The notes beneath the pieces are model-generated. The model was not told the origin of the DNA, ran no database searches, and was given only the letters and a program-made list of their open reading frames with translations. Below are positions 1 through 64,000 of a DNA stretch of 64,000 nt, piece after piece (within the stretch, counting starts at the first letter, position 1; each line of letters opens with the position of its first letter). The translations under genes were made by a program, and so were the position numbers. The stretch spans positions 1 to 64,000 of the forward strand of contig JAKPQL010000083.1 in the NCBI GenBank assembly GCA_029547045.1, in the 5' to 3' direction. Source of the stretch: Deltaproteobacteria bacterium (GTDB lineage: Bacteria; Desulfobacterota; Desulfomonilia; UBA1062).

Positions 1-639
1 CGCCACCGCCGAGCCCAGCCTGGTGTTGATGGATCTCACCAGCCTGCCCGCAGTGGTGAAGTCGGGGCTGTTCATCACCAGCGTCATCTGCTGCCCCAGG
101 TTCAGGTCCAGGGAGCGCTCCACCACCGCCCCGCCCGGGATGGTCCCCACGGTGGGGAAATTCTTGGTGACCCCCGAGCCGGATGCGCCGCTCACGGCAA
201 ACCCGCCCACGGACAGCGGGCCCTGGGCCAGCGCGTAGACCTTTCCGTCCGGGCCGTACAGCGGTGTGGAGATGAGGGTACCGCCCGCCAGGGAGGTGGC
301 GTCGCCCATGGAAGAGACCGTGCAGTCGAGCTTCTGGGTGCTCTTTGCAAAGGGCGGCAGGGACGAGGTGACGATGACCGCGGCCACGTTCTTGGTCTTC
401 AGGTCATCCGCGTTCACCTGGACACCCATGTTCCTGAGCATGTTCGCCACCGCATTGAGGGTGTACTGGGTTCCGGTGCCGGCCTTGTCCCCCGTGCCGT
501 TGAGACCCACGACGAGGCCGTAGCCAGAAAGCTTGTTCTCCCTGACCCCCTGGATCTGCACGAGGTCCTTGACCCTGACGGCCCACACGGACGAAACCGA
601 CAGGAACACGATGACGGCTGCGAGGAAGATCTTCTTCAT
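1..639 (-). CDS. flgI: Flagellar P-ring protein FlgI (C-terminal part cut by window edge)
   Basis: Translation from the ATG at 639 gives 213 residues running off the window. It opens with a Sec signal peptide (MKKIFLAAVIVFLS, cleavage near VWA), followed by the FlgI hallmarks VRVKDLVQIQGVRENKL and GYGLVVGLNGTGD, then a stretch with TQYTLNAVANMLRNMG. FlgI forms the periplasmic P ring around the flagellar rod. Full-length proteins are about 360 residues, so some 150 residues lie outside the window. It is the last visible gene of the flgF-G-A-H-I run, 10 bases after flgH. The truncation is only the window border, not decay. Confidence 0.96.
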   Translation of the reverse strand, partial: MKKIFLAAVIVFLSVSSVWAVRVKDLVQIQGVRENKLSGYGLVVGLNGTGDKAGTGTQYTLNAVANMLRNMGVQVNADDLKTKNVAAVIVTSSLPPFAKSTQKLDCTVSSMGDATSLAGGTLISTPLYGPDGKVYALAQGPLSVGGFAVSGASGSGVTKNFPTVGTIPGGAVVERSLDLNLGQQMTLVMNSPDFTTAGRLVRSINTRLGSAVA

Positions 640-649
640 GGTTCACCCC

Positions 650-1348
650 TTAGAACGGCCATATCTTGTCCATGGCCCGGGCCAGGAAACCCTTGTTCTG
701 CTGGTCACCGAGGATGCCGGCACCGTAGTAGTCCACCCTCAGGTCCGCTATGGCGGAGGACAACACGGCATTGTTCCACAGGATGTCATCGGGCCTGATG
801 ATGCCCGAAACCGTGATGTACTGGGATTCGTCGTTCACCCGGATCTGCTTCTTGCCCTTGATGACGAAGTTGCCCTCGGGCAGCACCCTCATGATGCGTG
901 CCGTGACCACTGCGGACAGGGTCCCCTTCCGGGTGGTCTTGCCGTCGCCGGAGAACTCCGAGGTGCTGCTGGCCTGTATGGAAGGCTCCAGCCCGTAGCC
1001 GAAGATGGAGGACCGGTCCAGGGGCAGGCCCAGGAAATTCGTCACGGAGTGGTCCATGGAACTTTCACGGGACGCCTCGGTGGAGGCCTCCTTGTTGGCC
1101 GAGGAACTCTCCACGATCTGCACTATCACGAGGTCTCCCACCTGGCGGGCCTTGCGGTCGCTGTACATGTCGTAAAATTTGGCGCCCGGCGACCATAAAG
1201 ACCCGGGGCTCTGACGGAAGTCGGGCTGGTCCATGACCGGCGGAGAGAGCTCGTCTTCCGCGAAGTCCCCCTCCCGGTCGGCCGTATGCGAGCATGCGGC
1301 CAGGGCTGCAAGCGTACCCAGGAGCATGAGAACCGTTCGTGTCTTCAT
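650..1348 (-). CDS. flgH: Flagellar L-ring lipoprotein FlgH
   Basis: A 232-residue protein with a lipoprotein signal peptide ending in the lipobox LAAC (Cys 19), as expected for the outer-membrane L ring, which acts as a bushing for the rod. Family features include SLWSPGAKFYDMYSDRKA, then RQVGDLVIVQIVESSSANKEA, a glycine-rich centre, and GIIRPDDILWNNAVLSS near the C terminus. The length is normal for FlgH. It sits between flgA and flgI in the order usual for this operon and is probably driven by the sigma-54 promoter upstream of flgF. Confidence 0.97.
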   Translation of the reverse strand: MKTRTVLMLLGTLAALAACSHTADREGDFAEDELSPPVMDQPDFRQSPGSLWSPGAKFYDMYSDRKARQVGDLVIVQIVESSSANKEASTEASRESSMDHSVTNFLGLPLDRSSIFGYGLEPSIQASSTSEFSGDGKTTRKGTLSAVVTARIMRVLPEGNFVIKGKKQIRVNDESQYITVSGIIRPDDILWNNAVLSSAIADLRVDYYGAGILGDQQNKGFLARAMDKIWPF

Positions 1349-1357
1349 CTGTGCCTC

Positions 1358-2311
1358 CTATAGCTGAACCTGTACCACTGAAGGAGCAATAATGGTGCCA
1401 ATCAGCTGTCTGCCCGAGGACGCGTTCTTCACCGGGATCTTCTCCCCCCGGTATCCATCCTTCTCCGCCACGCCTTTCACCTCCACCGCGATGTTCCGGT
1501 CCCCGGCGCGTATGATGACCGTGTCACCGGAACACACGTCCGGCTTTCGCTCCACCTGTCCGGTCAGGATGGGCTTGCCTTCCCGCAGCGTCACCCGGGC
1601 CCGCTTGCCCACACAGTCTTCAGGGCGCACGTACGCGTCGGGAAAGCGGGACAGGTCGATCGTTCGCATCACCAGATCTCCGGGTTCGATGATGCGGCCT
1701 GCCCCTATCTTCGCCCGGACCAGGGGTGCCTCCACCATGAGCCTGATGCGTGCGGTCACGGTGACCTTCTCGGGAGACGGATCGGGCCCCACCAGCAGGG
1801 TCGCGTTGATGAATCCCAGAAAATCCTCCCTCCGGGCAAATTTTGCCCGTACGGGAAGAGAATCTGCCGGGAGGAGACGGGGCAGACGGGAAACCCTGAC
1901 CTCGGTCACCTCCATTGACCCGGTATCCTTCCAGGGGCTGTGTGCCAGGACCTCTTCCACGAAGGCCTTTTTCAGGGCCTCCCCGGACACCTCCACCGTG
2001 CAGGGTGCCACGCGGACCCTGTCAGCCCCGGAAAAGACCACATGACCGAGAAAGCGCGCGCGGACCCTGGCCTCGATGGCGGCCCCGGTGACATAGACGC
2101 TCTTCGACCCACCCGGCAACGATGCGACGGGGATACGGGAAAGCACGTCCGCATCCGGGCCGCTGACTTCGGCGATGCATCCGAGCAGCAGGCTCTTGCC
2201 GGTACAGGCTGCCTCGGCCTTCAGCTCGACCCTGTTGCCCCCCCCGGCGGCCGCGGTTCCGGACAGGGCACAGCACAGGACCAGCAAGAGAATGGCGGGT
2301 CGCACCCTCAA
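1358..2311 (-). CDS. flgA: Flagellar basal body P-ring assembly chaperone FlgA
   Basis: A 317-residue periplasmic protein with an N-terminal signal peptide (MRVRPAILLLVLCCALSG). The C-terminal half carries the SAF/FlgA domain: RAKIGAGRIIEPGDLVMRTIDL, then CVGKRARVTLREGKPIL, and a terminal segment ending IGTIIAPSVVQVQL. FlgA assists polymerisation of FlgI into the P ring. It is longer than enterobacterial FlgA (about 220 residues), with extra N-terminal sequence at about residues 25-180. It is separated from flgG by only two bases, so they are co-transcribed. Confidence 0.94.
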   Translation of the reverse strand: MRVRPAILLLVLCCALSGTAAAGGGNRVELKAEAACTGKSLLLGCIAEVSGPDADVLSRIPVASLPGGSKSVYVTGAAIEARVRARFLGHVVFSGADRVRVAPCTVEVSGEALKKAFVEEVLAHSPWKDTGSMEVTEVRVSRLPRLLPADSLPVRAKFARREDFLGFINATLLVGPDPSPEKVTVTARIRLMVEAPLVRAKIGAGRIIEPGDLVMRTIDLSRFPDAYVRPEDCVGKRARVTLREGKPILTGQVERKPDVCSGDTVIIRAGDRNIAVEVKGVAEKDGYRGEKIPVKNASSGRQLIGTIIAPSVVQVQL

Positions 2312-2313
2312 GG

Positions 2314-3096
2314 CTACCTCACCAGGCCGTTGACGGTCTGGAGCATCTCGTCGGATGCCGTGATGGCCTTGGAGTTGAGTTCGTAGGCCCTCTGGGCGGC
2401 TATCAGGTTCACCATCTCGGTGACGGCGTCCACGTTGGACATCTCCAGGAATCCCGAGGAGATGGTGCCGAAGTTGTCCGTTCCGGGCGTGCCCTCCACA
2501 GCATCACCGGACGCGGGCGTGACGGTGTACTGGTTCATGCCCAGCGAGTGCAGGCCGGCCGGATTGGGGAAGATGTACAGCGGGATGTTCCCGGTGGCCA
2601 GCGTATCCCCGTTGTTGGCCAGGCAGCTGATGACCCCGGACTTTGACACCGTGATGGTGGCCGTGTCCTGGGGTACGTTGAATTCCGGCTGGAGCCGCTC
2701 ACCACGCGAATTCACGATGTAGCCCTCGCTGTCGATCTTGAACGCGCCGTCCCGGGTATAGACGTCCTCGCCGTCGGAATCGATGAGAAAGAACCCGTTC
2801 CCCTCGATGGCGAGGTCCAGGTTGTTGTCCGTCTTGAGGTAGTCACCCTGGGAAAAGATCTTCTGGATGGAAATGGGGCGCACGCCCAGGCCCACCTCGA
2901 TGCCCACCGGCACGGTGCCGCCGGCAGGCGTCTCAGCGCCCTTGCCGCTGTAGGTGGCGTAGAAGAGGTCCTCGAAATCCACCCTGCTTTTCTTGAAGCT
3001 CGTGGTGTTCACGTTGGCGAGGTTGTTGGCAATGGTGTTGACCATCATCTCCTGGGCGGTCATGCCCGTGGCCGATGTCCACATGGCTCGTATCAT
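2314..3096 (-). CDS. flgG: Flagellar distal rod protein FlgG
   Basis: A 260-residue rod protein. The N terminus MIRAMWTSATGMTAQEMMVN and following TIANNLANVNTTSFKKSRVDFEDL are diagnostic for FlgG. The C-terminal helix with SNVDAVTEMVNLIAAQRAYELNSKAI and DEMLQTVNGLVR is the other half of the rod-type coiled coil. It is exported by the flagellar type III apparatus and forms the distal rod. No signal peptide is expected or seen. It directly follows flgF and precedes flgA. Confidence 0.97.
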   Translation of the reverse strand: MIRAMWTSATGMTAQEMMVNTIANNLANVNTTSFKKSRVDFEDLFYATYSGKGAETPAGGTVPVGIEVGLGVRPISIQKIFSQGDYLKTDNNLDLAIEGNGFFLIDSDGEDVYTRDGAFKIDSEGYIVNSRGERLQPEFNVPQDTATITVSKSGVISCLANNGDTLATGNIPLYIFPNPAGLHSLGMNQYTVTPASGDAVEGTPGTDNFGTISSGFLEMSNVDAVTEMVNLIAAQRAYELNSKAITASDEMLQTVNGLVR

Positions 3097-3115
3097 ACCG
3101 TATCCTCCTTATCTC

Positions 3116-3865
3116 CTATGCAAGTGTCCCGACGTTGCGCATGGACTGCGAATAGGCTTGGTCGATGGACCTGATCATCCTCTGGAAGGAGTCGTAGGCA
3201 CGCTGCGTGGCGATGAGCTCCACCATCTCCCGCACCGGATCGACATTGGCAGACTCCAGATAGGCCTGCTGGACCCTCGGTTTCTCCACGGGCTCCGGGG
3301 TGAAGCCGGGCTTGACATCGAAAAGGTTGTTCCCCTTCCGGACGAGCGCCTCGGCCGGGATGTTCACCACCTGCAGGGTATCCACATCGGTGTTGTCGTA
3401 GCTGATCTTTCCGTTCATATCGATACCCACCACGCCGTTGCCGGTGGTGAGGTCGATGGAGATGTCACCCCCCTGGCCCTGGACCCGGTACCCCTGGGGG
3501 GTCACGATGATGTTCTCGGTGTTGATCTGGAACGAGCCGGCCCGGGTGTACCGCGGACCGTCGTCGGTGTTCACAACGAAGAAACCCTCCCCGTTCATGG
3601 CCACATCCAGGGGGTTTCCGGTCTGGATGGGTACGCCCGGGGTGGTGTCGATGGAGGGATTCAGGGCGACGACATCGATGGGAACCACCCGGTACTGCCC
3701 CGGGGAAAGCATGGAGGCGTCGAGCACCTTGGAGAACTGCTCGAATCTCACCTGGTCCTTCTTGAACCCGATGGTGTTGAGATTTGCGATATTGTTGGAG
3801 ATGACATTGAGCCTCTCCTCCATGGCAATGGCCCCTGCAGCCGCCGTGTACATTCCCTGGTCCAT
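3116..3865 (-). CDS. flgF: Flagellar proximal rod protein FlgF
   Basis: A 249-residue rod/hook-family protein: MDQGMYTAAAGAIAMEERLN at the N terminus, then SNNIANLNTIGFKKDQVRFEQF. The C terminus has ANVDPVREMVELIATQRAYDSFQRM. The relatedness to FlgG, the length and the position before flgG indicate FlgF. It is the first gene after the sigma-54 promoter at 3892-3907, with an AAGGAGG Shine-Dalgarno sequence just before the ATG and a very short leader of about 16 bases. Confidence 0.93.
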   Translation of the reverse strand: MDQGMYTAAAGAIAMEERLNVISNNIANLNTIGFKKDQVRFEQFSKVLDASMLSPGQYRVVPIDVVALNPSIDTTPGVPIQTGNPLDVAMNGEGFFVVNTDDGPRYTRAGSFQINTENIIVTPQGYRVQGQGGDISIDLTTGNGVVGIDMNGKISYDNTDVDTLQVVNIPAEALVRKGNNLFDVKPGFTPEPVEKPRVQQAYLESANVDPVREMVELIATQRAYDSFQRMIRSIDQAYSQSMRNVGTLA

Positions 3866-3891
3866 ACGCCCTCCTTTTCCGGCTTTCTTTC

Positions 3892-3907
3892 AGCAAAGGT
3901 GGTGCCA
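3892..3907 (-). promoter_or_regulatory. Sigma-54 promoter for flgF-flgG-flgA-flgH-flgI
   Basis: Read on the minus strand this is TGGCACCACCTTTGCT. It fits the sigma-54 consensus TGGCACG-N4-TTGCW with one mismatch, and the invariant GG and GC have the required 12-base offset. The -12 GC lies about 28 bases upstream of the flgF ATG, so transcription would start near 3881 and yield a leader of about 16 bases carrying the Shine-Dalgarno sequence. Sigma-54 control of rod and ring genes is established in several flagellated Gram-negatives. Confidence 0.85.
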
Positions 3908-3950
3908 TGACCGGCAAGACCGCACAAATCCAGGGTCCGGTTGTTCCGGA

Positions 3951-3967
3951 CGGGAAAAATTTTCCCG
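3951..3967. promoter_or_regulatory. 17-bp palindrome, candidate activator (UAS) site
   Basis: CGGGAAAAATTTTCCCG is a perfect inverted repeat with 8-base arms around a single A. It lies 70-86 bases upstream of the predicted flgF transcription start, a usual place for a bacterial enhancer-binding-protein site, and about 150 bases from the divergent sigma-28 promoter. Together with the two promoters it is the only structure seen in the 313-base gap between flgF and the next gene. Binding by a FleQ/FlrC-type activator is inference. Confidence 0.5.
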
Positions 3968-4112
3968 ACCCGTGGGGGACGGCCCTGCACAACCCTGCCG
4001 GTGTTGCCCGTGACCGCATCCGGCCCCAAGACACCCGGAAACGGGCGATACCTCGGGTCCTGATCCCGGTGGAACACGCTCTGCGGGTGAAATCATGAAC
4101 ATGAAAAACCGC

Positions 4113-4139
4113 TAAAGGATTTCGGGGGAAATCCGATAT
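4113..4139 (+). promoter_or_regulatory. Sigma-28 (FliA) promoter for the flgM operon
   Basis: TAAAGGAT at 4113-4120 and TCCGATAT at 4132-4139 are separated by exactly 11 bases, matching the sigma-28 consensus TAAAGTTT-N11-GCCGATAA. The first gene starts 40 bases downstream at 4179 after an AAGGAG ribosome site. Sigma-28 control of flgM is known in enteric bacteria as an autoregulatory loop. Confidence 0.88.
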
Positions 4140-4178
4140 ACAAGGGTACGGACGGTTTATCAAACACAAGGAGTGTGT

Positions 4179-4403
4179 ATGGAGGTCAAGAGCATCTTCA
4201 TGAACCTCATCATGAGGACCTATGAGAAGCAGCATGCAATGAACGCGGGTATCGTCAGGAACGATGCCGGCAGATCCGGCGGGGATCATGGGGAAGACAC
4301 GGTCACGATATCCGAAGGGGCGAGCAAACGGCTCTTCAGGGATATCATGGAAAACAGTCTGCAGAAAGGACTGAACGAGGTCGTGGTAAATGAAGGTAAG
4401 TAA
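4179..4403 (+). CDS. Small protein of unknown function, co-operonic with flgM
   Basis: A 74-residue protein with no signal peptide or membrane segment. The ATG at 4179 is preferred because AAGGAG ends five bases before it; an in-frame GTG at 4173 overlaps that site. The central segment EDTVTISEGASKRLFRDIME looks like the short Ser/Glu-rich motif seen in other small proteins encoded directly before flgM in deltaproteobacteria. It is the first gene behind the sigma-28 promoter and overlaps flgM by 14 bases, so a role in the FlgM/sigma-28 checkpoint is plausible but unproven. Confidence 0.7.
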   Translation: MEVKSIFMNLIMRTYEKQHAMNAGIVRNDAGRSGGDHGEDTVTISEGASKRLFRDIMENSLQKGLNEVVVNEGK

Positions 4404-4701
4404 CACTCCCACCCCGGAAGCGCTCAAGGCCTATAACGCCCAGTCTCTTCCACGAGTACAGCCATATCAGGAGCAGTTGAACAGCACGAAGAACCCGCAG
4501 ATGCCATCTTCAGACAAGGTGGACATCTCCAGCACCGTGAAGCTCATGCAGGACATACACAAGGCAGTGGCCGATGCGCCGGATATCCGAATGGACAAGG
4601 TCAGAGACGTCGAGGCACGGATCGACAAGGGCATCTACAAGGCAGACCTCACCGTCGTTGCTGACAAGCTACTGAGTCACAACATCAGCGACCGGATCTG
4701 A
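4390..4701 (+). CDS. flgM: Anti-sigma-28 factor FlgM
   Basis: A 103-residue protein. It has the FlgM pattern of a disordered N-terminal half and a C-terminal sigma-binding half: SSDKVDISSTVKLMQDI at about residues 41-57, then MDKVRDVEARIDKGIYKADL and VVADKLLSHNI. FlgM holds sigma-28 inactive until it is exported through the completed hook-basal body. Location behind a sigma-28 promoter and opposite the rod/ring operon supports this. Its 3' end overlaps the convergent gene at 4669 by 33 bases. Confidence 0.93.
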   Translation: MKVSNTPTPEALKAYNAQSLPRVQPYQEQLNSTKNPQMPSSDKVDISSTVKLMQDIHKAVADAPDIRMDKVRDVEARIDKGIYKADLTVVADKLLSHNISDRI

Positions 4702-5898
4702 GCGGTCCACCGTGATGGATGCGGCGTGCCTCAGGGCAGCGCCGCGCAGGAATCCAGTCTCCACCCTCCCGAAGGAAAGCCGGGGGTGAATCGCGCCCCG
4801 CGGCGTCGAACCGGCGATCCCCAGCAGCGATCCCTTCCAGGACGCGGCCGTTTTCACGGCGTCTTCCACGCTCGTCTTCTGGGCGCCCGAGAGCAGGTCG
4901 AGCATGAAGAAGTAGGCCTCCGCCCCTGTGGCAAGGGCTGATCCCAGGTATTGCGTCCGTCCCGAGTTTTTGCGGTGGAACTGCACGAAATCCCTGCCCC
5001 TGGTTGAGGTGACCGCCTCCCCTGCGAAATCCGTCAGGACGTAGACCCCGTCGAGCCTCCTGTCCTTCTCTGTGAGCAGCGTCTCCTCTGCGTCCGGACC
5101 GCTCAGCAGCACCGGCTCGGCCGCCTGGAGGGTACGGATTTTCACCGCCACCGCAAGGGACTGTCTCCCGGAAAACGGGATGTACACGGCATCGGGCCTT
5201 TCGGCCAGGAGGTGGACAACCCCTGCTGCCGGGTCCTGGCCCTTCTGCACGTACATGATGTCCATGATTCTGCCTTTTGCCCTGATCACCTCCGCGGAGA
5301 ACAGGCTGGCACGGAGGACCGCATCCGCATCGCCGACATCCACCACGACCCCGACCCTGCGGGCCTTTATCACCTGGGAAAGAAACCGGGCGCACGCGAA
5401 CGCCTGATCCCGCCGGGGGACGCAGAACCTGATCAGGCCCGGGGGTGCGTCCCTCGCCATCCGTTCCGGCCCGCACGGCGAGGTCACGACGAACGGCACC
5501 GGACGGGCCTCCAGAATCTCCCGCACCGCGGCGATGGCATCCGGCGATGCACAGGAGACGATGCCCGCGACCTGATCCTGCTCGATGAGTTCCCGGACGG
5601 AGCGCGCGTAGTCCCGGGGCGATGCGGCAGGGTCCTTTACGGCCAGGTCGACCCGCCTTGCCGTGGCGCTTCTCATCATGTCGTGCGCCAGCTTCAGGCC
5701 GGCCATCTGACGACCGGCATGTTCCGCAAGGGAACCGTACGAGGTCATGCAGATCCCTATCTTCACAGGGTCACCACCCGGGGTCAGAGGGATGTCGGCC
5801 CCCCTGCCCTTCCTGCCCTCGCTGCAGGAAGCCTGCAGGAGGACAATCAGGCACAGGGCAAGGAACCCGTGCAGGACCCGGTGATGTGCGCTCCCCAT
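4669..5898 (-). CDS. Periplasmic substrate-binding protein, LivJ/LivK (Peripla_BP_6) type
   Basis: About 409 residues. A signal peptide with lipobox-like end (IVLLQASC) leads to VKIGICMTSYGSLAEHAGRQMAGLKLAHDMM, a type I periplasmic-binding fold like that of branched-chain amino acid ABC transporters. Later segments such as GIVSCASPDAIAAVREILEA and YLGSALATGAEAYFFM fit that family. The ATG at 5898 is chosen because the in-frame ATG at 5946 lies upstream of the predicted transcription start. No permease or ATPase genes adjoin it, so it may be an orphan receptor or sensor. The ligand cannot be read from sequence. Confidence 0.78.
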   Translation of the reverse strand: MGSAHHRVLHGFLALCLIVLLQASCSEGRKGRGADIPLTPGGDPVKIGICMTSYGSLAEHAGRQMAGLKLAHDMMRSATARRVDLAVKDPAASPRDYARSVRELIEQDQVAGIVSCASPDAIAAVREILEARPVPFVVTSPCGPERMARDAPPGLIRFCVPRRDQAFACARFLSQVIKARRVGVVVDVGDADAVLRASLFSAEVIRAKGRIMDIMYVQKGQDPAAGVVHLLAERPDAVYIPFSGRQSLAVAVKIRTLQAAEPVLLSGPDAEETLLTEKDRRLDGVYVLTDFAGEAVTSTRGRDFVQFHRKNSGRTQYLGSALATGAEAYFFMLDLLSGAQKTSVEDAVKTAASWKGSLLGIAGSTPRGAIHPRLSFGRVETGFLRGAALRHAASITVDRSDPVADVVTQ

Positions 5899-5934
5899 GG
5901 CTCTCCGTCGACCCCTCCCGCGTGCAAAGTCCGT

Positions 5935-5963
5935 AGTATATATCACGGAACTGTGCTATCCAA
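5935..5963 (-). promoter_or_regulatory. Sigma-70 promoter for the binding-protein gene
   Basis: On the minus strand, TTGGAT (5958-5963) and TATACT (5935-5940) are 17 bases apart. The -10 matches five of six consensus bases, the -35 only the TTG. Transcription would start near 5928, about 30 bases before the ATG at 5898, which decides between the two candidate starts. Confidence 0.55.
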
Positions 5964-6008
5964 TCAATCGGAAAAGTTCCACACACAGCGTGATGCAGGA
6001 GGCACTCC

Positions 6009-6752
6009 GTGGCAAAGGTGGACATTGCAGGCAAGACATACGAGCCGGATCTCGTCATCTTCGACAAGGACGGCACGCTCATCGACTTTCCCGAGACATG
6101 GGCCGCCATCATCCATGCCCTGCTCGAGGCCATGACCAGGCATATCCCAGTGGGAGATGCCCTGCGCGGCCGGGTGGAAAGGGCCCTGGGCATATCGGTC
6201 CAGCTGCGCACCGTCGACCCGAGGGGCCCCCTGGCCATGGGCACCTTCACCGAGTGCGATGCCCTGCTCACCTACTGCCTCTACCGGGAAGGCCTCCGAT
6301 GGGACGAGGCCCAGACCATAGTGCGCACCCTCGGCGACGAGGTGTTCCGCTCGGAGGTCAGGGCGCGGTGCATCAGGCCGGCCCAAGGCGCCCTCGAGCT
6401 GCTGAAAAGGCTGAAGGAAAAGGGGCTCACCCTCGCCGTGGCCACGAACGACCGGGCAGCCGACGCCCTTGACGACATGTTCGCCATCGGCGCGGCGCCA
6501 TACATCGATGCGGTGGTGGGCGCCGACAACGTGGAGCATTCCAAGCCCGCCCCGGACATGGTGGAAAAGATCTGCGGGCATTTCTCGATGAATCCGTCAT
6601 CGTCCCTGCTCGTCGGAGACACCGTGATGGATGCCCTGCTCGGCAGGAATTCCGGCGTCATGCTCTCCGTGGGGATACCCGGCATCACAACCCGGAAGGA
6701 CCTGGAAGGGTACATGGACGTGGTGGTGGATTCCCTCGACGAGATCACGTGA
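6009..6752 (+). CDS. HAD-superfamily hydrolase, phosphoglycolate phosphatase-like
   Basis: A 247-residue cytoplasmic phosphatase. The nucleophile motif is VIFDKDGTLIDF (DxDGT) near residue 16. Motif II is LAVATND and the C-terminal acidic motif is SLLVGDTVMDALLGRNSGV. An all-helical cap follows motif I, as in Gph-type HADs. The start is GTG at 6009, with GCAGGAGG just upstream. It stands alone between oppositely oriented neighbours, so context gives no substrate; phosphoglycolate is only the nearest named family. Confidence 0.85.
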   Translation: MAKVDIAGKTYEPDLVIFDKDGTLIDFPETWAAIIHALLEAMTRHIPVGDALRGRVERALGISVQLRTVDPRGPLAMGTFTECDALLTYCLYREGLRWDEAQTIVRTLGDEVFRSEVRARCIRPAQGALELLKRLKEKGLTLAVATNDRAADALDDMFAIGAAPYIDAVVGADNVEHSKPAPDMVEKICGHFSMNPSSSLLVGDTVMDALLGRNSGVMLSVGIPGITTRKDLEGYMDVVVDSLDEIT

Positions 6753-6766
6753 GATCCCGTAGGTAC

Positions 6767-7312
6767 TCACTCCGCCACTGTCTCGGCGTCGAACACCTCC
6801 CACTCCTCCGGGGCCTCGGATCCATCGGCATCAATGGAGGCCCTGAGCCGCAGGGTCCTCAGGAGTCCGTCCAGGTCGCAGGGCTTGTCGGGGATCAGGT
6901 CCGGCAGGAAAACCTCCCGGCGCAACCCCTTGCGCAGCGCGATCCCCCGGCACCTGCCCGTGAGCTGCGAGATGTCACGCAGCGGCCGGCACTCTCCCAC
7001 GATGCAGATGGAGAACCTGGCACGGGGGAGGTCCCGCACCTCCATGGGCGCGGATCGGGGGTCCTTGTACACGGCATTGCGCGCGAAGACCCGGCATGCC
7101 TCCCACAGTGGGAGCAGAGCGAGCGTCGTGCCCACGCACCAGGTGCGATCCTGCCCGCAGGAGATGGTGACGAAGACCCCCTTTTCCTCCCTGAGCGCCG
7201 GGGACAGCCCGGGGTCCGGCAGGTCCTCGAGGATGCCCTGTTCCAGAAAATCCCGCACCGCGGCGCGCGCCTGCCGGATGAGCTCGCCTTTTTCGTGCTC
7301 TGTCAGCACCAT
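6767..7312 (-). CDS. AMMECR1-domain protein
   Basis: A 181-residue protein with the AMMECR1 fold: KGVFVTISCGQDRTWCVGTT, then LWEACRVFARNAVYKDPRSA and RGIALRKGLRREVFLPDLIP. The usual LRGCIG motif is replaced by RTWCVGT, so the conserved cysteine is kept but the glycine pattern has drifted. The ATG at 7312 is favoured by GGAGG seven bases upstream; the frame stays open to 7405 without a ribosome site. The family is often linked to Memo-like and radical SAM genes, but none is adjacent. Its biochemical function is not settled. Confidence 0.75.
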   Translation of the reverse strand: MVLTEHEKGELIRQARAAVRDFLEQGILEDLPDPGLSPALREEKGVFVTISCGQDRTWCVGTTLALLPLWEACRVFARNAVYKDPRSAPMEVRDLPRARFSICIVGECRPLRDISQLTGRCRGIALRKGLRREVFLPDLIPDKPCDLDGLLRTLRLRASIDADGSEAPEEWEVFDAETVAE

Positions 7313-7395
7313 GGTGTTTCCTCCGGGCGCGATTGTAACCGAAACGACCCAACCCCGCCAGGGGATTGTCCGGGACCCGGCGGCAGGATGGTTTG

Positions 7396-7424
7396 TTGAC
7401 TCCACCCGGGAAATTATCTATAAA
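7396..7424 (+). promoter_or_regulatory. Strong sigma-70 promoter before lysS and the envelope gene run
   Basis: TTGACT (7396-7401) and TATAAA (7419-7424) are separated by the optimal 17 bases and each match five of six consensus positions. The lysS GTG start follows 33 bases after the -10. No comparable promoter or terminator was seen down to 22768, where the genes overlap or nearly abut, so this may drive a transcript of about 15 kb. Confidence 0.8.
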
Positions 7425-7457
7425 TGCGCTCAATTTGAAGCATAGGGAGATGCACTC

Positions 7458-8936
7458 GTGGATGATCTGAACCCTCTGATCCGGCAGCGGATCGAGAAAT
7501 TCGAACAGCTCAAGGCTGAATCGGGCGTCCGGCACTTTCCCAACACCTTCCGGAAAGACACCGACATCGCTGCCTTCATCGAAGCCTACGGCCAAGGCTG
7601 CGCCGAGGAGCTCCAGGCAGTCTCCACGGTCCACCGCCTCGCAGGCAGGATCATCGCCTCCCGCAAGTTCGGCAAGGCCTCGTTCATCCATTTCCAGGAC
7701 ACAAGCGGCAAGCTCCAGGCCTTCTTCGAGCAGGCGAAGCTCGGCAGCGACGCCTACGACCTGTTCAAGAAGCTCGACATCGGGGACATCATCGGCCTGT
7801 GGGGCACGCCCATCAAGACCAGGACCGGGGAGCTCTCCGTCTATGTCCAGGGCTTCGAGCTGTTGACCAAGTCGTTTCGGCCCCTGCCCGAGAAGTGGCA
7901 CGGCCTCAAGGACGTGGAGACCCGCTACCGCCAGCGGTACGTGGACCTCATCTGCTCCCCCGAGGTGGCCCGGACCTTTGTCGCACGGACCCGCATCATA
8001 TCGGCGCTCAGGCGTTACATGGACGCGAAGGGGTTTCTCGAGGTGGAGACCCCCATGATGCAGAGCATCCCCGGCGGTGCCACGGCAAAACCCTTCCTCA
8101 CCCACCACAACGCCCTGGACATGGACCTCTACCTGAGGATCGCACCCGAGCTCTATCTCAAGCGGCTCCTGGTGGGCGGCTTCGAACGGGTCTACGAGAT
8201 CAACCGCAACTTCAGGAACGAGGGCATCTCCACCCGGCACAACCCGGAATTCACCATGATGGAATTCTACCAGGCCTATGCCGACTACGAGGACCTCATG
8301 GTCTTCACCGAAGAGATGATCGCCCAGGTCGCCCGGGAGGTCCTGGGAACGGCCACGATCACCTACCAGGGGGCCGTCATCGACCTCACCCCTCCCTGGA
8401 AGCGCCTCACCCTCAGGGAGGCAGCATGCGAGGTGGGGGGCGTGCCAAGCGATGTCATGGACGACCCGGAAAAGGCGAAGGCCTTCTGCAGGGACCGGGG
8501 CCTGGAGCTCGCCGGAGACGAGACGCAGGGCGACCTCCAGCTGCTCATCTTCGAGGCCACCGCGGAGGATAGGCTCACCGGACCCGTGTTCATCACCGCG
8601 TACCCCACGGACGTCTCCCCCCTTTCGCGGCCCAGCAACGACGACCCGTCCATCGTGGACCGGTTCGAGCTCTACATCGCGGGCCGCGAGATCGCGAATG
8701 CATTCAGCGAGCTGAACGATCCCTTCGACCAGAGGAGGCGGTTCGAGGAGCAGGTCCGGAAGAAGGAGGGCCCTTCCGAGGTGGACGAGGACTACCTCCG
8801 GGCCCTGGAATACGGCATGCCCCCGGCCGCAGGCGAGGGCATCGGGATCGACCGGCTCGTCATGCTCCTGACGGACAGCCCGTCCATACGGGACGTGATC
8901 CTGTTCCCCCTGCTGCGCAAAGGAGAACCGTCCTGA
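7458..8936 (+). CDS. lysS: Lysyl-tRNA synthetase, class II
   Basis: A 492-residue class II aminoacyl-tRNA synthetase: N-terminal OB fold (VHRLAGRIIASRKFGKASFI), motif 2 FRNEGISTRHNPEFTMMEFY, and motif 3 GEGIGIDRLVMLLTDS. The length is typical. The start is GTG with AGGGAGA upstream, before DDLNPLIRQRIEKFEQL. It charges tRNA-Lys in the cytoplasm. lysS ahead of the lol and bam/lpx genes suggests coupling of protein-synthesis and envelope expression. Confidence 0.97.
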   Translation: MDDLNPLIRQRIEKFEQLKAESGVRHFPNTFRKDTDIAAFIEAYGQGCAEELQAVSTVHRLAGRIIASRKFGKASFIHFQDTSGKLQAFFEQAKLGSDAYDLFKKLDIGDIIGLWGTPIKTRTGELSVYVQGFELLTKSFRPLPEKWHGLKDVETRYRQRYVDLICSPEVARTFVARTRIISALRRYMDAKGFLEVETPMMQSIPGGATAKPFLTHHNALDMDLYLRIAPELYLKRLLVGGFERVYEINRNFRNEGISTRHNPEFTMMEFYQAYADYEDLMVFTEEMIAQVAREVLGTATITYQGAVIDLTPPWKRLTLREAACEVGGVPSDVMDDPEKAKAFCRDRGLELAGDETQGDLQLLIFEATAEDRLTGPVFITAYPTDVSPLSRPSNDDPSIVDRFELYIAGREIANAFSELNDPFDQRRRFEEQVRKKEGPSEVDEDYLRALEYGMPPAAGEGIGIDRLVMLLTDSPSIRDVILFPLLRKGEPS

Positions 8937-10165
8937 AATTCGAGCTGCTCGTCGCCAGAAAATACCTCCGCGCAAAGAAGAGCCAGCGCTTCATCAGCTT
9001 CACCTCAGGGCTCTCCGTGGCGGGGATAGCCATCGGGGTCATGGCGCTGATCGTGGTCCTGTCCGTCATGAACGGGTTTGAGGACGACATCAAGACCAAG
9101 CTCCTGGGCACCCAGTCCCACATCGTGATCTCCCACTACCAGGGGGGGCTGAGCGATCCCGGGCTCGTGATGGATGTCGTGGCAAGGGAAGAGGGCGTCA
9201 TCGCGTCCACCCCGTTCATCCTTGCCCAGGGCCTGGTCTCGTCGCCCGGCGGCATCTCGGGCGCCGTGATCAGGGGGATCGACCCGGCGAGCGCCACAAA
9301 GGTCATCCGGCTCAACGAGATCATCACCCACGGCACTGGCAGCCTGGACGATGCGGGCATCCTGGTGGGCTCCGAGCTCGCCTCCCTGTCGGGCATCCTG
9401 GTGGGGGACGCGGTGACGCTCATCTCCCCCACCGGGACCATCACCCCGCTGGGCATGATTCCCGCGTCCCGCACCTTCATCGTGCGCGGCATCTTCTCCA
9501 CGGGCATGTACGAGTTCGACAGCAACATGGTCTACATCTCCCTGGGAGCGGCGAAGAAGATGTTCCAGCGGGACACGCCGTCCGGGGTGGAGGTCAAGGT
9601 GCAGGACATCTACCGGGCCGACGCCATCGCCAAGAGCGCCACAAAGCGCCTCGGCGAAGGCTACTGGGCCAAGACGTGGAAGGACATGAACAAGAGCCTG
9701 TTCTCGGCCCTGAGGCTCGAGAAGACCATCATGTTCATCATCCTGCTCTTCATCATCCTGGTGGCGGCGTTCAGCATCATCAGCACGCTCATCATGATGG
9801 TCATGGAAAAGCGCAAGGAGATCGCAATCCTCAAGTCCATGGGCGCCACCACGGAGCAGATCCTCAGGATCTTCATCACGGTGGGCATGGCCATCGGCAT
9901 CAGCGGGACGCTCGCCGGGCTCGTCCTGGGCCTGCTCCTCGCCTACAACCTCAACGCCGTGGTGACCGCCGTGGAGTTCATATTCAAGATCCAGGTCATG
10001 CCAAAGGACGTGTACTACATCACCGGGCTGCCCACCAAGGTGGACGCCGTCGAGGTGGCATGCATCACCGTGGCCTCGCTGCTGCTGTGTTTCTTCGCCA
10101 CCATCTACCCTGCCAGGCAGGCCGCCCGGCAGGATCCCGTGGAGGTGATCCGGTATGAGGGATGA
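8933..10165 (+). CDS. lolC: Lipoprotein-releasing ABC transporter permease LolC/LolE
   Basis: A 410-residue inner-membrane permease. The N terminus KFELLVARKYLRAKK, then RFISFTSGLSVAGIAIGVMALI and VVLSVMNGFEDD, is diagnostic for LolC/LolE. Three further membrane segments occupy the C-terminal third (TIMFIILLFIILVAAFSII and others). With LolD it extracts outer-membrane lipoproteins to LolA. A CTG at 8933, overlapping the lysS stop as CTGA and preceded by AAAGGAGAA, is the only suitable start; the first GTG (9017) would cut away 28 conserved residues. A single permease gene suggests a homodimeric LolF-like arrangement. Confidence 0.93.
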   Translation: MKFELLVARKYLRAKKSQRFISFTSGLSVAGIAIGVMALIVVLSVMNGFEDDIKTKLLGTQSHIVISHYQGGLSDPGLVMDVVAREEGVIASTPFILAQGLVSSPGGISGAVIRGIDPASATKVIRLNEIITHGTGSLDDAGILVGSELASLSGILVGDAVTLISPTGTITPLGMIPASRTFIVRGIFSTGMYEFDSNMVYISLGAAKKMFQRDTPSGVEVKVQDIYRADAIAKSATKRLGEGYWAKTWKDMNKSLFSALRLEKTIMFIILLFIILVAAFSIISTLIMMVMEKRKEIAILKSMGATTEQILRIFITVGMAIGISGTLAGLVLGLLLAYNLNAVVTAVEFIFKIQVMPKDVYYITGLPTKVDAVEVACITVASLLLCFFATIYPARQAARQDPVEVIRYEG

Positions 10166-10844
10166 GCGGGTTCTCACCGTGCGCGACCTCCACAAATCCT
10201 TCCGCAAGGGCCCGGAGTTCATCGAGGTGCTCAAGGGGGTTGACCTCGAGGCGCACGCAGCGGAGGGTATCGCCATCGTTGGCGCGTCCGGCTCGGGAAA
10301 GAGCACCCTCCTGCACCTGCTGGGGGGCCTGGAAAGGCCGGACGCGGGGAGCATCGTCTACGGCGGCAGCGACATCTCGGACATGGACGAGAAGGCAAAA
10401 GCCCGGTTCAGGAACACCCGGATCGGGTTCGTGTTCCAGTTCCACTACCTGCTGCCCGAGTTCACGGCCCTGGAAAACGTCATGGTGCCGTCTCTGCTCT
10501 GTGCCGGGAGTACCTTGGACGCGGCCAGACGCGCCGAGGAACTCCTGGACATGGTGGGGCTCGGCCACCGGAGGTTCCACAAGCCCGGCGAGCTATCCGG
10601 CGGGGAGCAGCAGCGCGTGGCCATCGCCCGCTCCCTCATGATGTCCCCCGGGATCATGCTCGCCGACGAGCCCACGGGCGACCTCGACCCCGAAACAGGC
10701 CAGAAGATCATCGAGCTCTTCACCGGGCTGAGGCAGCGCCTCGACGTCACCTGCGTCATCGCCACCCACAACATGGAGCTGGCCCGGACCATGGACACCG
10801 TGCTCGTGCTGAAAGGGGGACACCTTGAACCGACCGTGCCGTAA
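10155..10844 (+). CDS. lolD: Lipoprotein-releasing ABC transporter ATPase LolD
   Basis: A 229-residue ABC ATPase. Walker A is GASGSGKST, the signature is LSGGEQQRVAIARSL, Walker B is MLADEPTGDLD and the switch histidine is in IATHN. The segment FVFQFHYLLPEFTALENVM is typical of LolD/MacB-type ATPases. It overlaps the lolC end by 11 bases, giving translational coupling, and itself overlaps bamA. Confidence 0.95.
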   Translation: MRDERVLTVRDLHKSFRKGPEFIEVLKGVDLEAHAAEGIAIVGASGSGKSTLLHLLGGLERPDAGSIVYGGSDISDMDEKAKARFRNTRIGFVFQFHYLLPEFTALENVMVPSLLCAGSTLDAARRAEELLDMVGLGHRRFHKPGELSGGEQQRVAIARSLMMSPGIMLADEPTGDLDPETGQKIIELFTGLRQRLDVTCVIATHNMELARTMDTVLVLKGGHLEPTVP

Positions 10845-13257
10845 GGGCATCCTGCTCCTGGTCCTCATCGCCGCCATACCGGCCCTGGCAAATGCGGATC
10901 AGTTCGTCCTGAAGACGACGGACCCGGCGGTCTCGGACCACCTATCTGACATCCCCTGCGTGACCCTGTCTGCGTCTGCCCCCACCGAACTCGTGGTGGA
11001 ACGGGGCGAGTCCATCGTCCGGGTATCCGATGCCTCGGGCACAGGCTACAGCGCGTCGAGCCTGGGAGAGGCCGTGGACGGATACCTACGCCTCAAGGGG
11101 GTCTGCGTGGTCAGGGACGTGACCGTGACGGGCCATGTCCGCATCAGCCCCGAGGCGATCCGCTTCCGCATCAAGACCGCCAAGGGCGACATCCTGCACA
11201 AGAACGAGATCAAGAGGGACATCGAGCAGGTCTATGCCATGGGATACTTCGAGAAGTGCGACGCCACCTTCGAGGACAACGCCGTGGCGTTCGTGGTCAG
11301 GGAATACCCGGTCATCATGTCCATCGAGGTAAAGGGCAACGAGGAGATCAAGGAGAAGGAGCTGCTGGAAACCATCGGCCTCAAGAAGTTCGACATCCTG
11401 AACACCCGCCTCCTCAAGACCAGCACCGACCGCATCAAGGACTCCTACCGCCAGCGGGGATACTACAACGTGGAGGTGGCCACGGATACACGCCCCACCG
11501 AGGGCGGGATCGTCCTCACCTTCACCATCACCGAGAACGAGCAGCTCTACATCGAGAAGATCTCCTTCGACGGGAACGTGAACATAGCGTCTGGCAAGCT
11601 CAAGGACGCCATGGAGACCAAGACCCGCTGGCCGCTCGGCATCTTCGGCCACGAGGGTGCCTACCGTGACGCGGCGCTGGACACGGACCTGCTCCGCATC
11701 GAGCAGTACTACGGCGACAACGGGTACATGCAGGCAAAGGTGGGCAGGCCGAGGGTCGATATCCGGGAGGATGACGGCATCTACATCACCATCCCGGTCT
11801 TTGAAGGGCCGCTCTTCACCGTGGGCACCGTGGCAGTGGCCGGGGACCTCATCGTGCCCGAAGAGGAACTCCTGAAGGCCATCGACATCGCTCCGGGCGA
11901 CGTCATGAGCAGGGCGAACATTCAGAAGGCCATGGGGAGCGTGCGGTCCATCTACACGGACAAGGGGTACGCCTATGTCCAGATCAAGCCCGAGAGCACC
12001 GAGGAGGACCAGAACCGGATCGGGCTCACCTTCCGCATCACCCAGGGCAAGCAGGTCACCATCGACACCATCCAGATCAGGGGGAACACCAAGACCAGGG
12101 ACAAGGTCATCCGGCGCGAGCTCGAGATCGAGGAGGGCTCTACCTTCTCGTCGAGCGCCATCAGCTACAGCAAGGACAGCCTCGGCAGGCTCGGCTACTT
12201 CAGCTCGGCCACCATCGACCCGGTCCCCAGGGACGACTCCACCATGTCACTCCTGGTGGACGTGGAGGAGACCACCACGGGCAGCTTCTCCTTCGGCTTC
12301 GCCTACTCCTCCGAGGACGGCCCCATGGCCACCACGAGCCTGAGCGAGATCAACCTGCTCGGCCGCGGCCTCAAGCTCAAGGGGAGCGTCGAATACGGCC
12401 CGGAGAAGAAGAACTTCTCCATCGACGGGGAGGAGCCATGGCTCCTCGACCATAACCTGTCACTGGGCATGCGCGTCTACAACCTGGAAAAGGAGTACAC
12501 CTACTACACCAAGAAGGCCCGAGGGGGAAACATACGGCTCGGCTACCCCCTCTGGGAGCGGTTCAGGCACAGCATCATCTATTCCTACGCCCACGTGTAC
12601 GAGCTCGAGGACATCGACCCCCTCTACAGGCCCTCACTGAGCGAGGACGAGATCAACGGGGGGATAACGAGCAGCATCACCAATTCGATCTACCGCACCA
12701 CCACCAACGACTACTTCCGGCCCACCCGGGGCTCGGAGCTCAGTGCGTCCATCGAGTACGCAGGCCTCGGCGGTGACTTCCACTTCACCCGGGCCACCGC
12801 TTCCGCGGCCCAGTTCTTCCCGGTCTGGAGCGACAAACTCGCCTTGATGTTGAAAATGAGATGGGGTACAGTGAATGCCGCCCGGGGCGATACGATCCCC
12901 GAGTACGAGCGGTTCGACCTGGGGGGGTTGAATAGTGTCCGCGGATTCAAGTACGGCGAGATGGGGCCACAGGACAGCCTGGGCAACTTCATCGGTGGAG
13001 AACGGATGCTCGTCATGAACGCCGAGCTCACCTTTCCCCTGGGCCCGATTCCGGGACTGTACGGGGTCGTGTTTCACGACGAGGGGAACAGCTACGAAAA
13101 ACGCATCGACCTGACAAACCTGAAAAAGTCCTATGGCGCGGGCATCAGGTGGGTGACGCCCATGGGGCCTCTGCGGCTGGAATACGCCCGGGTCATCAAT
13201 CCGGAAGAGTACGAGTCCCCGTCACGGTGGGACTTCTCCATCGGCACCTTCTTCTAG
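10825..13257 (+). CDS. bamA: Outer membrane protein assembly factor BamA
   Basis: An 810-residue Omp85 protein with signal peptide (ILLLVLIAAIPALANA), a chain of POTRA repeats (for example VTVTGHVRISPEAIRFRI and IMSIEVKGNEEIKEKELLE) and a C-terminal 16-strand barrel. The barrel contains FDLGGLNSVRGFKYGE (VRGF lid-lock motif) and ends in phenylalanine. It inserts beta-barrel proteins into the outer membrane. The start is TTG at 10825, 20 bases inside lolD, with AAAGGGGG upstream. The next gene is its periplasmic partner Skp. Confidence 0.96.
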   Translation: MNRPCRKGILLLVLIAAIPALANADQFVLKTTDPAVSDHLSDIPCVTLSASAPTELVVERGESIVRVSDASGTGYSASSLGEAVDGYLRLKGVCVVRDVTVTGHVRISPEAIRFRIKTAKGDILHKNEIKRDIEQVYAMGYFEKCDATFEDNAVAFVVREYPVIMSIEVKGNEEIKEKELLETIGLKKFDILNTRLLKTSTDRIKDSYRQRGYYNVEVATDTRPTEGGIVLTFTITENEQLYIEKISFDGNVNIASGKLKDAMETKTRWPLGIFGHEGAYRDAALDTDLLRIEQYYGDNGYMQAKVGRPRVDIREDDGIYITIPVFEGPLFTVGTVAVAGDLIVPEEELLKAIDIAPGDVMSRANIQKAMGSVRSIYTDKGYAYVQIKPESTEEDQNRIGLTFRITQGKQVTIDTIQIRGNTKTRDKVIRRELEIEEGSTFSSSAISYSKDSLGRLGYFSSATIDPVPRDDSTMSLLVDVEETTTGSFSFGFAYSSEDGPMATTSLSEINLLGRGLKLKGSVEYGPEKKNFSIDGEEPWLLDHNLSLGMRVYNLEKEYTYYTKKARGGNIRLGYPLWERFRHSIIYSYAHVYELEDIDPLYRPSLSEDEINGGITSSITNSIYRTTTNDYFRPTRGSELSASIEYAGLGGDFHFTRATASAAQFFPVWSDKLALMLKMRWGTVNAARGDTIPEYERFDLGGLNSVRGFKYGEMGPQDSLGNFIGGERMLVMNAELTFPLGPIPGLYGVVFHDEGNSYEKRIDLTNLKKSYGAGIRWVTPMGPLRLEYARVINPEEYESPSRWDFSIGTFF

Positions 13258-13287
13258 ATAAACGGAAACCATATGAGAGGAGCAGAT

Positions 13288-13824
13288 ATGACCAGATGCA
13301 TGACTGTCGCGTGCGCCGCACTGATGGTGGTCTTCTTTGCAGGAGCCGTCCCGGCCCAGGAGCTCAAGATCGTGTACATCGATTCCCAGAAGGTCCTGGC
13401 GGATTCCATGGTTGGCAAGGAAGCCTTTGCGAAGCTGAAGTCCATGAGCGAATCCAAGGAGGCAGATCTCAAGAAGAAGGAAACCAAGATCAAGGGCCTT
13501 TCGGACCAGCTCCAGGCCAAGTCCGCCACCATGAAACCCGAAGCCAAGGATGACCTCCAGAAGCAGTACGAGAGAGAGGTAAAGGACTTCAACCGAGCCT
13601 ACAAGGAGGCCCAGGAGGACCTGAGGTCCGAGGAGATGAAGATCCTGAAACCCTGGACCAAGGACCTCGAGGACATCATCAAGGACTACGGCAAGAAGAA
13701 CAAGATCGATCTCATCCTGGACAAGACAAACCCGGTGGTGGTCTATGCATCGGACAGGATCGACATCACCGCGGCCATCGTGGAACTCTTCGACAAACAC
13801 TACCAGCAGAAGAAATCCAAGTAA
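13288..13824 (+). CDS. skp: Periplasmic chaperone Skp (OmpH family)
   Basis: A 178-residue protein with signal peptide (CMTVACAALMVVFFAGAVPA), then LKIVYIDSQKVLADSMVGKE and a long charged coiled coil rich in Lys and Glu (about residues 45-125). This matches the jellyfish-like Skp trimer that carries unfolded outer-membrane proteins to BamA. The ATG at 13288 is preferred because GAGGAG lies seven bases upstream; an ATG at 13273 overlaps that site. Order bamA-skp-lpxD is classic. Confidence 0.92.
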   Translation: MTRCMTVACAALMVVFFAGAVPAQELKIVYIDSQKVLADSMVGKEAFAKLKSMSESKEADLKKKETKIKGLSDQLQAKSATMKPEAKDDLQKQYEREVKDFNRAYKEAQEDLRSEEMKILKPWTKDLEDIIKDYGKKNKIDLILDKTNPVVVYASDRIDITAAIVELFDKHYQQKKSK

Positions 13825-13833
13825 GGGAAGACC

Positions 13834-14844
13834 ATGCTGCTGTCCAGGCTGACTGAGATCCTCGGCGGGACCCTTCAGGGCCAGGACCGGGAGATCACCG
13901 GGGCCTCCACCCTGGAGGAGGCCTCCGCCACGGACATCTCCTTCCTGGCGAATCCCAGGTATCGCGACAAGGCCATGGCGACCGGTGCGGGGGCCATCAT
14001 CGTGCAGGAACTGCTCCCCCGGGACATACCGCAGATCCGTGCGGACAACCCCTACCTCTGGTTCGCCCGGGCGCTCGCGCTCCTCTATCCCGACAAGCCG
14101 GTGCAGCAGGGCGTCTCGAGCATGGCCTGTGTGCACCCCGAGGCCAGGGTGCATGAGAGTGCCTGCATCCACCCCCACGTATACGTGGGAAAGGGCGCAT
14201 GCGTATCCGAGGGCTGCATCGTCCACCCGGGGTGCTTCATCGGGGACGGGGCCAGCGTGGGAGATCACACCGTCATGCACCCCAACGTGGTGGTCTACGA
14301 CGGGTGCATGGTGGGCTCCCACTGCATCCTGCACGCGGGCGTCGTCATCGGCTCCGACGGGTTCGGGTTCGCCTGGGACGGCAAGCGCCACGTCAAGGTG
14401 CCCCAGAAGGGTATCGTCATCATCGGAGACCACGTGGAGATCGGCGCCAACTGCACCATCGACCGGGCAGCGCTCACGAGCACCCGGATCGGATCGGGCG
14501 TGAAGATGGACAACCTCGTCCAGATCGGCCACAACGTCGTGGTGGGGGACCACACCATCCTCGTGGCCCAGACCGGCATCTCGGGCAGCGCGCACATCGG
14601 TGCCGGGGTGGTCCTGGCAGGCCAGTGCGGTGTTGCGGGACACATCACCATCGGCGACAGGGTCACCGCCGCGGCCAGGACGGGTATCGCCACGGACGTC
14701 CCCGCGGGAAAGGTGATCGCGGGGTTCCCCTCCATGGACCACGGCCACTGGCTGCGGGTGCAGGCCGTCTACAAGACCCTGCCCGAACTCCTCAAGAGGG
14801 TCCGGGAACTGGAAAGGAAGGTGAAGGACCTTGCCACGGATTGA
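13834..14844 (+). CDS. lpxD: UDP-3-O-(3-hydroxyacyl)glucosamine N-acyltransferase LpxD
   Basis: A 336-residue hexapeptide-repeat acyltransferase. An N-terminal uridine-binding domain (TDISFLANPRYRDKAMATGA) precedes a left-handed beta-helix with GSDGFGFAWDGKRHVKVPQKG, which holds the catalytic histidine region, and IGANCTIDRAALTSTRIGSG. It performs the third step of lipid A synthesis, adding the second primary acyl chain. It is followed directly by lpxA, without the fabZ that often lies between them. Confidence 0.95.
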   Translation: MLLSRLTEILGGTLQGQDREITGASTLEEASATDISFLANPRYRDKAMATGAGAIIVQELLPRDIPQIRADNPYLWFARALALLYPDKPVQQGVSSMACVHPEARVHESACIHPHVYVGKGACVSEGCIVHPGCFIGDGASVGDHTVMHPNVVVYDGCMVGSHCILHAGVVIGSDGFGFAWDGKRHVKVPQKGIVIIGDHVEIGANCTIDRAALTSTRIGSGVKMDNLVQIGHNVVVGDHTILVAQTGISGSAHIGAGVVLAGQCGVAGHITIGDRVTAAARTGIATDVPAGKVIAGFPSMDHGHWLRVQAVYKTLPELLKRVRELERKVKDLATD

Positions 14845-15607
14845 TCCCACCGCACGGGTGTCGGACGCCGCGTCCCTTGCCCCGGGCGTCACCATAGGGC
14901 CCTACAGCGTGATATCACACGGCGTGAGCATCGGCGAAGACACCGCTGTGGGCCCCTTCTGCCTCATCGAGGGCCCCACCGACATCGGCAGGGGATGCAC
15001 CTTCACGGGGTATGCGAGCATCGGCACCCCGCCCCAGGACCATTCCTACCGCGGGGAGGACACGCGCCTGTCCATTGGCGACAACAACACGTTCCGCGAG
15101 TTCGTCACCGTGAACCGCGGCACGGCCAAGGACAAGGCCCTGACCACCATCGGCAGCAACAACCTCATCATGGCCTACTGCCACGTGGCCCACGACTGCG
15201 TGGTGGGAGACCGCGTGGTCATGGGCAACCAGGCGACCCTGGCCGGCCACGTGGAGGTGCAGAGCAACGCCATCATCGGAGGGCTCTCCGCAATGCATCA
15301 GTTCACGCGGGTGGGCGCCTACGCCATCGTGGGTGGAGGGTCCATGGTGAGCCTGGACGTGGTGCCCTATGCCAAGGCCTCGGGGGACCGGGCCTCGCTC
15401 TACGGGGTGAACACCATCGGGCTGAAGCGGGGCGGGTTCACCAAAGAGCAGATCTCGAACATCGAGAAGGCCTACCGTATCCTGTTCAAGCAGGGGCTCC
15501 TCCTCAAGGACGCCCTTGTCCTCCTGGAACAGGATTTCGCCCATGCCCCGGAGATAGGCCGGCTCCTCGACTTCCTGAAGACCACCCGCAGGGGGATCGC
15601 GCGGTGA
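14831..15607 (+). CDS. lpxA: UDP-N-acetylglucosamine O-acyltransferase LpxA
   Basis: A 258-residue left-handed beta-helix enzyme: IDPTARVSDAASLAPGVTIG, TIGSNNLIMAYCHVAHDCVV (catalytic His in the AHD segment) and VGDRVVMGNQATLAGHVEV. A C-terminal helical part has VNTIGLKRGGFTKEQISNIE. The enzyme starts lipid A synthesis by acylating the glucosamine 3-position. The start is TTG at 14831, overlapping lpxD by 14 bases. With a Gfo/Idh oxidoreductase next, its substrate could be the 3-amino sugar nucleotide rather than plain UDP-GlcNAc. Confidence 0.95.
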   Translation: MPRIDPTARVSDAASLAPGVTIGPYSVISHGVSIGEDTAVGPFCLIEGPTDIGRGCTFTGYASIGTPPQDHSYRGEDTRLSIGDNNTFREFVTVNRGTAKDKALTTIGSNNLIMAYCHVAHDCVVGDRVVMGNQATLAGHVEVQSNAIIGGLSAMHQFTRVGAYAIVGGGSMVSLDVVPYAKASGDRASLYGVNTIGLKRGGFTKEQISNIEKAYRILFKQGLLLKDALVLLEQDFAHAPEIGRLLDFLKTTRRGIAR

Positions 15608-16530
15608 GACGGCTGAAGGTGGCGGTGATCGGGGTGGGCTACCTGGGGCGCTTCCATGCCCAGAAGTACGCAGCCATGGACAATGTCGACCTGGTGGGCG
15701 TGGTCGACACGGATCTGGCCCGGGCCGAGGAGGTCGCCCGGGAGGTGGGCACGGGGGCCTTCACGTCTGTGGACCCCCTCAGGGACAGGATCGAGGCGGC
15801 AAGCGTGGCCGTCCCCACCACCCTGCACGCGGAGGTGGCCATCCCCCTGCTGAAGGCCGGCATCCCGGTGCTGCTGGAAAAGCCCATCGCGGGAACCATC
15901 CCGGAGGCCGAGGCCATCATCAGCGCCATGCGGCAGGGGGGTACGATCCTCCAGATCGGGCATCTGGAACGGTTCAACCCCGCCCTGCTGGAACTCAAGG
16001 GGAGCATCCGCGACCCCATGTTCATCGAGGCCCACCGCATCAGCCCCTTCAGGGCACGGGGCACGGACGTGGACGTGATCCTCGACGTCATGATCCACGA
16101 CCTGGACATCATCCTCGCCCTGGTGGGCTCCCCCGTGGCGTCCATGGAGGCGGTGGGCGTGCCCGTGCTCACCGACGGGGTGGACATCGCAAACGCCCGG
16201 CTCCGCTTCGAAAACGGCTGCATCGCGAATATCACTGCCAGCCGGGTGAGCGCGGACGTCATGCGCAAGATCAGGATCTTCCAGAAGGACTCCTACATCT
16301 CCCTGGACTTCGCCAAGGCCACGGCCGACGTGTACTCCCTGACGAAGGCCAGGGAAATCACCCACAAGCACCTGGCCATATCCGAGTCCGACGCCCTGGC
16401 CGGCGAGATCCGCTCCTTCGTGGATGCGGCCCTGCACGCAGGGTCCGTGGTGGTGGACGGGGAAGCAGGGCTCAAGGCCCTCCAGATGGCCTATGCCATC
16501 AAGGACTCCCTCATAGTGCCCAAGCGATGA
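15604..16530 (+). CDS. Gfo/Idh/MocA-family oxidoreductase between lpxA and lpxB (GnnA-like candidate)
   Basis: A 308-residue NAD(P)-dependent oxidoreductase. The Rossmann motif VAVIGVGYLGRFHAQKYA opens the protein, EKPIAG is the family's conserved EKP, and DVMIHDLDIILALVG holds the conserved His. The start is GTG at 15604 overlapping the lpxA stop as GTGA. In Acidithiobacillus, gnnA (same superfamily) and gnnB lie between lpxA and lpxB and make the 3-amino sugar for amide-linked lipid A. Here only the oxidoreductase is present; no aminotransferase follows. The role in lipid A is therefore inferred from position. Confidence 0.85.
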   Translation: MRRLKVAVIGVGYLGRFHAQKYAAMDNVDLVGVVDTDLARAEEVAREVGTGAFTSVDPLRDRIEAASVAVPTTLHAEVAIPLLKAGIPVLLEKPIAGTIPEAEAIISAMRQGGTILQIGHLERFNPALLELKGSIRDPMFIEAHRISPFRARGTDVDVILDVMIHDLDIILALVGSPVASMEAVGVPVLTDGVDIANARLRFENGCIANITASRVSADVMRKIRIFQKDSYISLDFAKATADVYSLTKAREITHKHLAISESDALAGEIRSFVDAALHAGSVVVDGEAGLKALQMAYAIKDSLIVPKR

Positions 16531-17624
16531 GCGAGTGCACGATCCTCATGGTGGCGGGCGAGGCGAGCGCCGACGCCCATGCCGCACAGGTGATCAGGGC
16601 GCTGCGGGCGCTGATGCCCCACTGCAGGTTCGTCGGCATGGGCGGGCCCCGGATGCAAGAGGCGGGCATGGAGTGTGCCTGGGGCATGGACGAGCTCTCG
16701 GTGATGGGGTTCACGGATGTGGCCCGGCGCATCAGGCACATCTACCGCGTCTTTGCAGGCATCAAGGAGCTCATGGGGACGCAGAGGCCGTCGCTCTTCA
16801 TCCCCGTGGACCTGCCGGATTTCAACATGCGCCTCTGCCGGCACGCCAGGGACCTCGGCATCAGGGTGCTCTACTACATCGCGCCCCAGGCGTGGGCATG
16901 GAGGCGCTCCCGGGCCCGGACCCTGGCCCGGATCACCGACGGCCTGGCCGTCATCTTCCCCTTCGAGGAGGCCTTCTTCCGGGCATCCGGGGTCAACGCC
17001 CGGTACGTGGGGCACCCCTTCATGGAGGATGCCGGACAGATACCAGGCTCCATGTCCTCGTGGCCCCCCCGGCGTATCGCCATGCTGCCCGGGAGCAGGC
17101 GCCACGAGATCAGCCGGATCCTGCCCGTCATGATGGACGCCAAGCGGCGCATCGCTCTGACACACCCGGGCCTCGACTGGGTCCTGCCCGTGGCCCGCGG
17201 GATCGACCCTGCAGCAGTCCGCGTCCTGACCGACCCGGACGTGCGGCTTGCGGATTCTCTGCCCGAGGTGGATCTGGCCATGGTGAAGTCGGGCACCTCC
17301 TCCCTGGAGGTGGCGATCCGGGGGGCGCCGGGCGTCATCTGCTACAAGACGTCGCTGGTGAATTATCTCCTTGCAAGGATCTTCGTAAAGATCCACCATA
17401 TCGGCATGCCCAACATCATCGCAGGCAGCACCGTCATGCCCGAGCTCATCCAGGCCGACCTCACCGGCGAGTCCCTGGCCCAGACCATGCTGGCCTACCT
17501 GGAAGACCGCGGCCGCTTCGAGACGGCCCGGCAGGCATGCACGGGGCTGCGCCATGTCCTGGGACCGAAGAAGGCCTCCACCGAAGTGGCCCGGTGGGCC
17601 CGCGAACTGCTGGAGGCCGCATGA
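16527..17624 (+). CDS. lpxB: Lipid-A-disaccharide synthase LpxB
   Basis: A 365-residue GT19 glycosyltransferase: ILMVAGEASADAHAAQVI, FVGMGGPRMQEAGMEC, VDLPDFNMRLCR, YYIAPQAWAWRRSR, MLPGSRRHEISR and VKSGTSSLEVAI. It condenses UDP-diacylglucosamine with lipid X at the inner membrane. The length is normal (360-390). It overlaps the oxidoreductase by ATGA and hands over to msbA by another ATGA. Confidence 0.96.
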   Translation: MSECTILMVAGEASADAHAAQVIRALRALMPHCRFVGMGGPRMQEAGMECAWGMDELSVMGFTDVARRIRHIYRVFAGIKELMGTQRPSLFIPVDLPDFNMRLCRHARDLGIRVLYYIAPQAWAWRRSRARTLARITDGLAVIFPFEEAFFRASGVNARYVGHPFMEDAGQIPGSMSSWPPRRIAMLPGSRRHEISRILPVMMDAKRRIALTHPGLDWVLPVARGIDPAAVRVLTDPDVRLADSLPEVDLAMVKSGTSSLEVAIRGAPGVICYKTSLVNYLLARIFVKIHHIGMPNIIAGSTVMPELIQADLTGESLAQTMLAYLEDRGRFETARQACTGLRHVLGPKKASTEVARWARELLEAA

Positions 17625-19357
17625 GGGACCTCGGCGTCTACCGCAGGCTGCTCACCTACCTGAAGCCCTACCGCCCGAAGCTCGCGGCCTCCATCGTCCT
17701 CACCGCCATCATCGCGGCATCCATGCCGGCCATCGCCCTGCTCGTGAAGAACGTGATGGACGACGTCTTCATCGCCAGGGACATGTTCATGCTCAAGCTC
17801 ATCGCCGGTGCCATCGTCGCCATCTACCTCATCAAGACGGTGTGCGACTACTTCAGCTTCTACTTCATGAACGACGTGGGCCAGAGCGTGATCAGGGACA
17901 TCCGCGACAGGCTCTACGGCCACATCCAGACACTGTCCATGCCCTTCTTCATCCGTACCCCCACGGGCATCCTCATGAGCCGCATCACCAACGACGTGAA
18001 CCTGGTGCAGCTCTCGGTGACCGAGAGCGTCACCGAGTTCATCCGGCAGACGCTGACGCTCATCGGTCTGATCTGCGCGGTCTTCTACCGCGACTGGCAG
18101 CTCGCGCTCCTGGCCATGCTCGTGTTCCCCCTGGTCGTCTACCCCATCAACCGCTTCGGCCAGCGCCTGAAACGTTACTCCACCCGGAGCATGAAGGTCA
18201 TGGGCAGCGTCATGAGCATCCTGAACGAGGCCATCAGCGGCATCAGGATCGTCAAGGCCTACTCCATGGAGGACTACGAGACAGACCGCTTCGCGAAGGA
18301 GAACATGAACTACTACCGGAACTGGATGAAGCGGGTCTCGGTGCGGGCCCTGTCGGGCCCCCTCCTGGAGCTCATCGGCGGCCTCGGAACGGCCCTGCTC
18401 CTGTGGTACGGGGGCTCGCGGGTCATCGAAGGAGCCATGTCCCCGGGCGACTTCCTGTCCTTCATAACCGCCCTGTCCCTGCTCTACTCCCCCATCCGGA
18501 AGCTCAACAAGGTAAACATCGAGATCCAGGAGGGCATCGCTGCATCACGCAGGATCTTCGAGCTCATGGACACCCAGCCAGAGATCATGGAAAAGCCCAA
18601 TGCCATCGAGCTGGGCCGGGTCCCGGGGGACTTCGAGCTCAAGGGCGTATGGTTCAGCTATACGAATGACGAAACCTATGCCCTCCAGGACATCAGCTTC
18701 TCCGTGGATAAAGGCTCCACCGTTGCCCTCGTGGGGGAGTCGGGGTCAGGCAAGTCCACGGTGGCCAACCTCATGCCCCGCTTCTTCGACGTGAGCAGGG
18801 GGGCGATCCTCGTCTCGGGCACCGACATCAGGGACGTCACCCTGCGCTCGTTGCGCGACAACATGGCACTGGTAACCCAGGAGATGATCCTGTTCGACGA
18901 CACCATCCGGAACAACATCGCCTACGGCACGAGATCCGCCACCTTCGAGGAGGTCGTGGAGGCGGCCAGGGCCGCCAATGCTCACGACTTCATCTCGGCG
19001 CTGCCCGACGGGTACGACACGGTGGTGGGAGAGAGCGGGGTGAGGCTCTCGGGCGGCCAACGCCAGCGGATCTGCATTGCCCGGGCCATTGTCAGGAACG
19101 CGCCCATCCTCATCCTGGACGAGGCCACCTCGTCCCTGGACACGGAAAGCGAGCGGGAGGTCCAGGCCGCCCTGGAGCGCCTCATGCAGGGCAGGACCAC
19201 CCTGGTCATCGCCCACAGGCTCTCCACGATTGTCAATGCGGACAAGATCATCGTGCTCAGCAAGGGCCGCGTGGTGGAACAGGGGACCCACCGGGAACTC
19301 CTGGCCGGCGGCGGCCATTATGCGAGGCTCCATGCCCTCCAGTTCGGGAATTCGTAA
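17621..19357 (+). CDS. msbA: Lipid A export ABC transporter MsbA
   Basis: A 578-residue half-transporter with six N-terminal membrane helices and an ABC domain: Walker A GESGSGKST, Q-loop TQEMILFDDT, signature VRLSGGQRQRICIARAI, Walker B ILILDEATSSLD and switch IAHRLSTI. MsbA flips core-lipid A across the inner membrane. The ATG at 17621 overlaps the lpxB stop. Embedding between lpxB and lpxK makes MsbA more likely than a drug exporter. Confidence 0.95.
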   Translation: MRDLGVYRRLLTYLKPYRPKLAASIVLTAIIAASMPAIALLVKNVMDDVFIARDMFMLKLIAGAIVAIYLIKTVCDYFSFYFMNDVGQSVIRDIRDRLYGHIQTLSMPFFIRTPTGILMSRITNDVNLVQLSVTESVTEFIRQTLTLIGLICAVFYRDWQLALLAMLVFPLVVYPINRFGQRLKRYSTRSMKVMGSVMSILNEAISGIRIVKAYSMEDYETDRFAKENMNYYRNWMKRVSVRALSGPLLELIGGLGTALLLWYGGSRVIEGAMSPGDFLSFITALSLLYSPIRKLNKVNIEIQEGIAASRRIFELMDTQPEIMEKPNAIELGRVPGDFELKGVWFSYTNDETYALQDISFSVDKGSTVALVGESGSGKSTVANLMPRFFDVSRGAILVSGTDIRDVTLRSLRDNMALVTQEMILFDDTIRNNIAYGTRSATFEEVVEAARAANAHDFISALPDGYDTVVGESGVRLSGGQRQRICIARAIVRNAPILILDEATSSLDTESEREVQAALERLMQGRTTLVIAHRLSTIVNADKIIVLSKGRVVEQGTHRELLAGGGHYARLHALQFGNS

Positions 19358-20312
19358 CCTCCTGGCGGTCGTCTACGGCGCCGCCATCAGGGTACGGGAT
19401 ACCCTGTACGACATAGGCGCCCTCCCGGTCCGGGCCGTACCGTCCGTGGTGGTGAGCGTGGGCAACATCGAGGCCGGCGGCACCGGCAAGACCCCCTTCA
19501 CCATGGCCCTGGTCTCCATCCTCGCGTCGCGGGGCATACGCACCTGTGTCGTGACCCGGGGCTACCGGGGCAGACTCTCTGGCCCGGTGGTGGTGAGGCC
19601 GGACCACGCGAGCGAGGAAGTGGGAGACGAGGCCCTGCTCATGGCCAGGACGCTGAGCGTACCGGTCATCAAGAGCCCGGACCGCATCAGGGGTGCACTG
19701 CTGGCAAGGGTATGCTGCGGCGCCGAGGTGGTGGTCCTTGACGACGGATTCCAGCACCGCAGGATCCGTCGCGACCTGGACATCGTGTTGGTGAGCCGGG
19801 ACGTCTCGAAGGAGCGGCTTCTGCCCGCAGGACCGCTGCGGGAGCATGCGGGCGCCCTGGCGAGGGCCCATCACGTGGTCGCCATGAAGGGCTCGGGGTT
19901 CCCGGGGCTCGCGGCCGATCTCAGACCCCAATGCCTGGTGGGCACGGACGGCAGAACCTCGTCGCTCGACACCCTTGCGGGCAGGAGCATCCTCGCCTTC
20001 TGCGCCATCGGGAGGCCTGAGCACTTCTTCGGCATGCTCAAAGGCATGTGCTCCCGCCTGGACCGCATCGCCTATCCCGACCACCACCGCTACACCCGGG
20101 GGGATGTAGCGGCAATCATGGATCGGGCGTCAATGGCCGACCTGATCGTGACCACGGAAAAGGACCTGGTGAAGATCGACCCGACCTGGCTGTCAGGGAT
20201 TGCGGAGCGGGTCAGGGCCGTGAGAGTATCCCTGGACATGCCGGGGCTCGAGGACATAGCAGATGGGATCGAAGAACTCGCACGAATGCGCCGTGTTCCT
20301 GGACAGGGATGA
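19332..20312 (+). CDS. lpxK: Tetraacyldisaccharide 4'-kinase LpxK
   Basis: A 326-residue kinase with the LpxK P-loop VSVGNIEAGGTGKTPFTMAL, then VVTRGYRGRL, VGDEALLMA, VVLDDGFQHRRIRRDLDIVL and LPAGPLREH. It phosphorylates the 4' position of the lipid A precursor. The N terminus before the P-loop is shorter than in enterobacteria. The ATG at 19332 has GAGG five bases upstream; an in-frame ATG at 19320 is an alternative. It overlaps msbA by 26 bases and gmhB by 50. Confidence 0.94.
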   Translation: MPSSSGIRNLLAVVYGAAIRVRDTLYDIGALPVRAVPSVVVSVGNIEAGGTGKTPFTMALVSILASRGIRTCVVTRGYRGRLSGPVVVRPDHASEEVGDEALLMARTLSVPVIKSPDRIRGALLARVCCGAEVVVLDDGFQHRRIRRDLDIVLVSRDVSKERLLPAGPLREHAGALARAHHVVAMKGSGFPGLAADLRPQCLVGTDGRTSSLDTLAGRSILAFCAIGRPEHFFGMLKGMCSRLDRIAYPDHHRYTRGDVAAIMDRASMADLIVTTEKDLVKIDPTWLSGIAERVRAVRVSLDMPGLEDIADGIEELARMRRVPGQG

Positions 20313-20838
20313 CACCCTCATCCGCGACACCGGCTACCTGAGCGACCCGGATGGCATCGAGATCCTCCCCGGGGCCGTGGAGGGCTTGCGACTGCTCAAC
20401 GAGGCGGGGATACCGGCCATCGTGGTCACCAACCAGTCGGCCATCGCCCGGGGCCTGCTGGACGAGAAGACCCTCCATGTCATCCATGCACGGCTGCTGA
20501 AAATGTTCCGGGCCCGAGGCGTGCGCATCGATGCCCTGTACTACTGTCCCCACCACCCCCAGGCCATTGTCGAGCAGTACCGCGTCGCCTGCTCCTGCCG
20601 TAAGCCCGAGCCGGGCATGCTGCTGGAGGCGGCCCGCGATTTCTCCCTGGATCTGCGGCGCTGTTGTCTGGTAGGGGACAAGGCGGAGGACATCCAGGCC
20701 ATCCACCGGGTGGGAGGAACCGGGGTCCTCATCCTGACAGACAGGCAGGTCCGGCTGGAGCCGGGCCCCGAGTACACCGCCTTGGACCTCCGGGACGCGG
20801 TGGAGTGGATACTGGAGAACAGGACGCCATGCACGTGA
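20263..20838 (+). CDS. gmhB: D-glycero-D-manno-heptose 1,7-bisphosphate 7-phosphatase GmhB
   Basis: A 191-residue HAD phosphatase of the histidinol-phosphatase/GmhB group. Motif I is AVFLDRDDTLIRDTGYL, where a second Asp stands in the usual DRDGT position. The zinc-binding loop is YYCPHHP plus CSCRKPEPGM, and the C-terminal motif is CLVGDKAEDIQA. It makes heptose 1-phosphate for ADP-heptose and LPS inner core, fitting its place in the lipid A cluster. The 50-base overlap with lpxK indicates tight coupling. Confidence 0.9.
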   Translation: MGSKNSHECAVFLDRDDTLIRDTGYLSDPDGIEILPGAVEGLRLLNEAGIPAIVVTNQSAIARGLLDEKTLHVIHARLLKMFRARGVRIDALYYCPHHPQAIVEQYRVACSCRKPEPGMLLEAARDFSLDLRRCCLVGDKAEDIQAIHRVGGTGVLILTDRQVRLEPGPEYTALDLRDAVEWILENRTPCT

Positions 20839-21797
20839 TCGCACGCGCCTTCAGCGCTGCCCAGTACTGGGGAACGCGCTTCATGATACGGCTCATCCGC
20901 ACCGCCCCCTACCATGCCGCCATTGCCCTGGGTCGCCTCGTGGGGGTCCTCCTGTTCGCCTGCATGCCGCTGCGCAGGAAGCTCGTAATGGTGCAGATGG
21001 AGGCCGCCCTGGGCACGCCGGACACCTTCCGGCTCGCCCTGAAGGTCTTCATGAACCAGGGCGAGATCCTGGTGGACACCGTGCGGTACGCGTACATGGA
21101 CGACGCAGAGATCAGGAACAGGATCAGGGTGGAGGGCAAAGAGCACCTGGAAGAGGCCCTCGGGAGGGGCGCGGGCGTCATGATGATCACCGGCCACATC
21201 GGCAACTGGGAAATCCTCTCCCACCTGCCCCGGCTCCTGGGCATTCAGTTCTGCGTCATGGCGGACAGGCGCAAGGACGCACGGCTCGAGTCGCTCATCG
21301 ACGATATCCGCGCGAAGAGTGGCGCCACCATCCTGCCGCCCAAGGGCAAGGCCCTCATGCTCATCCGGGAACTGAAGAAAGGAAACACCATCGGCATGGT
21401 CGTGGACCAGAAGGGAAGCCGGTCCGGAGGGATCTTCTGCGACTTTCTCGGCATGCCCGCGCCCACCAACCCTGCACCCGCCCTCATCGCCATCAAGGGG
21501 GGCGCCCTCGTGCTGCCGGTGTGCGCCCTCAGGGAGCGCTCCGGGTTCCTCGTGCGCTTTTTCCCGGCCATGGACGCAGCGGCCTTCGGCCGGGGGCCAG
21601 AGGCCATCCATGCACTGAGCCAGCGCATGCAGTCCTGGGTGGCCGAGGTGGTGAGCCGGCACCCGGACCAGTGGTTCTGGCTGCACAGCAGATGGGTCAA
21701 GCGGAAGACCGCCTCGAAGATCATCCAAAGCGGCAGGGACTTCCGCGCTTCGGTCATCGACCTCGCCGGACAGACCCGGCAGGAGGGCGCTTCATGA
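20829..21797 (+). CDS. Lipid A late acyltransferase, LpxL/HtrB family (first of a tandem pair)
   Basis: A 322-residue membrane-associated acyltransferase. An N-terminal hydrophobic anchor is followed by the catalytic HX4E motif in MMITGHIGNWEILSHLPRLL, then QFCVMADRRKDARLE, IRELKKGNTIGMVVDQKGSR and FLGMPAPTNPAPALIAIKGG. It adds a secondary acyl chain to Kdo-lipid A. It overlaps gmhB by 10 bases and the next, homologous gene by ATGA. Confidence 0.92.
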   Translation: MHVIARAFSAAQYWGTRFMIRLIRTAPYHAAIALGRLVGVLLFACMPLRRKLVMVQMEAALGTPDTFRLALKVFMNQGEILVDTVRYAYMDDAEIRNRIRVEGKEHLEEALGRGAGVMMITGHIGNWEILSHLPRLLGIQFCVMADRRKDARLESLIDDIRAKSGATILPPKGKALMLIRELKKGNTIGMVVDQKGSRSGGIFCDFLGMPAPTNPAPALIAIKGGALVLPVCALRERSGFLVRFFPAMDAAAFGRGPEAIHALSQRMQSWVAEVVSRHPDQWFWLHSRWVKRKTASKIIQSGRDFRASVIDLAGQTRQEGAS

Positions 21798-22768
21798 AGG
21801 AAGGGATCAAAGACCTGGCCTCCAGGGCCATGGCTCTCGGTGCCAGGGCCTTCCTGCTCCTCATCCGGGTGCTGCCCTACCCGGCGGCGCTCGCTTTGTT
21901 CAGGGGCCTGGCCCTCATTGCCTGGATGGTCGATGCCTTCCACCGCAACGTGGCCGTCACCCAGATCCGCTCCGCGCTGCCCGCCGAGAATGCGGCCCTG
22001 CTGACGCTCAGGGTCTTCACGAACCAGGCGGACATCCTGGTGGACACCATCCGGTACGCCTACCTGAGCGATGACGAGATCAGGGCGCGCGTCACGGTGG
22101 AGGGCAGGGAGCACCTCGCTAAGGCGCTGGCCTCGGGCAGGGGGCTCATGATGCTCACCGGCCACGTGGGCAACTGGGAGATCCTCCTGCACCTGCCCCG
22201 CATCCTGGGCATAGAGTTCTGCGTCATGGCGGACAGGCGCAACGACCCCCGGCTGGAGGCCATCGTGAACGAGGTCCGCGCGCTGAGCGGCGCCACCATC
22301 CTGCCGCCCACGGGAAAGGCCCTCATGCTCATCCGGGAGCTGCGAAAGGGCCGCACCATCGGCATCGTCGCCGACGGCCGGGCCGGCCCCAGGGAGGCAG
22401 TGTACTGCGACGTGTTCGGCATGCCAGCGCCCACCAACCCTGCCCCGGCCTTCATCGCCATCAAGGGGGGCGCCCTGGTGCTGCCGGTGTGCGCCCACAA
22501 GATCGGCGGCACCTACCGCATCAGGTTCGCGGAACCCTTCGACGCCGCGGCACGGGGCACGAAAGACGAGGCCGTGCGGGACCTGAGCGCACGCATGCAG
22601 TCATGGGTGGAATCCATGGTGCGCGAGCACCCCCACCAGTGGTTCTGGCTGTACAGCCGCTGGGTGAACCGCTCCGACATGAGGGATATCATCAGGCAGG
22701 GGAAAGGACTCAGGGAATTCCTGATGCACCGGGGCATGAACCCTGACGGACCGCATCTGACATCTTGA
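21794..22768 (+). CDS. Lipid A late acyltransferase, LpxL/LpxM family (second of a tandem pair)
   Basis: A 324-residue paralogue of the preceding protein, colinear over its length: HX4E in MMLTGHVGNWEILLHLPRIL, then EFCVMADRRNDPRLE, TILPPTGKALMLIRELRKGR and FGMPAPTNPAPAFIAIKGG. The key difference is in the MVVDQKGS-like segment, which here reads IVADGRAGP. The pair probably divides the two secondary acylations (LpxL/LpxM-like), but which does which cannot be assigned. It ends the long run that began at lysS; a tRNA promoter overlaps its stop codon. Confidence 0.92.
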   Translation: MKEGIKDLASRAMALGARAFLLLIRVLPYPAALALFRGLALIAWMVDAFHRNVAVTQIRSALPAENAALLTLRVFTNQADILVDTIRYAYLSDDEIRARVTVEGREHLAKALASGRGLMMLTGHVGNWEILLHLPRILGIEFCVMADRRNDPRLEAIVNEVRALSGATILPPTGKALMLIRELRKGRTIGIVADGRAGPREAVYCDVFGMPAPTNPAPAFIAIKGGALVLPVCAHKIGGTYRIRFAEPFDAAARGTKDEAVRDLSARMQSWVESMVREHPHQWFWLYSRWVNRSDMRDIIRQGKGLREFLMHRGMNPDGPHLTS

Positions 22769-22794
22769 CTTTTCCGTGCGCTCCCCGGTATACC
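22765..22794 (+). promoter_or_regulatory. Sigma-70 promoter for tRNA-Cys
   Basis: TTGACT (22765-22770) and TATACC (22789-22794) are separated by 18 bases. The predicted start near 22801 lies about 16 bases before the tRNA. The -35 box overlaps the stop codon of the upstream acyltransferase gene. Confidence 0.7.
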
Positions 22795-22816
22795 TAGGAG
22801 GCTCCGGTCAGGACAG

Positions 22817-22891
22817 GGCGGCATAGCCAAGTGGTAAGGCGACGGTCTGCAAAACCGTTATTCACCGGTTCAAATCCGGTTGCCGCCTCCA
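22817..22891 (+). tRNA. tRNA-Cys (GCA), CCA encoded
   Basis: The acceptor stem GGCGGCA pairs with TGCCGCC (22881-22887), followed by discriminator T and genomic CCA. The anticodon loop CTGCAAA gives GCA, and the T arm GGTTCAAATCC is intact. The D loop has the GTGGTAAGGC form. nikR follows 78 bases downstream. Confidence 0.97.
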
Positions 22892-22969
22892 TTCTTCACT
22901 CTCCTGCAAGAGTCATTGTCGTTGACACGCACCATGGGACTGTGGCACGAATCAGATCGGAGGTGCCAC

Positions 22970-23386
22970 ATGTCGGAACTCGTACGGTTCGGCGTTTCCC
23001 TGGAAAAGGGCCTGCTCCACCGGTTCGATGACCTCATAGAAAGTCGCGGGTACGCCACCCGCTCCGAGGCGCTGCGCGACCTCATCCGCCAGGAACTGGT
23101 GAAGCAGGAGTGGGAGAACGACCAGGAGGTGGCGGGCACCATCACCTTCATCTACGACCACCACCAGCGGGGGCTCTCGAGCCGGCTCACCGACATCCAG
23201 CACGACCACCAGGACATCATCATCTCCACCCAGCACATCCACCTCGACCACCACAACTGCCTGGAGATCGTGGCGGTCAGGGGCAGGGCCAGCGGGGTGC
23301 AGGAGCTCGCAGATTCGCTGCGGTCCGTCAAGGGCGTGCGGCACGGCGCGCTCAGCATGACCAGCACCGGCAAGGCCATCGAGTAA
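22970..23386 (+). CDS. nikR: Nickel-responsive regulator NikR
   Basis: A 138-residue repressor. The N-terminal ribbon-helix-helix is SELVRFGVSLEKGLLHRFDD with RGYATRSEALRDLIR. The C-terminal ACT-like nickel domain has TQHIHLDHHNCLEIVAVRG, supplying the His and Cys ligands of the square-planar site. The ATG at 22970 has GGAGGTG upstream, and the length matches the family. It precedes the nickel transporter genes it presumably represses; a candidate operator lies between them. Confidence 0.96.
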   Translation: MSELVRFGVSLEKGLLHRFDDLIESRGYATRSEALRDLIRQELVKQEWENDQEVAGTITFIYDHHQRGLSSRLTDIQHDHQDIIISTQHIHLDHHNCLEIVAVRGRASGVQELADSLRSVKGVRHGALSMTSTGKAIE

Positions 23387-23399
23387 GACCCGGGTTATC

Positions 23400-23455
23400 G
23401 TGTCACGAATCTATTATTCGTATTTTATTTTGACACATTTTATCATTTTGTGTTA
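23400..23455. promoter_or_regulatory. Candidate NikR operator overlapping the nikMN promoter
   Basis: An AT-rich stretch in otherwise GC-rich DNA holds three half-sites: GTGTCAC (23400-23406), TGACAC (23431-23436) and GTGTTA (23450-23455). The last two form an inverted pair with 13 bases between. TTGACA (23430-23435), a perfect -35 box, overlaps the central half-site, so binding would block RNA polymerase. Deltaproteobacterial NikR sites use GTGTTAC-like halves, but their relative orientation here differs from the described form, so the exact arrangement is uncertain. Confidence 0.55.
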
Positions 23456-23488
23456 CTGCAATCTGAAATTCCCGGGAGGTTTCCACCT

Positions 23489-24514
23489 ATGCATATGGCC
23501 GATGCGTTATTATCCCCAACGGTGGGTGGAGTCATGTGGGCAGCTTCAGCCACCGGGATCGCGTACTGCTCGAAAAAGGTGAAGGAGCATCTGGACGAGC
23601 GGGCCGTGCCCCTCATGGGGGTGCTCGGGGCGTTCGTGTTCGCAGCCCAGATGATCAACTTCACCATCCCCGGCACCGGCTCCAGCGGCCACCTGGGCGG
23701 GGGCATGTTACTGGCGATCCTGCTGGGGCCGCATGCGGCCTTCCTGGTGATTGCCTCGGTCCTGGTGGTGCAGGCCCTGTTTTTTGCCGACGGGGGCCTG
23801 CTGGCGCTGGGCTGCAACATCTTCAACCTGGGCTTCTTCCCTGCCTTCATCGGATACCCACTGATCTACCGGAAGATCGTCACCGGCGATGTCACCAGGG
23901 CCAAACTCGTCATGGGTTCCACCCTGGCAGCCGTGGCGAGTCTTCAACTCGGGGCCCTCGGCGTGGTCATCGAGACCCTCGCCTCAGGCATTACAGAACT
24001 CCCGTTCTCCACCTTCGTGATGTTCATGCAACCCATCCACCTGGCCATCGGCCTCGTGGAAGGCATCGTCACCGCAGCGGTGGTTTCCTTTGTCTGGGAG
24101 GCGAACCCGGACATGCTCGGGGGACTGCAGGGCAAGGCCCCTGCCGGCGTGATGCCGCGGAAGGCTATCCTGGCAGCCCTCCTCGCTGTGGCCGTAATCA
24201 CCGGCGGGGTCATCTCCTGGTATGCATCCTCGCATCCCGACGGACTCGAATGGTCCATAGCAAAGGTCTCCGGAAAAGAGGAGCTCGAAAGCCCGGACGG
24301 CATCCACTCACAGCTCGCTTCCCTGCAGGACAAGATCGCATTCCTGCCGGATTACTCATTCAGGAACACCGCCGAAGCCGCAGAGTCTCTGCAGGGGGAT
24401 GCGTCGTCCAGGCTCGGCACATCGGTGTCGGGCATCCTCGGGGGCTCCGTCGTTCTGTGCCTCGCCTTCCTGGTGGGGTTCATCCTGAAGAAATTCGCCG
24501 TCAAGAATGGCTGA
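23489..24514 (+). CDS. nikMN: ECF nickel transporter substrate-capture protein, NikM-NikN fusion
   Basis: A 341-residue membrane protein. The true start is the ATG giving MHMADALLSP; the N-terminal Met-His-Met is the metal-ligand motif of NikM/CbiM, and GGGAG-like sequence precedes it. Seven or so membrane helices follow (PTVGGVMWAASATGIAY, MLLAILLGPHAAFLVIASVL). From about residue 250 a PDGLE motif (PDGLEWSIAKVSG) and a final helix form the NikN/CbiN-like part fused to NikM. NikR upstream points to nickel rather than cobalt. Confidence 0.92.
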   Translation: MHMADALLSPTVGGVMWAASATGIAYCSKKVKEHLDERAVPLMGVLGAFVFAAQMINFTIPGTGSSGHLGGGMLLAILLGPHAAFLVIASVLVVQALFFADGGLLALGCNIFNLGFFPAFIGYPLIYRKIVTGDVTRAKLVMGSTLAAVASLQLGALGVVIETLASGITELPFSTFVMFMQPIHLAIGLVEGIVTAAVVSFVWEANPDMLGGLQGKAPAGVMPRKAILAALLAVAVITGGVISWYASSHPDGLEWSIAKVSGKEELESPDGIHSQLASLQDKIAFLPDYSFRNTAEAAESLQGDASSRLGTSVSGILGGSVVLCLAFLVGFILKKFAVKNG

Positions 24515-24526
24515 TGGAACCATACC

Positions 24527-25339
24527 GTGTCCGAGATCGCGCGTTCGCTCCATGAACTGAATGCCATGGACACCCTGGCCGGAAAGGACAGCCCTGTCCA
24601 CCGCATCGACCCCAGGGCCAAAGTGATCACCTTTGTGGTTTTCGCAGGGTGCGTGGTCTCGTTCCGGAAATACGAGGTTTCGGCCCTCCTCCCCTATTTT
24701 CTCTTTCCAGCGGTCATCCTGCCCCTGGGACGCATACCGATGGGGTTTCTCGCCCGGAAGGTCCTGCTCGTGCTCCCCATCGCCGTGCTCATCGGGATCT
24801 TCAACCCCATCTTTGACCGGACAGTGCTCTTTTCCGTGGCCGGCCTGGGCGTGAGCGGAGGAATGGTGTCTTTCACCTCCATCCTCCTGCGGTTCGTTCT
24901 CACCGTGGTCGCAGCGCTCATGCTCGTCGCCGTGACGGGTTTCAACGGTATCTGTGCGACCCTGGAACGCTTCGGCGTACCCAGAGCCTTCAGCGTACAA
25001 CTCATGATGCTCTATCGATACCTGTTCGTACTCACGGCAGAGGGTGTCCGCATGAGCCGCGCCCGGGAGCTCCGCTCGGTCGGCAGGGCCGGAACGGGCC
25101 TGAGGGACTTCAGCGCTCTGATCGGCCACCTCCTGCTGCGTACCTGGCACCGGGCCCAGCGCATCCACATGGCCATGCTCTCCCGGTGCTTCAGGGGGGA
25201 GTTCTTCCTGAGGAGACCGATGAGGCTGGGCAGCGCCGACATCGTATTCACCCTCGCATGGTCCTCGGCCTTCATTGTCATGCGCCTTGTCAACATGCCA
25301 CAGGCTGTGGGACGGTTCCTCCTGGAGGTGTTCCCATAA
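24527..25339 (+). CDS. nikQ: ECF nickel transporter transmembrane protein NikQ/CbiQ
   Basis: A 270-residue T-component with five or six membrane segments, starting at GTG 24527. Family features are DSPVHRIDPRAKVITFVVF near the N terminus and the Arg-containing coupling motifs MSRARELRSVGRAG and HMAMLSRCFRGEF in the cytoplasmic loop. It couples the ATPase to NikMN. It is 12 bases downstream of nikMN. Confidence 0.93.
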   Translation: MSEIARSLHELNAMDTLAGKDSPVHRIDPRAKVITFVVFAGCVVSFRKYEVSALLPYFLFPAVILPLGRIPMGFLARKVLLVLPIAVLIGIFNPIFDRTVLFSVAGLGVSGGMVSFTSILLRFVLTVVAALMLVAVTGFNGICATLERFGVPRAFSVQLMMLYRYLFVLTAEGVRMSRARELRSVGRAGTGLRDFSALIGHLLLRTWHRAQRIHMAMLSRCFRGEFFLRRPMRLGSADIVFTLAWSSAFIVMRLVNMPQAVGRFLLEVFP

Positions 25340-26100
25340 GCCATCACATTGTCGAACTGAAGGGGCTGTCTCACGTGTATCCTGACGGGACAGAAGCGCT
25401 CTCGGACATCAGCATCCGTATAACCCACGGCGAGTCCGTTGCCGTCGTGGGGGCCAACGGCGCGGGTAAGTCGACACTGCTCCTCCACCTCAACGGTTTT
25501 CTGAAGCCATCCTCGGGCAGCGTGCGCATCGGGGATTACCCCCTCACAAAGGAAACCCTTCAGGAAGTCAGACGAACCGTGGGCATGATCTTCCAGGACC
25601 CCGACGACCAGCTCTTTATGTCCACCATCCAGGAAGACGTGGCCTTCGGACCGTTCAACCTCGGCCTGCCCCGTGACGAGGTCGATCAGAGGGTGGCTGA
25701 TGCCCTCGAGCGCATGGGCATCAACCATCTCAGGGACAAGCCGCCCTTCAGGCTCTCCGCCGGAGAGAAGCGCCGCGCCGCCATCGCAACGGTCCTATCC
25801 ATGACCCCGGACATCATGGTGCTCGACGAGCCCACCACCGGCCTCGATCCCCTCGGCAGAAGGCAGATCATCACCATCCTGAGGGAGTTCACCCACACCA
25901 AGATCATCGCCACCCATGATCTGGACCTGGTCCTTGACCTCTGCGCCAGGACCATCGTGCTCCATCAGGGCCGGATATGGGCCGACGGGCAGACTTGTGA
26001 CATCTTCCGGGATGAGGCGCTCCTTCATGAATGCCATCTTGAGAAACCCTTGTCTATGCAGGGGTGCCCGGTATGCTCCGCAGGGACTCCTGAGGATTGA
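25336..26100 (+). CDS. nikO: ECF nickel transporter ATPase NikO/CbiO (non-canonical start likely)
   Basis: About 254 residues. Walker A is VGANGAGKSTLLLHLNG, the Q-loop FQDPDDQLFM is typical of CbiO/EcfA, the signature is LSAGEKRRAAIATVL and Walker B MVLDEPTTGLDPL. Homology begins at HHIVELKGLSHVYPDG, directly at the nikQ stop. There is no ATG, GTG or TTG there. An ATA at 25336 overlaps the nikQ TAA (ATAA) seven bases after GGAGG. The only standard alternative nearby is ATG 25258, which would lie deep within nikQ. The protein ends in a Cys-containing tail (GCPVCSAG). Confidence 0.88.
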   Translation: MSHHIVELKGLSHVYPDGTEALSDISIRITHGESVAVVGANGAGKSTLLLHLNGFLKPSSGSVRIGDYPLTKETLQEVRRTVGMIFQDPDDQLFMSTIQEDVAFGPFNLGLPRDEVDQRVADALERMGINHLRDKPPFRLSAGEKRRAAIATVLSMTPDIMVLDEPTTGLDPLGRRQIITILREFTHTKIIATHDLDLVLDLCARTIVLHQGRIWADGQTCDIFRDEALLHECHLEKPLSMQGCPVCSAGTPED

Positions 26101-26168
26101 AGGACTGGATCCACTCCACCCCCTGATTTTTCTTGCCTGAAAAAAAAGGTTCGTGGTAACCCGTCAGG

Positions 26169-27221
26169 ATGGACGCATCATCTCGCCGTGAGCCCTTCCG
26201 CATGCAGGACAGCGTCCAGGCCCTGCACAGCAGGCATCTGACATATCGCTGCACATTGGCAACCAGCCGGATATTCCTCGAATGGATCTCCTTCATGGCA
26301 TGTTTCCTTGCCTGCCTGGGATTGCCAGTCAATGCAGGGGCGGCCTCGCTCCCCGGAACCGTCAGGGTGGACGGCGTCCTCATGACCGGCAGGACCACGA
26401 ACACCACCACCTTTGACGGCGGGACGAGCAGGCTCAGGTGGCCCATCGACGTGAAGACCCCGGGCCTCGGCATGAACCTGGGGCTCCTGGACTGCATGGA
26501 CCTTGACCTGAGCGTCGTGGCCGAGCCGTGGGGGGCGAACAACAGCCCCATGCTCGACTGCGACTACCTGGACGAGGCCGAGTATGCGGGAAGACAGCCC
26601 CACGCGGGCGTGGACATCGCATCCACCACCGAGCTGGACTCCAAGGCGCTGGTGATGGCCGTGAGCTCCCGCATCTTCCCGGTGCGCAGGGGAGCCCTGT
26701 CTGCCGGCATCTCTCTGGGGTACCGCCACGAGGAGTACGACTACCGGGGGTTCAACACCTCTCAGACCGGCTACGGCCCCTGGGCGTCCAGCTCCGCCGT
26801 GGTTGACGGCCCCTCTACGCTCTACTCCGTGGACTACGACATATTCTCGGCCGGCATCGCCCTGAAGTCAGCCATCGAGGATGGCATCGAGATCACCTTC
26901 GAGGTCTTGGCCCTGCCGTATGTCTGCGCAAGCGACGAGGACGATCATCTGAGGCGGAACAGGGTCACCCGAACCAGCTCCACGGGCAGCGGCTACCAGA
27001 CCTCCGTGCGGGGGTCCTTTACCGTCACGGACCACTGGGTCCTCGCATCGGAGTGCGCCTACGCCCGCATCGCCACGGACGGCCACCAGACCCAGTACTG
27101 GTACGGAGACGACCCCGCCACGCCCGGGTTCAACGATACGGGTTACAGCCTGAGCGGCATTGATGCGGAACTCGACCTGAAGACCTTCCGGGTCGCCATC
27201 GGCCTTGAGCGCCGCTTCTAG
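26169..27221 (+). CDS. Omptin-family outer membrane protease
   Basis: A 350-residue beta-barrel protein. A signal peptide ends near VNAGAA (residue 59). The barrel matches omptins such as OmpT: SRLRWPID, PMLDCDYLDE (OmpT MVDQDWMDS), ISLGYRHEEYDYRG, YSVDYDIFSAGIAL and CASDEDDHLRRNRV (OmpT EASDNDEHYDPG). The catalytic residues corresponding to OmpT Asp83, Asp85, Asp210 and His212 are Asp130, Asp132, Asp258 and His260. It ends in the usual C-terminal Phe. The start is uncertain: no good ribosome site precedes 26169, and TTG 26256 or ATG 26295 could also serve. It follows nikO by 68 bases. Confidence 0.8.
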   Translation: MDASSRREPFRMQDSVQALHSRHLTYRCTLATSRIFLEWISFMACFLACLGLPVNAGAASLPGTVRVDGVLMTGRTTNTTTFDGGTSRLRWPIDVKTPGLGMNLGLLDCMDLDLSVVAEPWGANNSPMLDCDYLDEAEYAGRQPHAGVDIASTTELDSKALVMAVSSRIFPVRRGALSAGISLGYRHEEYDYRGFNTSQTGYGPWASSSAVVDGPSTLYSVDYDIFSAGIALKSAIEDGIEITFEVLALPYVCASDEDDHLRRNRVTRTSSTGSGYQTSVRGSFTVTDHWVLASECAYARIATDGHQTQYWYGDDPATPGFNDTGYSLSGIDAELDLKTFRVAIGLERRF

Positions 27222-27288
27222 CTGGAGCGGCGGACTGTGAGCACTCCCCAGCACTCAAACACGGACCCGCCCTGCACCCATCTGCCGC

Positions 27289-27317
27289 TTGCCCCGGGAG
27301 TCTGCGGCATTTATTAT
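27289..27317 (+). promoter_or_regulatory. Sigma-70 promoter for the TPR/pseudo-receiver gene
   Basis: TTGCCC (27289-27294) and TATTAT (27312-27317) are 17 bases apart; the -10 matches five of six positions. The predicted transcript has a leader of about 110 bases before 27435, in which I recognise no riboswitch. Confidence 0.5.
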
Positions 27318-27434
27318 AGTTATCACCATGGGAGAGCAGCAGAGAACATGTGAAGACCCCCGCGCCGGGAAGAGGGTTACCGGCCGGGCACTTTCCGGTA
27401 CGGCGCCGAAGATGCACTCGGGAAAGGAATCGCC

Positions 27435-28460
27435 ATGACCATTGCCCCGGGTATCCGGATCCTCATTATCGGGCCGAATGCCTTCCTGCACAAGAATCTC
27501 ACCGCCATGCTCGCAAAAATCGGCTGCACCTCGGTGGAACATACCGATGACGGTCCTTCCGGATGGGAGCTCATAAAGCGGATCAACCCCGGCATCGTCA
27601 TCGCCCAGTGGGAGATGCCCGAAATGAACGGCCTGGCACTGCTCAGGGTCATCCGCTCGGACACCTACTATGCGGATACTCCGGTGGTGCTCTGGACCAA
27701 CGAGATAACCCGGAGCGACGTCATCAAGGCGGGAGAGGCGGGGGTGAATGCCATCCTCGTGGAACCCCTGAGCGTGGATATCCTGGAAAACAAGCTCAGG
27801 CTCATCATGGAATTCGACATGAGCCCGTCCGCAAAGAAGGCCAGGGCCATCCTGGAGAAGGGCGACGCGTACATGAGGGCCGGGGTCTTCGACAGGGCGC
27901 TCCAGGAGTACGAGAACGTGCTCACCATCCTCGAATCGGCGGAGGTCTACTACAACATCGGCTACATCAAGACCGCCCGGGGCGAATACGACGAGGCCCT
28001 GGCGGCCTTCCGGAAGGCCACCCAGATCAACCAGCTCTTCGCCAAGGCATACCAGGCAATGGCGGAGGTCTACATCAAGATGGGCAACAACGAGATGGCG
28101 GAAAAGTACCTCAACATGGCGGGCGAGATCTTCCTGGAGCGAGACATGCACGACCAGGCGGAGAGCATCTTCAACGAGATCATCTCGCTGAACCCGAACA
28201 CCACGAACGTGTACAACAGCCTGGGCATTATCTACCGGAGGCAGAACCGGCACGCCGATGCGGTGAAGGTCTACCAGAAGGCGGTGAAGATCGACCCCGA
28301 AGACGAGAACATCCACTTCAACATGGGCAGGGCCTACCTGGAGATGGGGCAGAACCACCTGGCCAGGGAATGCTTCATCAGGGCGCTGCGCATCAACCCC
28401 GAGTTCGAGACGGCCGCAGCCATGATGAAGGCCATCGACGCCCTGGGCAGGACGCCCTGA
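27435..28460 (+). CDS. Pseudo-receiver domain protein with TPR repeats
   Basis: A 341-residue cytoplasmic protein. Residues about 5-125 have the receiver fold (IRILIIGPNAFLHKNLTAML, PVVLWTNEITRSDVIKAGEAG), but the acidic pair is missing, the phosphoacceptor position is Gln58 (IAQWEMPEMNG) and the conserved Lys is Glu110 (LVEP). Phosphorylation is therefore unlikely. Residues about 135-340 are tetratricopeptide repeats, for example AEVYYNIGYIKTARGEYDEA and TTNVYNSLGIIYRRQNRHAD. It is probably a scaffold. It converges with the next gene, 12 bases away. Confidence 0.85.
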   Translation: MTIAPGIRILIIGPNAFLHKNLTAMLAKIGCTSVEHTDDGPSGWELIKRINPGIVIAQWEMPEMNGLALLRVIRSDTYYADTPVVLWTNEITRSDVIKAGEAGVNAILVEPLSVDILENKLRLIMEFDMSPSAKKARAILEKGDAYMRAGVFDRALQEYENVLTILESAEVYYNIGYIKTARGEYDEALAAFRKATQINQLFAKAYQAMAEVYIKMGNNEMAEKYLNMAGEIFLERDMHDQAESIFNEIISLNPNTTNVYNSLGIIYRRQNRHADAVKVYQKAVKIDPEDENIHFNMGRAYLEMGQNHLARECFIRALRINPEFETAAAMMKAIDALGRTP

Positions 28461-28472
28461 CACGGCTGATGC

Positions 28473-29693
28473 CTAGGCGTACTTCTTGAGCTCGAACACC
28501 TTGCGGTCCTGGGTGGCCACGATGTGGTAGACCTTGTCCTGGGGCACGTAGATGTAGGGCACGTCGTCCTCGCGCCGGTAGAGGAAGTGCGACAGGATCA
28601 TGCGGTTGACGGCCCGGTGCCCGATGATCATGATGTTGTCGGGCTTCTGGTTCAGGAAGAAGGCCTTCTTGATGCCGATCTTGATCCGCTCCTTCATGGT
28701 GGCGTACCCCTCCCCTCCCGGATACGCGTAGGTGTACTTGTTCGCCTTGCGGGCCGAGTGGATGTCCGGCTTGAACCGCTGGATCTCGTCATAGGTCATG
28801 CCCTCGCAGATGCCGGCATTGATCTCGTTGAATTCCCTGAGCGGCACGATCTCGCAGTCCTCCTGCTCGGCCCTGATGGCCTCCGCCGTCTGGATGGTGC
28901 GTTTCTTCTCGCTGGTGAAGATGTAGGCGAGCCTCTTCTTCCGGAAGAACCTCCCCAGGGCCCGGGCCTGTTCCCTGCCGCGCTCCGTGAGGTCCGGGTC
29001 TCCGCCGATGCGGTCCTCCACGTTGTACATGCTCTCTGTGTGCCGGATGAGATACAGGCTCTTCACCACGTCCGTGACCAGGCAGTCCCGGATGCGGGAG
29101 TACAGGGGCAGCTGGTCCTCGATCTGCTCGTTCACGATGCGGTTGTGCAGGGAATCCATGAGGATATAGTTCCGCTCCACGTGGAGCGGATTGTAGATCA
29201 GGCGGTAGTAGTCGATGCGCTTCTTGAACTCGGCAACGGCCTGCTCCTGGGTCAGCGAGCCGAACTCGGGCGAACGGACCTTGTGGCGGATGCTCAGGTC
29301 CACGATATCCTCGTCGTTGTTGATGCACTCGATGTAGAGGATGGGGTGGTCCTGCAGGTGCTCTTCGATGAGCTGCCGACGGGACCGGCTCACGTTGGTG
29401 GCGTCCAGGATGGCCACCATGCCCCTGTTCCTCAAATAGGCCTTGGCCCGCTGGATGTTCATGAGGGCGAAATGCTTCCGCAGGTCCACGGCCTCGGTGT
29501 TCTCGGGGTTGTAGAACTCGGACATCCACGTTTCGGTGGGGGCGTACCTCCTGCGGAGCTCGCCGTTGTTGTAGATCATGGTGGGGATGTCGTTCTTCTT
29601 GAAGATGTCCTGCAGCCGGTACGCGATGGTGGATTTGCCCTGGGACGGCAGGCCCACCATCACGATATAGAGTTTCTCGTCCTTGATGGTCAT
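28473..29693 (-). CDS. Bifunctional 6-phosphofructo-2-kinase / fructose-2,6-bisphosphatase-like protein
   Basis: A 406-residue protein with the architecture of eukaryotic PFKFB. The kinase half has P-loop VMVGLPSQGKSTIAYRL and ATNVSRSRR. The phosphatase half has SLYLIRHTESMYN (RHG-type phosphohistidine motif, with T for G), GGDPDLTERGREQA, FNEINAGICEGMTYDEI, KYTYAYPGGEGY and the second catalytic histidine in IIGHRAVNR. In eukaryotes it controls glycolysis through fructose 2,6-bisphosphate. A role in a bacterium with glycogen synthase (at 55955) is plausible but the substrate is unproven. The ATG at 29693 is chosen as the start of conservation. Confidence 0.85.
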   Translation of the reverse strand: MTIKDEKLYIVMVGLPSQGKSTIAYRLQDIFKKNDIPTMIYNNGELRRRYAPTETWMSEFYNPENTEAVDLRKHFALMNIQRAKAYLRNRGMVAILDATNVSRSRRQLIEEHLQDHPILYIECINNDEDIVDLSIRHKVRSPEFGSLTQEQAVAEFKKRIDYYRLIYNPLHVERNYILMDSLHNRIVNEQIEDQLPLYSRIRDCLVTDVVKSLYLIRHTESMYNVEDRIGGDPDLTERGREQARALGRFFRKKRLAYIFTSEKKRTIQTAEAIRAEQEDCEIVPLREFNEINAGICEGMTYDEIQRFKPDIHSARKANKYTYAYPGGEGYATMKERIKIGIKKAFFLNQKPDNIMIIGHRAVNRMILSHFLYRREDDVPYIYVPQDKVYHIVATQDRKVFELKKYA

Positions 29694-29843
29694 TACCTGA
29701 AGATACCATCGGCGCAGGTGCAAGACAAGGCATTTCCCCCGGCCTCACGGGCCCCTTGAACAAACCTCCGATGCCGGGTCCGCATGCCACCAAAACGGCT
29801 CCCGGGCTCCATCCGCCCCTGTTCAGGACAGGAGAAAAACACC

Positions 29844-29872
29844 TTGACAAGGCCCGGTTCTGTCATTAGAAG
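29844..29872 (+). promoter_or_regulatory. Sigma-70 promoter for tRNA-Gln/tRNA-Glu
   Basis: A perfect -35 box TTGACA (29844-29849) is followed after 17 bases by TAGAAG (29867-29872), or after 16 by TTAGAA. The -10 is weak. The first tRNA starts 13 bases after it. Confidence 0.55.
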
Positions 29873-29884
29873 AGCTAAGTACGC

Positions 29885-29958
29885 TGGGGGATCGTCCAAT
29901 GGTAAGACAGCGGACTCTGACTCCGTTTATCTAGGTTCGAATCCTAGTCCCCCAGCCA
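29885..29958 (+). tRNA. tRNA-Gln (CTG), CCA encoded
   Basis: The acceptor stem TGGGGGA pairs with TCCCCCA (29948-29954), discriminator G, then CCA. The anticodon loop CTCTGAC gives CTG. The T arm AGGTTCGAATCCT is intact. Encoded with tRNA-Glu, eight bases apart, probably on one transcript. Confidence 0.97.
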
Positions 29959-29966
29959 GTGAGTGC

Positions 29967-30042
29967 GGTCCCATCGTCTAGTGGCCTAGGACAACGGCCT
30001 CTCACGCCGTAAACAGGGGTTCGATTCCCCTTGGGACTACCA
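29967..30042 (+). tRNA. tRNA-Glu (CTC), CCA encoded
   Basis: The acceptor stem GGTCCCA pairs with TGGGACT (30032-30038) with a G-U at the end, discriminator A, then CCA. The anticodon loop CTCTCAC gives CTC. The T arm AGGGGTTCGATTCCCCT is perfect. A strong hairpin follows seven bases after the tRNA. Confidence 0.96.
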
Positions 30043-30048
30043 ACAGGC

Positions 30049-30083
30049 AGGAGGGGGGCATGATCCCATCATGCCCCCCTCCT
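30049..30083. terminator. Strong hairpin between tRNA-Glu and gdhA, probable bidirectional terminator
   Basis: Sixteen-base perfect arms (AGGAGGGGGGCATGAT at 30049-30064, complement at 30068-30083) enclose a CCC loop. There is no long T tract on the plus strand, so termination may not be classical. Position between convergent transcription units fits a shared terminator. Confidence 0.75.
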
Positions 30084-30130
30084 CTGCTTCAGTCTATCCT
30101 GTGCCGTTCGGGTGCGCCCGCAAGAGCGCC

Positions 30131-31561
<1,431 letters not shown>

Positions 31562-31659
31562 TCACAGGTCATGGGCAGGCCCTCATGTCCTGGAACACCA
31601 GCTCCTCTTGGGCACCAGAAAACCTCTGATCATCAAACCCGAAAAAGGAAGGTTTGGCA

Positions 31660-31722
31660 ATCAGGGATTTGCCGATTTATCTATAGGGGATTACCTTATT
31701 TATAAATAAGGTTTTCCCTGAT
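31660..31722. repeat. Nested palindromes in the AT-rich gap upstream of gdhA
   Basis: A perfect 20-base palindrome ACCTTATTTATAAATAAGGT (31693-31712) is flanked by an outer inverted repeat ATCAGGGA (31660-31667) / TCCCTGAT (31715-31722). The 275-base gap also holds a GGCAA-N8-TTGCC repeat at about 31656. The region lies about 170-230 bases upstream of gdhA and just after the response regulator gene. It may be a regulator site or a transcription end; the sequence alone does not decide. No convincing gdhA promoter was found. Confidence 0.5.
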
Positions 31723-31764
31723 GCTTGTCTTCTGCAAGCCTGGATGTCCGGCGATGAGACTCGG

Positions 31765-32421
31765 TCAGTTTCCGCTCTGGGCCCACTGGATGGCATACTT
31801 CATGAGGTCATTGCCGGTGGAGAGCCTGAGCTTTTCCTTGATGTGGGAGCGGTACGACTCGATGGTCTTCACGCTCAGGTGGAGTTCTTCTGCGATCTGG
31901 CTCGTCTTGAACCCCTGGCCGATGAGGCGGAACACGGTGAGCTCGCGGTTGCTCAGCAGGTCGAGCGGGGTGCTCGCCCCCTTTGTGTCACCGGAAATGA
32001 GCGTTTCCAGCATCTTGGTGGTGATGCGGTCGCTCACGAAGATCTCGCCGTCCAGCACCTTGCGGATGGCCACGAGCACCTTGTCCACCGCCTCCTGCTT
32101 CATGATGTACCCGCGCGCCCCTGCGCGGAGCGCCCGCTCGGCGAAGAGGGTCTCGTCGTGCATGGACACCACCAGGGCGGGCAGGTCCCGGTACTTCAGC
32201 TTCATGGTCTTTATGAGCTCGATGCCATCGACCCCGGGCAGGGCAAGGTCAACGATGACGAGGTCCGGCGCCAGGGATTCGATCTTCTCGAGGGCTCCCT
32301 GCACCTCTTGGGCCTCGCCCACCACCTTCAGGTCGGGCTCCGAGTCTATGACCATGGCAAGCCCCTTGCGCAGGATGGGGTGGTCGTCAACGATGAGAAT
32401 CTTTCTGCGTCCCATGTGCAT
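31765..32421 (-). CDS. NarL/FixJ-family response regulator
   Basis: A 218-residue protein. The receiver domain has the acidic pair in ILIVDDHPILRKGL, phosphoacceptor Asp in LVIVDLALPGVDG and Lys in YIMKQE. The C-terminal LuxR-type helix-turn-helix is LSNRELTVFRLIGQGFKTSQ and LHLSVKTIESYRSHI. It is downstream of, and probably phosphorylated by, the kinase ending at 32463. Start at 32421 has AAAGGACG before it; ATG 32415 is also possible. Confidence 0.94.
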   Translation of the reverse strand: MHMGRRKILIVDDHPILRKGLAMVIDSEPDLKVVGEAQEVQGALEKIESLAPDLVIVDLALPGVDGIELIKTMKLKYRDLPALVVSMHDETLFAERALRAGARGYIMKQEAVDKVLVAIRKVLDGEIFVSDRITTKMLETLISGDTKGASTPLDLLSNRELTVFRLIGQGFKTSQIAEELHLSVKTIESYRSHIKEKLRLSTGNDLMKYAIQWAQSGN

Positions 32422-32462
32422 CGTCCTTTCCTCAGCACGCTCTCAGAGGTGCTGAAACGATA

Positions 32463-34049
32463 TTAGATCCCATCTCGAAGGGGAAAGCAACACACAAGGT
32501 CGGTCCCTCCCCCGGGGCGTGCGCGGATGTCCAGGGTCGCCTCGATCATTGAGGCGCGGTACTGCATGATGTTCAGCCCCATGCCCCTGCCGTGGCCCCT
32601 TGCCTGCCCCATGCCCACGCCGTTGTCGCTCACCCGCAGCTCGCACCCGGCGCCCCTGCGCTCGAGGCAGACCTCGATCCGGTCCGCGTGCCCGTGCTTG
32701 ATGGCGTTATTCAGGGCTTCCTGCACGATCCGGTACAGGTTCGTGGCCGCCTCGGTGTCCAGGATGTAGATGGGCTCCGCGCAGACGAACGAACACGAGA
32801 CGCCGAAGAGTTTCTGCACGTTCTCGGCAAGCTTCCCGAGTGCGTGCATGAGACCGTCGGCCTGCAGTTCCACCGGGTTCAGCCCGCGGGCGAAGCCCCG
32901 GGTCATGGTGATGGCCTGGTCGATGAGTTCGAGGATCTCGGCGATGTCCGAGGGTTCCAGCGGGATTCCCGACGCCACCTTCTTCTCCAGGACCTTCCCC
33001 ATGAACCCGATGCCCGTGAGGTGCTGGGACAGGCTGTCGTGGAGATCCTGCCCGATCCTGCGCTGCTCGCGGTTGCTGATCTCGAGGATCTCCCGCTCCA
33101 GCTGCTTGCGCTTGGTGATGTCCCGCACGATGCCCAGCACCTCGTCGTTCCGGTACACCACCATACGGACCTCGAAATCCCTGGACACCCCGTCTATGGA
33201 CAGGTGCTGCTCGTACACCTGGGGGTTGCCGGTCTCGAGGGCCCGTCTCACCGTGAGCATGCCCTGGTCCAGGAGCCTGCGGGGGATGAGTCCTTCCCTG
33301 TCGGCGAGCGTGTAGATGTTCCTGCCGATCATCTTCTTGCCCGGTTCCCGCAATGTGACGAAGGTCCCCTCGTGGAACCCCACCAGGGTCCCGTGGGTGT
33401 CCACCTGAAACATGAGGTCGGGTATGGCGTTCAGCAGGGCCCGGTTCTTGAACTCGCTCTCCTTGAGCGCCTCCTCGGTGAAGTGCCGCTCCAGCACCAT
33501 GCCGATGCGCTCGGCGATCACCCTCATGAGGCTCCGCTCCTCCTTGAGGAAGGGCCCCTCGTCCCTGTCTGGCTTCTGCTCGCGGTAGAAGACCTCCAGG
33601 GTCCCCCGCTTGAGGCCTCCCACCATGATGTCCTGGGACTGCCTCCAGGGGGTCTCGGCGAAATCCGGGCTCTGCACCACCATGTCCCCCAGTCCGAGGC
33701 GGCAACAGGTGATCTCGGGGTACTGCCAGGCGTCCGGGATGATCTCCACGATCCGCTGGAGGATCTCGTCCAGGTCAAGGCCGTATTTCTCCACGATGCT
33801 GGAAATGCCGTAGAGGCAATTCAGCTCCTTGACCCGCTCCTTGAGTGCCTGGGCAAACTCGCCGTAGCGTTCCCAGTCCCTGTCCCTGGGGGACTCGGCC
33901 CTGCGCAGCCTCTGGATAGCCTTCTCGGCCCGGTGGAGCTCGGCGATGACCTCACGTCGAGGCTTCTCGAGGGATGTTCCCCTCGCCCTCTTCCCTGCGC
34001 TTTTCCTAACCTTCGGCCCGGTCGGTCCTGGTGGCTTCATATGATTCAT
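32463..34049 (-). CDS. NarX/DegS-type sensor histidine kinase with GAF-like and PAS domains
   Basis: About 528 residues without membrane segments. After a basic N terminus (KVRKSAGKRARG) and coiled coil, a GAF-like region (VKELNCLYGISSIVEKYGLD) and a PAS domain (LLNAIPDLMFQVDTHGTLVG) lead to the HisKA_3 domain with the phospho-His in RRIGQDLHDSLSQHLTGIGF. The ATPase domain has EALNNAIKHGHA and DNGVGMG. It pairs with the NarL-type regulator 41 bases downstream. The start is uncertain: ATG 34049 or 34040 is likely, since sequence further upstream lacks conserved character and runs toward the glnS promoter. Confidence 0.88.
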   Translation of the reverse strand: MNHMKPPGPTGPKVRKSAGKRARGTSLEKPRREVIAELHRAEKAIQRLRRAESPRDRDWERYGEFAQALKERVKELNCLYGISSIVEKYGLDLDEILQRIVEIIPDAWQYPEITCCRLGLGDMVVQSPDFAETPWRQSQDIMVGGLKRGTLEVFYREQKPDRDEGPFLKEERSLMRVIAERIGMVLERHFTEEALKESEFKNRALLNAIPDLMFQVDTHGTLVGFHEGTFVTLREPGKKMIGRNIYTLADREGLIPRRLLDQGMLTVRRALETGNPQVYEQHLSIDGVSRDFEVRMVVYRNDEVLGIVRDITKRKQLEREILEISNREQRRIGQDLHDSLSQHLTGIGFMGKVLEKKVASGIPLEPSDIAEILELIDQAITMTRGFARGLNPVELQADGLMHALGKLAENVQKLFGVSCSFVCAEPIYILDTEAATNLYRIVQEALNNAIKHGHADRIEVCLERRGAGCELRVSDNGVGMGQARGHGRGMGLNIMQYRASMIEATLDIRARPGGGTDLVCCFPLRDGI

Positions 34050-34140
34050 CCGTCCGTGTGATCCGGAACATGTATACCCTTCGGGCACCTCTCTGCAAGA
34101 ACGGATCGAATCCCGTCCTGGTGCTGCTCCCATAGATGGG

Positions 34141-34169
34141 TGCACAAGGGCCCGGTCCTGTGGTATGAT
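34141..34169 (+). promoter_or_regulatory. Sigma-70 promoter for glnS
   Basis: TGCACA (34141-34146) and TATGAT (34164-34169) are 17 bases apart, with four and five of six consensus matches. The predicted start near 34176 gives a leader of about 35 bases before 34211. Confidence 0.6.
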
Positions 34170-34210
34170 GGCCGTCGAACGAAACCAAACCACACCGAGG
34201 ACGCAAGGCC

Positions 34211-36346
34211 ATGGCACAACCCGGAGACAAGGGACACGGCAGGGGCGAAGGCCCCCGGGAGGGTACGGCGGAATCCGCACGATCCGTGGATTTCATCCGC
34301 GCCATCATCAACGAGGAGCTCTCCATGGGCAAGCACGGCGGCAGGGTACACACCCGCTTCCCACCGGAGCCCAACGGCTACCTCCACATCGGCCACGCCA
34401 AGTCCATCTGCCTGAACTTCGGCATCGCGGCCGACTATAACGGTCTGTGCAACCTGCGGTTCGACGACACCAACCCTTCCAAGGAGGACCAGGAATACAT
34501 CGACTCCATCATGGAGGATGTCAAGTGGTTGGGCTTCGACTGGGAAAACCGCCTCTACTACGCCTCGGACTACTTCGAGCAGACCTACCGCTTCGCCGAG
34601 GAGCTCATCAAAAAGGGCCTGGCATACGTATGCGACCTGAGCGCCGAGGAGGTGCGGCAGTACCGGGGCACCCTCACCGAGGCGGGGAAGGACAGCCCGT
34701 ACCGGAACCGCAGCGTCGAGGAGAACCTCGACCTGTTCCGCCGCATGCGCTCGGGCGAGTTCCCGGACGGTTCCCGGACCCTGCGGGCAAAAATCGACAT
34801 GGCATCGCCCAACCTGAACATGCGGGACCCGGTCATCTACAGGATCCTTCGGTCCACCCACCACCGCACAGGCGACGACTGGTGCATCTACCCCATGTAC
34901 GACTATGCCCACCCCGTCTCCGACTCCCTGGAGGAGATCACCCACTCCATCTGCACCCTTGAGTTCGAAGACCACCGGCCGCTGTACGACTGGTGCCTGG
35001 AGAAGCTCGGCATCTTCCGTTCCCGGCAGATCGAGTTCGCCCGGCTGAACCTCAGCTACACCCTGATGAGCAAGCGCAGGCTCCTGGAGCTCGTGCAGAT
35101 GGGCATCGTGAGCGGATGGGACGACCCGCGCATGCCCACCATCGCAGGGCTCCGCCGCAGGGGCTGCACCCCTGAAGCCATCAGGGCCTTCTGCGACCGC
35201 ATCGGGGTGGCCAAGAAGGACAGCATGGTGGACATGGCCCTCCTGGAGTTCCACATCCGCGAGGACCTGAACGTCCGAACGCCGCGGATCATGGCCGTGC
35301 TGGAGCCCCTCAAGGTAACCATCGAGAACTATCCCGAAGGCCAAACCGAAGAGTTCGACATCCCCTTCCACCCGGATGACCCCTCCATGGGGAGCCGCGC
35401 CGTCCCCTTCGGCAGGACCCTGTACATCGAGCAGGACGATTTCATGGAGAACCCTCCACCGAAGTACTTCCGCCTCGCACCCGGACGCGAGGTCCGCCTG
35501 CGGGGGGCCTACTTCATCACCTGCACGGGCGTGGTCAAAGACCCCCAGACCGGGCTCGTCACGGAGCTCCGCTGCATCTATGACCCGTCCACCAGGGGGG
35601 GGGACGCGCCCGACGGCCGCAAGGTGAAGGGCACCCTGCACTGGGTTTCGGCCGCGCACGCCGTGCCGGCCCAGGTCCGCCTCTACGAGAGGCTCTTCCT
35701 GGTGGAGAACATCGGCTCCGAGTGCGAGCGCACCGGCAGGGACTACAAGGACTTCCTGAACCCGGACTCGCTGCGCACCCTGAATGGCTGCATGCTGGAA
35801 CCCTCCGTGAAGGGAGCGCCACCCCTGAGCCGGTACCAGTTCGAGCGCCAGGGCTACTTCTGCGTGGACAGCGCGGACTCGAAGCCCGACAGCCTGGTGT
35901 TCAACCGCACCGTGACGCTTCGCGACTCGTGGGCGAAGGTTGAGAAGACCGCTCGCGTTACCAGGGAGACGCCGAAGGCTGCATCGAAAAAGTCCCCTGC
36001 AAAGGGGGCACCCGTGCCGGAGATCACCTTCGACGACTTCGCCAGGCTCGACCTCAGGGTGGGAAGGGTCCTCGAAGCGGCACTGGTGGAGGGCGCGGAC
36101 AAACTCGTGAAGCTGCTCGTGGATGTGGGTGAAGACAGGCCCAGGCAGATCCTTGCAGGCATCCGGAGGGCATACCCCGACCCGGCAGCGCTCGTGGGAA
36201 AGCGTGTCGTGGTGGTGGCCAACCTCAAGCCGCGCGCGATGAAGTCCGGCACCTCCGAGGGCATGATCCTGGCGGGGGGCAGCGGAGACGACTGGCGGGT
36301 CTGCACCTTCGACGGCGAGCCCGAGCCGGGTGACAAGGTCTCCTGA
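34211..36346 (+). CDS. glnS: Glutaminyl-tRNA synthetase with fused C-terminal tRNA-binding domain
   Basis: A 711-residue class I synthetase; ordinary GlnRS is about 550. The catalytic core shows [20 protein letters not shown] (HIGH), [14 protein letters not shown] and the KMSKS-loop equivalent [13 protein letters not shown]. The anticodon-binding barrels end near residue 570. After a Lys/Ala/Pro linker ([13 protein letters not shown]), residues about 605-711 form a Trbp111/EMAP II-type OB fold: [42 protein letters not shown] and [20 protein letters not shown]. The add-on probably increases tRNA affinity. Confidence 0.95.
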
Positions 36347-36363
36347 GCGGCACGCCGTTGCGG

Positions 36364-36403
36364 TGAAAATGTTCATCCGGGTCTTGTCCCGGGTGTTTTC
36401 ATC
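36364..36403. terminator. Hairpin after glnS, possible terminator
   Basis: TGAAAA (36364-36369) pairs with TTTTCA (36397-36402) around an inner CCGGG/CCCGG stem with a short loop. The outer TTTTC supplies a small U tract. The hairpin sits 20 bases after the glnS stop and 55 before the next gene. Confidence 0.45.
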
Positions 36404-36457
36404 AGTACTTTAGTATAGGTGGAATGAACTGATGATACCCCACCATGGAGGAAGCCC

Positions 36458-39400
36458 TTGTCCCGAGCCCCTTCATGGGCTGTTCTGCTGGGTTCGGATG
36501 ACATGAAGAAGAGAGAAGGCACAGCCCCTCCGCAGAAGAAACCCGAGAAGGAGACCCCGCGCCAGCGGGTGCTCCTCTCCCAGGTCATCGACTTCCTGCC
36601 CGACCCCACCTTTGCCATCGACCGGGCGGGCAGGGTCACCGTGTGGAACCGGGCCATGGAGGAGATGACCGGGGTGAAGGCCAGGGACATGGTGGGAAAG
36701 GGGGACTACGAGTACGCCGTCCCCTTTTACGGTGAGCGCCGCCCCATCCTCGCGGACCTGGTCCTGCACCCCGACCCGGAGCGGGAAAGGTCCTACTCTT
36801 CCCTGATCCGCCAGGGCGACAGCCTCTATGCCGAGACCATCGGATTGCCTTCCAGGCGGTTTCTCTGGGGAAAGGCGAGCCCCATCCGCGACAGGAGGGG
36901 AACCATCACGGGCGCCATCGAATCGATCCGCGACATCACGGACCACAAGCACATCGAGGAGACCGTCATCAAGAGCGAGGCCAGGTACCGGGACATCTTC
37001 GAGAACGTCTCCGACTACCTCTACCTCCATGACCTCGACGGCGTGTTCATCGAGACGAACTTCGCGAACAAGAAGGAGTCGGGCTTCTCCGAGGAAGAGC
37101 TGAACAGCCTCTCCATCAGGGACCTGCTCCCGGACCGCCACCGGCACCGGTTCCAGAACTACATGAAGAACGTCGTGGACAAGGGGAGAGACGAGGGGTT
37201 CCTCACCATCGTCTTCAAGGACGGGCAGGAACGCGTCCTGGAGTACCGCAACTCGCTCATCACGGACAATCAGGGATGGCCCGTGGCGGTGCGTGGCTCC
37301 GCCCGGGACATCACCGCCAGGCTCAAGGCGCAGAAGGAGCTCAAAAGGGAGCGCGACTTCATCACCACCATCATACAGACCTCTCCCGCCTTCTATGTGG
37401 CGATGGATCCCGCGGGGAGGATCATCCTCATGAACGAGGCCATGCTCGCCTCGCTCAACTACGGTCTCAAGGCCGTCCTCGGACGCGACTTCGTCACCAC
37501 CCTCGTGCACCCCGAAGACCAAGCGTTCATCGCCCGGGGCATCTCCGACATGACCTCGTCAAGCCGATCGACCGTGCTCATGCTCAGGATGATCTCCCGC
37601 GACGGCAGGGACATGCTGGTCCAGTGGCAGTACAAGCCAGTCCACAAAACGGACGGCGGCATCGACTTCATCTTCGGCATGGGCATCGACATCACCGGCC
37701 AGAAACGGGCCGAGGAGCTGGGCCGGATCTCGGAGAAGAAGTTCCAGGCCGCCTTCCATGCCAGCGCCGATCCCATGGCCATCTTCGATCCTCCCACCGG
37801 GAGGATCATCGACGTCAACACCGCTTTTGTCACCTGGTCGGGCTACACCGCGGACGAGGCCATCGGCCGCACCACCATGGACCTGGACATCTGGCAGGAC
37901 CCTTCCGACCGCGACCGGTACATCGGCAGGCTGCGCCTGGGGGAAACCGTGGACAGGGAGGAGGTGCGGCTCAGGAACAGGACCGGGGCCCAATACATAG
38001 TCATCCTGTCCGCTGCCATGGTGGAGGTGGAAGGCAGGTCCTACCTCTTCCTCACGCTCCATGACATCACCGATCTCCGCAATGCCCAGACGAGGCTGGC
38101 CAAGAGTGAGCGGCACTACCGGCTCCTGGCCGAGAATGCCTCGGACGTCATCTGGGTCCTCAACCCGGACCTGACCTACCGGTTCGTGAGCCCGTCCGTG
38201 GAGAACCTGAGGGGGTACACGGTGAAGGAGGTGCTCGGGCAGACCCTCAGAGACGTCCTTACCCCGGAATCGTACCGGAACGCCATGGAGCTCATGCAGC
38301 GGGAACGCCTCCAGGAGGTAAGCGGCCACCGGCACGGCCCCCAGTGGTCCACCACCGCCGAGTTCGAGATGACCCGCAGAGACGGCACCACCGTCTGGAC
38401 CGAGGCGCGGCTGAGCGTGCTGTATGACGACGAGGGAAAGGTTTCGGGCATCCTGGGCATCACCCGGGACATCACCCAGCGAAAACAGGCCGAGACCGCC
38501 CTGAGAGAGCGGCAGCGACAGATGGAGACCCTCATGGGCAACCTGCCCGGCATGGCGTACCGGTGCAGGAACGACGAGAACTGGACCATGGAGTTCGTCA
38601 GCCAGGGGTGCCTCGACATCACCGGATACTCGCCTGAAGACCTCGTGGGGAGCGCCCGGGTGTCCTATGCGGGACTCATCCACCCCGAAGACCGCGACCC
38701 GGTGTGGTCGCAGGTGCAGGAGGCGCTGTCCCGCAGGGAGCATTTCCGCCTCACCTACCGGATCATCCACCGGGACACCGGTGTGCGGTGGGTGTGGGAG
38801 CAGGGCACGGGAGTCCCCGATACGGACGGCAGGGTGGCGTTTCTGGAGGGATTCATCACCGACATCACAGAGCGCAAGCTCGCCGAGGAGGCGCTCAGGA
38901 AAAGCGAGGAGCGCTACCGGCTCCTGGCCGAGAACGTCAGGGACGTGATCTGGGTCCTGGACATGGACCTCCGCTACACTTACATCAGCCCATCGGTGGA
39001 GCGCATGCGAGGATTTACCGTGGAGGAGGCCATGGGAATGCCCCTGGACAAGGTCATGACTCCCGAATTCTACCAGCTCGCACTGACGGTCATCGGGGAG
39101 GAGCTGGAGCGCGAAAGGCATGGCCTCATCCACGACCCCTACTGGTCCCGGACCATCGAAGGGCAGATCTTGCACAAGGACGGGTCCTTCCTCTGGGTGG
39201 AGATAACCGCGACCTTCCTCCGGGATGACGACGGGAACATCACCGGGATCCTGGGCGTCACCCGGGACATCAGCAAGCGCAGGCACGCCGAGGACGTACT
39301 CCAGCAGATCCGCTTCGCGGTGGAACACCTGGGGGAGGAGGCCTTCTGGATCAGCAGGGAGGGACGCTTCATCTATGTGAACGAGGCTTCCTGCAGGGCC

Positions 39401-41206
39401 CTGGGCTGCACCCGCGAGGAACTGCTCTCCATGGGGGTGCAGGACATCGACCCCCTGTTCCAACCGGACCGCTGGCCCGAGCACTGGCAGGAGCTGAAGG
39501 AACGAGGATCTCTGGTCTTCGAGTCCATCCACCGGAGAAAGAACGGCTCCGAGTACCCGGTGGAGATCCAGGCCAACTTCCTGGAGTTCGGCGGCCAGGA
39601 ATTCAACTGGGCCTTTGCCCGGGACATCACGGAGCGCAAACACGCGGACGCCAAGCTCCGCGAGAGCGAGGAGCGGTTCCGGAGGATGGCCGAGGTCAGC
39701 CCGGAGGTCTTCTGGATGACCTCCCCGGACTGGTCCCGGGTCATCTACCTGAGCCCGGCCTTCGAGAAGATCTTCGGCTTTCCGGCTGAGGAGCTCGTCC
39801 AAAACCCGTCGGCATGCCTCGGCCTCATCCACGAGCAGGACAGAGACGCGGTGATCTCATTCTTCAGACGGAGCCAGGGCCCTGACGCGGTGTACGAGTT
39901 TCGCATCGTGCGGCCGGACGGCTCGGTGCGGTGGATCCGCAACAGGCGATCCTCCGTCCTTGACGAGCAGGGAAGGACCATCCTCCTCGTGGGCATCGCC
40001 GAGGACATCACAGAACGGGTGCAGGCAGAGGAGGAGCGCAAGGTATTCGAAGCCCGCCTGGCCAGATCCCAGAAGCTCGAGGCCATCGGGACCCTGGCGG
40101 GCGGCATCGCCCACGACTTCAACAACATCCTGTCCGCGATCATCGGATACTCCGAGCTTGCCCAGGAGGAACTCCCGGCATCCAGCCCGGCCCACGCGAG
40201 CCTTGCAGAGGTCATCCGGGCTGGCGACAGGGCCAAGGACCTGGTGAGGCAGATCCTTACCTTCAGCCGCCAGATGGAGACCGAACGGAAACCGGTCCGT
40301 GTCCAGCTTATCGTGAAGGAGGTCATGAAGCTGCTCCGGTCCTCCATACCGAGGACCATCACGATCAGAGACTCCGTGGATCCGTCTGCAGGACCGGTCT
40401 TTGCTGACCCCACCCAGATCCATCAGGTCATCATGAACCTGTGCACCAATGCCTACCATGCCATGCTCCCCGCTGGCGGCGAGCTCACCATCTCAGTGGA
40501 TTCCGTGTTCCTGGATGCGCATTTCGCCTCCCAGCACCCCGAGCTCAGGGAGGGGGCCTATCTCCGGCTGGCCGTGCAGGACACCGGCACCGGTATGGAC
40601 CCGGAGACCATGAAGCGCATATTCGACCCCTTCTTCACCACCAAGGAAAAGACAAAGGGCACAGGCCTCGGGCTGGCCACGGTGCACGGGATCGTCACGG
40701 ACCTGGGCGGGTCGGTCATGGTGACATCCACCGTGGGTAAGGGGAGCACCTTCGAGGTCTACCTGCCCGTGTCGAAAAAGCAGGAGGACGAGGACGAGGA
40801 ACCCGAGGAAGAACTTGGCAAAGGCAGGGGTCAGACCATCCTCCTGGTGGATGACGAGGAGGCCATCCTCCACTTCACCGGAACCATGCTCGAACAGCTC
40901 GGATACCTGGTCATCAGGACGTCCTCCAGCCTGGAGGCCCTGGGCATGTTCCGATCCAACCCCCAGGGGATCGATCTGGTGATCACCGACCAGACCATGC
41001 CAGGCCTCACCGGCATGGCTCTGGCGTCCGAGATCATCAGGACAAGGCCCGGCATTCCCGTCATCCTCATGACCGGCTACAGCGAGACCGTCTCCCCCGA
41101 GGAAGCCCTTGCCCAGGGCATCGAGGAGTACATCGAGAAACCCTTCACCCGGAGCACCCTGGCCCGATCCGTGCAGCGGTGCCTCAGCGAAAAGAACCGG
41201 CCATGA
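36458..41206 (+). CDS. Soluble hybrid histidine kinase with nine PAS domains and a C-terminal receiver
   Basis: A 1582-residue protein with no membrane segment or signal peptide. Nine PAS-PAC units run in series (residues about 40-1180), each closed by a DIT-like motif (RDITDHKH, RDITARLK, DITGQKRA, HDITDLRN, RDITQRKQ, TDITERKL, RDISKRRH, RDITERKH, EDITERVQ). Then come HisKA (LAGGIAHDFNNILSAIIGYS), the ATPase domain (NLCTNAYHAM, DTGTGMDPET, GTGLGLATVHGI) and a complete receiver (ILLVDDEEA, phospho-Asp in LVITDQTMPG, Lys in IEKPF). TTG at 36458 with GGAGGAAG is the likely start; ATG 36503 is possible. It presumably senses cytoplasmic redox or small ligands. Confidence 0.93.
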   Translation: MSRAPSWAVLLGSDDMKKREGTAPPQKKPEKETPRQRVLLSQVIDFLPDPTFAIDRAGRVTVWNRAMEEMTGVKARDMVGKGDYEYAVPFYGERRPILADLVLHPDPERERSYSSLIRQGDSLYAETIGLPSRRFLWGKASPIRDRRGTITGAIESIRDITDHKHIEETVIKSEARYRDIFENVSDYLYLHDLDGVFIETNFANKKESGFSEEELNSLSIRDLLPDRHRHRFQNYMKNVVDKGRDEGFLTIVFKDGQERVLEYRNSLITDNQGWPVAVRGSARDITARLKAQKELKRERDFITTIIQTSPAFYVAMDPAGRIILMNEAMLASLNYGLKAVLGRDFVTTLVHPEDQAFIARGISDMTSSSRSTVLMLRMISRDGRDMLVQWQYKPVHKTDGGIDFIFGMGIDITGQKRAEELGRISEKKFQAAFHASADPMAIFDPPTGRIIDVNTAFVTWSGYTADEAIGRTTMDLDIWQDPSDRDRYIGRLRLGETVDREEVRLRNRTGAQYIVILSAAMVEVEGRSYLFLTLHDITDLRNAQTRLAKSERHYRLLAENASDVIWVLNPDLTYRFVSPSVENLRGYTVKEVLGQTLRDVLTPESYRNAMELMQRERLQEVSGHRHGPQWSTTAEFEMTRRDGTTVWTEARLSVLYDDEGKVSGILGITRDITQRKQAETALRERQRQMETLMGNLPGMAYRCRNDENWTMEFVSQGCLDITGYSPEDLVGSARVSYAGLIHPEDRDPVWSQVQEALSRREHFRLTYRIIHRDTGVRWVWEQGTGVPDTDGRVAFLEGFITDITERKLAEEALRKSEERYRLLAENVRDVIWVLDMDLRYTYISPSVERMRGFTVEEAMGMPLDKVMTPEFYQLALTVIGEELERERHGLIHDPYWSRTIEGQILHKDGSFLWVEITATFLRDDDGNITGILGVTRDISKRRHAEDVLQQIRFAVEHLGEEAFWISREGRFIYVNEASCRALGCTREELLSMGVQDIDPLFQPDRWPEHWQELKERGSLVFESIHRRKNGSEYPVEIQANFLEFGGQEFNWAFARDITERKHADAKLRESEERFRRMAEVSPEVFWMTSPDWSRVIYLSPAFEKIFGFPAEELVQNPSACLGLIHEQDRDAVISFFRRSQGPDAVYEFRIVRPDGSVRWIRNRRSSVLDEQGRTILLVGIAEDITERVQAEEERKVFEARLARSQKLEAIGTLAGGIAHDFNNILSAIIGYSELAQEELPASSPAHASLAEVIRAGDRAKDLVRQILTFSRQMETERKPVRVQLIVKEVMKLLRSSIPRTITIRDSVDPSAGPVFADPTQIHQVIMNLCTNAYHAMLPAGGELTISVDSVFLDAHFASQHPELREGAYLRLAVQDTGTGMDPETMKRIFDPFFTTKEKTKGTGLGLATVHGIVTDLGGSVMVTSTVGKGSTFEVYLPVSKKQEDEDEEPEEELGKGRGQTILLVDDEEAILHFTGTMLEQLGYLVIRTSSSLEALGMFRSNPQGIDLVITDQTMPGLTGMALASEIIRTRPGIPVILMTGYSETVSPEEALAQGIEEYIEKPFTRSTLARSVQRCLSEKNRP

Positions 41207-41532
41207 GGAACGCGCACACCCTCGTCATCGAAGACGAGGAACGCATCCGGCACACCTTCGGCTCCTTCCTGGCCGGGGAACGACCCGGAGCTGATCCGCG
41301 CCCGGGGAATACCTTCGTGGTGTGCCCTGGAGACACCACGGGCAGGCAGGACCTGTCCCCCGAGACAAGGAGGTTCGAGTCGCCCCCTGATGCCCCTGGG
41401 AAGACGGCCTCCCACGACTGGGAAACGATCCTGCAGGCCCTGCAGAGGAGGGGGCATGAGAAATGGTCTGTGCCGCCGCCGCGGTGGATCAGCCGCCAGA
41501 TTGTGAACCGGAAGATGAGGGAGTACGGATGA
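41203..41532 (+). CDS. Truncated receiver-like protein of unknown function
   Basis: A 109-residue protein starting at an ATGA overlap with the nine-PAS kinase. The first 18 residues (HTLVIEDEERIRHTFGSFL) look like beta-1/alpha-1 of a response-regulator receiver with its acidic residues, but the fold then stops: there is no phosphoacceptor Asp, switch or Lys. The remainder is Pro/Gly-rich, then ends with a basic segment, DWETILQALQRRGHEKWS and WISRQIVNRKMREYG. It may be a decayed response regulator or a short adaptor; translational coupling to the kinase favours that it is made. Confidence 0.55.
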   Translation: MRNAHTLVIEDEERIRHTFGSFLAGERPGADPRPGNTFVVCPGDTTGRQDLSPETRRFESPPDAPGKTASHDWETILQALQRRGHEKWSVPPPRWISRQIVNRKMREYG

Positions 41533-41558
41533 GAGCGCCCTGACAGGCACGTGTACCA

Positions 41559-41598
41559 TGTAACATATCTGTAACAGCGCCACCTGTAACAAGTTACA
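41559..41598. promoter_or_regulatory. TGTAAC repeat array, candidate activator site
   Basis: Direct copies of TGTAAC start at 41559, 41570 and 41585, with an inverted GTTACA at 41593-41598. The last two form TGTAAC-AA-GTTACA. The first two are 11 bases apart, one helical turn. The array is the main feature of the gap before 41758. Confidence 0.5.
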
Positions 41599-41640
41599 GA
41601 TTCCTGCCCCATCTCATGCCTCCAGTCTTGCAGCGATCCT

Positions 41641-41646
41641 TATAAT
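41641..41646 (+). promoter_or_regulatory. Perfect -10 box without a -35, upstream of the CheB-like operon
   Basis: TATAAT at 41641-41646 has no recognisable -35 box at the right distance. With a start near 41653, the TGTAAC/GTTACA palindrome would be centred about 61 bases upstream, the classic position for a class I activator. The leader to 41758 would be about 105 bases and very AT-rich at first. Confidence 0.45.
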
Positions 41647-41757
41647 TAACTGATTTATTTATTTCATTTTTTATGCAATGTACTGGCGCCTGGCCTGGCA
41701 TGCTTTGTGGTACCCAGGGACAGGCGCCAGGGACTCCATGCTCGAGGGAGAGCGTAC

Positions 41758-42180
41758 ATGCAGGACATCAGGACCGTGATCCTTCTCAGGGATGCGCACA
41801 TCGAGACCGTGCTGAACGATGAGTGCGGCCTGGTCCTGCTCGCCTGCATCAGAACCGATGCGGGCTTCCGCTCCACCATGCAGGTCCTGGACACGGTGGC
41901 GGTCTTTTCCGGACCCGGCCTGCTTGTCTGCTGCGCCACCGAAGACCTCCTCCCCTCCCTTGAGCGCCGTTTCGACATACCCGGCACCCCCACCCACCTC
42001 CTGCTGAACCATGGCCGCGTCCTGGACTCGCTCATGGGCAGGACCACGGCGCAAAACCTCATCTCCTTCGTCAGGCCCCACCTTCAGGGGTTCCTGCAGG
42101 CATCAGAAGCCCGAGGAAAACCCGTGCCTGAAGGAAAGGCGCGGGAGGTCCCGAGGGGAAAAAGGATCAAGGCCCCATGA
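41758..42180 (+). CDS. Thioredoxin-fold protein lacking the CxxC motif
   Basis: A 140-residue cytoplasmic protein. The C-terminal half follows the thioredoxin pattern: FDIPGTPTHLLLNHGRVLD supplies the cis-proline loop and beta-4, then LMGRTTAQNLISFVRPHL the last helix. The position of the active-site CxxC is ACIRTDAGF, with one Cys only, so redox activity is unlikely. The tail is basic (VPRGKRIKAP). Start at ATG 41758 with GAGGGAGA. It is the first gene of the set leading to the CheB-like protein, so it may act as a protein-binding adaptor. Confidence 0.65.
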   Translation: MQDIRTVILLRDAHIETVLNDECGLVLLACIRTDAGFRSTMQVLDTVAVFSGPGLLVCCATEDLLPSLERRFDIPGTPTHLLLNHGRVLDSLMGRTTAQNLISFVRPHLQGFLQASEARGKPVPEGKAREVPRGKRIKAP

Positions 42181-42219
42181 TGGGATCCCCTCTCTCCCAT
42201 GCGAAACCGATGGCTCACA

Positions 42220-42257
42220 CCTTCGCCATACCCTCTCCCTCACGCGAAGGAGAGGGT
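42220..42257. repeat. Overlapping inverted repeats before the CheB-like gene
   Basis: CCTTCGC (42220-42226) pairs with GCGAAGG (42244-42250), and ACCCTCTCC (42230-42238) pairs with GGAGAGGGT (42249-42257). The two stems share two bases and cannot both form fully. The CCCTCTCC-GGAGAGGG pattern resembles widespread REP-like intergenic repeats. It lies in the 136-base gap between the thioredoxin-fold gene and 42317. Confidence 0.5.
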
Positions 42258-42316
42258 GTCTTCCGTCGAAGCGGGACGAGCGTGACAGAGACCGGGCCAT
42301 GCCCGGGAGAATCCCC

Positions 42317-43393
42317 ATGAACAGGATAAGGGTGATCATCCTGGACGAGTCCGCCCTGGTGCGGCAGACCCTGAAGGACATCCTCGACGCCGACGAGCGG
42401 ATAGAGGTTGTTGGTACCGCCTCCGAGCCTTCCCTCGCCCTGGCCAGGCTCAGGGACCCTATGGCCGAGGTGATCACCCTGGAGATCCAGATGCCCGGGC
42501 CGGACAGATTCACCCTTTCGTTCAGGAAAGTCTCCCCCCCGGCGGAGGCCACCCTGCAGTCACGCGCCACGGGCGTCCAGCCCCTGGGCAGGGCCCTGGA
42601 ACTCGGCGCCATGGAGGTGATCCACAAGCCTGCCCCGGGCATCAGCGGGATGCTCCGCGAATCGGCCACCCTGCTCTGTGATGCGGTGGTGGCCGCGGCC
42701 CGGGGGCAGAACAGGCGCCTTTCCCTCGACAGGGACCTGATCCAGCCCAAATTCGGCGCAGACGTCATCCTGCCTGCACCGAGACCGGACGGAGCCATGC
42801 CGGTCACGGACAAGGTGGTTGCCATCGGCGCATCCGCAGGCGGCACAGAGGCTCTGAGGATCTTCCTTGAGGCCCTGCCCTGCGACTGCCCGGGCATGGT
42901 CATCGTGCAGCACATGCCCGAGGGCTTCACTGCGGCCTTTGCCAGGCGCCTCGACTCCCTGTGCGCCGTCTCCGTACAGGAAGCCTCCAGCAAAGACCCC
43001 GTGCTGCCGGGCCACGTCCTCATCGCCCCGGGCAACCGCCACCTCCTGCTCAGGCGCAGCGGTTCCCGCTACTTCGTGGAGGTCAGGGGCGGCCCGCTGG
43101 TGTCGCGCCACCGGCCCTCCGTGGACGTGCTCTTCAGGTCCGTGGCCCACTGCGCGGGGATAAACGGCATCGGGATCATCATGACCGGCATGGGAGACGA
43201 CGGGGCCCGTGGTATGCGGGAGATGAAGGAGGCGGGCGCATTCACACTGGCCCAGGACGAACAGTCCTGCGTGGTCTTCGGCATGCCCCAGGAGGCCATC
43301 AAGGCCGGCGGCGTGGACAGGGTGCTCCCTTTGGAGGCCCTGGCCCCCGAGGTCATGCGGCTGTCCCTGCTCGCACGGAAGAAGATGGAGTGA
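42317..43393 (+). CDS. CheB-like protein-glutamate methylesterase with altered receiver
   Basis: A 358-residue protein of CheB architecture. The receiver (residues 1-125) aligns well with CheB (IRVIILDESALVRQTLKDIL, LGRALELGAMEVIHKP) but has Glu56 where CheB has the phosphorylated Asp (VITLEIQMPG), and LDE instead of VDD; the beta-4 switch region is also degraded. Lys104 is kept. The methylesterase domain is complete: Ser173 in GASAGGTEAL, His199 in VQHMPEGFT and Asp295 in MTGMGDDGARGM. The start ATG 42317 follows GGGAGA. It probably demethylates or deamidates a receptor independently of phosphorylation. Confidence 0.88.
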   Translation: MNRIRVIILDESALVRQTLKDILDADERIEVVGTASEPSLALARLRDPMAEVITLEIQMPGPDRFTLSFRKVSPPAEATLQSRATGVQPLGRALELGAMEVIHKPAPGISGMLRESATLLCDAVVAAARGQNRRLSLDRDLIQPKFGADVILPAPRPDGAMPVTDKVVAIGASAGGTEALRIFLEALPCDCPGMVIVQHMPEGFTAAFARRLDSLCAVSVQEASSKDPVLPGHVLIAPGNRHLLLRRSGSRYFVEVRGGPLVSRHRPSVDVLFRSVAHCAGINGIGIIMTGMGDDGARGMREMKEAGAFTLAQDEQSCVVFGMPQEAIKAGGVDRVLPLEALAPEVMRLSLLARKKME

Positions 43394-43398
43394 CGACC

Positions 43399-43953
43399 AT
43401 GGGCCTGAAGACCATCCTCGCCGGATTCCTGACCAGACACCCGGCCCATGACCGCACCCGCCACCCGGACGAGGACAGGGCAGTCGGATGTTGGGCGGAA
43501 CAGCTGCTCGGGGTCGGGGAGAGGCTCGATGCCGTGGTGGCGACCTCAGAGGACCGATTCCTGACCCTGGTGGAACGGCTCCAGGATTTCGAGGACATGA
43601 GTTCACGTTCCCACGAGATGGTGGAGCTCATGAGCGGGGAAGGCATCCGAAAAACAACCGAGGGCCTGCGGGACATCCTGCAGGAGCTCAGGCTGAACCT
43701 GGAGAACCCAGACCACTCCACGGAGCGGACCAGGGCGGTGTTCCACGAGCACCTGCGGGCCATCAGGAGCCTCACCTCCTGCCTTGACGAGTTCGGCATG
43801 CTCGTCATGAACCTCTCCATGATGGGCTTCCTCACCCGGATGGAGAATGCCACCCTCTCTGCGAACTCCGGGGGCTTCGCAAGCCTCAGCGACGACGTGC
43901 GGCTCCTGGCGGACACGATCAAGGCCAAAACTCACCATACGGTCCGGCTCTGA
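43399..43953 (+). CDS. Soluble chemoreceptor-like protein, N-terminal piece (frameshifted)
   Basis: 184 residues from ATG 43399, five bases after the CheB-like stop. It is helical and has no membrane segment or HAMP domain. The end FASLSDDVRLLADTIKAK resembles the chemoreceptor signalling pattern (compare ADEVRKLAE). The frame stops at 43951 within what appears to be the middle of the protein, and homologous-looking sequence continues one frame over. Reading AAA instead of AAAA at 43927-43930 would fuse the two frames into one protein of about 380 residues. Confidence 0.6.
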   Translation: MGLKTILAGFLTRHPAHDRTRHPDEDRAVGCWAEQLLGVGERLDAVVATSEDRFLTLVERLQDFEDMSSRSHEMVELMSGEGIRKTTEGLRDILQELRLNLENPDHSTERTRAVFHEHLRAIRSLTSCLDEFGMLVMNLSMMGFLTRMENATLSANSGGFASLSDDVRLLADTIKAKTHHTVRL

Positions 43954-43957
43954 GTCG

Positions 43958-44545
43958 GTGCACGCGTATCTGGTCCGCGCCCTGGGGGAGATATCCGTCT
44001 TCGAGACCATCAAGGGGGAACAGACGCGCACCATGCTGGACAATGCCTTCAAGAACCACCGGTCCCTTCTGGATAGGCATGCCGCAGCCTCGGGCTCAGC
44101 GCTGCGGATCGATCAGGGCACCCGGAAGATCACAGCCAGCATCGCAGAGATCGTCATGTCCCTGCAGTTCCACGACATCACCCGACAGACGGTTGTCACG
44201 GACCGGCTGGTGGAGAGGCTGAGAGACCTCATCACATCGCTCCACGACATCAACAAGGCCATACGGACCATGCTCTCGGAACTGTGTGACCTGGGCGGAT
44301 CACTCGTGCGGGATACCGAGGACGCGGCGACCCACACCGCGGTTCACCGGGAGATCGAGACGGCACTGAACGGGGTCAGACAGACCCTTGCCGGGATCAT
44401 CGACAATGCCAGGAAGAGAAACCCGGGCGCGCTCCTCGAAGCGTCCTCACCGTTCTTTGCCGCCATCGACCGCCTCTACACCATGGAAAGCGAGCGCGCC
44501 ATACACCTCAGGCACCTCGAGGCTTCATCCGGGAGCAGAGACTAA
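43958..44545 (+). CDS. Soluble chemoreceptor-like protein, C-terminal piece (frameshifted)
   Basis: About 195 residues in the frame +1 to the preceding piece. The tract IAEIVMSLQFHDITRQTVVT is the MxLQFxDITRQ motif found in deltaproteobacterial methyl-accepting proteins and in CheZ-like proteins. Long heptad helices continue to the end (LHDINKAIRTMLSELCDLG, DRLYTMESERAIHL). A GTG at 43958, five bases after the upstream stop, could allow coupled reinitiation, but it lacks a ribosome site. A single-base frameshift in the AAAA run at 43927 is the simplest explanation. Confidence 0.55.
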   Translation: MHAYLVRALGEISVFETIKGEQTRTMLDNAFKNHRSLLDRHAAASGSALRIDQGTRKITASIAEIVMSLQFHDITRQTVVTDRLVERLRDLITSLHDINKAIRTMLSELCDLGGSLVRDTEDAATHTAVHREIETALNGVRQTLAGIIDNARKRNPGALLEASSPFFAAIDRLYTMESERAIHLRHLEASSGSRD

Positions 44546-44765
44546 GCCATGGCCCCGGTCGAAGCAGGCGACACGGGCGGAAACCTGGAGCTGTTCTGAT
44601 GGAAAGACGCTGCAGCAGACATACTTGCCGGGGTGCACCGGAACCCTCCCCTGGGGCCGGGCTGCGTGGGGATGCACCCGGTCACCGGCCGATGGGACTG
44701 CTGAGGGGGCGAACCGGCTGACGCCGGATCGTCCTGACGTTCCATCCATTGGCCCGTTGCCTTGG

Positions 44766-44796
44766 ACCCTGCCCTTACTTCCGGTGGGGTTTTTTT
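44766..44796 (+). terminator. Possible Rho-independent terminator after the chemoreceptor-like gene
   Basis: A short stem (ACCC 44766-44769 / GGGT 44787-44790) is followed by seven Ts ending at 44796. The stem is weak; the T run is the stronger evidence. Confidence 0.35.
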
Positions 44797-44849
44797 CTCC
44801 TGACCCCATGGTCTGCACCGGGGAATGGATGGATCAGGCCCCTCTCTTT

Positions 44850-44869
44850 CTATGGCACGCTCACCATAG
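44850..44869. promoter_or_regulatory. Candidate enhancer site for the sigma-54 promoter
   Basis: CTATGG (44850-44855) and CCATAG (44864-44869) form a perfect 6-base inverted repeat with an 8-base spacer. TATGGCACG occurs twice here (44851 and 44872). The repeat is centred about 150 bases upstream of the predicted start, a typical UAS distance. Confidence 0.4.
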
Positions 44870-44983
44870 ATTATGGCACGGAGACCATTTCGTCTTACTG
44901 TATTACCAGTCTATACGGCACCGGGTATTCTCCACCCCCCGATATAACAGGATGATTCCGTGAGCCGGCCACGGCCTGGTCCC

Positions 44984-45000
44984 TTGGCACAAAACTGGCA
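44984..45000 (+). promoter_or_regulatory. Sigma-54-type promoter before the zinc-ribbon gene
   Basis: TTGGCACAAAACTGGCA has a perfect -24 element and keeps the GG/GC spacing; the -12 element has TGGC in place of TTGC. The start would be near 45012, 40 bases before the ATG at 45052. Confidence 0.6.
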
Positions 45001-45051
45001 GATACATGCGCACAAGGTCAGAAACAGGTTCCACAGGGAAAGGAGATCACC

Positions 45052-45279
45052 ATGCAGACGGCACTGAAGCTTGACAGGTGTGCATGCGGCGTCCATTCCG
45101 ATACATCCTGCGCCGGGTGCGGAGCACCGGTATGCAGGAAATGCGGCCATCAGGAGATCGCATCCACCGATCCGGCGCGCATCGTGGTAATCCACTACTG
45201 CCACACATGCACTGCAGACCCAAAGAAAAACACCTGGGGCACCCTGTACTGGGACGGCCTCAAGGCATTGTATATCTGA
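45052..45279 (+). CDS. Small cysteine-rich, zinc-ribbon-like protein
   Basis: A 75-residue protein with a strong ribosome site (GGAAAGGAG) before the ATG. The metal-ligand pattern is CACGVHSDTSCAGCGAPVC, then RKCG, and HYCHTC near residue 50, giving eight Cys and several His in an arrangement like B-box or cross-brace zinc fingers. There is no signal peptide or membrane helix. It stands alone behind a sigma-54-type promoter. I do not recognise a family; zinc binding is inferred from the motif, and nucleic-acid or protein binding are both possible. Confidence 0.75.
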   Translation: MQTALKLDRCACGVHSDTSCAGCGAPVCRKCGHQEIASTDPARIVVIHYCHTCTADPKKNTWGTLYWDGLKALYI

Positions 45280-45393
45280 ACACGCGAGCAGACATGGGGG
45301 CGAGCTTCCCATCTGACCGCAAGGGACAGCTCGAAGCGCTTTCACACCACGATCCACTCATCATCGCACACAGGAGGCGCACCCCATCATGAC

Positions 45394-45459
45394 GGGCTGA
45401 TGGCGTACCGCAACACGCCACCGCACCGAATGAACCGCCATCAGCCCACCCTTGCGGTA
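45394..45459. repeat. Interleaved inverted repeats with pseudoknot topology
   Basis: Arm A GGGCTGATGGCG (45394-45405) is perfectly complementary to 45436-45447, and arm B TACCGCAA (45406-45413), directly next to A, to 45452-45459. The order A-B-A'-B' means the stems can form together only as an H-type pseudoknot, or alternate. The element lies in the 231-base gap between the convergent zinc-ribbon and MFS genes; nothing else was seen there. It may be a terminator or a structured RNA. Confidence 0.6.
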
Positions 45460-45510
45460 TTCTGAGAAAGAACCCTTCCCCACACGCCGCAATGCGCATG
45501 CATGAGGGCT

Positions 45511-46929
45511 TCAGCGATCATCCTCCCTGCCCGGCGGCCTGACATCACCCCGTGCGAGGGAGGCCGCAATCCCCGGGATGCAGAGCGCGCTGAAGAACAG
45601 GATGCCCGTACGGAAGGCATGCATGAAGGACCCTGCGGAATCGGGCGTGATCCGTACGTGCCCGATGATCAGGGAGAAGAGCACCAGTACGATCCCCATG
45701 CTGAACGCCTGGCCCGTAATGCGCATGGTGGCGATCATGCTGGATGCCACCCCGTAGTCGGCCCTCGACACGGAGCTCATGACCGCGTTGGTGTTGGGGG
45801 AGGAGAAAAGCGAGAACCCGACGCCGAGGACCACGAGGCAACCCACCAGGACCCCTGTAGCGCTGTTGCCGCCCATGAAGGCGAGGGCCATCAGGCCCGC
45901 TGACGTCACGGCCATTCCTGTGGAGGCCAGGATGCGGGGCTCCAATCGGTCCGACAGGCGCCCCGTCAGGGGGGAGAGCGCGGTCATGACCGCCGGCTGG
46001 GTCACCAGGACAAGCCCTGCCTGAGAAGGGCTCATGCCCTTGACGTACTGGAGAAAAAGGCTGAGCAGGAAGCCGGTGGAGAAGGTGGCGCTGTAATGGA
46101 TGAAAGCGGCCAGGTTCGACCATGCGAATACGCGGTTTTCCTTCAGGAGTCTGAGGTCGAGGACCGGTGAGACGTGGTTCCTCTCCCAGAGCAGGAACCC
46201 GGCCATGGCACAGATGCCCGTGCAGAGGAGCACGATCCCGGTCCGTGCTGGCAGCAGCGAGAACCCGAGCATCAGACAGACAAGGCCCACGGAATAGATG
46301 AGCGACCCCGCGAGGTCGAACCCTCGGGAGACCCTGTCCGCATGGTCTTCCTCGACACAGAACAGCACCATCAGGAACGCGCAGCCCCCCAGCACCGCGG
46401 CCAGCAGAAAGATGCCCTTCCAGCCGAAGCCTTCGGTGAGAACCCCGCCGATGAACGGACCCGCGGTGAGGCCGGCGTACACCGCGCCCACGGTGATGCC
46501 GATGGCACGGCCCCTGCGGGAAGGGCTCGTGACGGCGGTGAGGATGGCCATGGAGGTGCTGAAGATCATGGCCCCGCCAAGGCCCTGGAGGGCACGGAGC
46601 GCCAGGAACATCCAGGCGCCCGGCGCAAGGGGCATGAACAGACTCGTCAGCGAGAAGACGAGGATGCCCGAGACGAAGATCCTCTTTCTGCCCAGGATGT
46701 CGGATGCCCTGCCCAGGGGGAGGAGGAACACGGCCGACGCGATGATGTACGCGGTGGTGACCCAGCCGATGAGCACGGCGTCCATGCCGAAGGACACTCC
46801 GATGGCGGGCAGGGCGATATTCACGGAAGACCCCATGAAGGGCGTGAGGAACGAGGAGATGGAGGCGATGACGAGCACGCTGCCCTCGCCCCCGTGGCCC
46901 TGCCCATGATCCCGCACGGAGCCTCTCAT
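45511..46929 (-). CDS. MFS transporter, EmrB/QacA (DHA2) type
   Basis: A 472-residue integral membrane protein with about 14 hydrophobic segments. The MFS motif A appears as LGRASDILGRKRIFVSG, motif C-like sequence as GAVYAGLTAGPFIGGVLTEG, and the N-terminal helix has SFLTPFMGSSVNIALPAIGV, typical of proton-coupled multidrug exporters. ATG 46929 is taken as start; 46953 is also possible. The gene lies just downstream of an NtrC-type regulator on the same strand (34 bases), so it may be part of that operon. Substrate unknown. Confidence 0.88.
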   Translation of the reverse strand: MRGSVRDHGQGHGGEGSVLVIASISSFLTPFMGSSVNIALPAIGVSFGMDAVLIGWVTTAYIIASAVFLLPLGRASDILGRKRIFVSGILVFSLTSLFMPLAPGAWMFLALRALQGLGGAMIFSTSMAILTAVTSPSRRGRAIGITVGAVYAGLTAGPFIGGVLTEGFGWKGIFLLAAVLGGCAFLMVLFCVEEDHADRVSRGFDLAGSLIYSVGLVCLMLGFSLLPARTGIVLLCTGICAMAGFLLWERNHVSPVLDLRLLKENRVFAWSNLAAFIHYSATFSTGFLLSLFLQYVKGMSPSQAGLVLVTQPAVMTALSPLTGRLSDRLEPRILASTGMAVTSAGLMALAFMGGNSATGVLVGCLVVLGVGFSLFSSPNTNAVMSSVSRADYGVASSMIATMRITGQAFSMGIVLVLFSLIIGHVRITPDSAGSFMHAFRTGILFFSALCIPGIAASLARGDVRPPGREDDR

Positions 46930-46963
46930 GACACTGCACCGGATGCCCGGCATCCCCGGACGC

Positions 46964-48403
46964 CTACGGCAGCCTCTCCCGCTTCCTGGTGAGCCCGTAC
47001 TTCTCCACCTTGAGGTAGAACGTCTTGTAGTTCAGCCCAGACTCGCGGGCCGCTTCGGCGATGACCCCCCCGTGCTTCTCCAGCAGGTGGGCGAAGTACC
47101 TCCGCTCGAACTGCTCGAGGATGGCCTTCTTGATGGCGTGGTAATCGTTCCCCTCACCCGCATCCACGAGGATGGAGGGTTCCTCGGGGGCGGACGCGGC
47201 CTTTTCGCCGCCCGCCTGGGCGAGGATCCGGCCGAGTTCAGGGAAGTCCGTGATGAGTTCGGCGCGCGTGGACACCATGGCGTGCTGGATGATGTTCTCC
47301 ATCTCCCGGACATTGCCCGGCCATGAGTAGGCCTCGAGCTGCGCCATGGCGGCGCTCGAGATCCCGCGCACCGGGGAAGCGAGCTTCTTGGAGTACTTGC
47401 CGATGAAGTGCCCGGCGAGCCTCGATATGTCCTCCCTGCGTTCCCGCAGCGGCGGCACGATGATGGGCAGGACGCTGATGCGGTAGTAGAGGTCTTCCCG
47501 GAAGACCTCCTTGCGGATCATGTCCTGGACGGGCCGGTTCGTGGCGCAGATGACCCGGAAGTCGAGCTCGATCTCGCGGTTGCTGCCGAGCCGGGTGATC
47601 CGGTGGTCTTCCAGCACGCGCAGGATCTTGGCCTGGAGATCCAGCGGGATGTCGCCGATCTCGTCCAAGAAGATGGTGCCGGTGTGCGCCTTCTCGAATT
47701 TTCCGATGCGCTGGCTGATGGCCCCGCTGAAGGCGCCCTTCTCGTGGCCGAAGAACTCGGACTCCAGCAGGTTCACCGGGATGGCGGCGCAGTTGATCAC
47801 CACGAAGGGCTTGGAGCGGCGGTCGCTGCGCGAGTGGATGGACCGGGCGATGAGTTCCTTTCCGGTACCGGTCTCGCCCAGGATGAGCACGGTGAGGTCC
47901 GTCTCTGCGGCGGTGAGGATCTGCTCGTAGAGACGCTGCATCTTCGGGTGGGACCCCACGAGCTGGTCGAGGCCCTCGGTGTGCTGCTGGATCTGCCCCT
48001 TGAGCTCGATGTTCTCCTTCAGGATCTCGTGCTGCCTGAGCATCTTGGTGAGCGAGATCTCCAGGGTGTCCATGTTGAAGGGTTTTTCCAGGAAGTCGTA
48101 GGCCCCGTACTTCATGGCCTCCACTGCCCCGGATATGCTCCCGAAGGCCGTGACCACCACAACGTACGTCGTGGGGTAGCGGTTGTGGATCTCCCTGAGC
48201 AGTGCATACCCGTCCATGCGGGGCATCTTGATGTCGGTGATGACGATGTCGTGGCGGACCGCCTCGATCTTCTCCAGGGCATCGAGGCCGTCGCACGCCG
48301 TGTCTATCTGGAGTTCGAGGCTGGACTGCTCCAGGGCGTCCCGGAGCTGCTCGAGGAAGACCTCTTCGTCATCAACGAGCAGGATTTTTTTTCTTTCTTC
48401 CAC
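46964..48403 (-). CDS. NtrC-family sigma-54-dependent response regulator
   Basis: A 479-residue protein. The receiver has ILLVDDEEVFLEQL, Asp in IVITDIKMPRMDG and Lys in FLEKPF. The AAA+ domain has Walker A LGETGTGKELIARSIH, the sigma-54 contact loop GAFSGA (Ser for the usual Thr of GAFTGA), Walker B GTIFLDEIGDIP and the switch region. A Fis-type helix-turn-helix ends the protein (AARESGLNYKTFYLKVEKYG). The start is GTG 48403 with GAGG upstream, overlapping the kinase gene by 32 bases. Confidence 0.94.
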   Translation of the reverse strand: MEERKKILLVDDEEVFLEQLRDALEQSSLELQIDTACDGLDALEKIEAVRHDIVITDIKMPRMDGYALLREIHNRYPTTYVVVVTAFGSISGAVEAMKYGAYDFLEKPFNMDTLEISLTKMLRQHEILKENIELKGQIQQHTEGLDQLVGSHPKMQRLYEQILTAAETDLTVLILGETGTGKELIARSIHSRSDRRSKPFVVINCAAIPVNLLESEFFGHEKGAFSGAISQRIGKFEKAHTGTIFLDEIGDIPLDLQAKILRVLEDHRITRLGSNREIELDFRVICATNRPVQDMIRKEVFREDLYYRISVLPIIVPPLRERREDISRLAGHFIGKYSKKLASPVRGISSAAMAQLEAYSWPGNVREMENIIQHAMVSTRAELITDFPELGRILAQAGGEKAASAPEEPSILVDAGEGNDYHAIKKAILEQFERRYFAHLLEKHGGVIAEAARESGLNYKTFYLKVEKYGLTRKRERLP

Positions 48404-50726
48404 GAATGTCCTCGCTGTCGTTCCGGCCTGCGCCGGCCTCACGCTCCCCGGCCGATGCCCTCGCCGGCCCTCCCTGCTCACGGGGGAGCCTGATCACGAA
48501 CTCCGTGCCCCTACCCTTTTCGCTTCTCGCCTCGATCTCGCCGTGGTGCATGTCGATGACCTTCATGACCAGTGCCAGTCCCAGGCCTGTCCCCTTCGCC
48601 TTCTTCGTGAAGAACGGCTGGAAGATCCTGGCCAGGTCCTCCTGCTCGATGCCCGATCCCGTATCGGCGAGGCGGATCTCCACTGCGTCCTCGCAGAAGG
48701 TCTCCGTACCGCGGCTGAATGTATGGCGCTTGATCACGGCGGTGGATATCCTGAACGTGCCGCCCTCGGGCATGGCGTCCAGCGCGTTCTCGATGATGTT
48801 CTCGAAGACCTGGCGGAGCTGGATGCCGTCCGCCACCACGGTGTCCGCGTCCGGGTCGAAGGATGTCTCCACGCGGACCCGGCGCCTCTCGAGGGCCTCG
48901 GTCTGGTTGAAGAGCAGTCCTTCGACGATGTTGCTGATGCGGTGTGGCCTGGGCCGCAGCTCGCCCGTGCGGGTCCATTCGAGGATCTGGGTGACGAATT
49001 TCTCCAGGTTGTCCACCCCGTTCCTCACGCCCTCGAGCTGCCTGCGCTGGCGGGCGTCCATGGCCAGCGATCCGGAGAGCAGCTCCACGCCGGTCTTGAT
49101 CTTCTGGAGGGGGTTGCGCACCTCGTGGGCCACATGCGCGGACATCTCGCCCAGGATGGCCATCTTCCTCGCCTGCTCCAGGTCGCGCTGCATCTGTTTG
49201 ACCTCGGTGATGTCCATGATGGACACGATGCTCTGCATGGTGCCGGGGATCATGCCGATGGTGAGGAAGGACTCCCGGATGCGGCCGAACTTGTCCCGGA
49301 AGCGGAACTCATACTGGGACGGCACGTCCGGCGCACCCTGGCGTCTGGCCTTGGAGTAGGCCTTCATCCGTTCCACGTCCTCGGGGTGCACCACCTCGGT
49401 CCAGCGCATCTTCCCGATGATCTCCTCCTTGGTGAAGCCGCTGAGCCGCTCCATCTGGTTGTTGGCAAAGGTGACCGTGTAGTCTTCGTCCAGGATCATC
49501 ATGGCAGTGCCGGTGTGCTCCACGGTGGCGCGGTACTTGGCCTCGCTGGCGCGGAGCGCCTTCTGGGCCTCGCGCTTCTCCGTGATGTCGCGGATCACGT
49601 TCTGCGTGGCCGGCCTGCCCTCGTACTCGATGACCGAGGGCGTGATCTCGAAGGCCCGCCAGTTCTCGTCCCTGCTCTTCAGCGCGATCTCGTACTGCTC
49701 GGGCACCTTCTCACCCCGGATGCGCTTGTCGTAGCGGGCCTCGATCATGTGCGCGAGTTCGGGCCGCACGATATCCTTGAGGCCCATGTCCGCGATCTCC
49801 TCCTCGGAGTATCCCAGGAGCTCCCGGAAGGCCGGGTTCGTGTACCTGAACCGGTGGTCCTGGTAGACGAAGATGCCGTCAGCGGTCTTCTCCACGAGCA
49901 TCCGGTACTTCTGCTCGGACTCCTTCAGCCTGTTCTCCACGGCCTTCATGGGCCGCAGATCGCGGAACACGCTGATGGCCGCCACGGGCCTGCCCTCGGA
50001 ATAGAGGTACGAGATGGACAGCGAGATGGGGATGAGGGTCCCGCCCTTGGAGTGGACCCACGTCTCCTCGCCCACGACCCAGCGCGGGTTCTCCTCGGTG
50101 CCCTCGTCCAGGATGGCCAGGATCCGGTCGCGTTCGCCCTCCACCAGGAACTGGGCGATGTTGGTCCTGTGGCTGAGCATGTCGTCTGCGCTGAACCCCG
50201 TGATCTCCTCGGCGGCCCGGTTGAAGATGAGCGCCCTGCCCTTCAGGTCCGAGGCCACGATGGCGTCCGACGAGCTGGCGATGAGTCCTGCCAGGAACTT
50301 GTTCGAGGACTCCATGCTCTGCTCCATCCCCTTGCGCCGGGTGATGTCGCGGCAGATGTTCAGGGTGGCGGGAATGCCCCCCGAGAGCTTGATGGCCGAG
50401 GTGGACAGGGAGATGGTGCGCTCATTGCCGGCCTTGGTGACGAAGATCATGTCGAGCCTGCGGGGGCGGACCTCGTCGCCGTTGATGAAGGCCTCGCAGC
50501 GCTTTTCCATGGGTCGCCACGCGTCCTTGTGCATGACGTCCCTGAAGCCCATCTCCTCGAGTTCCTCGGCCGAGTATCCGAGCATCCGCTCGAAGGCGGG
50601 GTTTACATAATGGAAGCGCCCTCCCTGGTAGACGAAGATGCCCTCGTAGGCCATCTCCACGATAGTCTCGTAGATGGCCTTGCTGAACTTCTTCGACTTC
50701 AGGTGCGCGGCGTCGTGGGCATGCAT
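48372..50726 (-). CDS. Four-PAS sensor histidine kinase, partner of the NtrC-type regulator
   Basis: A 784-residue soluble kinase. Four PAS domains (residues about 15-135, 140-265, 270-390, 395-520) each carry a YTNPAF-like or IFNRAAE core; the first and third are notably alike (GIFVYQGGRFHYVNPAFERM and GIFVYQDHRFRYTNPAFREL). Then HisKA with phospho-His in AHVAHEVRNPLQKIKTG and the ATPase domain (ENIIENALDAMPEGG, DTGSGIEQED, GTGLGLALV). The C-terminal tail is basic. The overlap with the regulator gene shows they form a two-component pair. No Shine-Dalgarno sequence precedes the ATG. Confidence 0.92.
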   Translation of the reverse strand: MHAHDAAHLKSKKFSKAIYETIVEMAYEGIFVYQGGRFHYVNPAFERMLGYSAEELEEMGFRDVMHKDAWRPMEKRCEAFINGDEVRPRRLDMIFVTKAGNERTISLSTSAIKLSGGIPATLNICRDITRRKGMEQSMESSNKFLAGLIASSSDAIVASDLKGRALIFNRAAEEITGFSADDMLSHRTNIAQFLVEGERDRILAILDEGTEENPRWVVGEETWVHSKGGTLIPISLSISYLYSEGRPVAAISVFRDLRPMKAVENRLKESEQKYRMLVEKTADGIFVYQDHRFRYTNPAFRELLGYSEEEIADMGLKDIVRPELAHMIEARYDKRIRGEKVPEQYEIALKSRDENWRAFEITPSVIEYEGRPATQNVIRDITEKREAQKALRASEAKYRATVEHTGTAMMILDEDYTVTFANNQMERLSGFTKEEIIGKMRWTEVVHPEDVERMKAYSKARRQGAPDVPSQYEFRFRDKFGRIRESFLTIGMIPGTMQSIVSIMDITEVKQMQRDLEQARKMAILGEMSAHVAHEVRNPLQKIKTGVELLSGSLAMDARQRRQLEGVRNGVDNLEKFVTQILEWTRTGELRPRPHRISNIVEGLLFNQTEALERRRVRVETSFDPDADTVVADGIQLRQVFENIIENALDAMPEGGTFRISTAVIKRHTFSRGTETFCEDAVEIRLADTGSGIEQEDLARIFQPFFTKKAKGTGLGLALVMKVIDMHHGEIEARSEKGRGTEFVIRLPREQGGPARASAGEREAGAGRNDSEDIRGRKKKNPAR

Positions 50727-50736
50727 ATATGCGGGG

Positions 50737-50766
50737 AAAATACACGATGTCTGGGGTGTCTATCAA
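50737..50766 (-). promoter_or_regulatory. Possible sigma-70 promoter for the kinase/NtrC operon
   Basis: On the minus strand TTGATA (50761-50766) and TATTTT (50737-50742) are 18 bases apart. Transcription would begin near 50730, almost at the ATG, implying a leaderless message, or a downstream start. Confidence 0.4.
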
Positions 50767-50803
50767 CAGAAAAGGGGGGTGGGATTCCGTGAGGGACAGC
50801 GGA

Positions 50804-51319
50804 TCAGGCCTTGAACTTGCCGAAGTCCTCCGGGTTCATCTTCTCCAGGATCTCCTTGAGCTTCTCGGTGTCCTGTTCGAAGCCAACCATGACCTTACCC
50901 GCGCTGGACTTGGCATCCACGCGGATGGCGTCCTTGATCACGTGGTCTGCCACGTAGATGGCGGACTTGGTGCGCAGGGCAACGGCAATGGCGTCGGACG
51001 GCCGTGCGTCTATGGTCAGCCGCGACCCGCCATGGGCCACGGTGATGAGCGCATAAAAGACGTTCTCCCGGATGTCCACCACCTCGATCTTCTCGATGAC
51101 GGCGCCCAGGGTCTCCACGAGGGACTTGAAGAGGTCGTGAGTCATGGGCCGGGAGTATTGGACCCCTTCCAGGGCCGCTGCGATGGCGCTCGCCTCCATG
51201 ATGCCGATCCAGATGGGGAGGATGAACTTGCCCTCGAGGTCGCGGAGCACCACGATGGGCGCGTTGTTGGTGGGGTCAAGGGCGATGCCCGCCACCTTCA
51301 TTTCCACGAAACCGGCCAT
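50804..51319 (-). CDS. Bifunctional nuclease (BFN/DUF151) family protein
   Basis: A 171-residue protein. The ATG at 51319 gives MAGFVEMKVAGIALDPTNN, followed by PIVVLRDLEGKFILPIWIGI, EASAIAAALEGVQYSRPMTH and LTIDARPSDAIAVALRTKS, all conserved in this family. AGGAGGAG lies six bases before the start. Members have been described as RNase/DNase in plants and are widespread in bacteria near DNA-handling genes. The C-terminal tail is charged (EKLKEILEKMNPEDFG). Confidence 0.88.
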   Translation of the reverse strand: MAGFVEMKVAGIALDPTNNAPIVVLRDLEGKFILPIWIGIMEASAIAAALEGVQYSRPMTHDLFKSLVETLGAVIEKIEVVDIRENVFYALITVAHGGSRLTIDARPSDAIAVALRTKSAIYVADHVIKDAIRVDAKSSAGKVMVGFEQDTEKLKEILEKMNPEDFGKFKA

Positions 51320-51341
51320 GGGAGACTCCTCCTGATCTGTA

Positions 51342-51370
51342 AGATTAAGACCGCCCACCCGAATAGTCAA
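51342..51370 (-). promoter_or_regulatory. Sigma-70 promoter for the bifunctional nuclease gene
   Basis: On the minus strand TTGACT (51365-51370) and TAATCT (51342-51347) are 17 bases apart. The start near 51335 gives a leader of about 16 bases carrying AGGAGGAG. Confidence 0.5.
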
Positions 51371-51399
51371 TACTTCATCAACCCCACAGAGCCTGTCTC

Positions 51400-52257
51400 T
51401 CACCCTTTGCCGCGGAGCTGCACCATGCCCGCCAGCGTCCTGACGAGCTCCTCCATCTCGCAGGGTGCGCCGCCGATGGCCACACCCTCCTGCCTGAGCC
51501 AGTGCTGCACTCGCATCACCAGCGGCGCCTCTATAGCATGGCTCTCCAGCAGATCGATGCGCTGCAGGAGGTCCTCCTTCTGTACGTCGAGCACCTTTTC
51601 CCCCCGGGCAATGCCCACGATGCGGTGGGCAAGGGCGAGGAAGTCCTCCTGGTTATGGGTGACGATGATCACCGTCGTCTCCTCCAGCGAGGCGATGATG
51701 CGCATGAGCTCCCGCCTTCCCGCGGCATCCAGCCCTGCGGTGGGCTCGTCCAGCATGAGAACCTGGGGCCGGATCATGAGGGCCGATGCCAGGGCGAGTT
51801 TGCGCTTCTCGCCCGAGCTCAGGGAAAAGGGGGAACACGCCTTCAGCCTGCCCACATCCAGACCGAAGCCCCGGGTGACGTCATGCGCCCTCCGCTCCAG
51901 TTCCGGCTCGTCGGGGCTGAAGAAGTTCCTCAGGGCAAAGACGAGCTCGTCATAGGCCCTCTCCTGGAAGAACTGCTCCTCCGGGAACTGGAAGAGCACT
52001 CCCATCCGCCTCCGCACCGAGGGCAGCTCTTTACGCCGGGCCAGGGTGTGCACGCTGATCCCGTCGTAGAAGATCTCGCCTTTCGTGGGGAGGATCAGTG
52101 CGTCCAGGAGCTGGAGCATGGTGGTTTTCCCGGAACCGGCAGGACCGGCCACCACGACCTTCTCTCCCTGCTCGATCTTCAGATCGATCCCCGATAGCGC
52201 CCACTCGTCGCCCGGCATGTCGTACTGGTAGGAGACATCGACGAATTCTATGACCAT
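51400..52257 (-). CDS. Orphan ECF-type (EcfA/CbiO-like) ABC ATPase
   Basis: A 285-residue ATPase. Walker A is VVAGPAGSGKTTMLQLLDAL, the Q-loop VLFQFPEEQFFQERAYDEL is characteristic of energy-coupling-factor ATPases, the signature is LSSGEKRKLALASAL and Walker B VLMLDEPTAGLD. An extra C-terminal part (about residues 225-285) is not part of the basic domain. No T or S component lies nearby, so it may serve the nikQ system or a distant transporter. It overlaps the PolX gene end by 10 bases. Confidence 0.88.
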   Translation of the reverse strand: MVIEFVDVSYQYDMPGDEWALSGIDLKIEQGEKVVVAGPAGSGKTTMLQLLDALILPTKGEIFYDGISVHTLARRKELPSVRRRMGVLFQFPEEQFFQERAYDELVFALRNFFSPDEPELERRAHDVTRGFGLDVGRLKACSPFSLSSGEKRKLALASALMIRPQVLMLDEPTAGLDAAGRRELMRIIASLEETTVIIVTHNQEDFLALAHRIVGIARGEKVLDVQKEDLLQRIDLLESHAIEAPLVMRVQHWLRQEGVAIGGAPCEMEELVRTLAGMVQLRGKG

Positions 52258-53993
52258 CTCGCCCTGAGCGCCTCCTTCACATGGTCGGCGTCCAGTGCGT
52301 TCAGGCATGCACCGGGCTCCACCAGCCCCTTCCTGGCCATGACAATGCCGTAGCGCATGCAATCGAGGCCTGCTGCCGTGTGGGCATCCGGCGTGATGAC
52401 GATGCGCCCTCCCCTCTCGACGAATCCCGGAACGAGCCGCCAGTCGATGTCGAGCCGCATGGGGTGTGCGTTCAGTTCCACGGCCACTCCGCACCGGGCG
52501 GCCTCCTCCAGGATTGCCTCCATGTCCAGGGCATAGGGTCTCCGAGACAGGAGTAGCCTGCCCGTGGGATGGCCGATGACCGAGGTGCACGGGTTGCGGA
52601 TGGCCTTGATGATCCGCTCGGTCATGGCAGGCCCTTCCATGTTCATGTGAGAGTGGATGCTGGCGAAGACGAAGTCCAGGCCCTTGAGCACGGTTTCGCC
52701 GTAATCCAGGGACCCGTCTGGCAGGATCTCGGACTCTATGCCGCTCAGGATGGCGATGTCCGGAAACCGGTCGTTCAGCCGCGCGATCTCTTCCTGCTGC
52801 CGCCTGAGGTCCTTCACGCTCAGGCCTCCCGCATAGTACGCGGATCGGCTGTGGTCCGAGATGCCGACCCACTCATAGCCGCGGTCCCTGGCGGCCTGCA
52901 CCATGTCCGCAAGGGGGGTACGGCCATCGCTCATGGTGGTGTGGATGTGGAGCACGCCCCGGATATCGTCGGCACTGATGAGCCTCTGCACCCGGCCTGA
53001 AGCGGCACGGTCCCATTCGATACCCCTTCCCTCCCTGATCTCGGGGGGGAGCAGGGGCATGCCCAGCAGCGCGTAGATCTCCGCCTCGTCGGAGACCATG
53101 ACCGTGCGGGAGTCCCTGAGGACCGCACCGGGGGTCACCTCCACCCCGCATGCCCTGCCCCGGGCGCTGACCTGTTCCAGGTGCCCGCCCGACCCGGTGG
53201 TGACGAAGAGCGCCGGTATCAGAGATTCCGGGGGTTCCACCCGGATCGTGACCGGCGGCCTGTCCGGATGGGTGAGCGCGTATTCCCGCCCGTTCCGGAC
53301 CCACCGGACACCCTGGATGCCGTCCAGGCAGGTGGGGATGATGTCGTACGTATCCCGGTCTTCCCTGCAGAGCAGCTCCACGCGGTCCATGACCTCCATG
53401 CCCCTGCGGCAGACTCCGGTGGGAACGGCCTCGAGCCCCGCGTTCCGGAGACTCGTGATCATGGTATCCATCCAGCCCCATGCGGCATCCATGAGGAACC
53501 ACCCCCGGTACCCGAGAACGTCAAGGGCCGCCTGCCTCAGCCTCGCAATGCCCTTTTCCGTGAACCCCTTCACCGGGGCGAGCCGGCCCTCCTCGATGGC
53601 CGCGAGGAGGTCTTCGATCCCCGAAATGCCCAGGTCCCTGTGGAGCATCCGCAGCTTCCTCGTGCCCAGGCCGGGCACCTTGAGCAGCTCGGCATGGCCG
53701 TGGGGAAGCCGCGCGCGGAGATCTGACAGCAGGGAGAAGTCACCCTCGAGCACCCAGGCCTTCAGGGCCGCGCCGATGGAGGGCCCGATGTCCCTGACAT
53801 GGTTGATCTCCCCGCTCTCCACGAGTTCTCTCACCGGTTCACGGAGGTCCGCCACGGCGTGTGCGGCCTTCCGGTATGCCCTGGCCCTGAAGGGATTCTC
53901 GTCGAGGAAATCCAGGGCCTCGGCCACCTCGAGGAGGGCTTCTGCGAGGGCTGCGTTATCCAAGGAGCTCTCCTTGCAGGGTGCTTCCGTCAT
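52248..53993 (-). CDS. PolX-type protein: inactive-looking polymerase domain plus intact PHP domain
   Basis: A 581-residue protein. Residues 1-160 are the helix-hairpin-helix part of PolX (DENPFRARAYRKAAHAVADL, KVPGLGTRKLRML). The polymerase palm is degenerate: the GSxRRG...GDxD signature reads TGVCRRGMEVMDRVELL (192-208), losing the catalytic Asp pair. From about residue 335 the PHP phosphoesterase is complete: VLHIHTTMSDGRTPL, GISDHS, LSGIESEIL, FASIHSHMN, GHPTGRLLL, ELNAHPMRLDI and TPDAHT. It overlaps mtaB by 38 bases. Confidence 0.9.
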   Translation of the reverse strand: MTEAPCKESSLDNAALAEALLEVAEALDFLDENPFRARAYRKAAHAVADLREPVRELVESGEINHVRDIGPSIGAALKAWVLEGDFSLLSDLRARLPHGHAELLKVPGLGTRKLRMLHRDLGISGIEDLLAAIEEGRLAPVKGFTEKGIARLRQAALDVLGYRGWFLMDAAWGWMDTMITSLRNAGLEAVPTGVCRRGMEVMDRVELLCREDRDTYDIIPTCLDGIQGVRWVRNGREYALTHPDRPPVTIRVEPPESLIPALFVTTGSGGHLEQVSARGRACGVEVTPGAVLRDSRTVMVSDEAEIYALLGMPLLPPEIREGRGIEWDRAASGRVQRLISADDIRGVLHIHTTMSDGRTPLADMVQAARDRGYEWVGISDHSRSAYYAGGLSVKDLRRQQEEIARLNDRFPDIAILSGIESEILPDGSLDYGETVLKGLDFVFASIHSHMNMEGPAMTERIIKAIRNPCTSVIGHPTGRLLLSRRPYALDMEAILEEAARCGVAVELNAHPMRLDIDWRLVPGFVERGGRIVITPDAHTAAGLDCMRYGIVMARKGLVEPGACLNALDADHVKEALRARWS

Positions 53994-55161
53994 GACCCAC
54001 GAGACGGACCTTCACCAGGGAACCGGGCGCCGCATCACCCCGGGTGGTGACGGTGAGGTAGTTGGACGAGATGCCAGAAAAGCCCCCGCAGCGTGAGCCG
54101 GTGACCAGGACCTCTTCTACGGAACCGATACGGGATGCGGCGAATTCCCGGCGTTTACTCCTCGAGAGTTCCCGGAGGAAGGACGACCGCTGCCTCACGG
54201 CGCCGCTCCCCGGCCTGTCCTGCAGTGAGGCCGCGACGGTGCCGGGTCGAGGCGAGAAGGTGAAGACGTGCAGGTAGGTGATGTCCATGCCTTCGATGAG
54301 GGCGTAGGATTCCTCGAAGGCACGCTCGTCTTCTCCGGGGAACCCCACGATGACGTCGGCGCCGATGGCCATCGAAGGCGACGTATCCCTGATCCGTGCC
54401 ACGAGCGACCGGACCGCCTCCGCCGTGTACGGCCTGCCCATGGCCCTCAGCACGCGGTCGCTGCCGTGCTGCAGGGGGAGGTGCAGGTGAGCGCAGACTC
54501 TGGGTTCGTGGGCCGCCATGTCGATGAGGCAGTCCTCCACGGTCCACGGCTCCATGGAACTGACGCGGACCCTCGATATGGCGGTGTGGCCCAGTATCTT
54601 CTGGATGAGGCGGGTGAGGCCGCCTCTGTACAGGCCGATATTGATGCCCGTGAGTACCACCTCGTGGTACCCCCCGGCGACCAGGGTCCGGACCTCCGTG
54701 ACGACGTCCTGCCAGGGCCTGCTCACCGGAGCGCCCCGGGCCATGGGGACGATGCAGTAGGTGCAGTACCGGTCGCAGCCCTGCTGGACCTTGACAAAGG
54801 CCCTGTTCTGGGATCCGAATTCCGAGATGAACCGGGGAAGGTCGATGTCGAGGACCTCTGACAGGTTCTCCGGTCTGACCACCTCCACCTCCCGGGAGAC
54901 CTTCCGGATGTCGTCGGGGTAGACCCCTGCCTGGCATCCCGTCACGATCACCCGGCCTCCCGACCCCAGGGCCCTGCGGATGAGCCTGCGGCCATCGGCA
55001 TCGGCCTTGTGGGTGACGGTGCAGGTGTTGATGATGTACACATCCGCCCCCGGCTCGGAAAAAGGCTGCTCGCAGTGGCCGGCATGGAGAAGCCCCTGGC
55101 GGATGCGCTGGCCCTCGTAGTGGTTGACCTTGCATCCCAGGGTGACGATGGCGAACCTCAT
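53956..55161 (-). CDS. mtaB: tRNA methylthiotransferase MtaB (radical SAM)
   Basis: A 401-residue methylthiotransferase. The N-terminal UPF0004 domain has TLGCKVNHYEGQRI, with Cys in INTCTVTHKAD and VTGCQAG. The radical SAM cluster motif is GCDRYCTYCIVPMARG, and HLPLQHGSDRVLRAMGR is another family block. A TRAM-like domain ends the protein. GCKVN rather than GCQMN indicates MtaB, which makes ms2t6A37 in tRNAs reading ANN codons. It is followed by PolX on the same strand. Confidence 0.93.
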   Translation of the reverse strand: MRFAIVTLGCKVNHYEGQRIRQGLLHAGHCEQPFSEPGADVYIINTCTVTHKADADGRRLIRRALGSGGRVIVTGCQAGVYPDDIRKVSREVEVVRPENLSEVLDIDLPRFISEFGSQNRAFVKVQQGCDRYCTYCIVPMARGAPVSRPWQDVVTEVRTLVAGGYHEVVLTGINIGLYRGGLTRLIQKILGHTAISRVRVSSMEPWTVEDCLIDMAAHEPRVCAHLHLPLQHGSDRVLRAMGRPYTAEAVRSLVARIRDTSPSMAIGADVIVGFPGEDERAFEESYALIEGMDITYLHVFTFSPRPGTVAASLQDRPGSGAVRQRSSFLRELSRSKRREFAASRIGSVEEVLVTGSRCGGFSGISSNYLTVTTRGDAAPGSLVKVRLVGHDGSTLQGELLG

Positions 55162-55197
55162 ATTTTCAGGGGGAATACTATGGCGCTCCGGGCAGTG

Positions 55198-55794
55198 TCA
55201 ATCGCCGGTATTCCCCGGCTTCTTCGCAGTCTTCCGCAGGACCTTCCTGGCCTCCTGCATGAATTCCTCAGGGGGGTTCATGAGCTTTACCCCGGTCTCC
55301 ACGCGTCCGGCCTCGTCCGGTATGGACCACATGGCCTTGCCCCGCGCCTTCTTCCCGTCGAGGACGACCCTCACCTCGTGGTCGATGGAAACCTTCTCGG
55401 AGGTCTCCAGCAGCAGCCCGGTGTCGTCCACATTGAGAAGGCCCCCGTCCTCGGGACCCGACCCCACATCGTAGACCACGGGCGCATGGACGCGGTGGCG
55501 CCTGAGCTTCATCTGCCGCTTGATGGCATCACGGTTCCCCATGCTCCTGAGCTGTGAATCCATGTTGTTCGTGGCATTGAAATACCGTATCCGCTGCTCC
55601 AGCTTCGCCACCCTGGAGAGGTCCTTGAGCAGGGCCTTCCTGTTCCGTTCCAGGGTCTCCACGAGGTGCGTGAAGGCCGCCTCGAACTCCCGGTTGCCCC
55701 GGTTGGCCAGGTAGGTGTTGATCATGGAGGGGAGTTTCTTCTTGATGAGCGCCTCGAAATCCTTCAGTGCCCGCTCGAACTCTTCCCTGTTCAT
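55198..55794 (-). CDS. PilZ-like domain protein
   Basis: A 198-residue protein. The N-terminal half is helical and charged (REEFERALKDFEALIKKKLP, LVETLERNRKALLKDLSRVA). The C-terminal half fits PilZ: RRHRVHAPVVYDVG supplies the RxxxR-like motif and VDDTGLLLETSEKV the following beta strand, though the (D/N)xSxxG motif is imperfect. C-di-GMP binding is therefore uncertain. ATG 55794 is chosen as the point where conserved-looking sequence begins; the frame is open further upstream into the glgA leader. PilM-N-O lie 6 kb away. Confidence 0.7.
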   Translation of the reverse strand: MNREEFERALKDFEALIKKKLPSMINTYLANRGNREFEAAFTHLVETLERNRKALLKDLSRVAKLEQRIRYFNATNNMDSQLRSMGNRDAIKRQMKLRRHRVHAPVVYDVGSGPEDGGLLNVDDTGLLLETSEKVSIDHEVRVVLDGKKARGKAMWSIPDEAGRVETGVKLMNPPEEFMQEARKVLRKTAKKPGNTGD

Positions 55795-55954
55795 GCCCTG
55801 AGCATACCGAAAAGGAGGTGCAAATGCAAACGTCACGATGGTTACGGGGGGCAGGGACAGAGGGTCTGGAACATGCCCGTTCACCGGGAGAGATGATGGG
55901 GAACACGAGAGTATTTCTTTACGGATCCTTGACACATCATGTATGGTGGGTTCC

Positions 55955-57388
55955 ATGGATACGTTGAAGATTTTACTGTGTTCTTCGGAGGTGACACCCT
56001 TTGCCAAGACCGGCGGCCTGGCCGATGTGAGCGCCGCCCTGCCGGCCCAGCTCAACCGTCAGGGACTGAACTGTTCCGTTGTCATGCCCCTGTACCGCGA
56101 GGTCAGGAACATGGACCTCCCGCTGAAACCCTGCACCGAGGTGGCGGTGGTCACGGGTGCAGGGATTTCCGAGGCCCGTATCTTCTCCTACAAGACCATG
56201 TACTTCATCTCCCACCCCCTCTTCTCGGACCGCACAGGCCTGTACTCCTACGCGGGACAGGACTACCCGGACAACCTCGAACGCTTCGCCTTCTTCTCCA
56301 GGGCCTGCGTGGAGCTGATCCGCTTCCTAGGGGATATCCAGGTCGTGCACTGCAACGACTGGCAGACGGCCCTGGTGCTGCCCTACCTGAAGGATGCGGG
56401 CCTCGACCACGTGGCAAGCCTGTTCACCATCCACAACCTCGCCTACCAGGGCATCTTCGACGCCATCCTCTGGTCCATGCTCTTCCTGCCCCACGAGTTC
56501 TTCCATCCCGACTGCATGGAGTTCTTCGGCAGGATCAACGTCATGAAGGCAGGCATCGTGTTCTCGGACGCGGTGAACACCGTCAGCCCCACCTATGCCC
56601 GCGAGATCCAGACCGGCGAGTTCGGCAGCGGCCTGGACGGCCTTCTGCGAGCCGTTTCACACAAGCTCTCCGGCATCACCAACGGCATCGACGATGTCAT
56701 CTGGGACCCGGCCACGGACCCCCTCATCGCCAGGAACTATTCGCGCCACGACATGACGGGCAAGCAGGACTGCAAGCGCGCGCTTCTGGAGGAGTTCTCC
56801 CTCCCCAGAGACGATGGACCGGTCTTCGGACTCATCAGCCGCCTGGTGGAGCAGAAGGGGATCGACTGCGTGCTGGATGCCGTGCCGGCCATGGCCGGCA
56901 TGGGCGCCAGGATCGTGGTGCTGGGCAACGGCAACCCGGTCTTTGAGCGCCGCCTAAAAGACCTCCGGCAGGAGCTGCCCGGCCACGTGGGCATCCACAT
57001 CGGGTTCGATGAGGCGAAGGCCCATGCCATCGAGGCCGGGGCCGACTTCTTCCTCATGCCGTCGAGGTTCGAGCCCTGCGGGCTGAACCAGATGATCTCC
57101 ATGCGCTACGGGACCATCCCCATCGTCACCGGGGTCGGCGGGCTGCGGGACACGGTCAGAGCCCTGGGCGAGGGAGAGAGGCCGTACGGGCTCCGCGTGG
57201 CATCCCCGAACACCCCTTGTCTCCTGGACACCGTCACGCAGGCCTGCCGGCTCTCCCATGACGACCCGGGTCTCCTCCTCGCCATGCGGCTCACCGCCAT
57301 GGAGCAGGATGTGAGCTGGGATACGCCCGCGCGCCAGTACGCCCACATCTACCGCAATTGCAAAATTTTGAAAGAAAGAACAAGATAA
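55955..57388 (+). CDS. glgA: Glycogen synthase GlgA
   Basis: A 477-residue GT5 glycosyltransferase. The ADP-glucose motif is SEVTPFAKTGGLADVSAALP; others are VHCNDWQTALVLPYL, FTIHNLAYQGIF, SPTYAREIQT, LSGITNGIDDVIWDPATDP, ISRLVEQKGIDCVLDAVP and SRFEPCGLNQMISMRYGTIP. It elongates glycogen from ADP-glucose. The ATG 55955 has GGTGGG upstream. It divides the minus-strand cluster here and is divergent from the PilZ-like gene. Confidence 0.97.
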   Translation: MDTLKILLCSSEVTPFAKTGGLADVSAALPAQLNRQGLNCSVVMPLYREVRNMDLPLKPCTEVAVVTGAGISEARIFSYKTMYFISHPLFSDRTGLYSYAGQDYPDNLERFAFFSRACVELIRFLGDIQVVHCNDWQTALVLPYLKDAGLDHVASLFTIHNLAYQGIFDAILWSMLFLPHEFFHPDCMEFFGRINVMKAGIVFSDAVNTVSPTYAREIQTGEFGSGLDGLLRAVSHKLSGITNGIDDVIWDPATDPLIARNYSRHDMTGKQDCKRALLEEFSLPRDDGPVFGLISRLVEQKGIDCVLDAVPAMAGMGARIVVLGNGNPVFERRLKDLRQELPGHVGIHIGFDEAKAHAIEAGADFFLMPSRFEPCGLNQMISMRYGTIPIVTGVGGLRDTVRALGEGERPYGLRVASPNTPCLLDTVTQACRLSHDDPGLLLAMRLTAMEQDVSWDTPARQYAHIYRNCKILKERTR

Positions 57389-57492
57389 TCACAGCTCGCA
57401 GGTTTTCTACATTTTGTCGATAACCCGAACGGAACGTGCCCGGACCGGGCTCCTGAACGCACCCTTCCGGAAGCTCTCATGGGCGCATTTTC

Positions 57493-57547
57493 TTGTACAG
57501 CATATTGTTATTATTGATTATTTATGACTTCACACAAAATTCACACA
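57493..57547 (+). promoter_or_regulatory. AT-rich promoter region of the dnaA paralogue with TTCACACA repeats
   Basis: TTGTAC (57493-57498) and GATTAT (57516-57521) are 17 bases apart, giving a weak sigma-70 promoter. Two TTCACACA copies (57529-57536 and 57540-57547) lie 11 bases apart at the expected start. CGATAACC occurs twice in the gap (about 57418 and 57554). These could be regulator or DnaA-like sites; none is a consensus DnaA box. Confidence 0.4.
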
Positions 57548-57645
57548 GCCCACCGATAACCGGTGCCTATTACCGTTGACCTTTTGCAATGCCCGCATCA
57601 TTATGGCGCTCGTTGCTTCTGAAGTTTCTCTCTCTGGGGGGTTTT

Positions 57646-58992
57646 GTGGATCATTTTGCAATCATTAAGAAATCTATACTCTCACAGTCACACGCGGCTT
57701 CAGACAGGGCGCTCCTGGATCAGCTCGAGATCAGCGAGGACGGCGGCACCGTGTTCGTCCGGTGTCCCAACGTGTTCGCCCAGAAATTCCTGATCCGCAC
57801 GTACCGGGACCTCATCATCTCATCCATCAGGACACAGCTCGGAGAAGGGGTGGACGTGGAGTTCTGCGCCGCACGGGGCGAGCACGCCCAGGAGCGGGGT
57901 CCGGCGCCGACAGGGGACAGGGCCGTCCAGATGAGCCTGCCCTCAACGGCGCAGGAGTCTTCCTGGTCGGGCCTGAATGCACACTTCACCTTCGACGAGT
58001 TCGTGGTGGGCAGGTGCAATGCCTTTGCCTATGAGGCGGCCCAGGCGGTCTCCCAGGGGGACATGACCAGGTACAACCCCCTGTACTTCTACTCGGACAT
58101 CGGCCTCGGCAAGAGCCATATCGCCCACGCCATAGGCAACAAGGTCCTCTCGAGCCGGAGCGGCATCAATGTCCGGTACACCACGGCCAGGGACTTCACC
58201 CACGACTATGTCCACTCGGTGCGGAACAACTGCCTGAGCTCGTTCAAGAGCTCGTACCGGAGCGCCAAGGTGGACGTGTTCTTCATCGATGACGTCCACC
58301 TCTTCAAGAACAAGGAAAAGACCCAGGTGGAGCTGTGCCATGTGCTGGACGACCTGATCAGCGCGGGCAAGCAGGTGATCCTGTCGGGATTCAGACCCCC
58401 CACCTCCATCCCGCAGATCGACAAGGGGTTGCGGTCACGGCTGTCGGCCGGGCTCGTCATCGACATCAAACGCCCGGACAAGGCGACCCGCGCCAGGATC
58501 GTGCGTCACAAGGCGAACAAGAGCGGTGTCACCATGCCCGAGCCGGTGGTGGAGTTCATCAGCGATACGGTGCACACCAGCATCCGCGACCTGGAGAGCG
58601 CCGTGATGACGCTTGCCGCCATGAGTTCCCTCATGAAGAAGACCATCACCATGGAACTCGCCCAGGAGCTGCTGGAAGGGACCCTGGAGAGGCAGCAGCG
58701 GATCACCATCCCCTACATCATCGATTTCATCTCCAAGAACTTTTCCATCCCCAGGGAAAAACTCGTCTCGCCTTCCCGCAAGAAGGACGTCGCGTATCCC
58801 CGCCAGGTGGCCATCTTCCTGTGCAGGCGCTACACCGAGGAGCCGCTCCAGATCATCGGCCAGGCCTTCAGCAGGAAACACTCGTCCATCATCCATTCCC
58901 TGGAGACCATCGACACCCAGTACAGCCAGAACCTGAAGGTGAAGCGGGAGATCGACTTCCTCATGGAAAAGCTCGACAGCGAGAGGTCCTAG
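57646..58992 (+). CDS. DnaA paralogue with altered DNA-recognition segment
   Basis: A 448-residue DnaA-family AAA+ protein. Domain III has ARDFTHDYVHSVRNNCLSSF-type sequence, Walker A SDIGLGKSH (first Gly replaced by Ser), Walker B VFFIDDVHLF and arginine-finger region KGLRSRLSAGLVIDI. Domain IV has SRKKDVAYPRQVAIFLCRRY, but the DHTTV signature that reads the DnaA box is KHSSI (near residue 411). The start is GTG 57646 after GGGGGG. Deltaproteobacteria often carry more than one DnaA; this looks like the secondary, non-orthodox copy. Confidence 0.85.
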   Translation: MDHFAIIKKSILSQSHAASDRALLDQLEISEDGGTVFVRCPNVFAQKFLIRTYRDLIISSIRTQLGEGVDVEFCAARGEHAQERGPAPTGDRAVQMSLPSTAQESSWSGLNAHFTFDEFVVGRCNAFAYEAAQAVSQGDMTRYNPLYFYSDIGLGKSHIAHAIGNKVLSSRSGINVRYTTARDFTHDYVHSVRNNCLSSFKSSYRSAKVDVFFIDDVHLFKNKEKTQVELCHVLDDLISAGKQVILSGFRPPTSIPQIDKGLRSRLSAGLVIDIKRPDKATRARIVRHKANKSGVTMPEPVVEFISDTVHTSIRDLESAVMTLAAMSSLMKKTITMELAQELLEGTLERQQRITIPYIIDFISKNFSIPREKLVSPSRKKDVAYPRQVAIFLCRRYTEEPLQIIGQAFSRKHSSIIHSLETIDTQYSQNLKVKREIDFLMEKLDSERS

Positions 58993-59028
58993 CGAACCAG
59001 GGTGATTCCCGGAGCAGGGGATGGCAGG

Positions 59029-60276
59029 TCACAGACCGGCCGCCTCCCTGCTCAGGTCGCGGAAGGTGTCCACGCCGGTGAAGAACTCGCGCATCATGAC
59101 GACCCAGTAATAACGCCCGCGGCGGGTGAGTCCGATCCGCGATCCGTTGAACCGCAGCGCCCCGATGAGGGAGAAGAACAAGAGTTCCACCCCGAGCAGC
59201 GCCCAGACGGGACGGCCGAAGCGCCTGCGGAAGTCCGCCGTGTCGAGCCTGAGTCCGAATAGATTCATGAGGAGGTTGTACCTGGCCAGATCCCTGGTGG
59301 AGAAGGCCTTCCTGTGCTTCACGGGAAGCACCCCCGCCTGAAGGGTTTGCATATACTCGGCCAGGGAGAAGGTGTTGGCATGGATCGCCCCTCCCACGAA
59401 CCCGAAGGCCCCGCTGCCTGCACCCACGTATTCCTCGCCGCCCACCACGTATTCGTCGATCATGCCTGCACCACCCCGGGAAAAGCACCAGGCCGAGTTC
59501 GGACGATACGCGGTCTCGAGCTCCCGGGCGATGAGGTCATGGTAGAGCCGTTCCGTGCGGGGGCTGACCCGGCCCATGATCCGTTCCATGTGTGACCGGG
59601 TGGCCCGGGACACCATGAGTGGGTAGAAGGTGATCTGGTCCGGAAGGATGGAAAGGAGGGTCTGCAGGTCGTGCTCCAGCATCGCCGTATCCTGGAGGGG
59701 GAAGTTGTAGATCATGTCCACGTTCAGGGTCTCCACCGCACCCAGGACATCCCTTATCCTGCGTTCCAGGGTGGATGCGCTCCCATATTTGTCGTACCTT
59801 CCGATGGCCTTCAGTATCGTATCCGAAAAGCTCTGAACGCCCACCGAGACACGCCTCACCCCGGAGGCGGCCAGTGACGCCAGCGTGGGCCTGTCCAAAC
59901 GGTCAGGATTCGTCTCCACGGATATCTCGGCAGGGCTGAAGAGCCTGCCCACGAGTTCGAGGGTGGAGAGCAGCTCGTCCATCATGATGGTGGGTGTGCC
60001 GCCGCCCATGTACACGGATGAGAACCTGAACCCCCTGCCCGCATAGATCTGCAGTTCCTTTCTCAGTGCCAGGAAGTAGTCCCTGACGGCGCGCTCTTCA
60101 AAGGGATACCGGTGGAACGAACAGTAGGGACACAGCTGCATGCAGAAAGGGACGTGGATGTAGAGGTGGATGGGGTATGCCGGCGGATTCGGCGCCCTCG
60201 CCGGTGCACCCTCCTCAAAGGCGAAGCACGCCTGGGAACCACGCCCCACGAACCAGGTGATGAACCGTTCGATCAC
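59029..60276 (-). CDS. HemN/HemW-like radical SAM protein
   Basis: A 415-residue radical SAM enzyme. The cluster motif HVPFCMQLCPYCSFHRYPF is CxxxCxxC with Phe after, as in HemW rather than the CxxxCxxCxC of true HemN. Next come YMGGGTPTIM, EISVETNPD, GVRRVSVGVQSFSD and MIYNFPLQDTAM. A C-terminal HemN-like domain ends with RGRYYWVVMMREFF. It may be a heme chaperone or an undefined heme-pathway enzyme; activity as coproporphyrinogen oxidase is not supported by the motif. Start GTG 60276 is inferred from where homology begins. Confidence 0.82.
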   Translation of the reverse strand: MIERFITWFVGRGSQACFAFEEGAPARAPNPPAYPIHLYIHVPFCMQLCPYCSFHRYPFEERAVRDYFLALRKELQIYAGRGFRFSSVYMGGGTPTIMMDELLSTLELVGRLFSPAEISVETNPDRLDRPTLASLAASGVRRVSVGVQSFSDTILKAIGRYDKYGSASTLERRIRDVLGAVETLNVDMIYNFPLQDTAMLEHDLQTLLSILPDQITFYPLMVSRATRSHMERIMGRVSPRTERLYHDLIARELETAYRPNSAWCFSRGGAGMIDEYVVGGEEYVGAGSGAFGFVGGAIHANTFSLAEYMQTLQAGVLPVKHRKAFSTRDLARYNLLMNLFGLRLDTADFRRRFGRPVWALLGVELLFFSLIGALRFNGSRIGLTRRGRYYWVVMMREFFTGVDTFRDLSREAAGL

Positions 60277-60284
60277 GACGCTGC

Positions 60285-60503
60285 CTACCGGAGGAACCTG
60301 AACAGTGCAAGTACCAGGCTGAGGATGCAGCTGAGCACAAGGGATGTGGTGATGGGGAAGAAGAACCTGGTGCCGTGACGTTCGATCATGATGTCTCCGG
60401 GGAGCCTGCCGAGCCAGGAGATGCCTCCTCCCATGGAGAAGAAGATGCCAAGCGCCAGCATGATGATCCCTGCGGCGACGAGCGCATGTCCGAGCTGTCT
60501 CAT
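60285..60503 (-). CDS. Small membrane protein, DUF2905 family
   Basis: A 72-residue protein with two membrane helices (residues about 5-28 and 47-70) joined by a conserved turn GRLPGDIMIERHGTRFFFP, which is the DUF2905 signature. It ends in a basic tail (FRFLR). It lies eight bases before the HemN-like gene on the same strand. The function is unknown. Confidence 0.85.
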   Translation of the reverse strand: MRQLGHALVAAGIIMLALGIFFSMGGGISWLGRLPGDIMIERHGTRFFFPITTSLVLSCILSLVLALFRFLR

Positions 60504-60751
60504 GGTATGAGCCTATATACCACATCCTCCCCCCGGGCAAGTCGGCTCTGGGTCCCTGGCTCTCCTTCTCCAGGCCGTCCTTGCCCGGTGGTTTTTTTCA
60601 TGATAGTCCAAACCATCATGGAGCGGCCGAGAAGGTCAAGGGGTATGCGCCCATGCACCGTATCATCGAGTGCACCTGCGGCTCCCCCCGCCATTTGTGG
60701 CGCCCTGCCGATCCGGCGCCCTGGACGACATCGATCCGAGGCGGGCATACC

Positions 60752-61405
60752 ATGATCCCGGTGCGGGACACGAGCGTCGCCAGGGGGTTCGCCCCCCTCA
60801 CCGCAGCGCTCATCCTGTGCAACCTCGCCATGTTTATCCAGGAGATTCGCCTCGGGGAGCAGATCTTCCACATGTTCAGCGCCAGCCCCGCCGACCTGAG
60901 CGGCTACCTCATCCGCGGGACTCCGGGCTTCTTCGGCATCCATGGATCCATCGTGGCCTCGGGATTCATCCATACCGGGTACGTCCACCTCATCGGGAAC
61001 TTGATCTTCCTGTCCGTCTTCGGCCCGCCCGTGGAGAAGACCATGGGCCGGCTTCGCTTTGCGCTCTTCTACCTGGCGGCGCTGTGCATATCCTTCTATG
61101 TCCATGCAGTCATCAACCCACTCTCGTCAATACCTGTTGTCGGCGCATCAGGAGCCATCGCGGCCATCATGGGGGCATACCTGATCCTGAACCCCACGGG
61201 GCGAATCCTGACGATCATACCCTTGATCCTCATGCTGGAGGTCATCGAGGTGCCATCTCTCATCTTCGTCCTGATCTGGTTTACGCTCCAGGGGATTCAG
61301 GGCTTCATGAGTGTGCACACGAACAGCCCGGTGGCATGGTTCTCCCACATCGGGGGCTTTCTCATGGGCCTGATCTCGGGGATCCAGTTCCGAATGTCCC
61401 GATAG
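60752..61405 (+). CDS. Rhomboid-family intramembrane serine protease
   Basis: A 217-residue protein with about six membrane helices. The rhomboid motifs are HTGYVHLIGNLIFLSVFG (His and Asn of helix 2), VVGASGAIAAIMGAYLI (GxSG nucleophile) and WFSHIGGFLMG (catalytic His). It should cleave membrane proteins within the bilayer. ATG 60752 is taken because GAGGCGGG precedes it and conservation starts there; the frame is open further upstream. No adjacent substrate is evident. Confidence 0.9.
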   Translation: MIPVRDTSVARGFAPLTAALILCNLAMFIQEIRLGEQIFHMFSASPADLSGYLIRGTPGFFGIHGSIVASGFIHTGYVHLIGNLIFLSVFGPPVEKTMGRLRFALFYLAALCISFYVHAVINPLSSIPVVGASGAIAAIMGAYLILNPTGRILTIIPLILMLEVIEVPSLIFVLIWFTLQGIQGFMSVHTNSPVAWFSHIGGFLMGLISGIQFRMSR

Positions 61406-61517
61406 CTTCACCCCGGAAGGACCGCACAAAAGGGCTGACGTTCTCCATCCTTGCGCCCCGGGGGAGGGGATGCGGCGTTACCACACCGTAATGCCGCGCA
61501 TGTATCTTTTCATGCCC

Positions 61518-61546
61518 TTGACAACGGCTGTTACCAAATTGATATT
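61518..61546 (+). promoter_or_regulatory. Sigma-70 promoter for ftsB-pilMNO
   Basis: TTGACA (61518-61523) and GATATT (61541-61546) are 17 bases apart. Just downstream, TAAAGATT (61551-61558) and CCCGATAG (61571-61578) resemble a sigma-28 promoter but are 12 rather than 11 bases apart. The leader to 61647 is about 95 bases. Confidence 0.5.
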
Positions 61547-61646
61547 TCTCTAAAGATTCACTTTCGCCTTCCCGATAGAGAGGCTATGCATAGGGAAGAA
61601 TTGATTTTTAATGCGATTCCAATATGTTTAAGGTATAGAGAAGACA

Positions 61647-61934
61647 ATGAGCGCTACACACTCCTTCTCCATGGGCCTTGTCATGGCGATCGCGTTGCTG
61701 CTCGTCTTCACCCTGCCCGGGGAAAAGGGCATCATCCGGGGATATCAGCTTCATCGAGAACTCACCAGCCTGAAAAAACACAATGCGGCCATCGAGCAGG
61801 AGAACGCCGGCCTGGCTCGCGAAGCGACCATGTTGAGGGACAACATGGCCTACATAGAACACGTCATCGTCAAGGAACTGAACCTGGTGAAGCCTGGCGA
61901 TACGATTGTCGTGTTCAAGCGGAAAAAGACCTGA
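61647..61934 (+). CDS. ftsB: Cell division protein FtsB / DivIC family
   Basis: A 95-residue protein with one N-terminal membrane helix (MGLVMAIALLLVFTLPG), followed by a coiled coil (LHRELTSLKKHNAAIEQENA) and the family end IEHVIVKELNLVKPGDTIVV. FtsB is a single-pass septum protein that works with FtsL and FtsQ. It is 15 bases upstream of pilM and probably in the same transcript. Confidence 0.88.
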   Translation: MSATHSFSMGLVMAIALLLVFTLPGEKGIIRGYQLHRELTSLKKHNAAIEQENAGLAREATMLRDNMAYIEHVIVKELNLVKPGDTIVVFKRKKT

Positions 61935-61949
61935 TCGCGGGGTGATTCG

Positions 61950-63005
61950 ATGTTTTTTGAAAAAAATTTGTTGGGATTGGATATCGGGTCACAGTCCATT
62001 AAGATGGTGGACATAGAGAAGACACGGAACGGCTACCAGCTCAAGTCCTTGGGAGTCGGCCTGATACCCGCCGAATGCATCGTGGACAAGGACATCATGG
62101 ATTCGGAGACCGTGGTGGACACGGTGAAGAACCTGAGGGAAAACCTCAAGGTCAAGGCGCGGGGCAGCGCCACCGCCATCTCGGGACATTCCGTCATCGT
62201 GAAGAAGGCCGAACTTCCCATCATGAACGAGGGCGAGCTCAGGCAGTCGCTTCCCATCGAGGCGGAACAGTACATCCCCTTCGACATCAACGACGTGTAC
62301 CTGGACACCTTCATCCTCGGCGAGAGCATCGAGCGCACCGACATGATGGACGTGCTCTTCGTCGCCGCCAAGAGGGAGCTGGTGGACGAATACGCATCGG
62401 CGGTGAGAAACGCAGGGCTCAAGCCCATGCTCATCGACATCGATGTATTCTCCCTGGAAACCATGTACGAGGCGAATTACCCGGATGCCCCGGAGAACAT
62501 CGTGGCACTGGTGGACGCCGGCGCATCCATGATCAACGTGAACATCCTCAAGGACGGCATGTCCATCTTCGCCCGCGACATCTCCATGGGCGGCCGCCAG
62601 CTCACGGAGAGGATCCAGCGCGAGTTCAACGTGAGCTTCGAGCGGGCCGAGAACATCAAGACCGGGGCGAACATCGAGGGCATCGACCTGGAGAAGATCA
62701 ACTACATCTTCAAGATGGCGGCAGAGACCTATGTGCAGGAGATCCGGAGGACCCTGGACTTCTTCCTGTCCACCATGGTCAACGAGAACATCGAAAAGAT
62801 CTATATGAGCGGAGGATCCAGCAGGATACCTGGCCTCACCAAGCTTCTGGAAAAACAGATGGAGATCCCGGTGGAGATCATCAACCCGTTCAACAATATC
62901 AGGTGGGACGACCGGGTGTTTGATCCGGAATACATGGCCTATATCGCACCGCAGATGGCTGTGGCTGTGGGCCTTGCACTAAGGAGGGCCGACTATAAAT
63001 GGTAA
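61950..63005 (+). CDS. pilM: Type IV pilus assembly protein PilM
   Basis: A 351-residue actin-like protein. Family motifs are NLLGLDIGSQSIKMVDIEKT, LPIEAEQYIPFDINDVYLD, VDAGASMINVNIL, the phosphate loop GGRQLTERIQREF and YMSGGSSRIPGLTKLLEKQM. PilM is cytoplasmic and binds the N-terminal tail of PilN to anchor the alignment complex. pilN starts inside its end with a 7-base overlap. Confidence 0.96.
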   Translation: MFFEKNLLGLDIGSQSIKMVDIEKTRNGYQLKSLGVGLIPAECIVDKDIMDSETVVDTVKNLRENLKVKARGSATAISGHSVIVKKAELPIMNEGELRQSLPIEAEQYIPFDINDVYLDTFILGESIERTDMMDVLFVAAKRELVDEYASAVRNAGLKPMLIDIDVFSLETMYEANYPDAPENIVALVDAGASMINVNILKDGMSIFARDISMGGRQLTERIQREFNVSFERAENIKTGANIEGIDLEKINYIFKMAAETYVQEIRRTLDFFLSTMVNENIEKIYMSGGSSRIPGLTKLLEKQMEIPVEIINPFNNIRWDDRVFDPEYMAYIAPQMAVAVGLALRRADYKW

Positions 63006-63532
63006 AAATAAACCTGTTACCCATCCGCGTCGAGCTGAGGAAAAAGGCCTTGGTGGAGCACCTCGTCCTTGCGATCCTCTGCATTGCCCTGGTGATCATC
63101 GGTGCATACTTCACCCAGCTCACCGTCATCAAGGAGAGGGACGACCTCCAGAAGGAGATCGCCGACACCAAGGTGGAGATCAAGAAACTCACCGCTGAAG
63201 CTGGCGAGATCGAGAAGTTCAAGCAGCAGAAGCAGGAACTGGAACGGAAGCTCGACGTGATCCGCGACCTGAACGCACAGAAGACCGGCCCGGTGGAAAT
63301 GCTGGACGAGCTGAGCCTCATTATCCCCGAAAAAGCCTGGCTGAGCACGCTCACCAACCAGGGGGACAAGATCGTGCTCGAGGGTGCTGCCGTGGACAAC
63401 ACCACCATTGCCGCCTTCATGAAGCAGCTCCAGGCATCCAAGCATTTCGATAAGGTAACCCTTGTCCTCTCGAAGCAGGAGGGAGGCGTCCAGAGATTCT
63501 CCATCACCTGCATGATCAAGCAGACGACTTGA
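62999..63532 (+). CDS. pilN: Type IV pilus assembly protein PilN
   Basis: A 177-residue membrane protein. The cytoplasmic N terminus VKINLLPIR is the PilM-binding INLLP motif. One membrane helix (LVLAILCIALVIIGAYF) is followed by coiled coil and a ferredoxin-like periplasmic domain with IPEKAWLSTLTNQGDKIVLE. It pairs with PilO. The start at 62999 overlaps pilM by 7 bases. Confidence 0.95.
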   Translation: MVKINLLPIRVELRKKALVEHLVLAILCIALVIIGAYFTQLTVIKERDDLQKEIADTKVEIKKLTAEAGEIEKFKQQKQELERKLDVIRDLNAQKTGPVEMLDELSLIIPEKAWLSTLTNQGDKIVLEGAAVDNTTIAAFMKQLQASKHFDKVTLVLSKQEGGVQRFSITCMIKQTT

Positions 63533-63540
63533 GGTAGACC

Positions 63541-64000
63541 ATGGACAAAGTGATCGATACCCTATTACGGCAAAAGCCCTACATCAAGCTCCTCGTCCTG
63601 CTGGTGATCCTGGGGGCCATTGCCGGGCTCTACTGGCAATTCCTCTACCGGCCTGTGCGGGCGGAGATCAGTGCCATGGAACCCGACCTGAACAAGCTCA
63701 AGGCCGAGCTCGCTGCAAAAAAGGAGATCGTGAAGGAAAAACCCCGGTACATCGCCGAACTCGAGCAGACCAGGGGCAAGCTCTACATAGCCCTGAAGCA
63801 GCTCCCTGACAAGAGCGAGATCCCCTCGCTGCTGGAGAACGTCTCCTCGCTGGGCACCGCCGCCGGTCTCCAGTTCAAGCTCTTCAAGCCCATGCCCGAG
63901 GTGTCGAAGAACTTCTATGCCGAGATCCCGGTGGACATCCAGGTTGACGGGGTGTACCGCGACATCGTCACCTTCTTCGACACCGTGTCCAAGATGCCCA
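63541..64000 (+). CDS. pilO: Type IV pilus assembly protein PilO (cut by window edge)
   Basis: The first 153 residues from ATG 63541, eight bases after pilN. After a short cytoplasmic start there is one membrane helix (IKLLVLLVILGAIAGLYWQF), coiled coil, then the PilO periplasmic core LPDKSEIPSLLENVSSLGTA and AEIPVDIQVDGVYRDIVTFF. The C terminus and probably pilP/pilQ lie beyond the window. Confidence 0.94.
   Translation, partial: MDKVIDTLLRQKPYIKLLVLLVILGAIAGLYWQFLYRPVRAEISAMEPDLNKLKAELAAKKEIVKEKPRYIAELEQTRGKLYIALKQLPDKSEIPSLLENVSSLGTAAGLQFKLFKPMPEVSKNFYAEIPVDIQVDGVYRDIVTFFDTVSKMP

Follow-up and report, generated by a model that had tools for sequence, protein, structure and literature searches.

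A probable decaying remnant of a standard chemosensory gene cluster beside a nine-PAS hybrid kinase gene

Judged from synteny and alignment, the locus between the gene for glutaminyl-tRNA synthetase (GlnRS; 34211–36346) and that for a minus-strand MFS transporter (45511–46953) is very probably (roughly 0.92) a copy of a standard chemosensory cluster, partly deleted and in decay. A preliminary description of this DNA had read the same genes either as a non-chemotactic Che-derived pathway with constitutive receptor modification or as a pathway in decay, and knew of no described system with such a composition. Decay is the reading borne out by our analysis: the locus carries several independent lesions, and the corresponding site in relatives is in some cases intact and in others half-deleted, empty or left with the kinase alone. 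The first reading finds no support, as all genes but that for the zinc protein belong to one complete cluster in relatives. The composition appears unprecedented only because it is the remainder of an ordinary cluster after deletions, and no part of the locus calls for a novel type of system. The suggestion of a hitherto undescribed Che pathway without CheA is thereby disposed of as a false lead.

Genes and Remnants at the Locus

The window, by which we mean the whole 64,000-nucleotide stretch analyzed, is part of contig C127 in a 2.97-Mb draft assembly of 148 contigs (92% complete, contamination 3.77%). The locus and its flanks comprise the following features:

34211–36346, plus strand: GlnRS (Pfam tRNA-synt_1c, E 2.5e-112); conserved left flank, outside the locus.
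36503–41206, plus strand: soluble hybrid histidine kinase with nine PAS, HisKA, HATPase_c and a receiver with its Asp; appears intact.
41203–41532, plus strand: remnant of an NtrC-type response regulator, 109 codons, overlapping the kinase stop by 4 nt.
41758–42180, plus strand: thioredoxin (Trx)-fold-like protein (orthologues at E 1e-10 to 1e-19, alignment).
42181–42316, plus strand: deletion scar, the site of MCP, CheW, CheR and CheD in intact clusters (gene order in L130, L133, L134 and L141).
42317–43393, plus strand: CheB with a decayed receiver and an esterase domain (PF01339, E 4.2e-67 to 1.5e-66).
43399–44599, plus strand: FHDITRQ receptor-like pseudogene, in two frames (alignment).
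44600–44984, plus strand: site of CheY and CheA in intact clusters; no reliable remnant.
44985–45000, plus strand: sigma-54-type −24/−12 site TGGCAC-N5-TGGCA upstream of the zinc gene, outside the che remnant.
45052–45279, plus strand: 75-aa Cys-rich zinc-ribbon-like protein; independent gene.
45511–50726, minus strand: MFS transporter, NtrC-type regulator and PAS kinase; conserved right flank, outside the remnant.

The kinase is as first described, cytoplasmic and with nine PAS stretches (Pfam and NCBIfam); its preferred start is the ATG at 36503, and no stretch of the protein is hydrophobic enough for a membrane helix. It shares the PAS array, HisKA, HATPase_c and C-terminal receiver with CckA-, VirA- and FixL-like PAS hybrid histidine kinases but scores under the cut-offs of those families, has nine PAS and no longer has a cognate regulator beside it. 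Because only 1 of 109 positions that never vary among relatives is changed in its catalytic core, the kinase is most likely functional even though its regulator has been gutted. The short open reading frame that overlaps its stop codon, previously taken for a coupled receiver fragment, does exist, but its identity is that of an internally deleted NtrC-type regulator. The first ∼26 codons are fused in one frame to the last ∼100, the middle ∼430 to 470 codons having been deleted (the orthologous regulator in G002 has 572 aa), and both ends match orthologous regulators in tblastn comparisons (N-terminal part, E 2.5e-4 to 1e-3; C-terminal part, E 5e-11).

The Trx-fold protein is an ordinary member of the family that intact clusters encode between NtrC and MCP. 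Earlier called Cys-less, it has four Cys, though none of them as CXXC, and the thioredoxin active site is absent. Between its reading frame and CheB, the block from MCP to CheD, ∼4 kb long in G002, is reduced to 136 nt. Remnants of MCP, CheW, CheR, CheD, CheY and CheA were sought in the gaps of the locus and only chance-level matches were found; a search for direct repeats flanking the deletions yielded none that convinced. The scar between the Trx-fold gene and CheB contains a palindrome (42230–42257). We considered and rejected a mobile repeat at this place, the palindrome being single-copy in this genome and absent from four congeners.

The window CheB has Glu at the phosphoacceptor position, as originally noted, where all ten other aligned CheBs have Asp, but the degradation spans the receiver and is not confined to one residue. 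With invariant positions defined from ten intact homologues, 34 of 66 are lost in the receiver, the phospho-Asp among them (intact homologues lose 0 to 2 of 32 to 34), compared with 15 of 117 in the esterase domain (intact homologues, 0 to 3), and the two domains differ strongly in their erosion (Fisher P 2.8e-8). Twenty-two of the 34 receiver losses cluster in columns 61 to 100 and could stem from one local event. A frameshift hidden behind the receiver was rejected as its cause, the other two frames, inspected by eye, containing nothing CheB-like. Relative to the CheB chemotaxis methylesterases (PF01339 with receiver PF00072), the window protein thus shares the esterase with its Ser, His and Asp, the catalytic residues being retained in the alignment, but lacks the phospho-Asp and the surroundings of the phosphorylation site. 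In the full-length tree its end branch measures 1.25, about eight times the median of 0.15, and because of this length the tree gives no firm position relative to the CheBs of C109, G001 and G002. Since the esterase is less eroded, its catalytic residues are kept and the codon-position GC of the gene is still gene-like, some residual selection on CheB may conceivably persist.

The receptor-like gene had been reported as frameshifted, and a frameshift is indeed present near 43935, but the lesions are more numerous. A deletion of ∼210 codons at ∼44195–44201 has removed the MCP-like hairpin, and a premature TAA (44543–44545), 17 codons before the original end, has removed the conserved DNVELF-type tail. 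The pieces match residues 25–179, 184–266 and 476–605 of an intact 605-aa homologue, with one TAA. Lacking both hairpin and C-terminal tail, the window copy is unlike its intact homologues and unlike soluble MCP-like proteins and CheZ. The lesions are probably recent, because the remaining residues are conserved about as well as in intact members.

The last gene of the stretch, encoding the Cys-rich zinc-ribbon-like protein behind a sigma-54-type promoter, was correctly recognized as such: an open reading frame of 75 aa follows a −24/−12-type site. Homologues occur in 21 of 24 family genomes, and among the 24 zinc homologues examined, window included, 23 have such a site (GG-N10-GC) 46 to 70 nt upstream. 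In G003 and G004 the zinc gene adjoins GlnRS and is thus kept where the che genes are lost. On this pattern, it is a separate gene with a predicted sigma-54 promoter of its own, unrelated to the cluster.

Taken as a chemosensory system, the locus is without CheA, without MCP and CheW, and without the CheR of a CheR/CheB pair, and its receptor-like gene has no hairpin. The reported absence of CheA, CheW, CheR and CheY is accurate for the site itself; complete Che sets are encoded on contigs C109 and C77 of the same assembly. C109 carries a full MCP-CheW-CheR-CheD-CheB-FHDITRQ-CheY-CheA set and C77 a different che set, each with its own normal CheB as well as receptors and CheR, and CheA homologues are found on these two contigs only, none in the window. 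The tetranucleotide signature of C109 is compatible with the genome of the window, and the contig ends inside an MCP gene; it could in principle derive from a close relative within the assembly. The start of the window encodes flagellar genes of FlgH, FlgA and FlgF/FlgG type (653–3865), which makes chemotaxis proper plausible for the organism. Two more sigma-54-type sites are present at 1385–1400 and 3892–3907 on the minus strand, the same strand as these flagellar genes.

Intact Clusters and Stages of Loss in Related Genomes

Whole-genome searches located the receptor-like and Trx-fold proteins on the same contig and within a few kilobases of each other in several relatives, and the stretches between and around the two genes turned out to be a complete chemosensory cluster, the full order of which was read in the congener G002: PAS hybrid kinase, NtrC-type regulator, Trx-fold protein, MCP, CheW, CheR, CheD, CheB, FHDITRQ receptor-like protein, CheY and CheA. 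At least nine related genomes (G001, G002, G011, G013, G014, G017, G018, G019 and G020) carry the full set, mostly at the same site, although some of the nine clusters are split across contigs. The CheB, Trx-fold and receptor genes, whose conserved co-occurrence the preliminary description had looked to as the sign of a system of their own, accordingly sit in a full Che cluster, mostly at the same position, a result that by its own terms counts against such a system. No conserved reduced gene set was found among the relatives: each has the complete cluster, a different portion of it or none at all. Outside these taxa, nearly all of 80 loci encoding close CheBs have other che genes nearby.

The surroundings of the cluster are conserved as well. 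In G002, G003, G004, G007, G012, G014, G017 and G020, the neighbor of GlnRS is either the kinase or the zinc gene; the block of MFS, NtrC and kinase genes is also present in G002, G003, G004, G007, G014, G017 and G020, and its regulator and kinase in G001. In G014, G017 and G020, the cluster lies between GlnRS on the left and the MFS/NtrC/kinase block on the right, matching the window on both sides. In G001 the cluster is in place, and to its right are the zinc gene together with the NtrC and kinase genes; in G019 the MFS gene is on that side. Since the window shares these flanks (GlnRS left, MFS-NtrC-kinase right) and the gene order with the intact clusters, we read it as the site of such a cluster with pieces missing. 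Compared with the family clusters of G002 (L130, contig C58), G019 (L133, contig C17) and the contig C109 of its own assembly (L128), the gene types and their order are the same, with identities of 56 to 61% for CheB and 42 to 47% for the N-terminal part of the FHDITRQ protein; unlike them, the window has no MCP, CheW, CheR, CheD, CheY or CheA, and its NtrC, CheB receiver and FHDITRQ gene are damaged.

Other relatives have lost more at the site. In the congeners G003 and G004, GlnRS is followed directly by the zinc gene and then the MFS/NtrC/kinase block, the cluster being wholly gone; in G002 the PAS kinase stands alone at the site, the full set lying elsewhere (C58); and in G012 the site is empty. 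In a tree built from the regulator and kinase of the right flank, the window falls together with G002, G003 and G004. One chromosomal site is thus seen across a bacterial family intact, half-deleted, eroding, with the kinase only and empty, a natural series that illustrates the loss of a chemosensory system and the survival of one part of it, the sensor kinase. Among the papers searched, none was directly useful on how che clusters decay, or on a receptor family resembling CheZ, in these organisms.

In G007, a member of another genus, the cluster (L145, contig C59) retains the kinase, NtrC, Trx-fold, MCP and CheW genes and lacks those for CheR, CheD, CheB, the FHDITRQ protein, CheY and CheA, a half-deletion that arose independently; CheB was not found anywhere in the G007 genome. 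The kinase beside the relocated cluster of G002 has an in-frame stop in its ATP-binding region (L130:2925–2927), and the G002 kinase at the ancestral site (L174) is an open frame.

Probable Course of Decay and Alternative Explanations

By synteny, the ancestral order at the site was GlnRS, PAS hybrid kinase, NtrC, Trx-fold, MCP, CheW, CheR, CheD, CheB, FHDITRQ, CheY, CheA and then the zinc gene or MFS. The alignments show that deletions took the genes from MCP to CheD, those for CheY and CheA, and the central part of NtrC, that the receiver of CheB eroded, and that the FHDITRQ gene was broken by frameshift, deletion and stop. The second che copy on C109 probably made the site redundant, and this redundancy is the simplest reason for decay here. 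Conservation suggests that the kinase has survived the loss of its regulator and probably still works, with another output. The leftover CheB and receptor-like fragments, by contrast, most likely have no role as a pathway, because CheA, a coupling protein, a methyltransferase and a receptor are all missing from the locus.

A single functional alternative for the Che genes is compatible with the data; it grants the decay of the rest and has CheB retained as a constitutive, phosphorylation-independent methylesterase acting on the receptors of C109 or C77. CheB freed of its receiver is active. The window protein is 56 to 60% identical to intact homologues, its Ser, His and Asp are kept, its esterase is far less eroded than its receiver, and C109 and C77 encode receptors and CheR. 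However, the esterase itself breaks 15 of 117 invariant positions against 0 to 3 in intact homologues, the gene lies just after the scar of the deletion in which the rest of its operon disappeared, normal CheBs are encoded on both C109 and C77, and none of ten aligned orthologues has a comparable receiver. We therefore hold retention of CheB to be unlikely. An extended version, in which a CheB free of phospho-control would serve the second array as a permanently active methylesterase of its receptors, the nine-PAS kinase having been rewired to another regulator, we give only a slim chance; if true, the locus would be a functional leftover and not debris.

That the gaps and lesions are artefacts of the draft assembly, the cluster being intact in the living organism, is very improbable. 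With 148 contigs and 92% completeness errors are to be reckoned with, and the frameshift alone could be one, but the deletions and the stop together could not. Moreover, the site is internal to one contig of 67.6 kb, the CheB receiver differs by substitutions and the two ends of NtrC are joined in frame, neither being a mere shift of frame, and congeners have larger losses at the same site. A dedicated non-chemotactic pathway of the nine-PAS kinase, Trx-fold, CheB, receptor-like and zinc proteins has almost no probability left: the genes are closely spaced on one strand and the kinase core is strongly constrained, but the receptor-like gene is broken in three ways, the regulator of the kinase is gutted, the zinc gene is served by a promoter of its own and persists where the other genes are gone, and the same genes in relatives are parts of a complete Che cluster, which refutes this reading in the main.

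Receptor-Like Family with a CheZ-Like Motif

The intact homologues of the receptor-like pseudogene (L128:13092–14909, L130:11255–13099 and L041:2390–4222) form a separate lead. They combine an MCP hairpin, a QFHDITRQ (DxxxQ) segment, a flexible linker and a near-invariant C-terminal DNVELF tail, and the gene adjoins cheY in the clusters read. The hairpin is matched clearly (2ch7, E 2.7e-21), and DxxxQ is the phosphatase motif of CheZ (PMC7750401). The active-site region of CheZ was matched weakly in 11 of 16 members of the family, the best match at E 8.6e-6 and under the Pfam CheZ cut-off. A structure model (pLDDT 78, pTM 0.53) is a long helical bundle resembling MCPs and generic coiled coils, with CheZ absent from its best 50 fold matches, and the genome encodes a clear CheZ on another contig (C16). 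From its motif and gene neighborhood, this receptor-like family with a CheZ-like motif beside cheY is a candidate CheY-P phosphatase.
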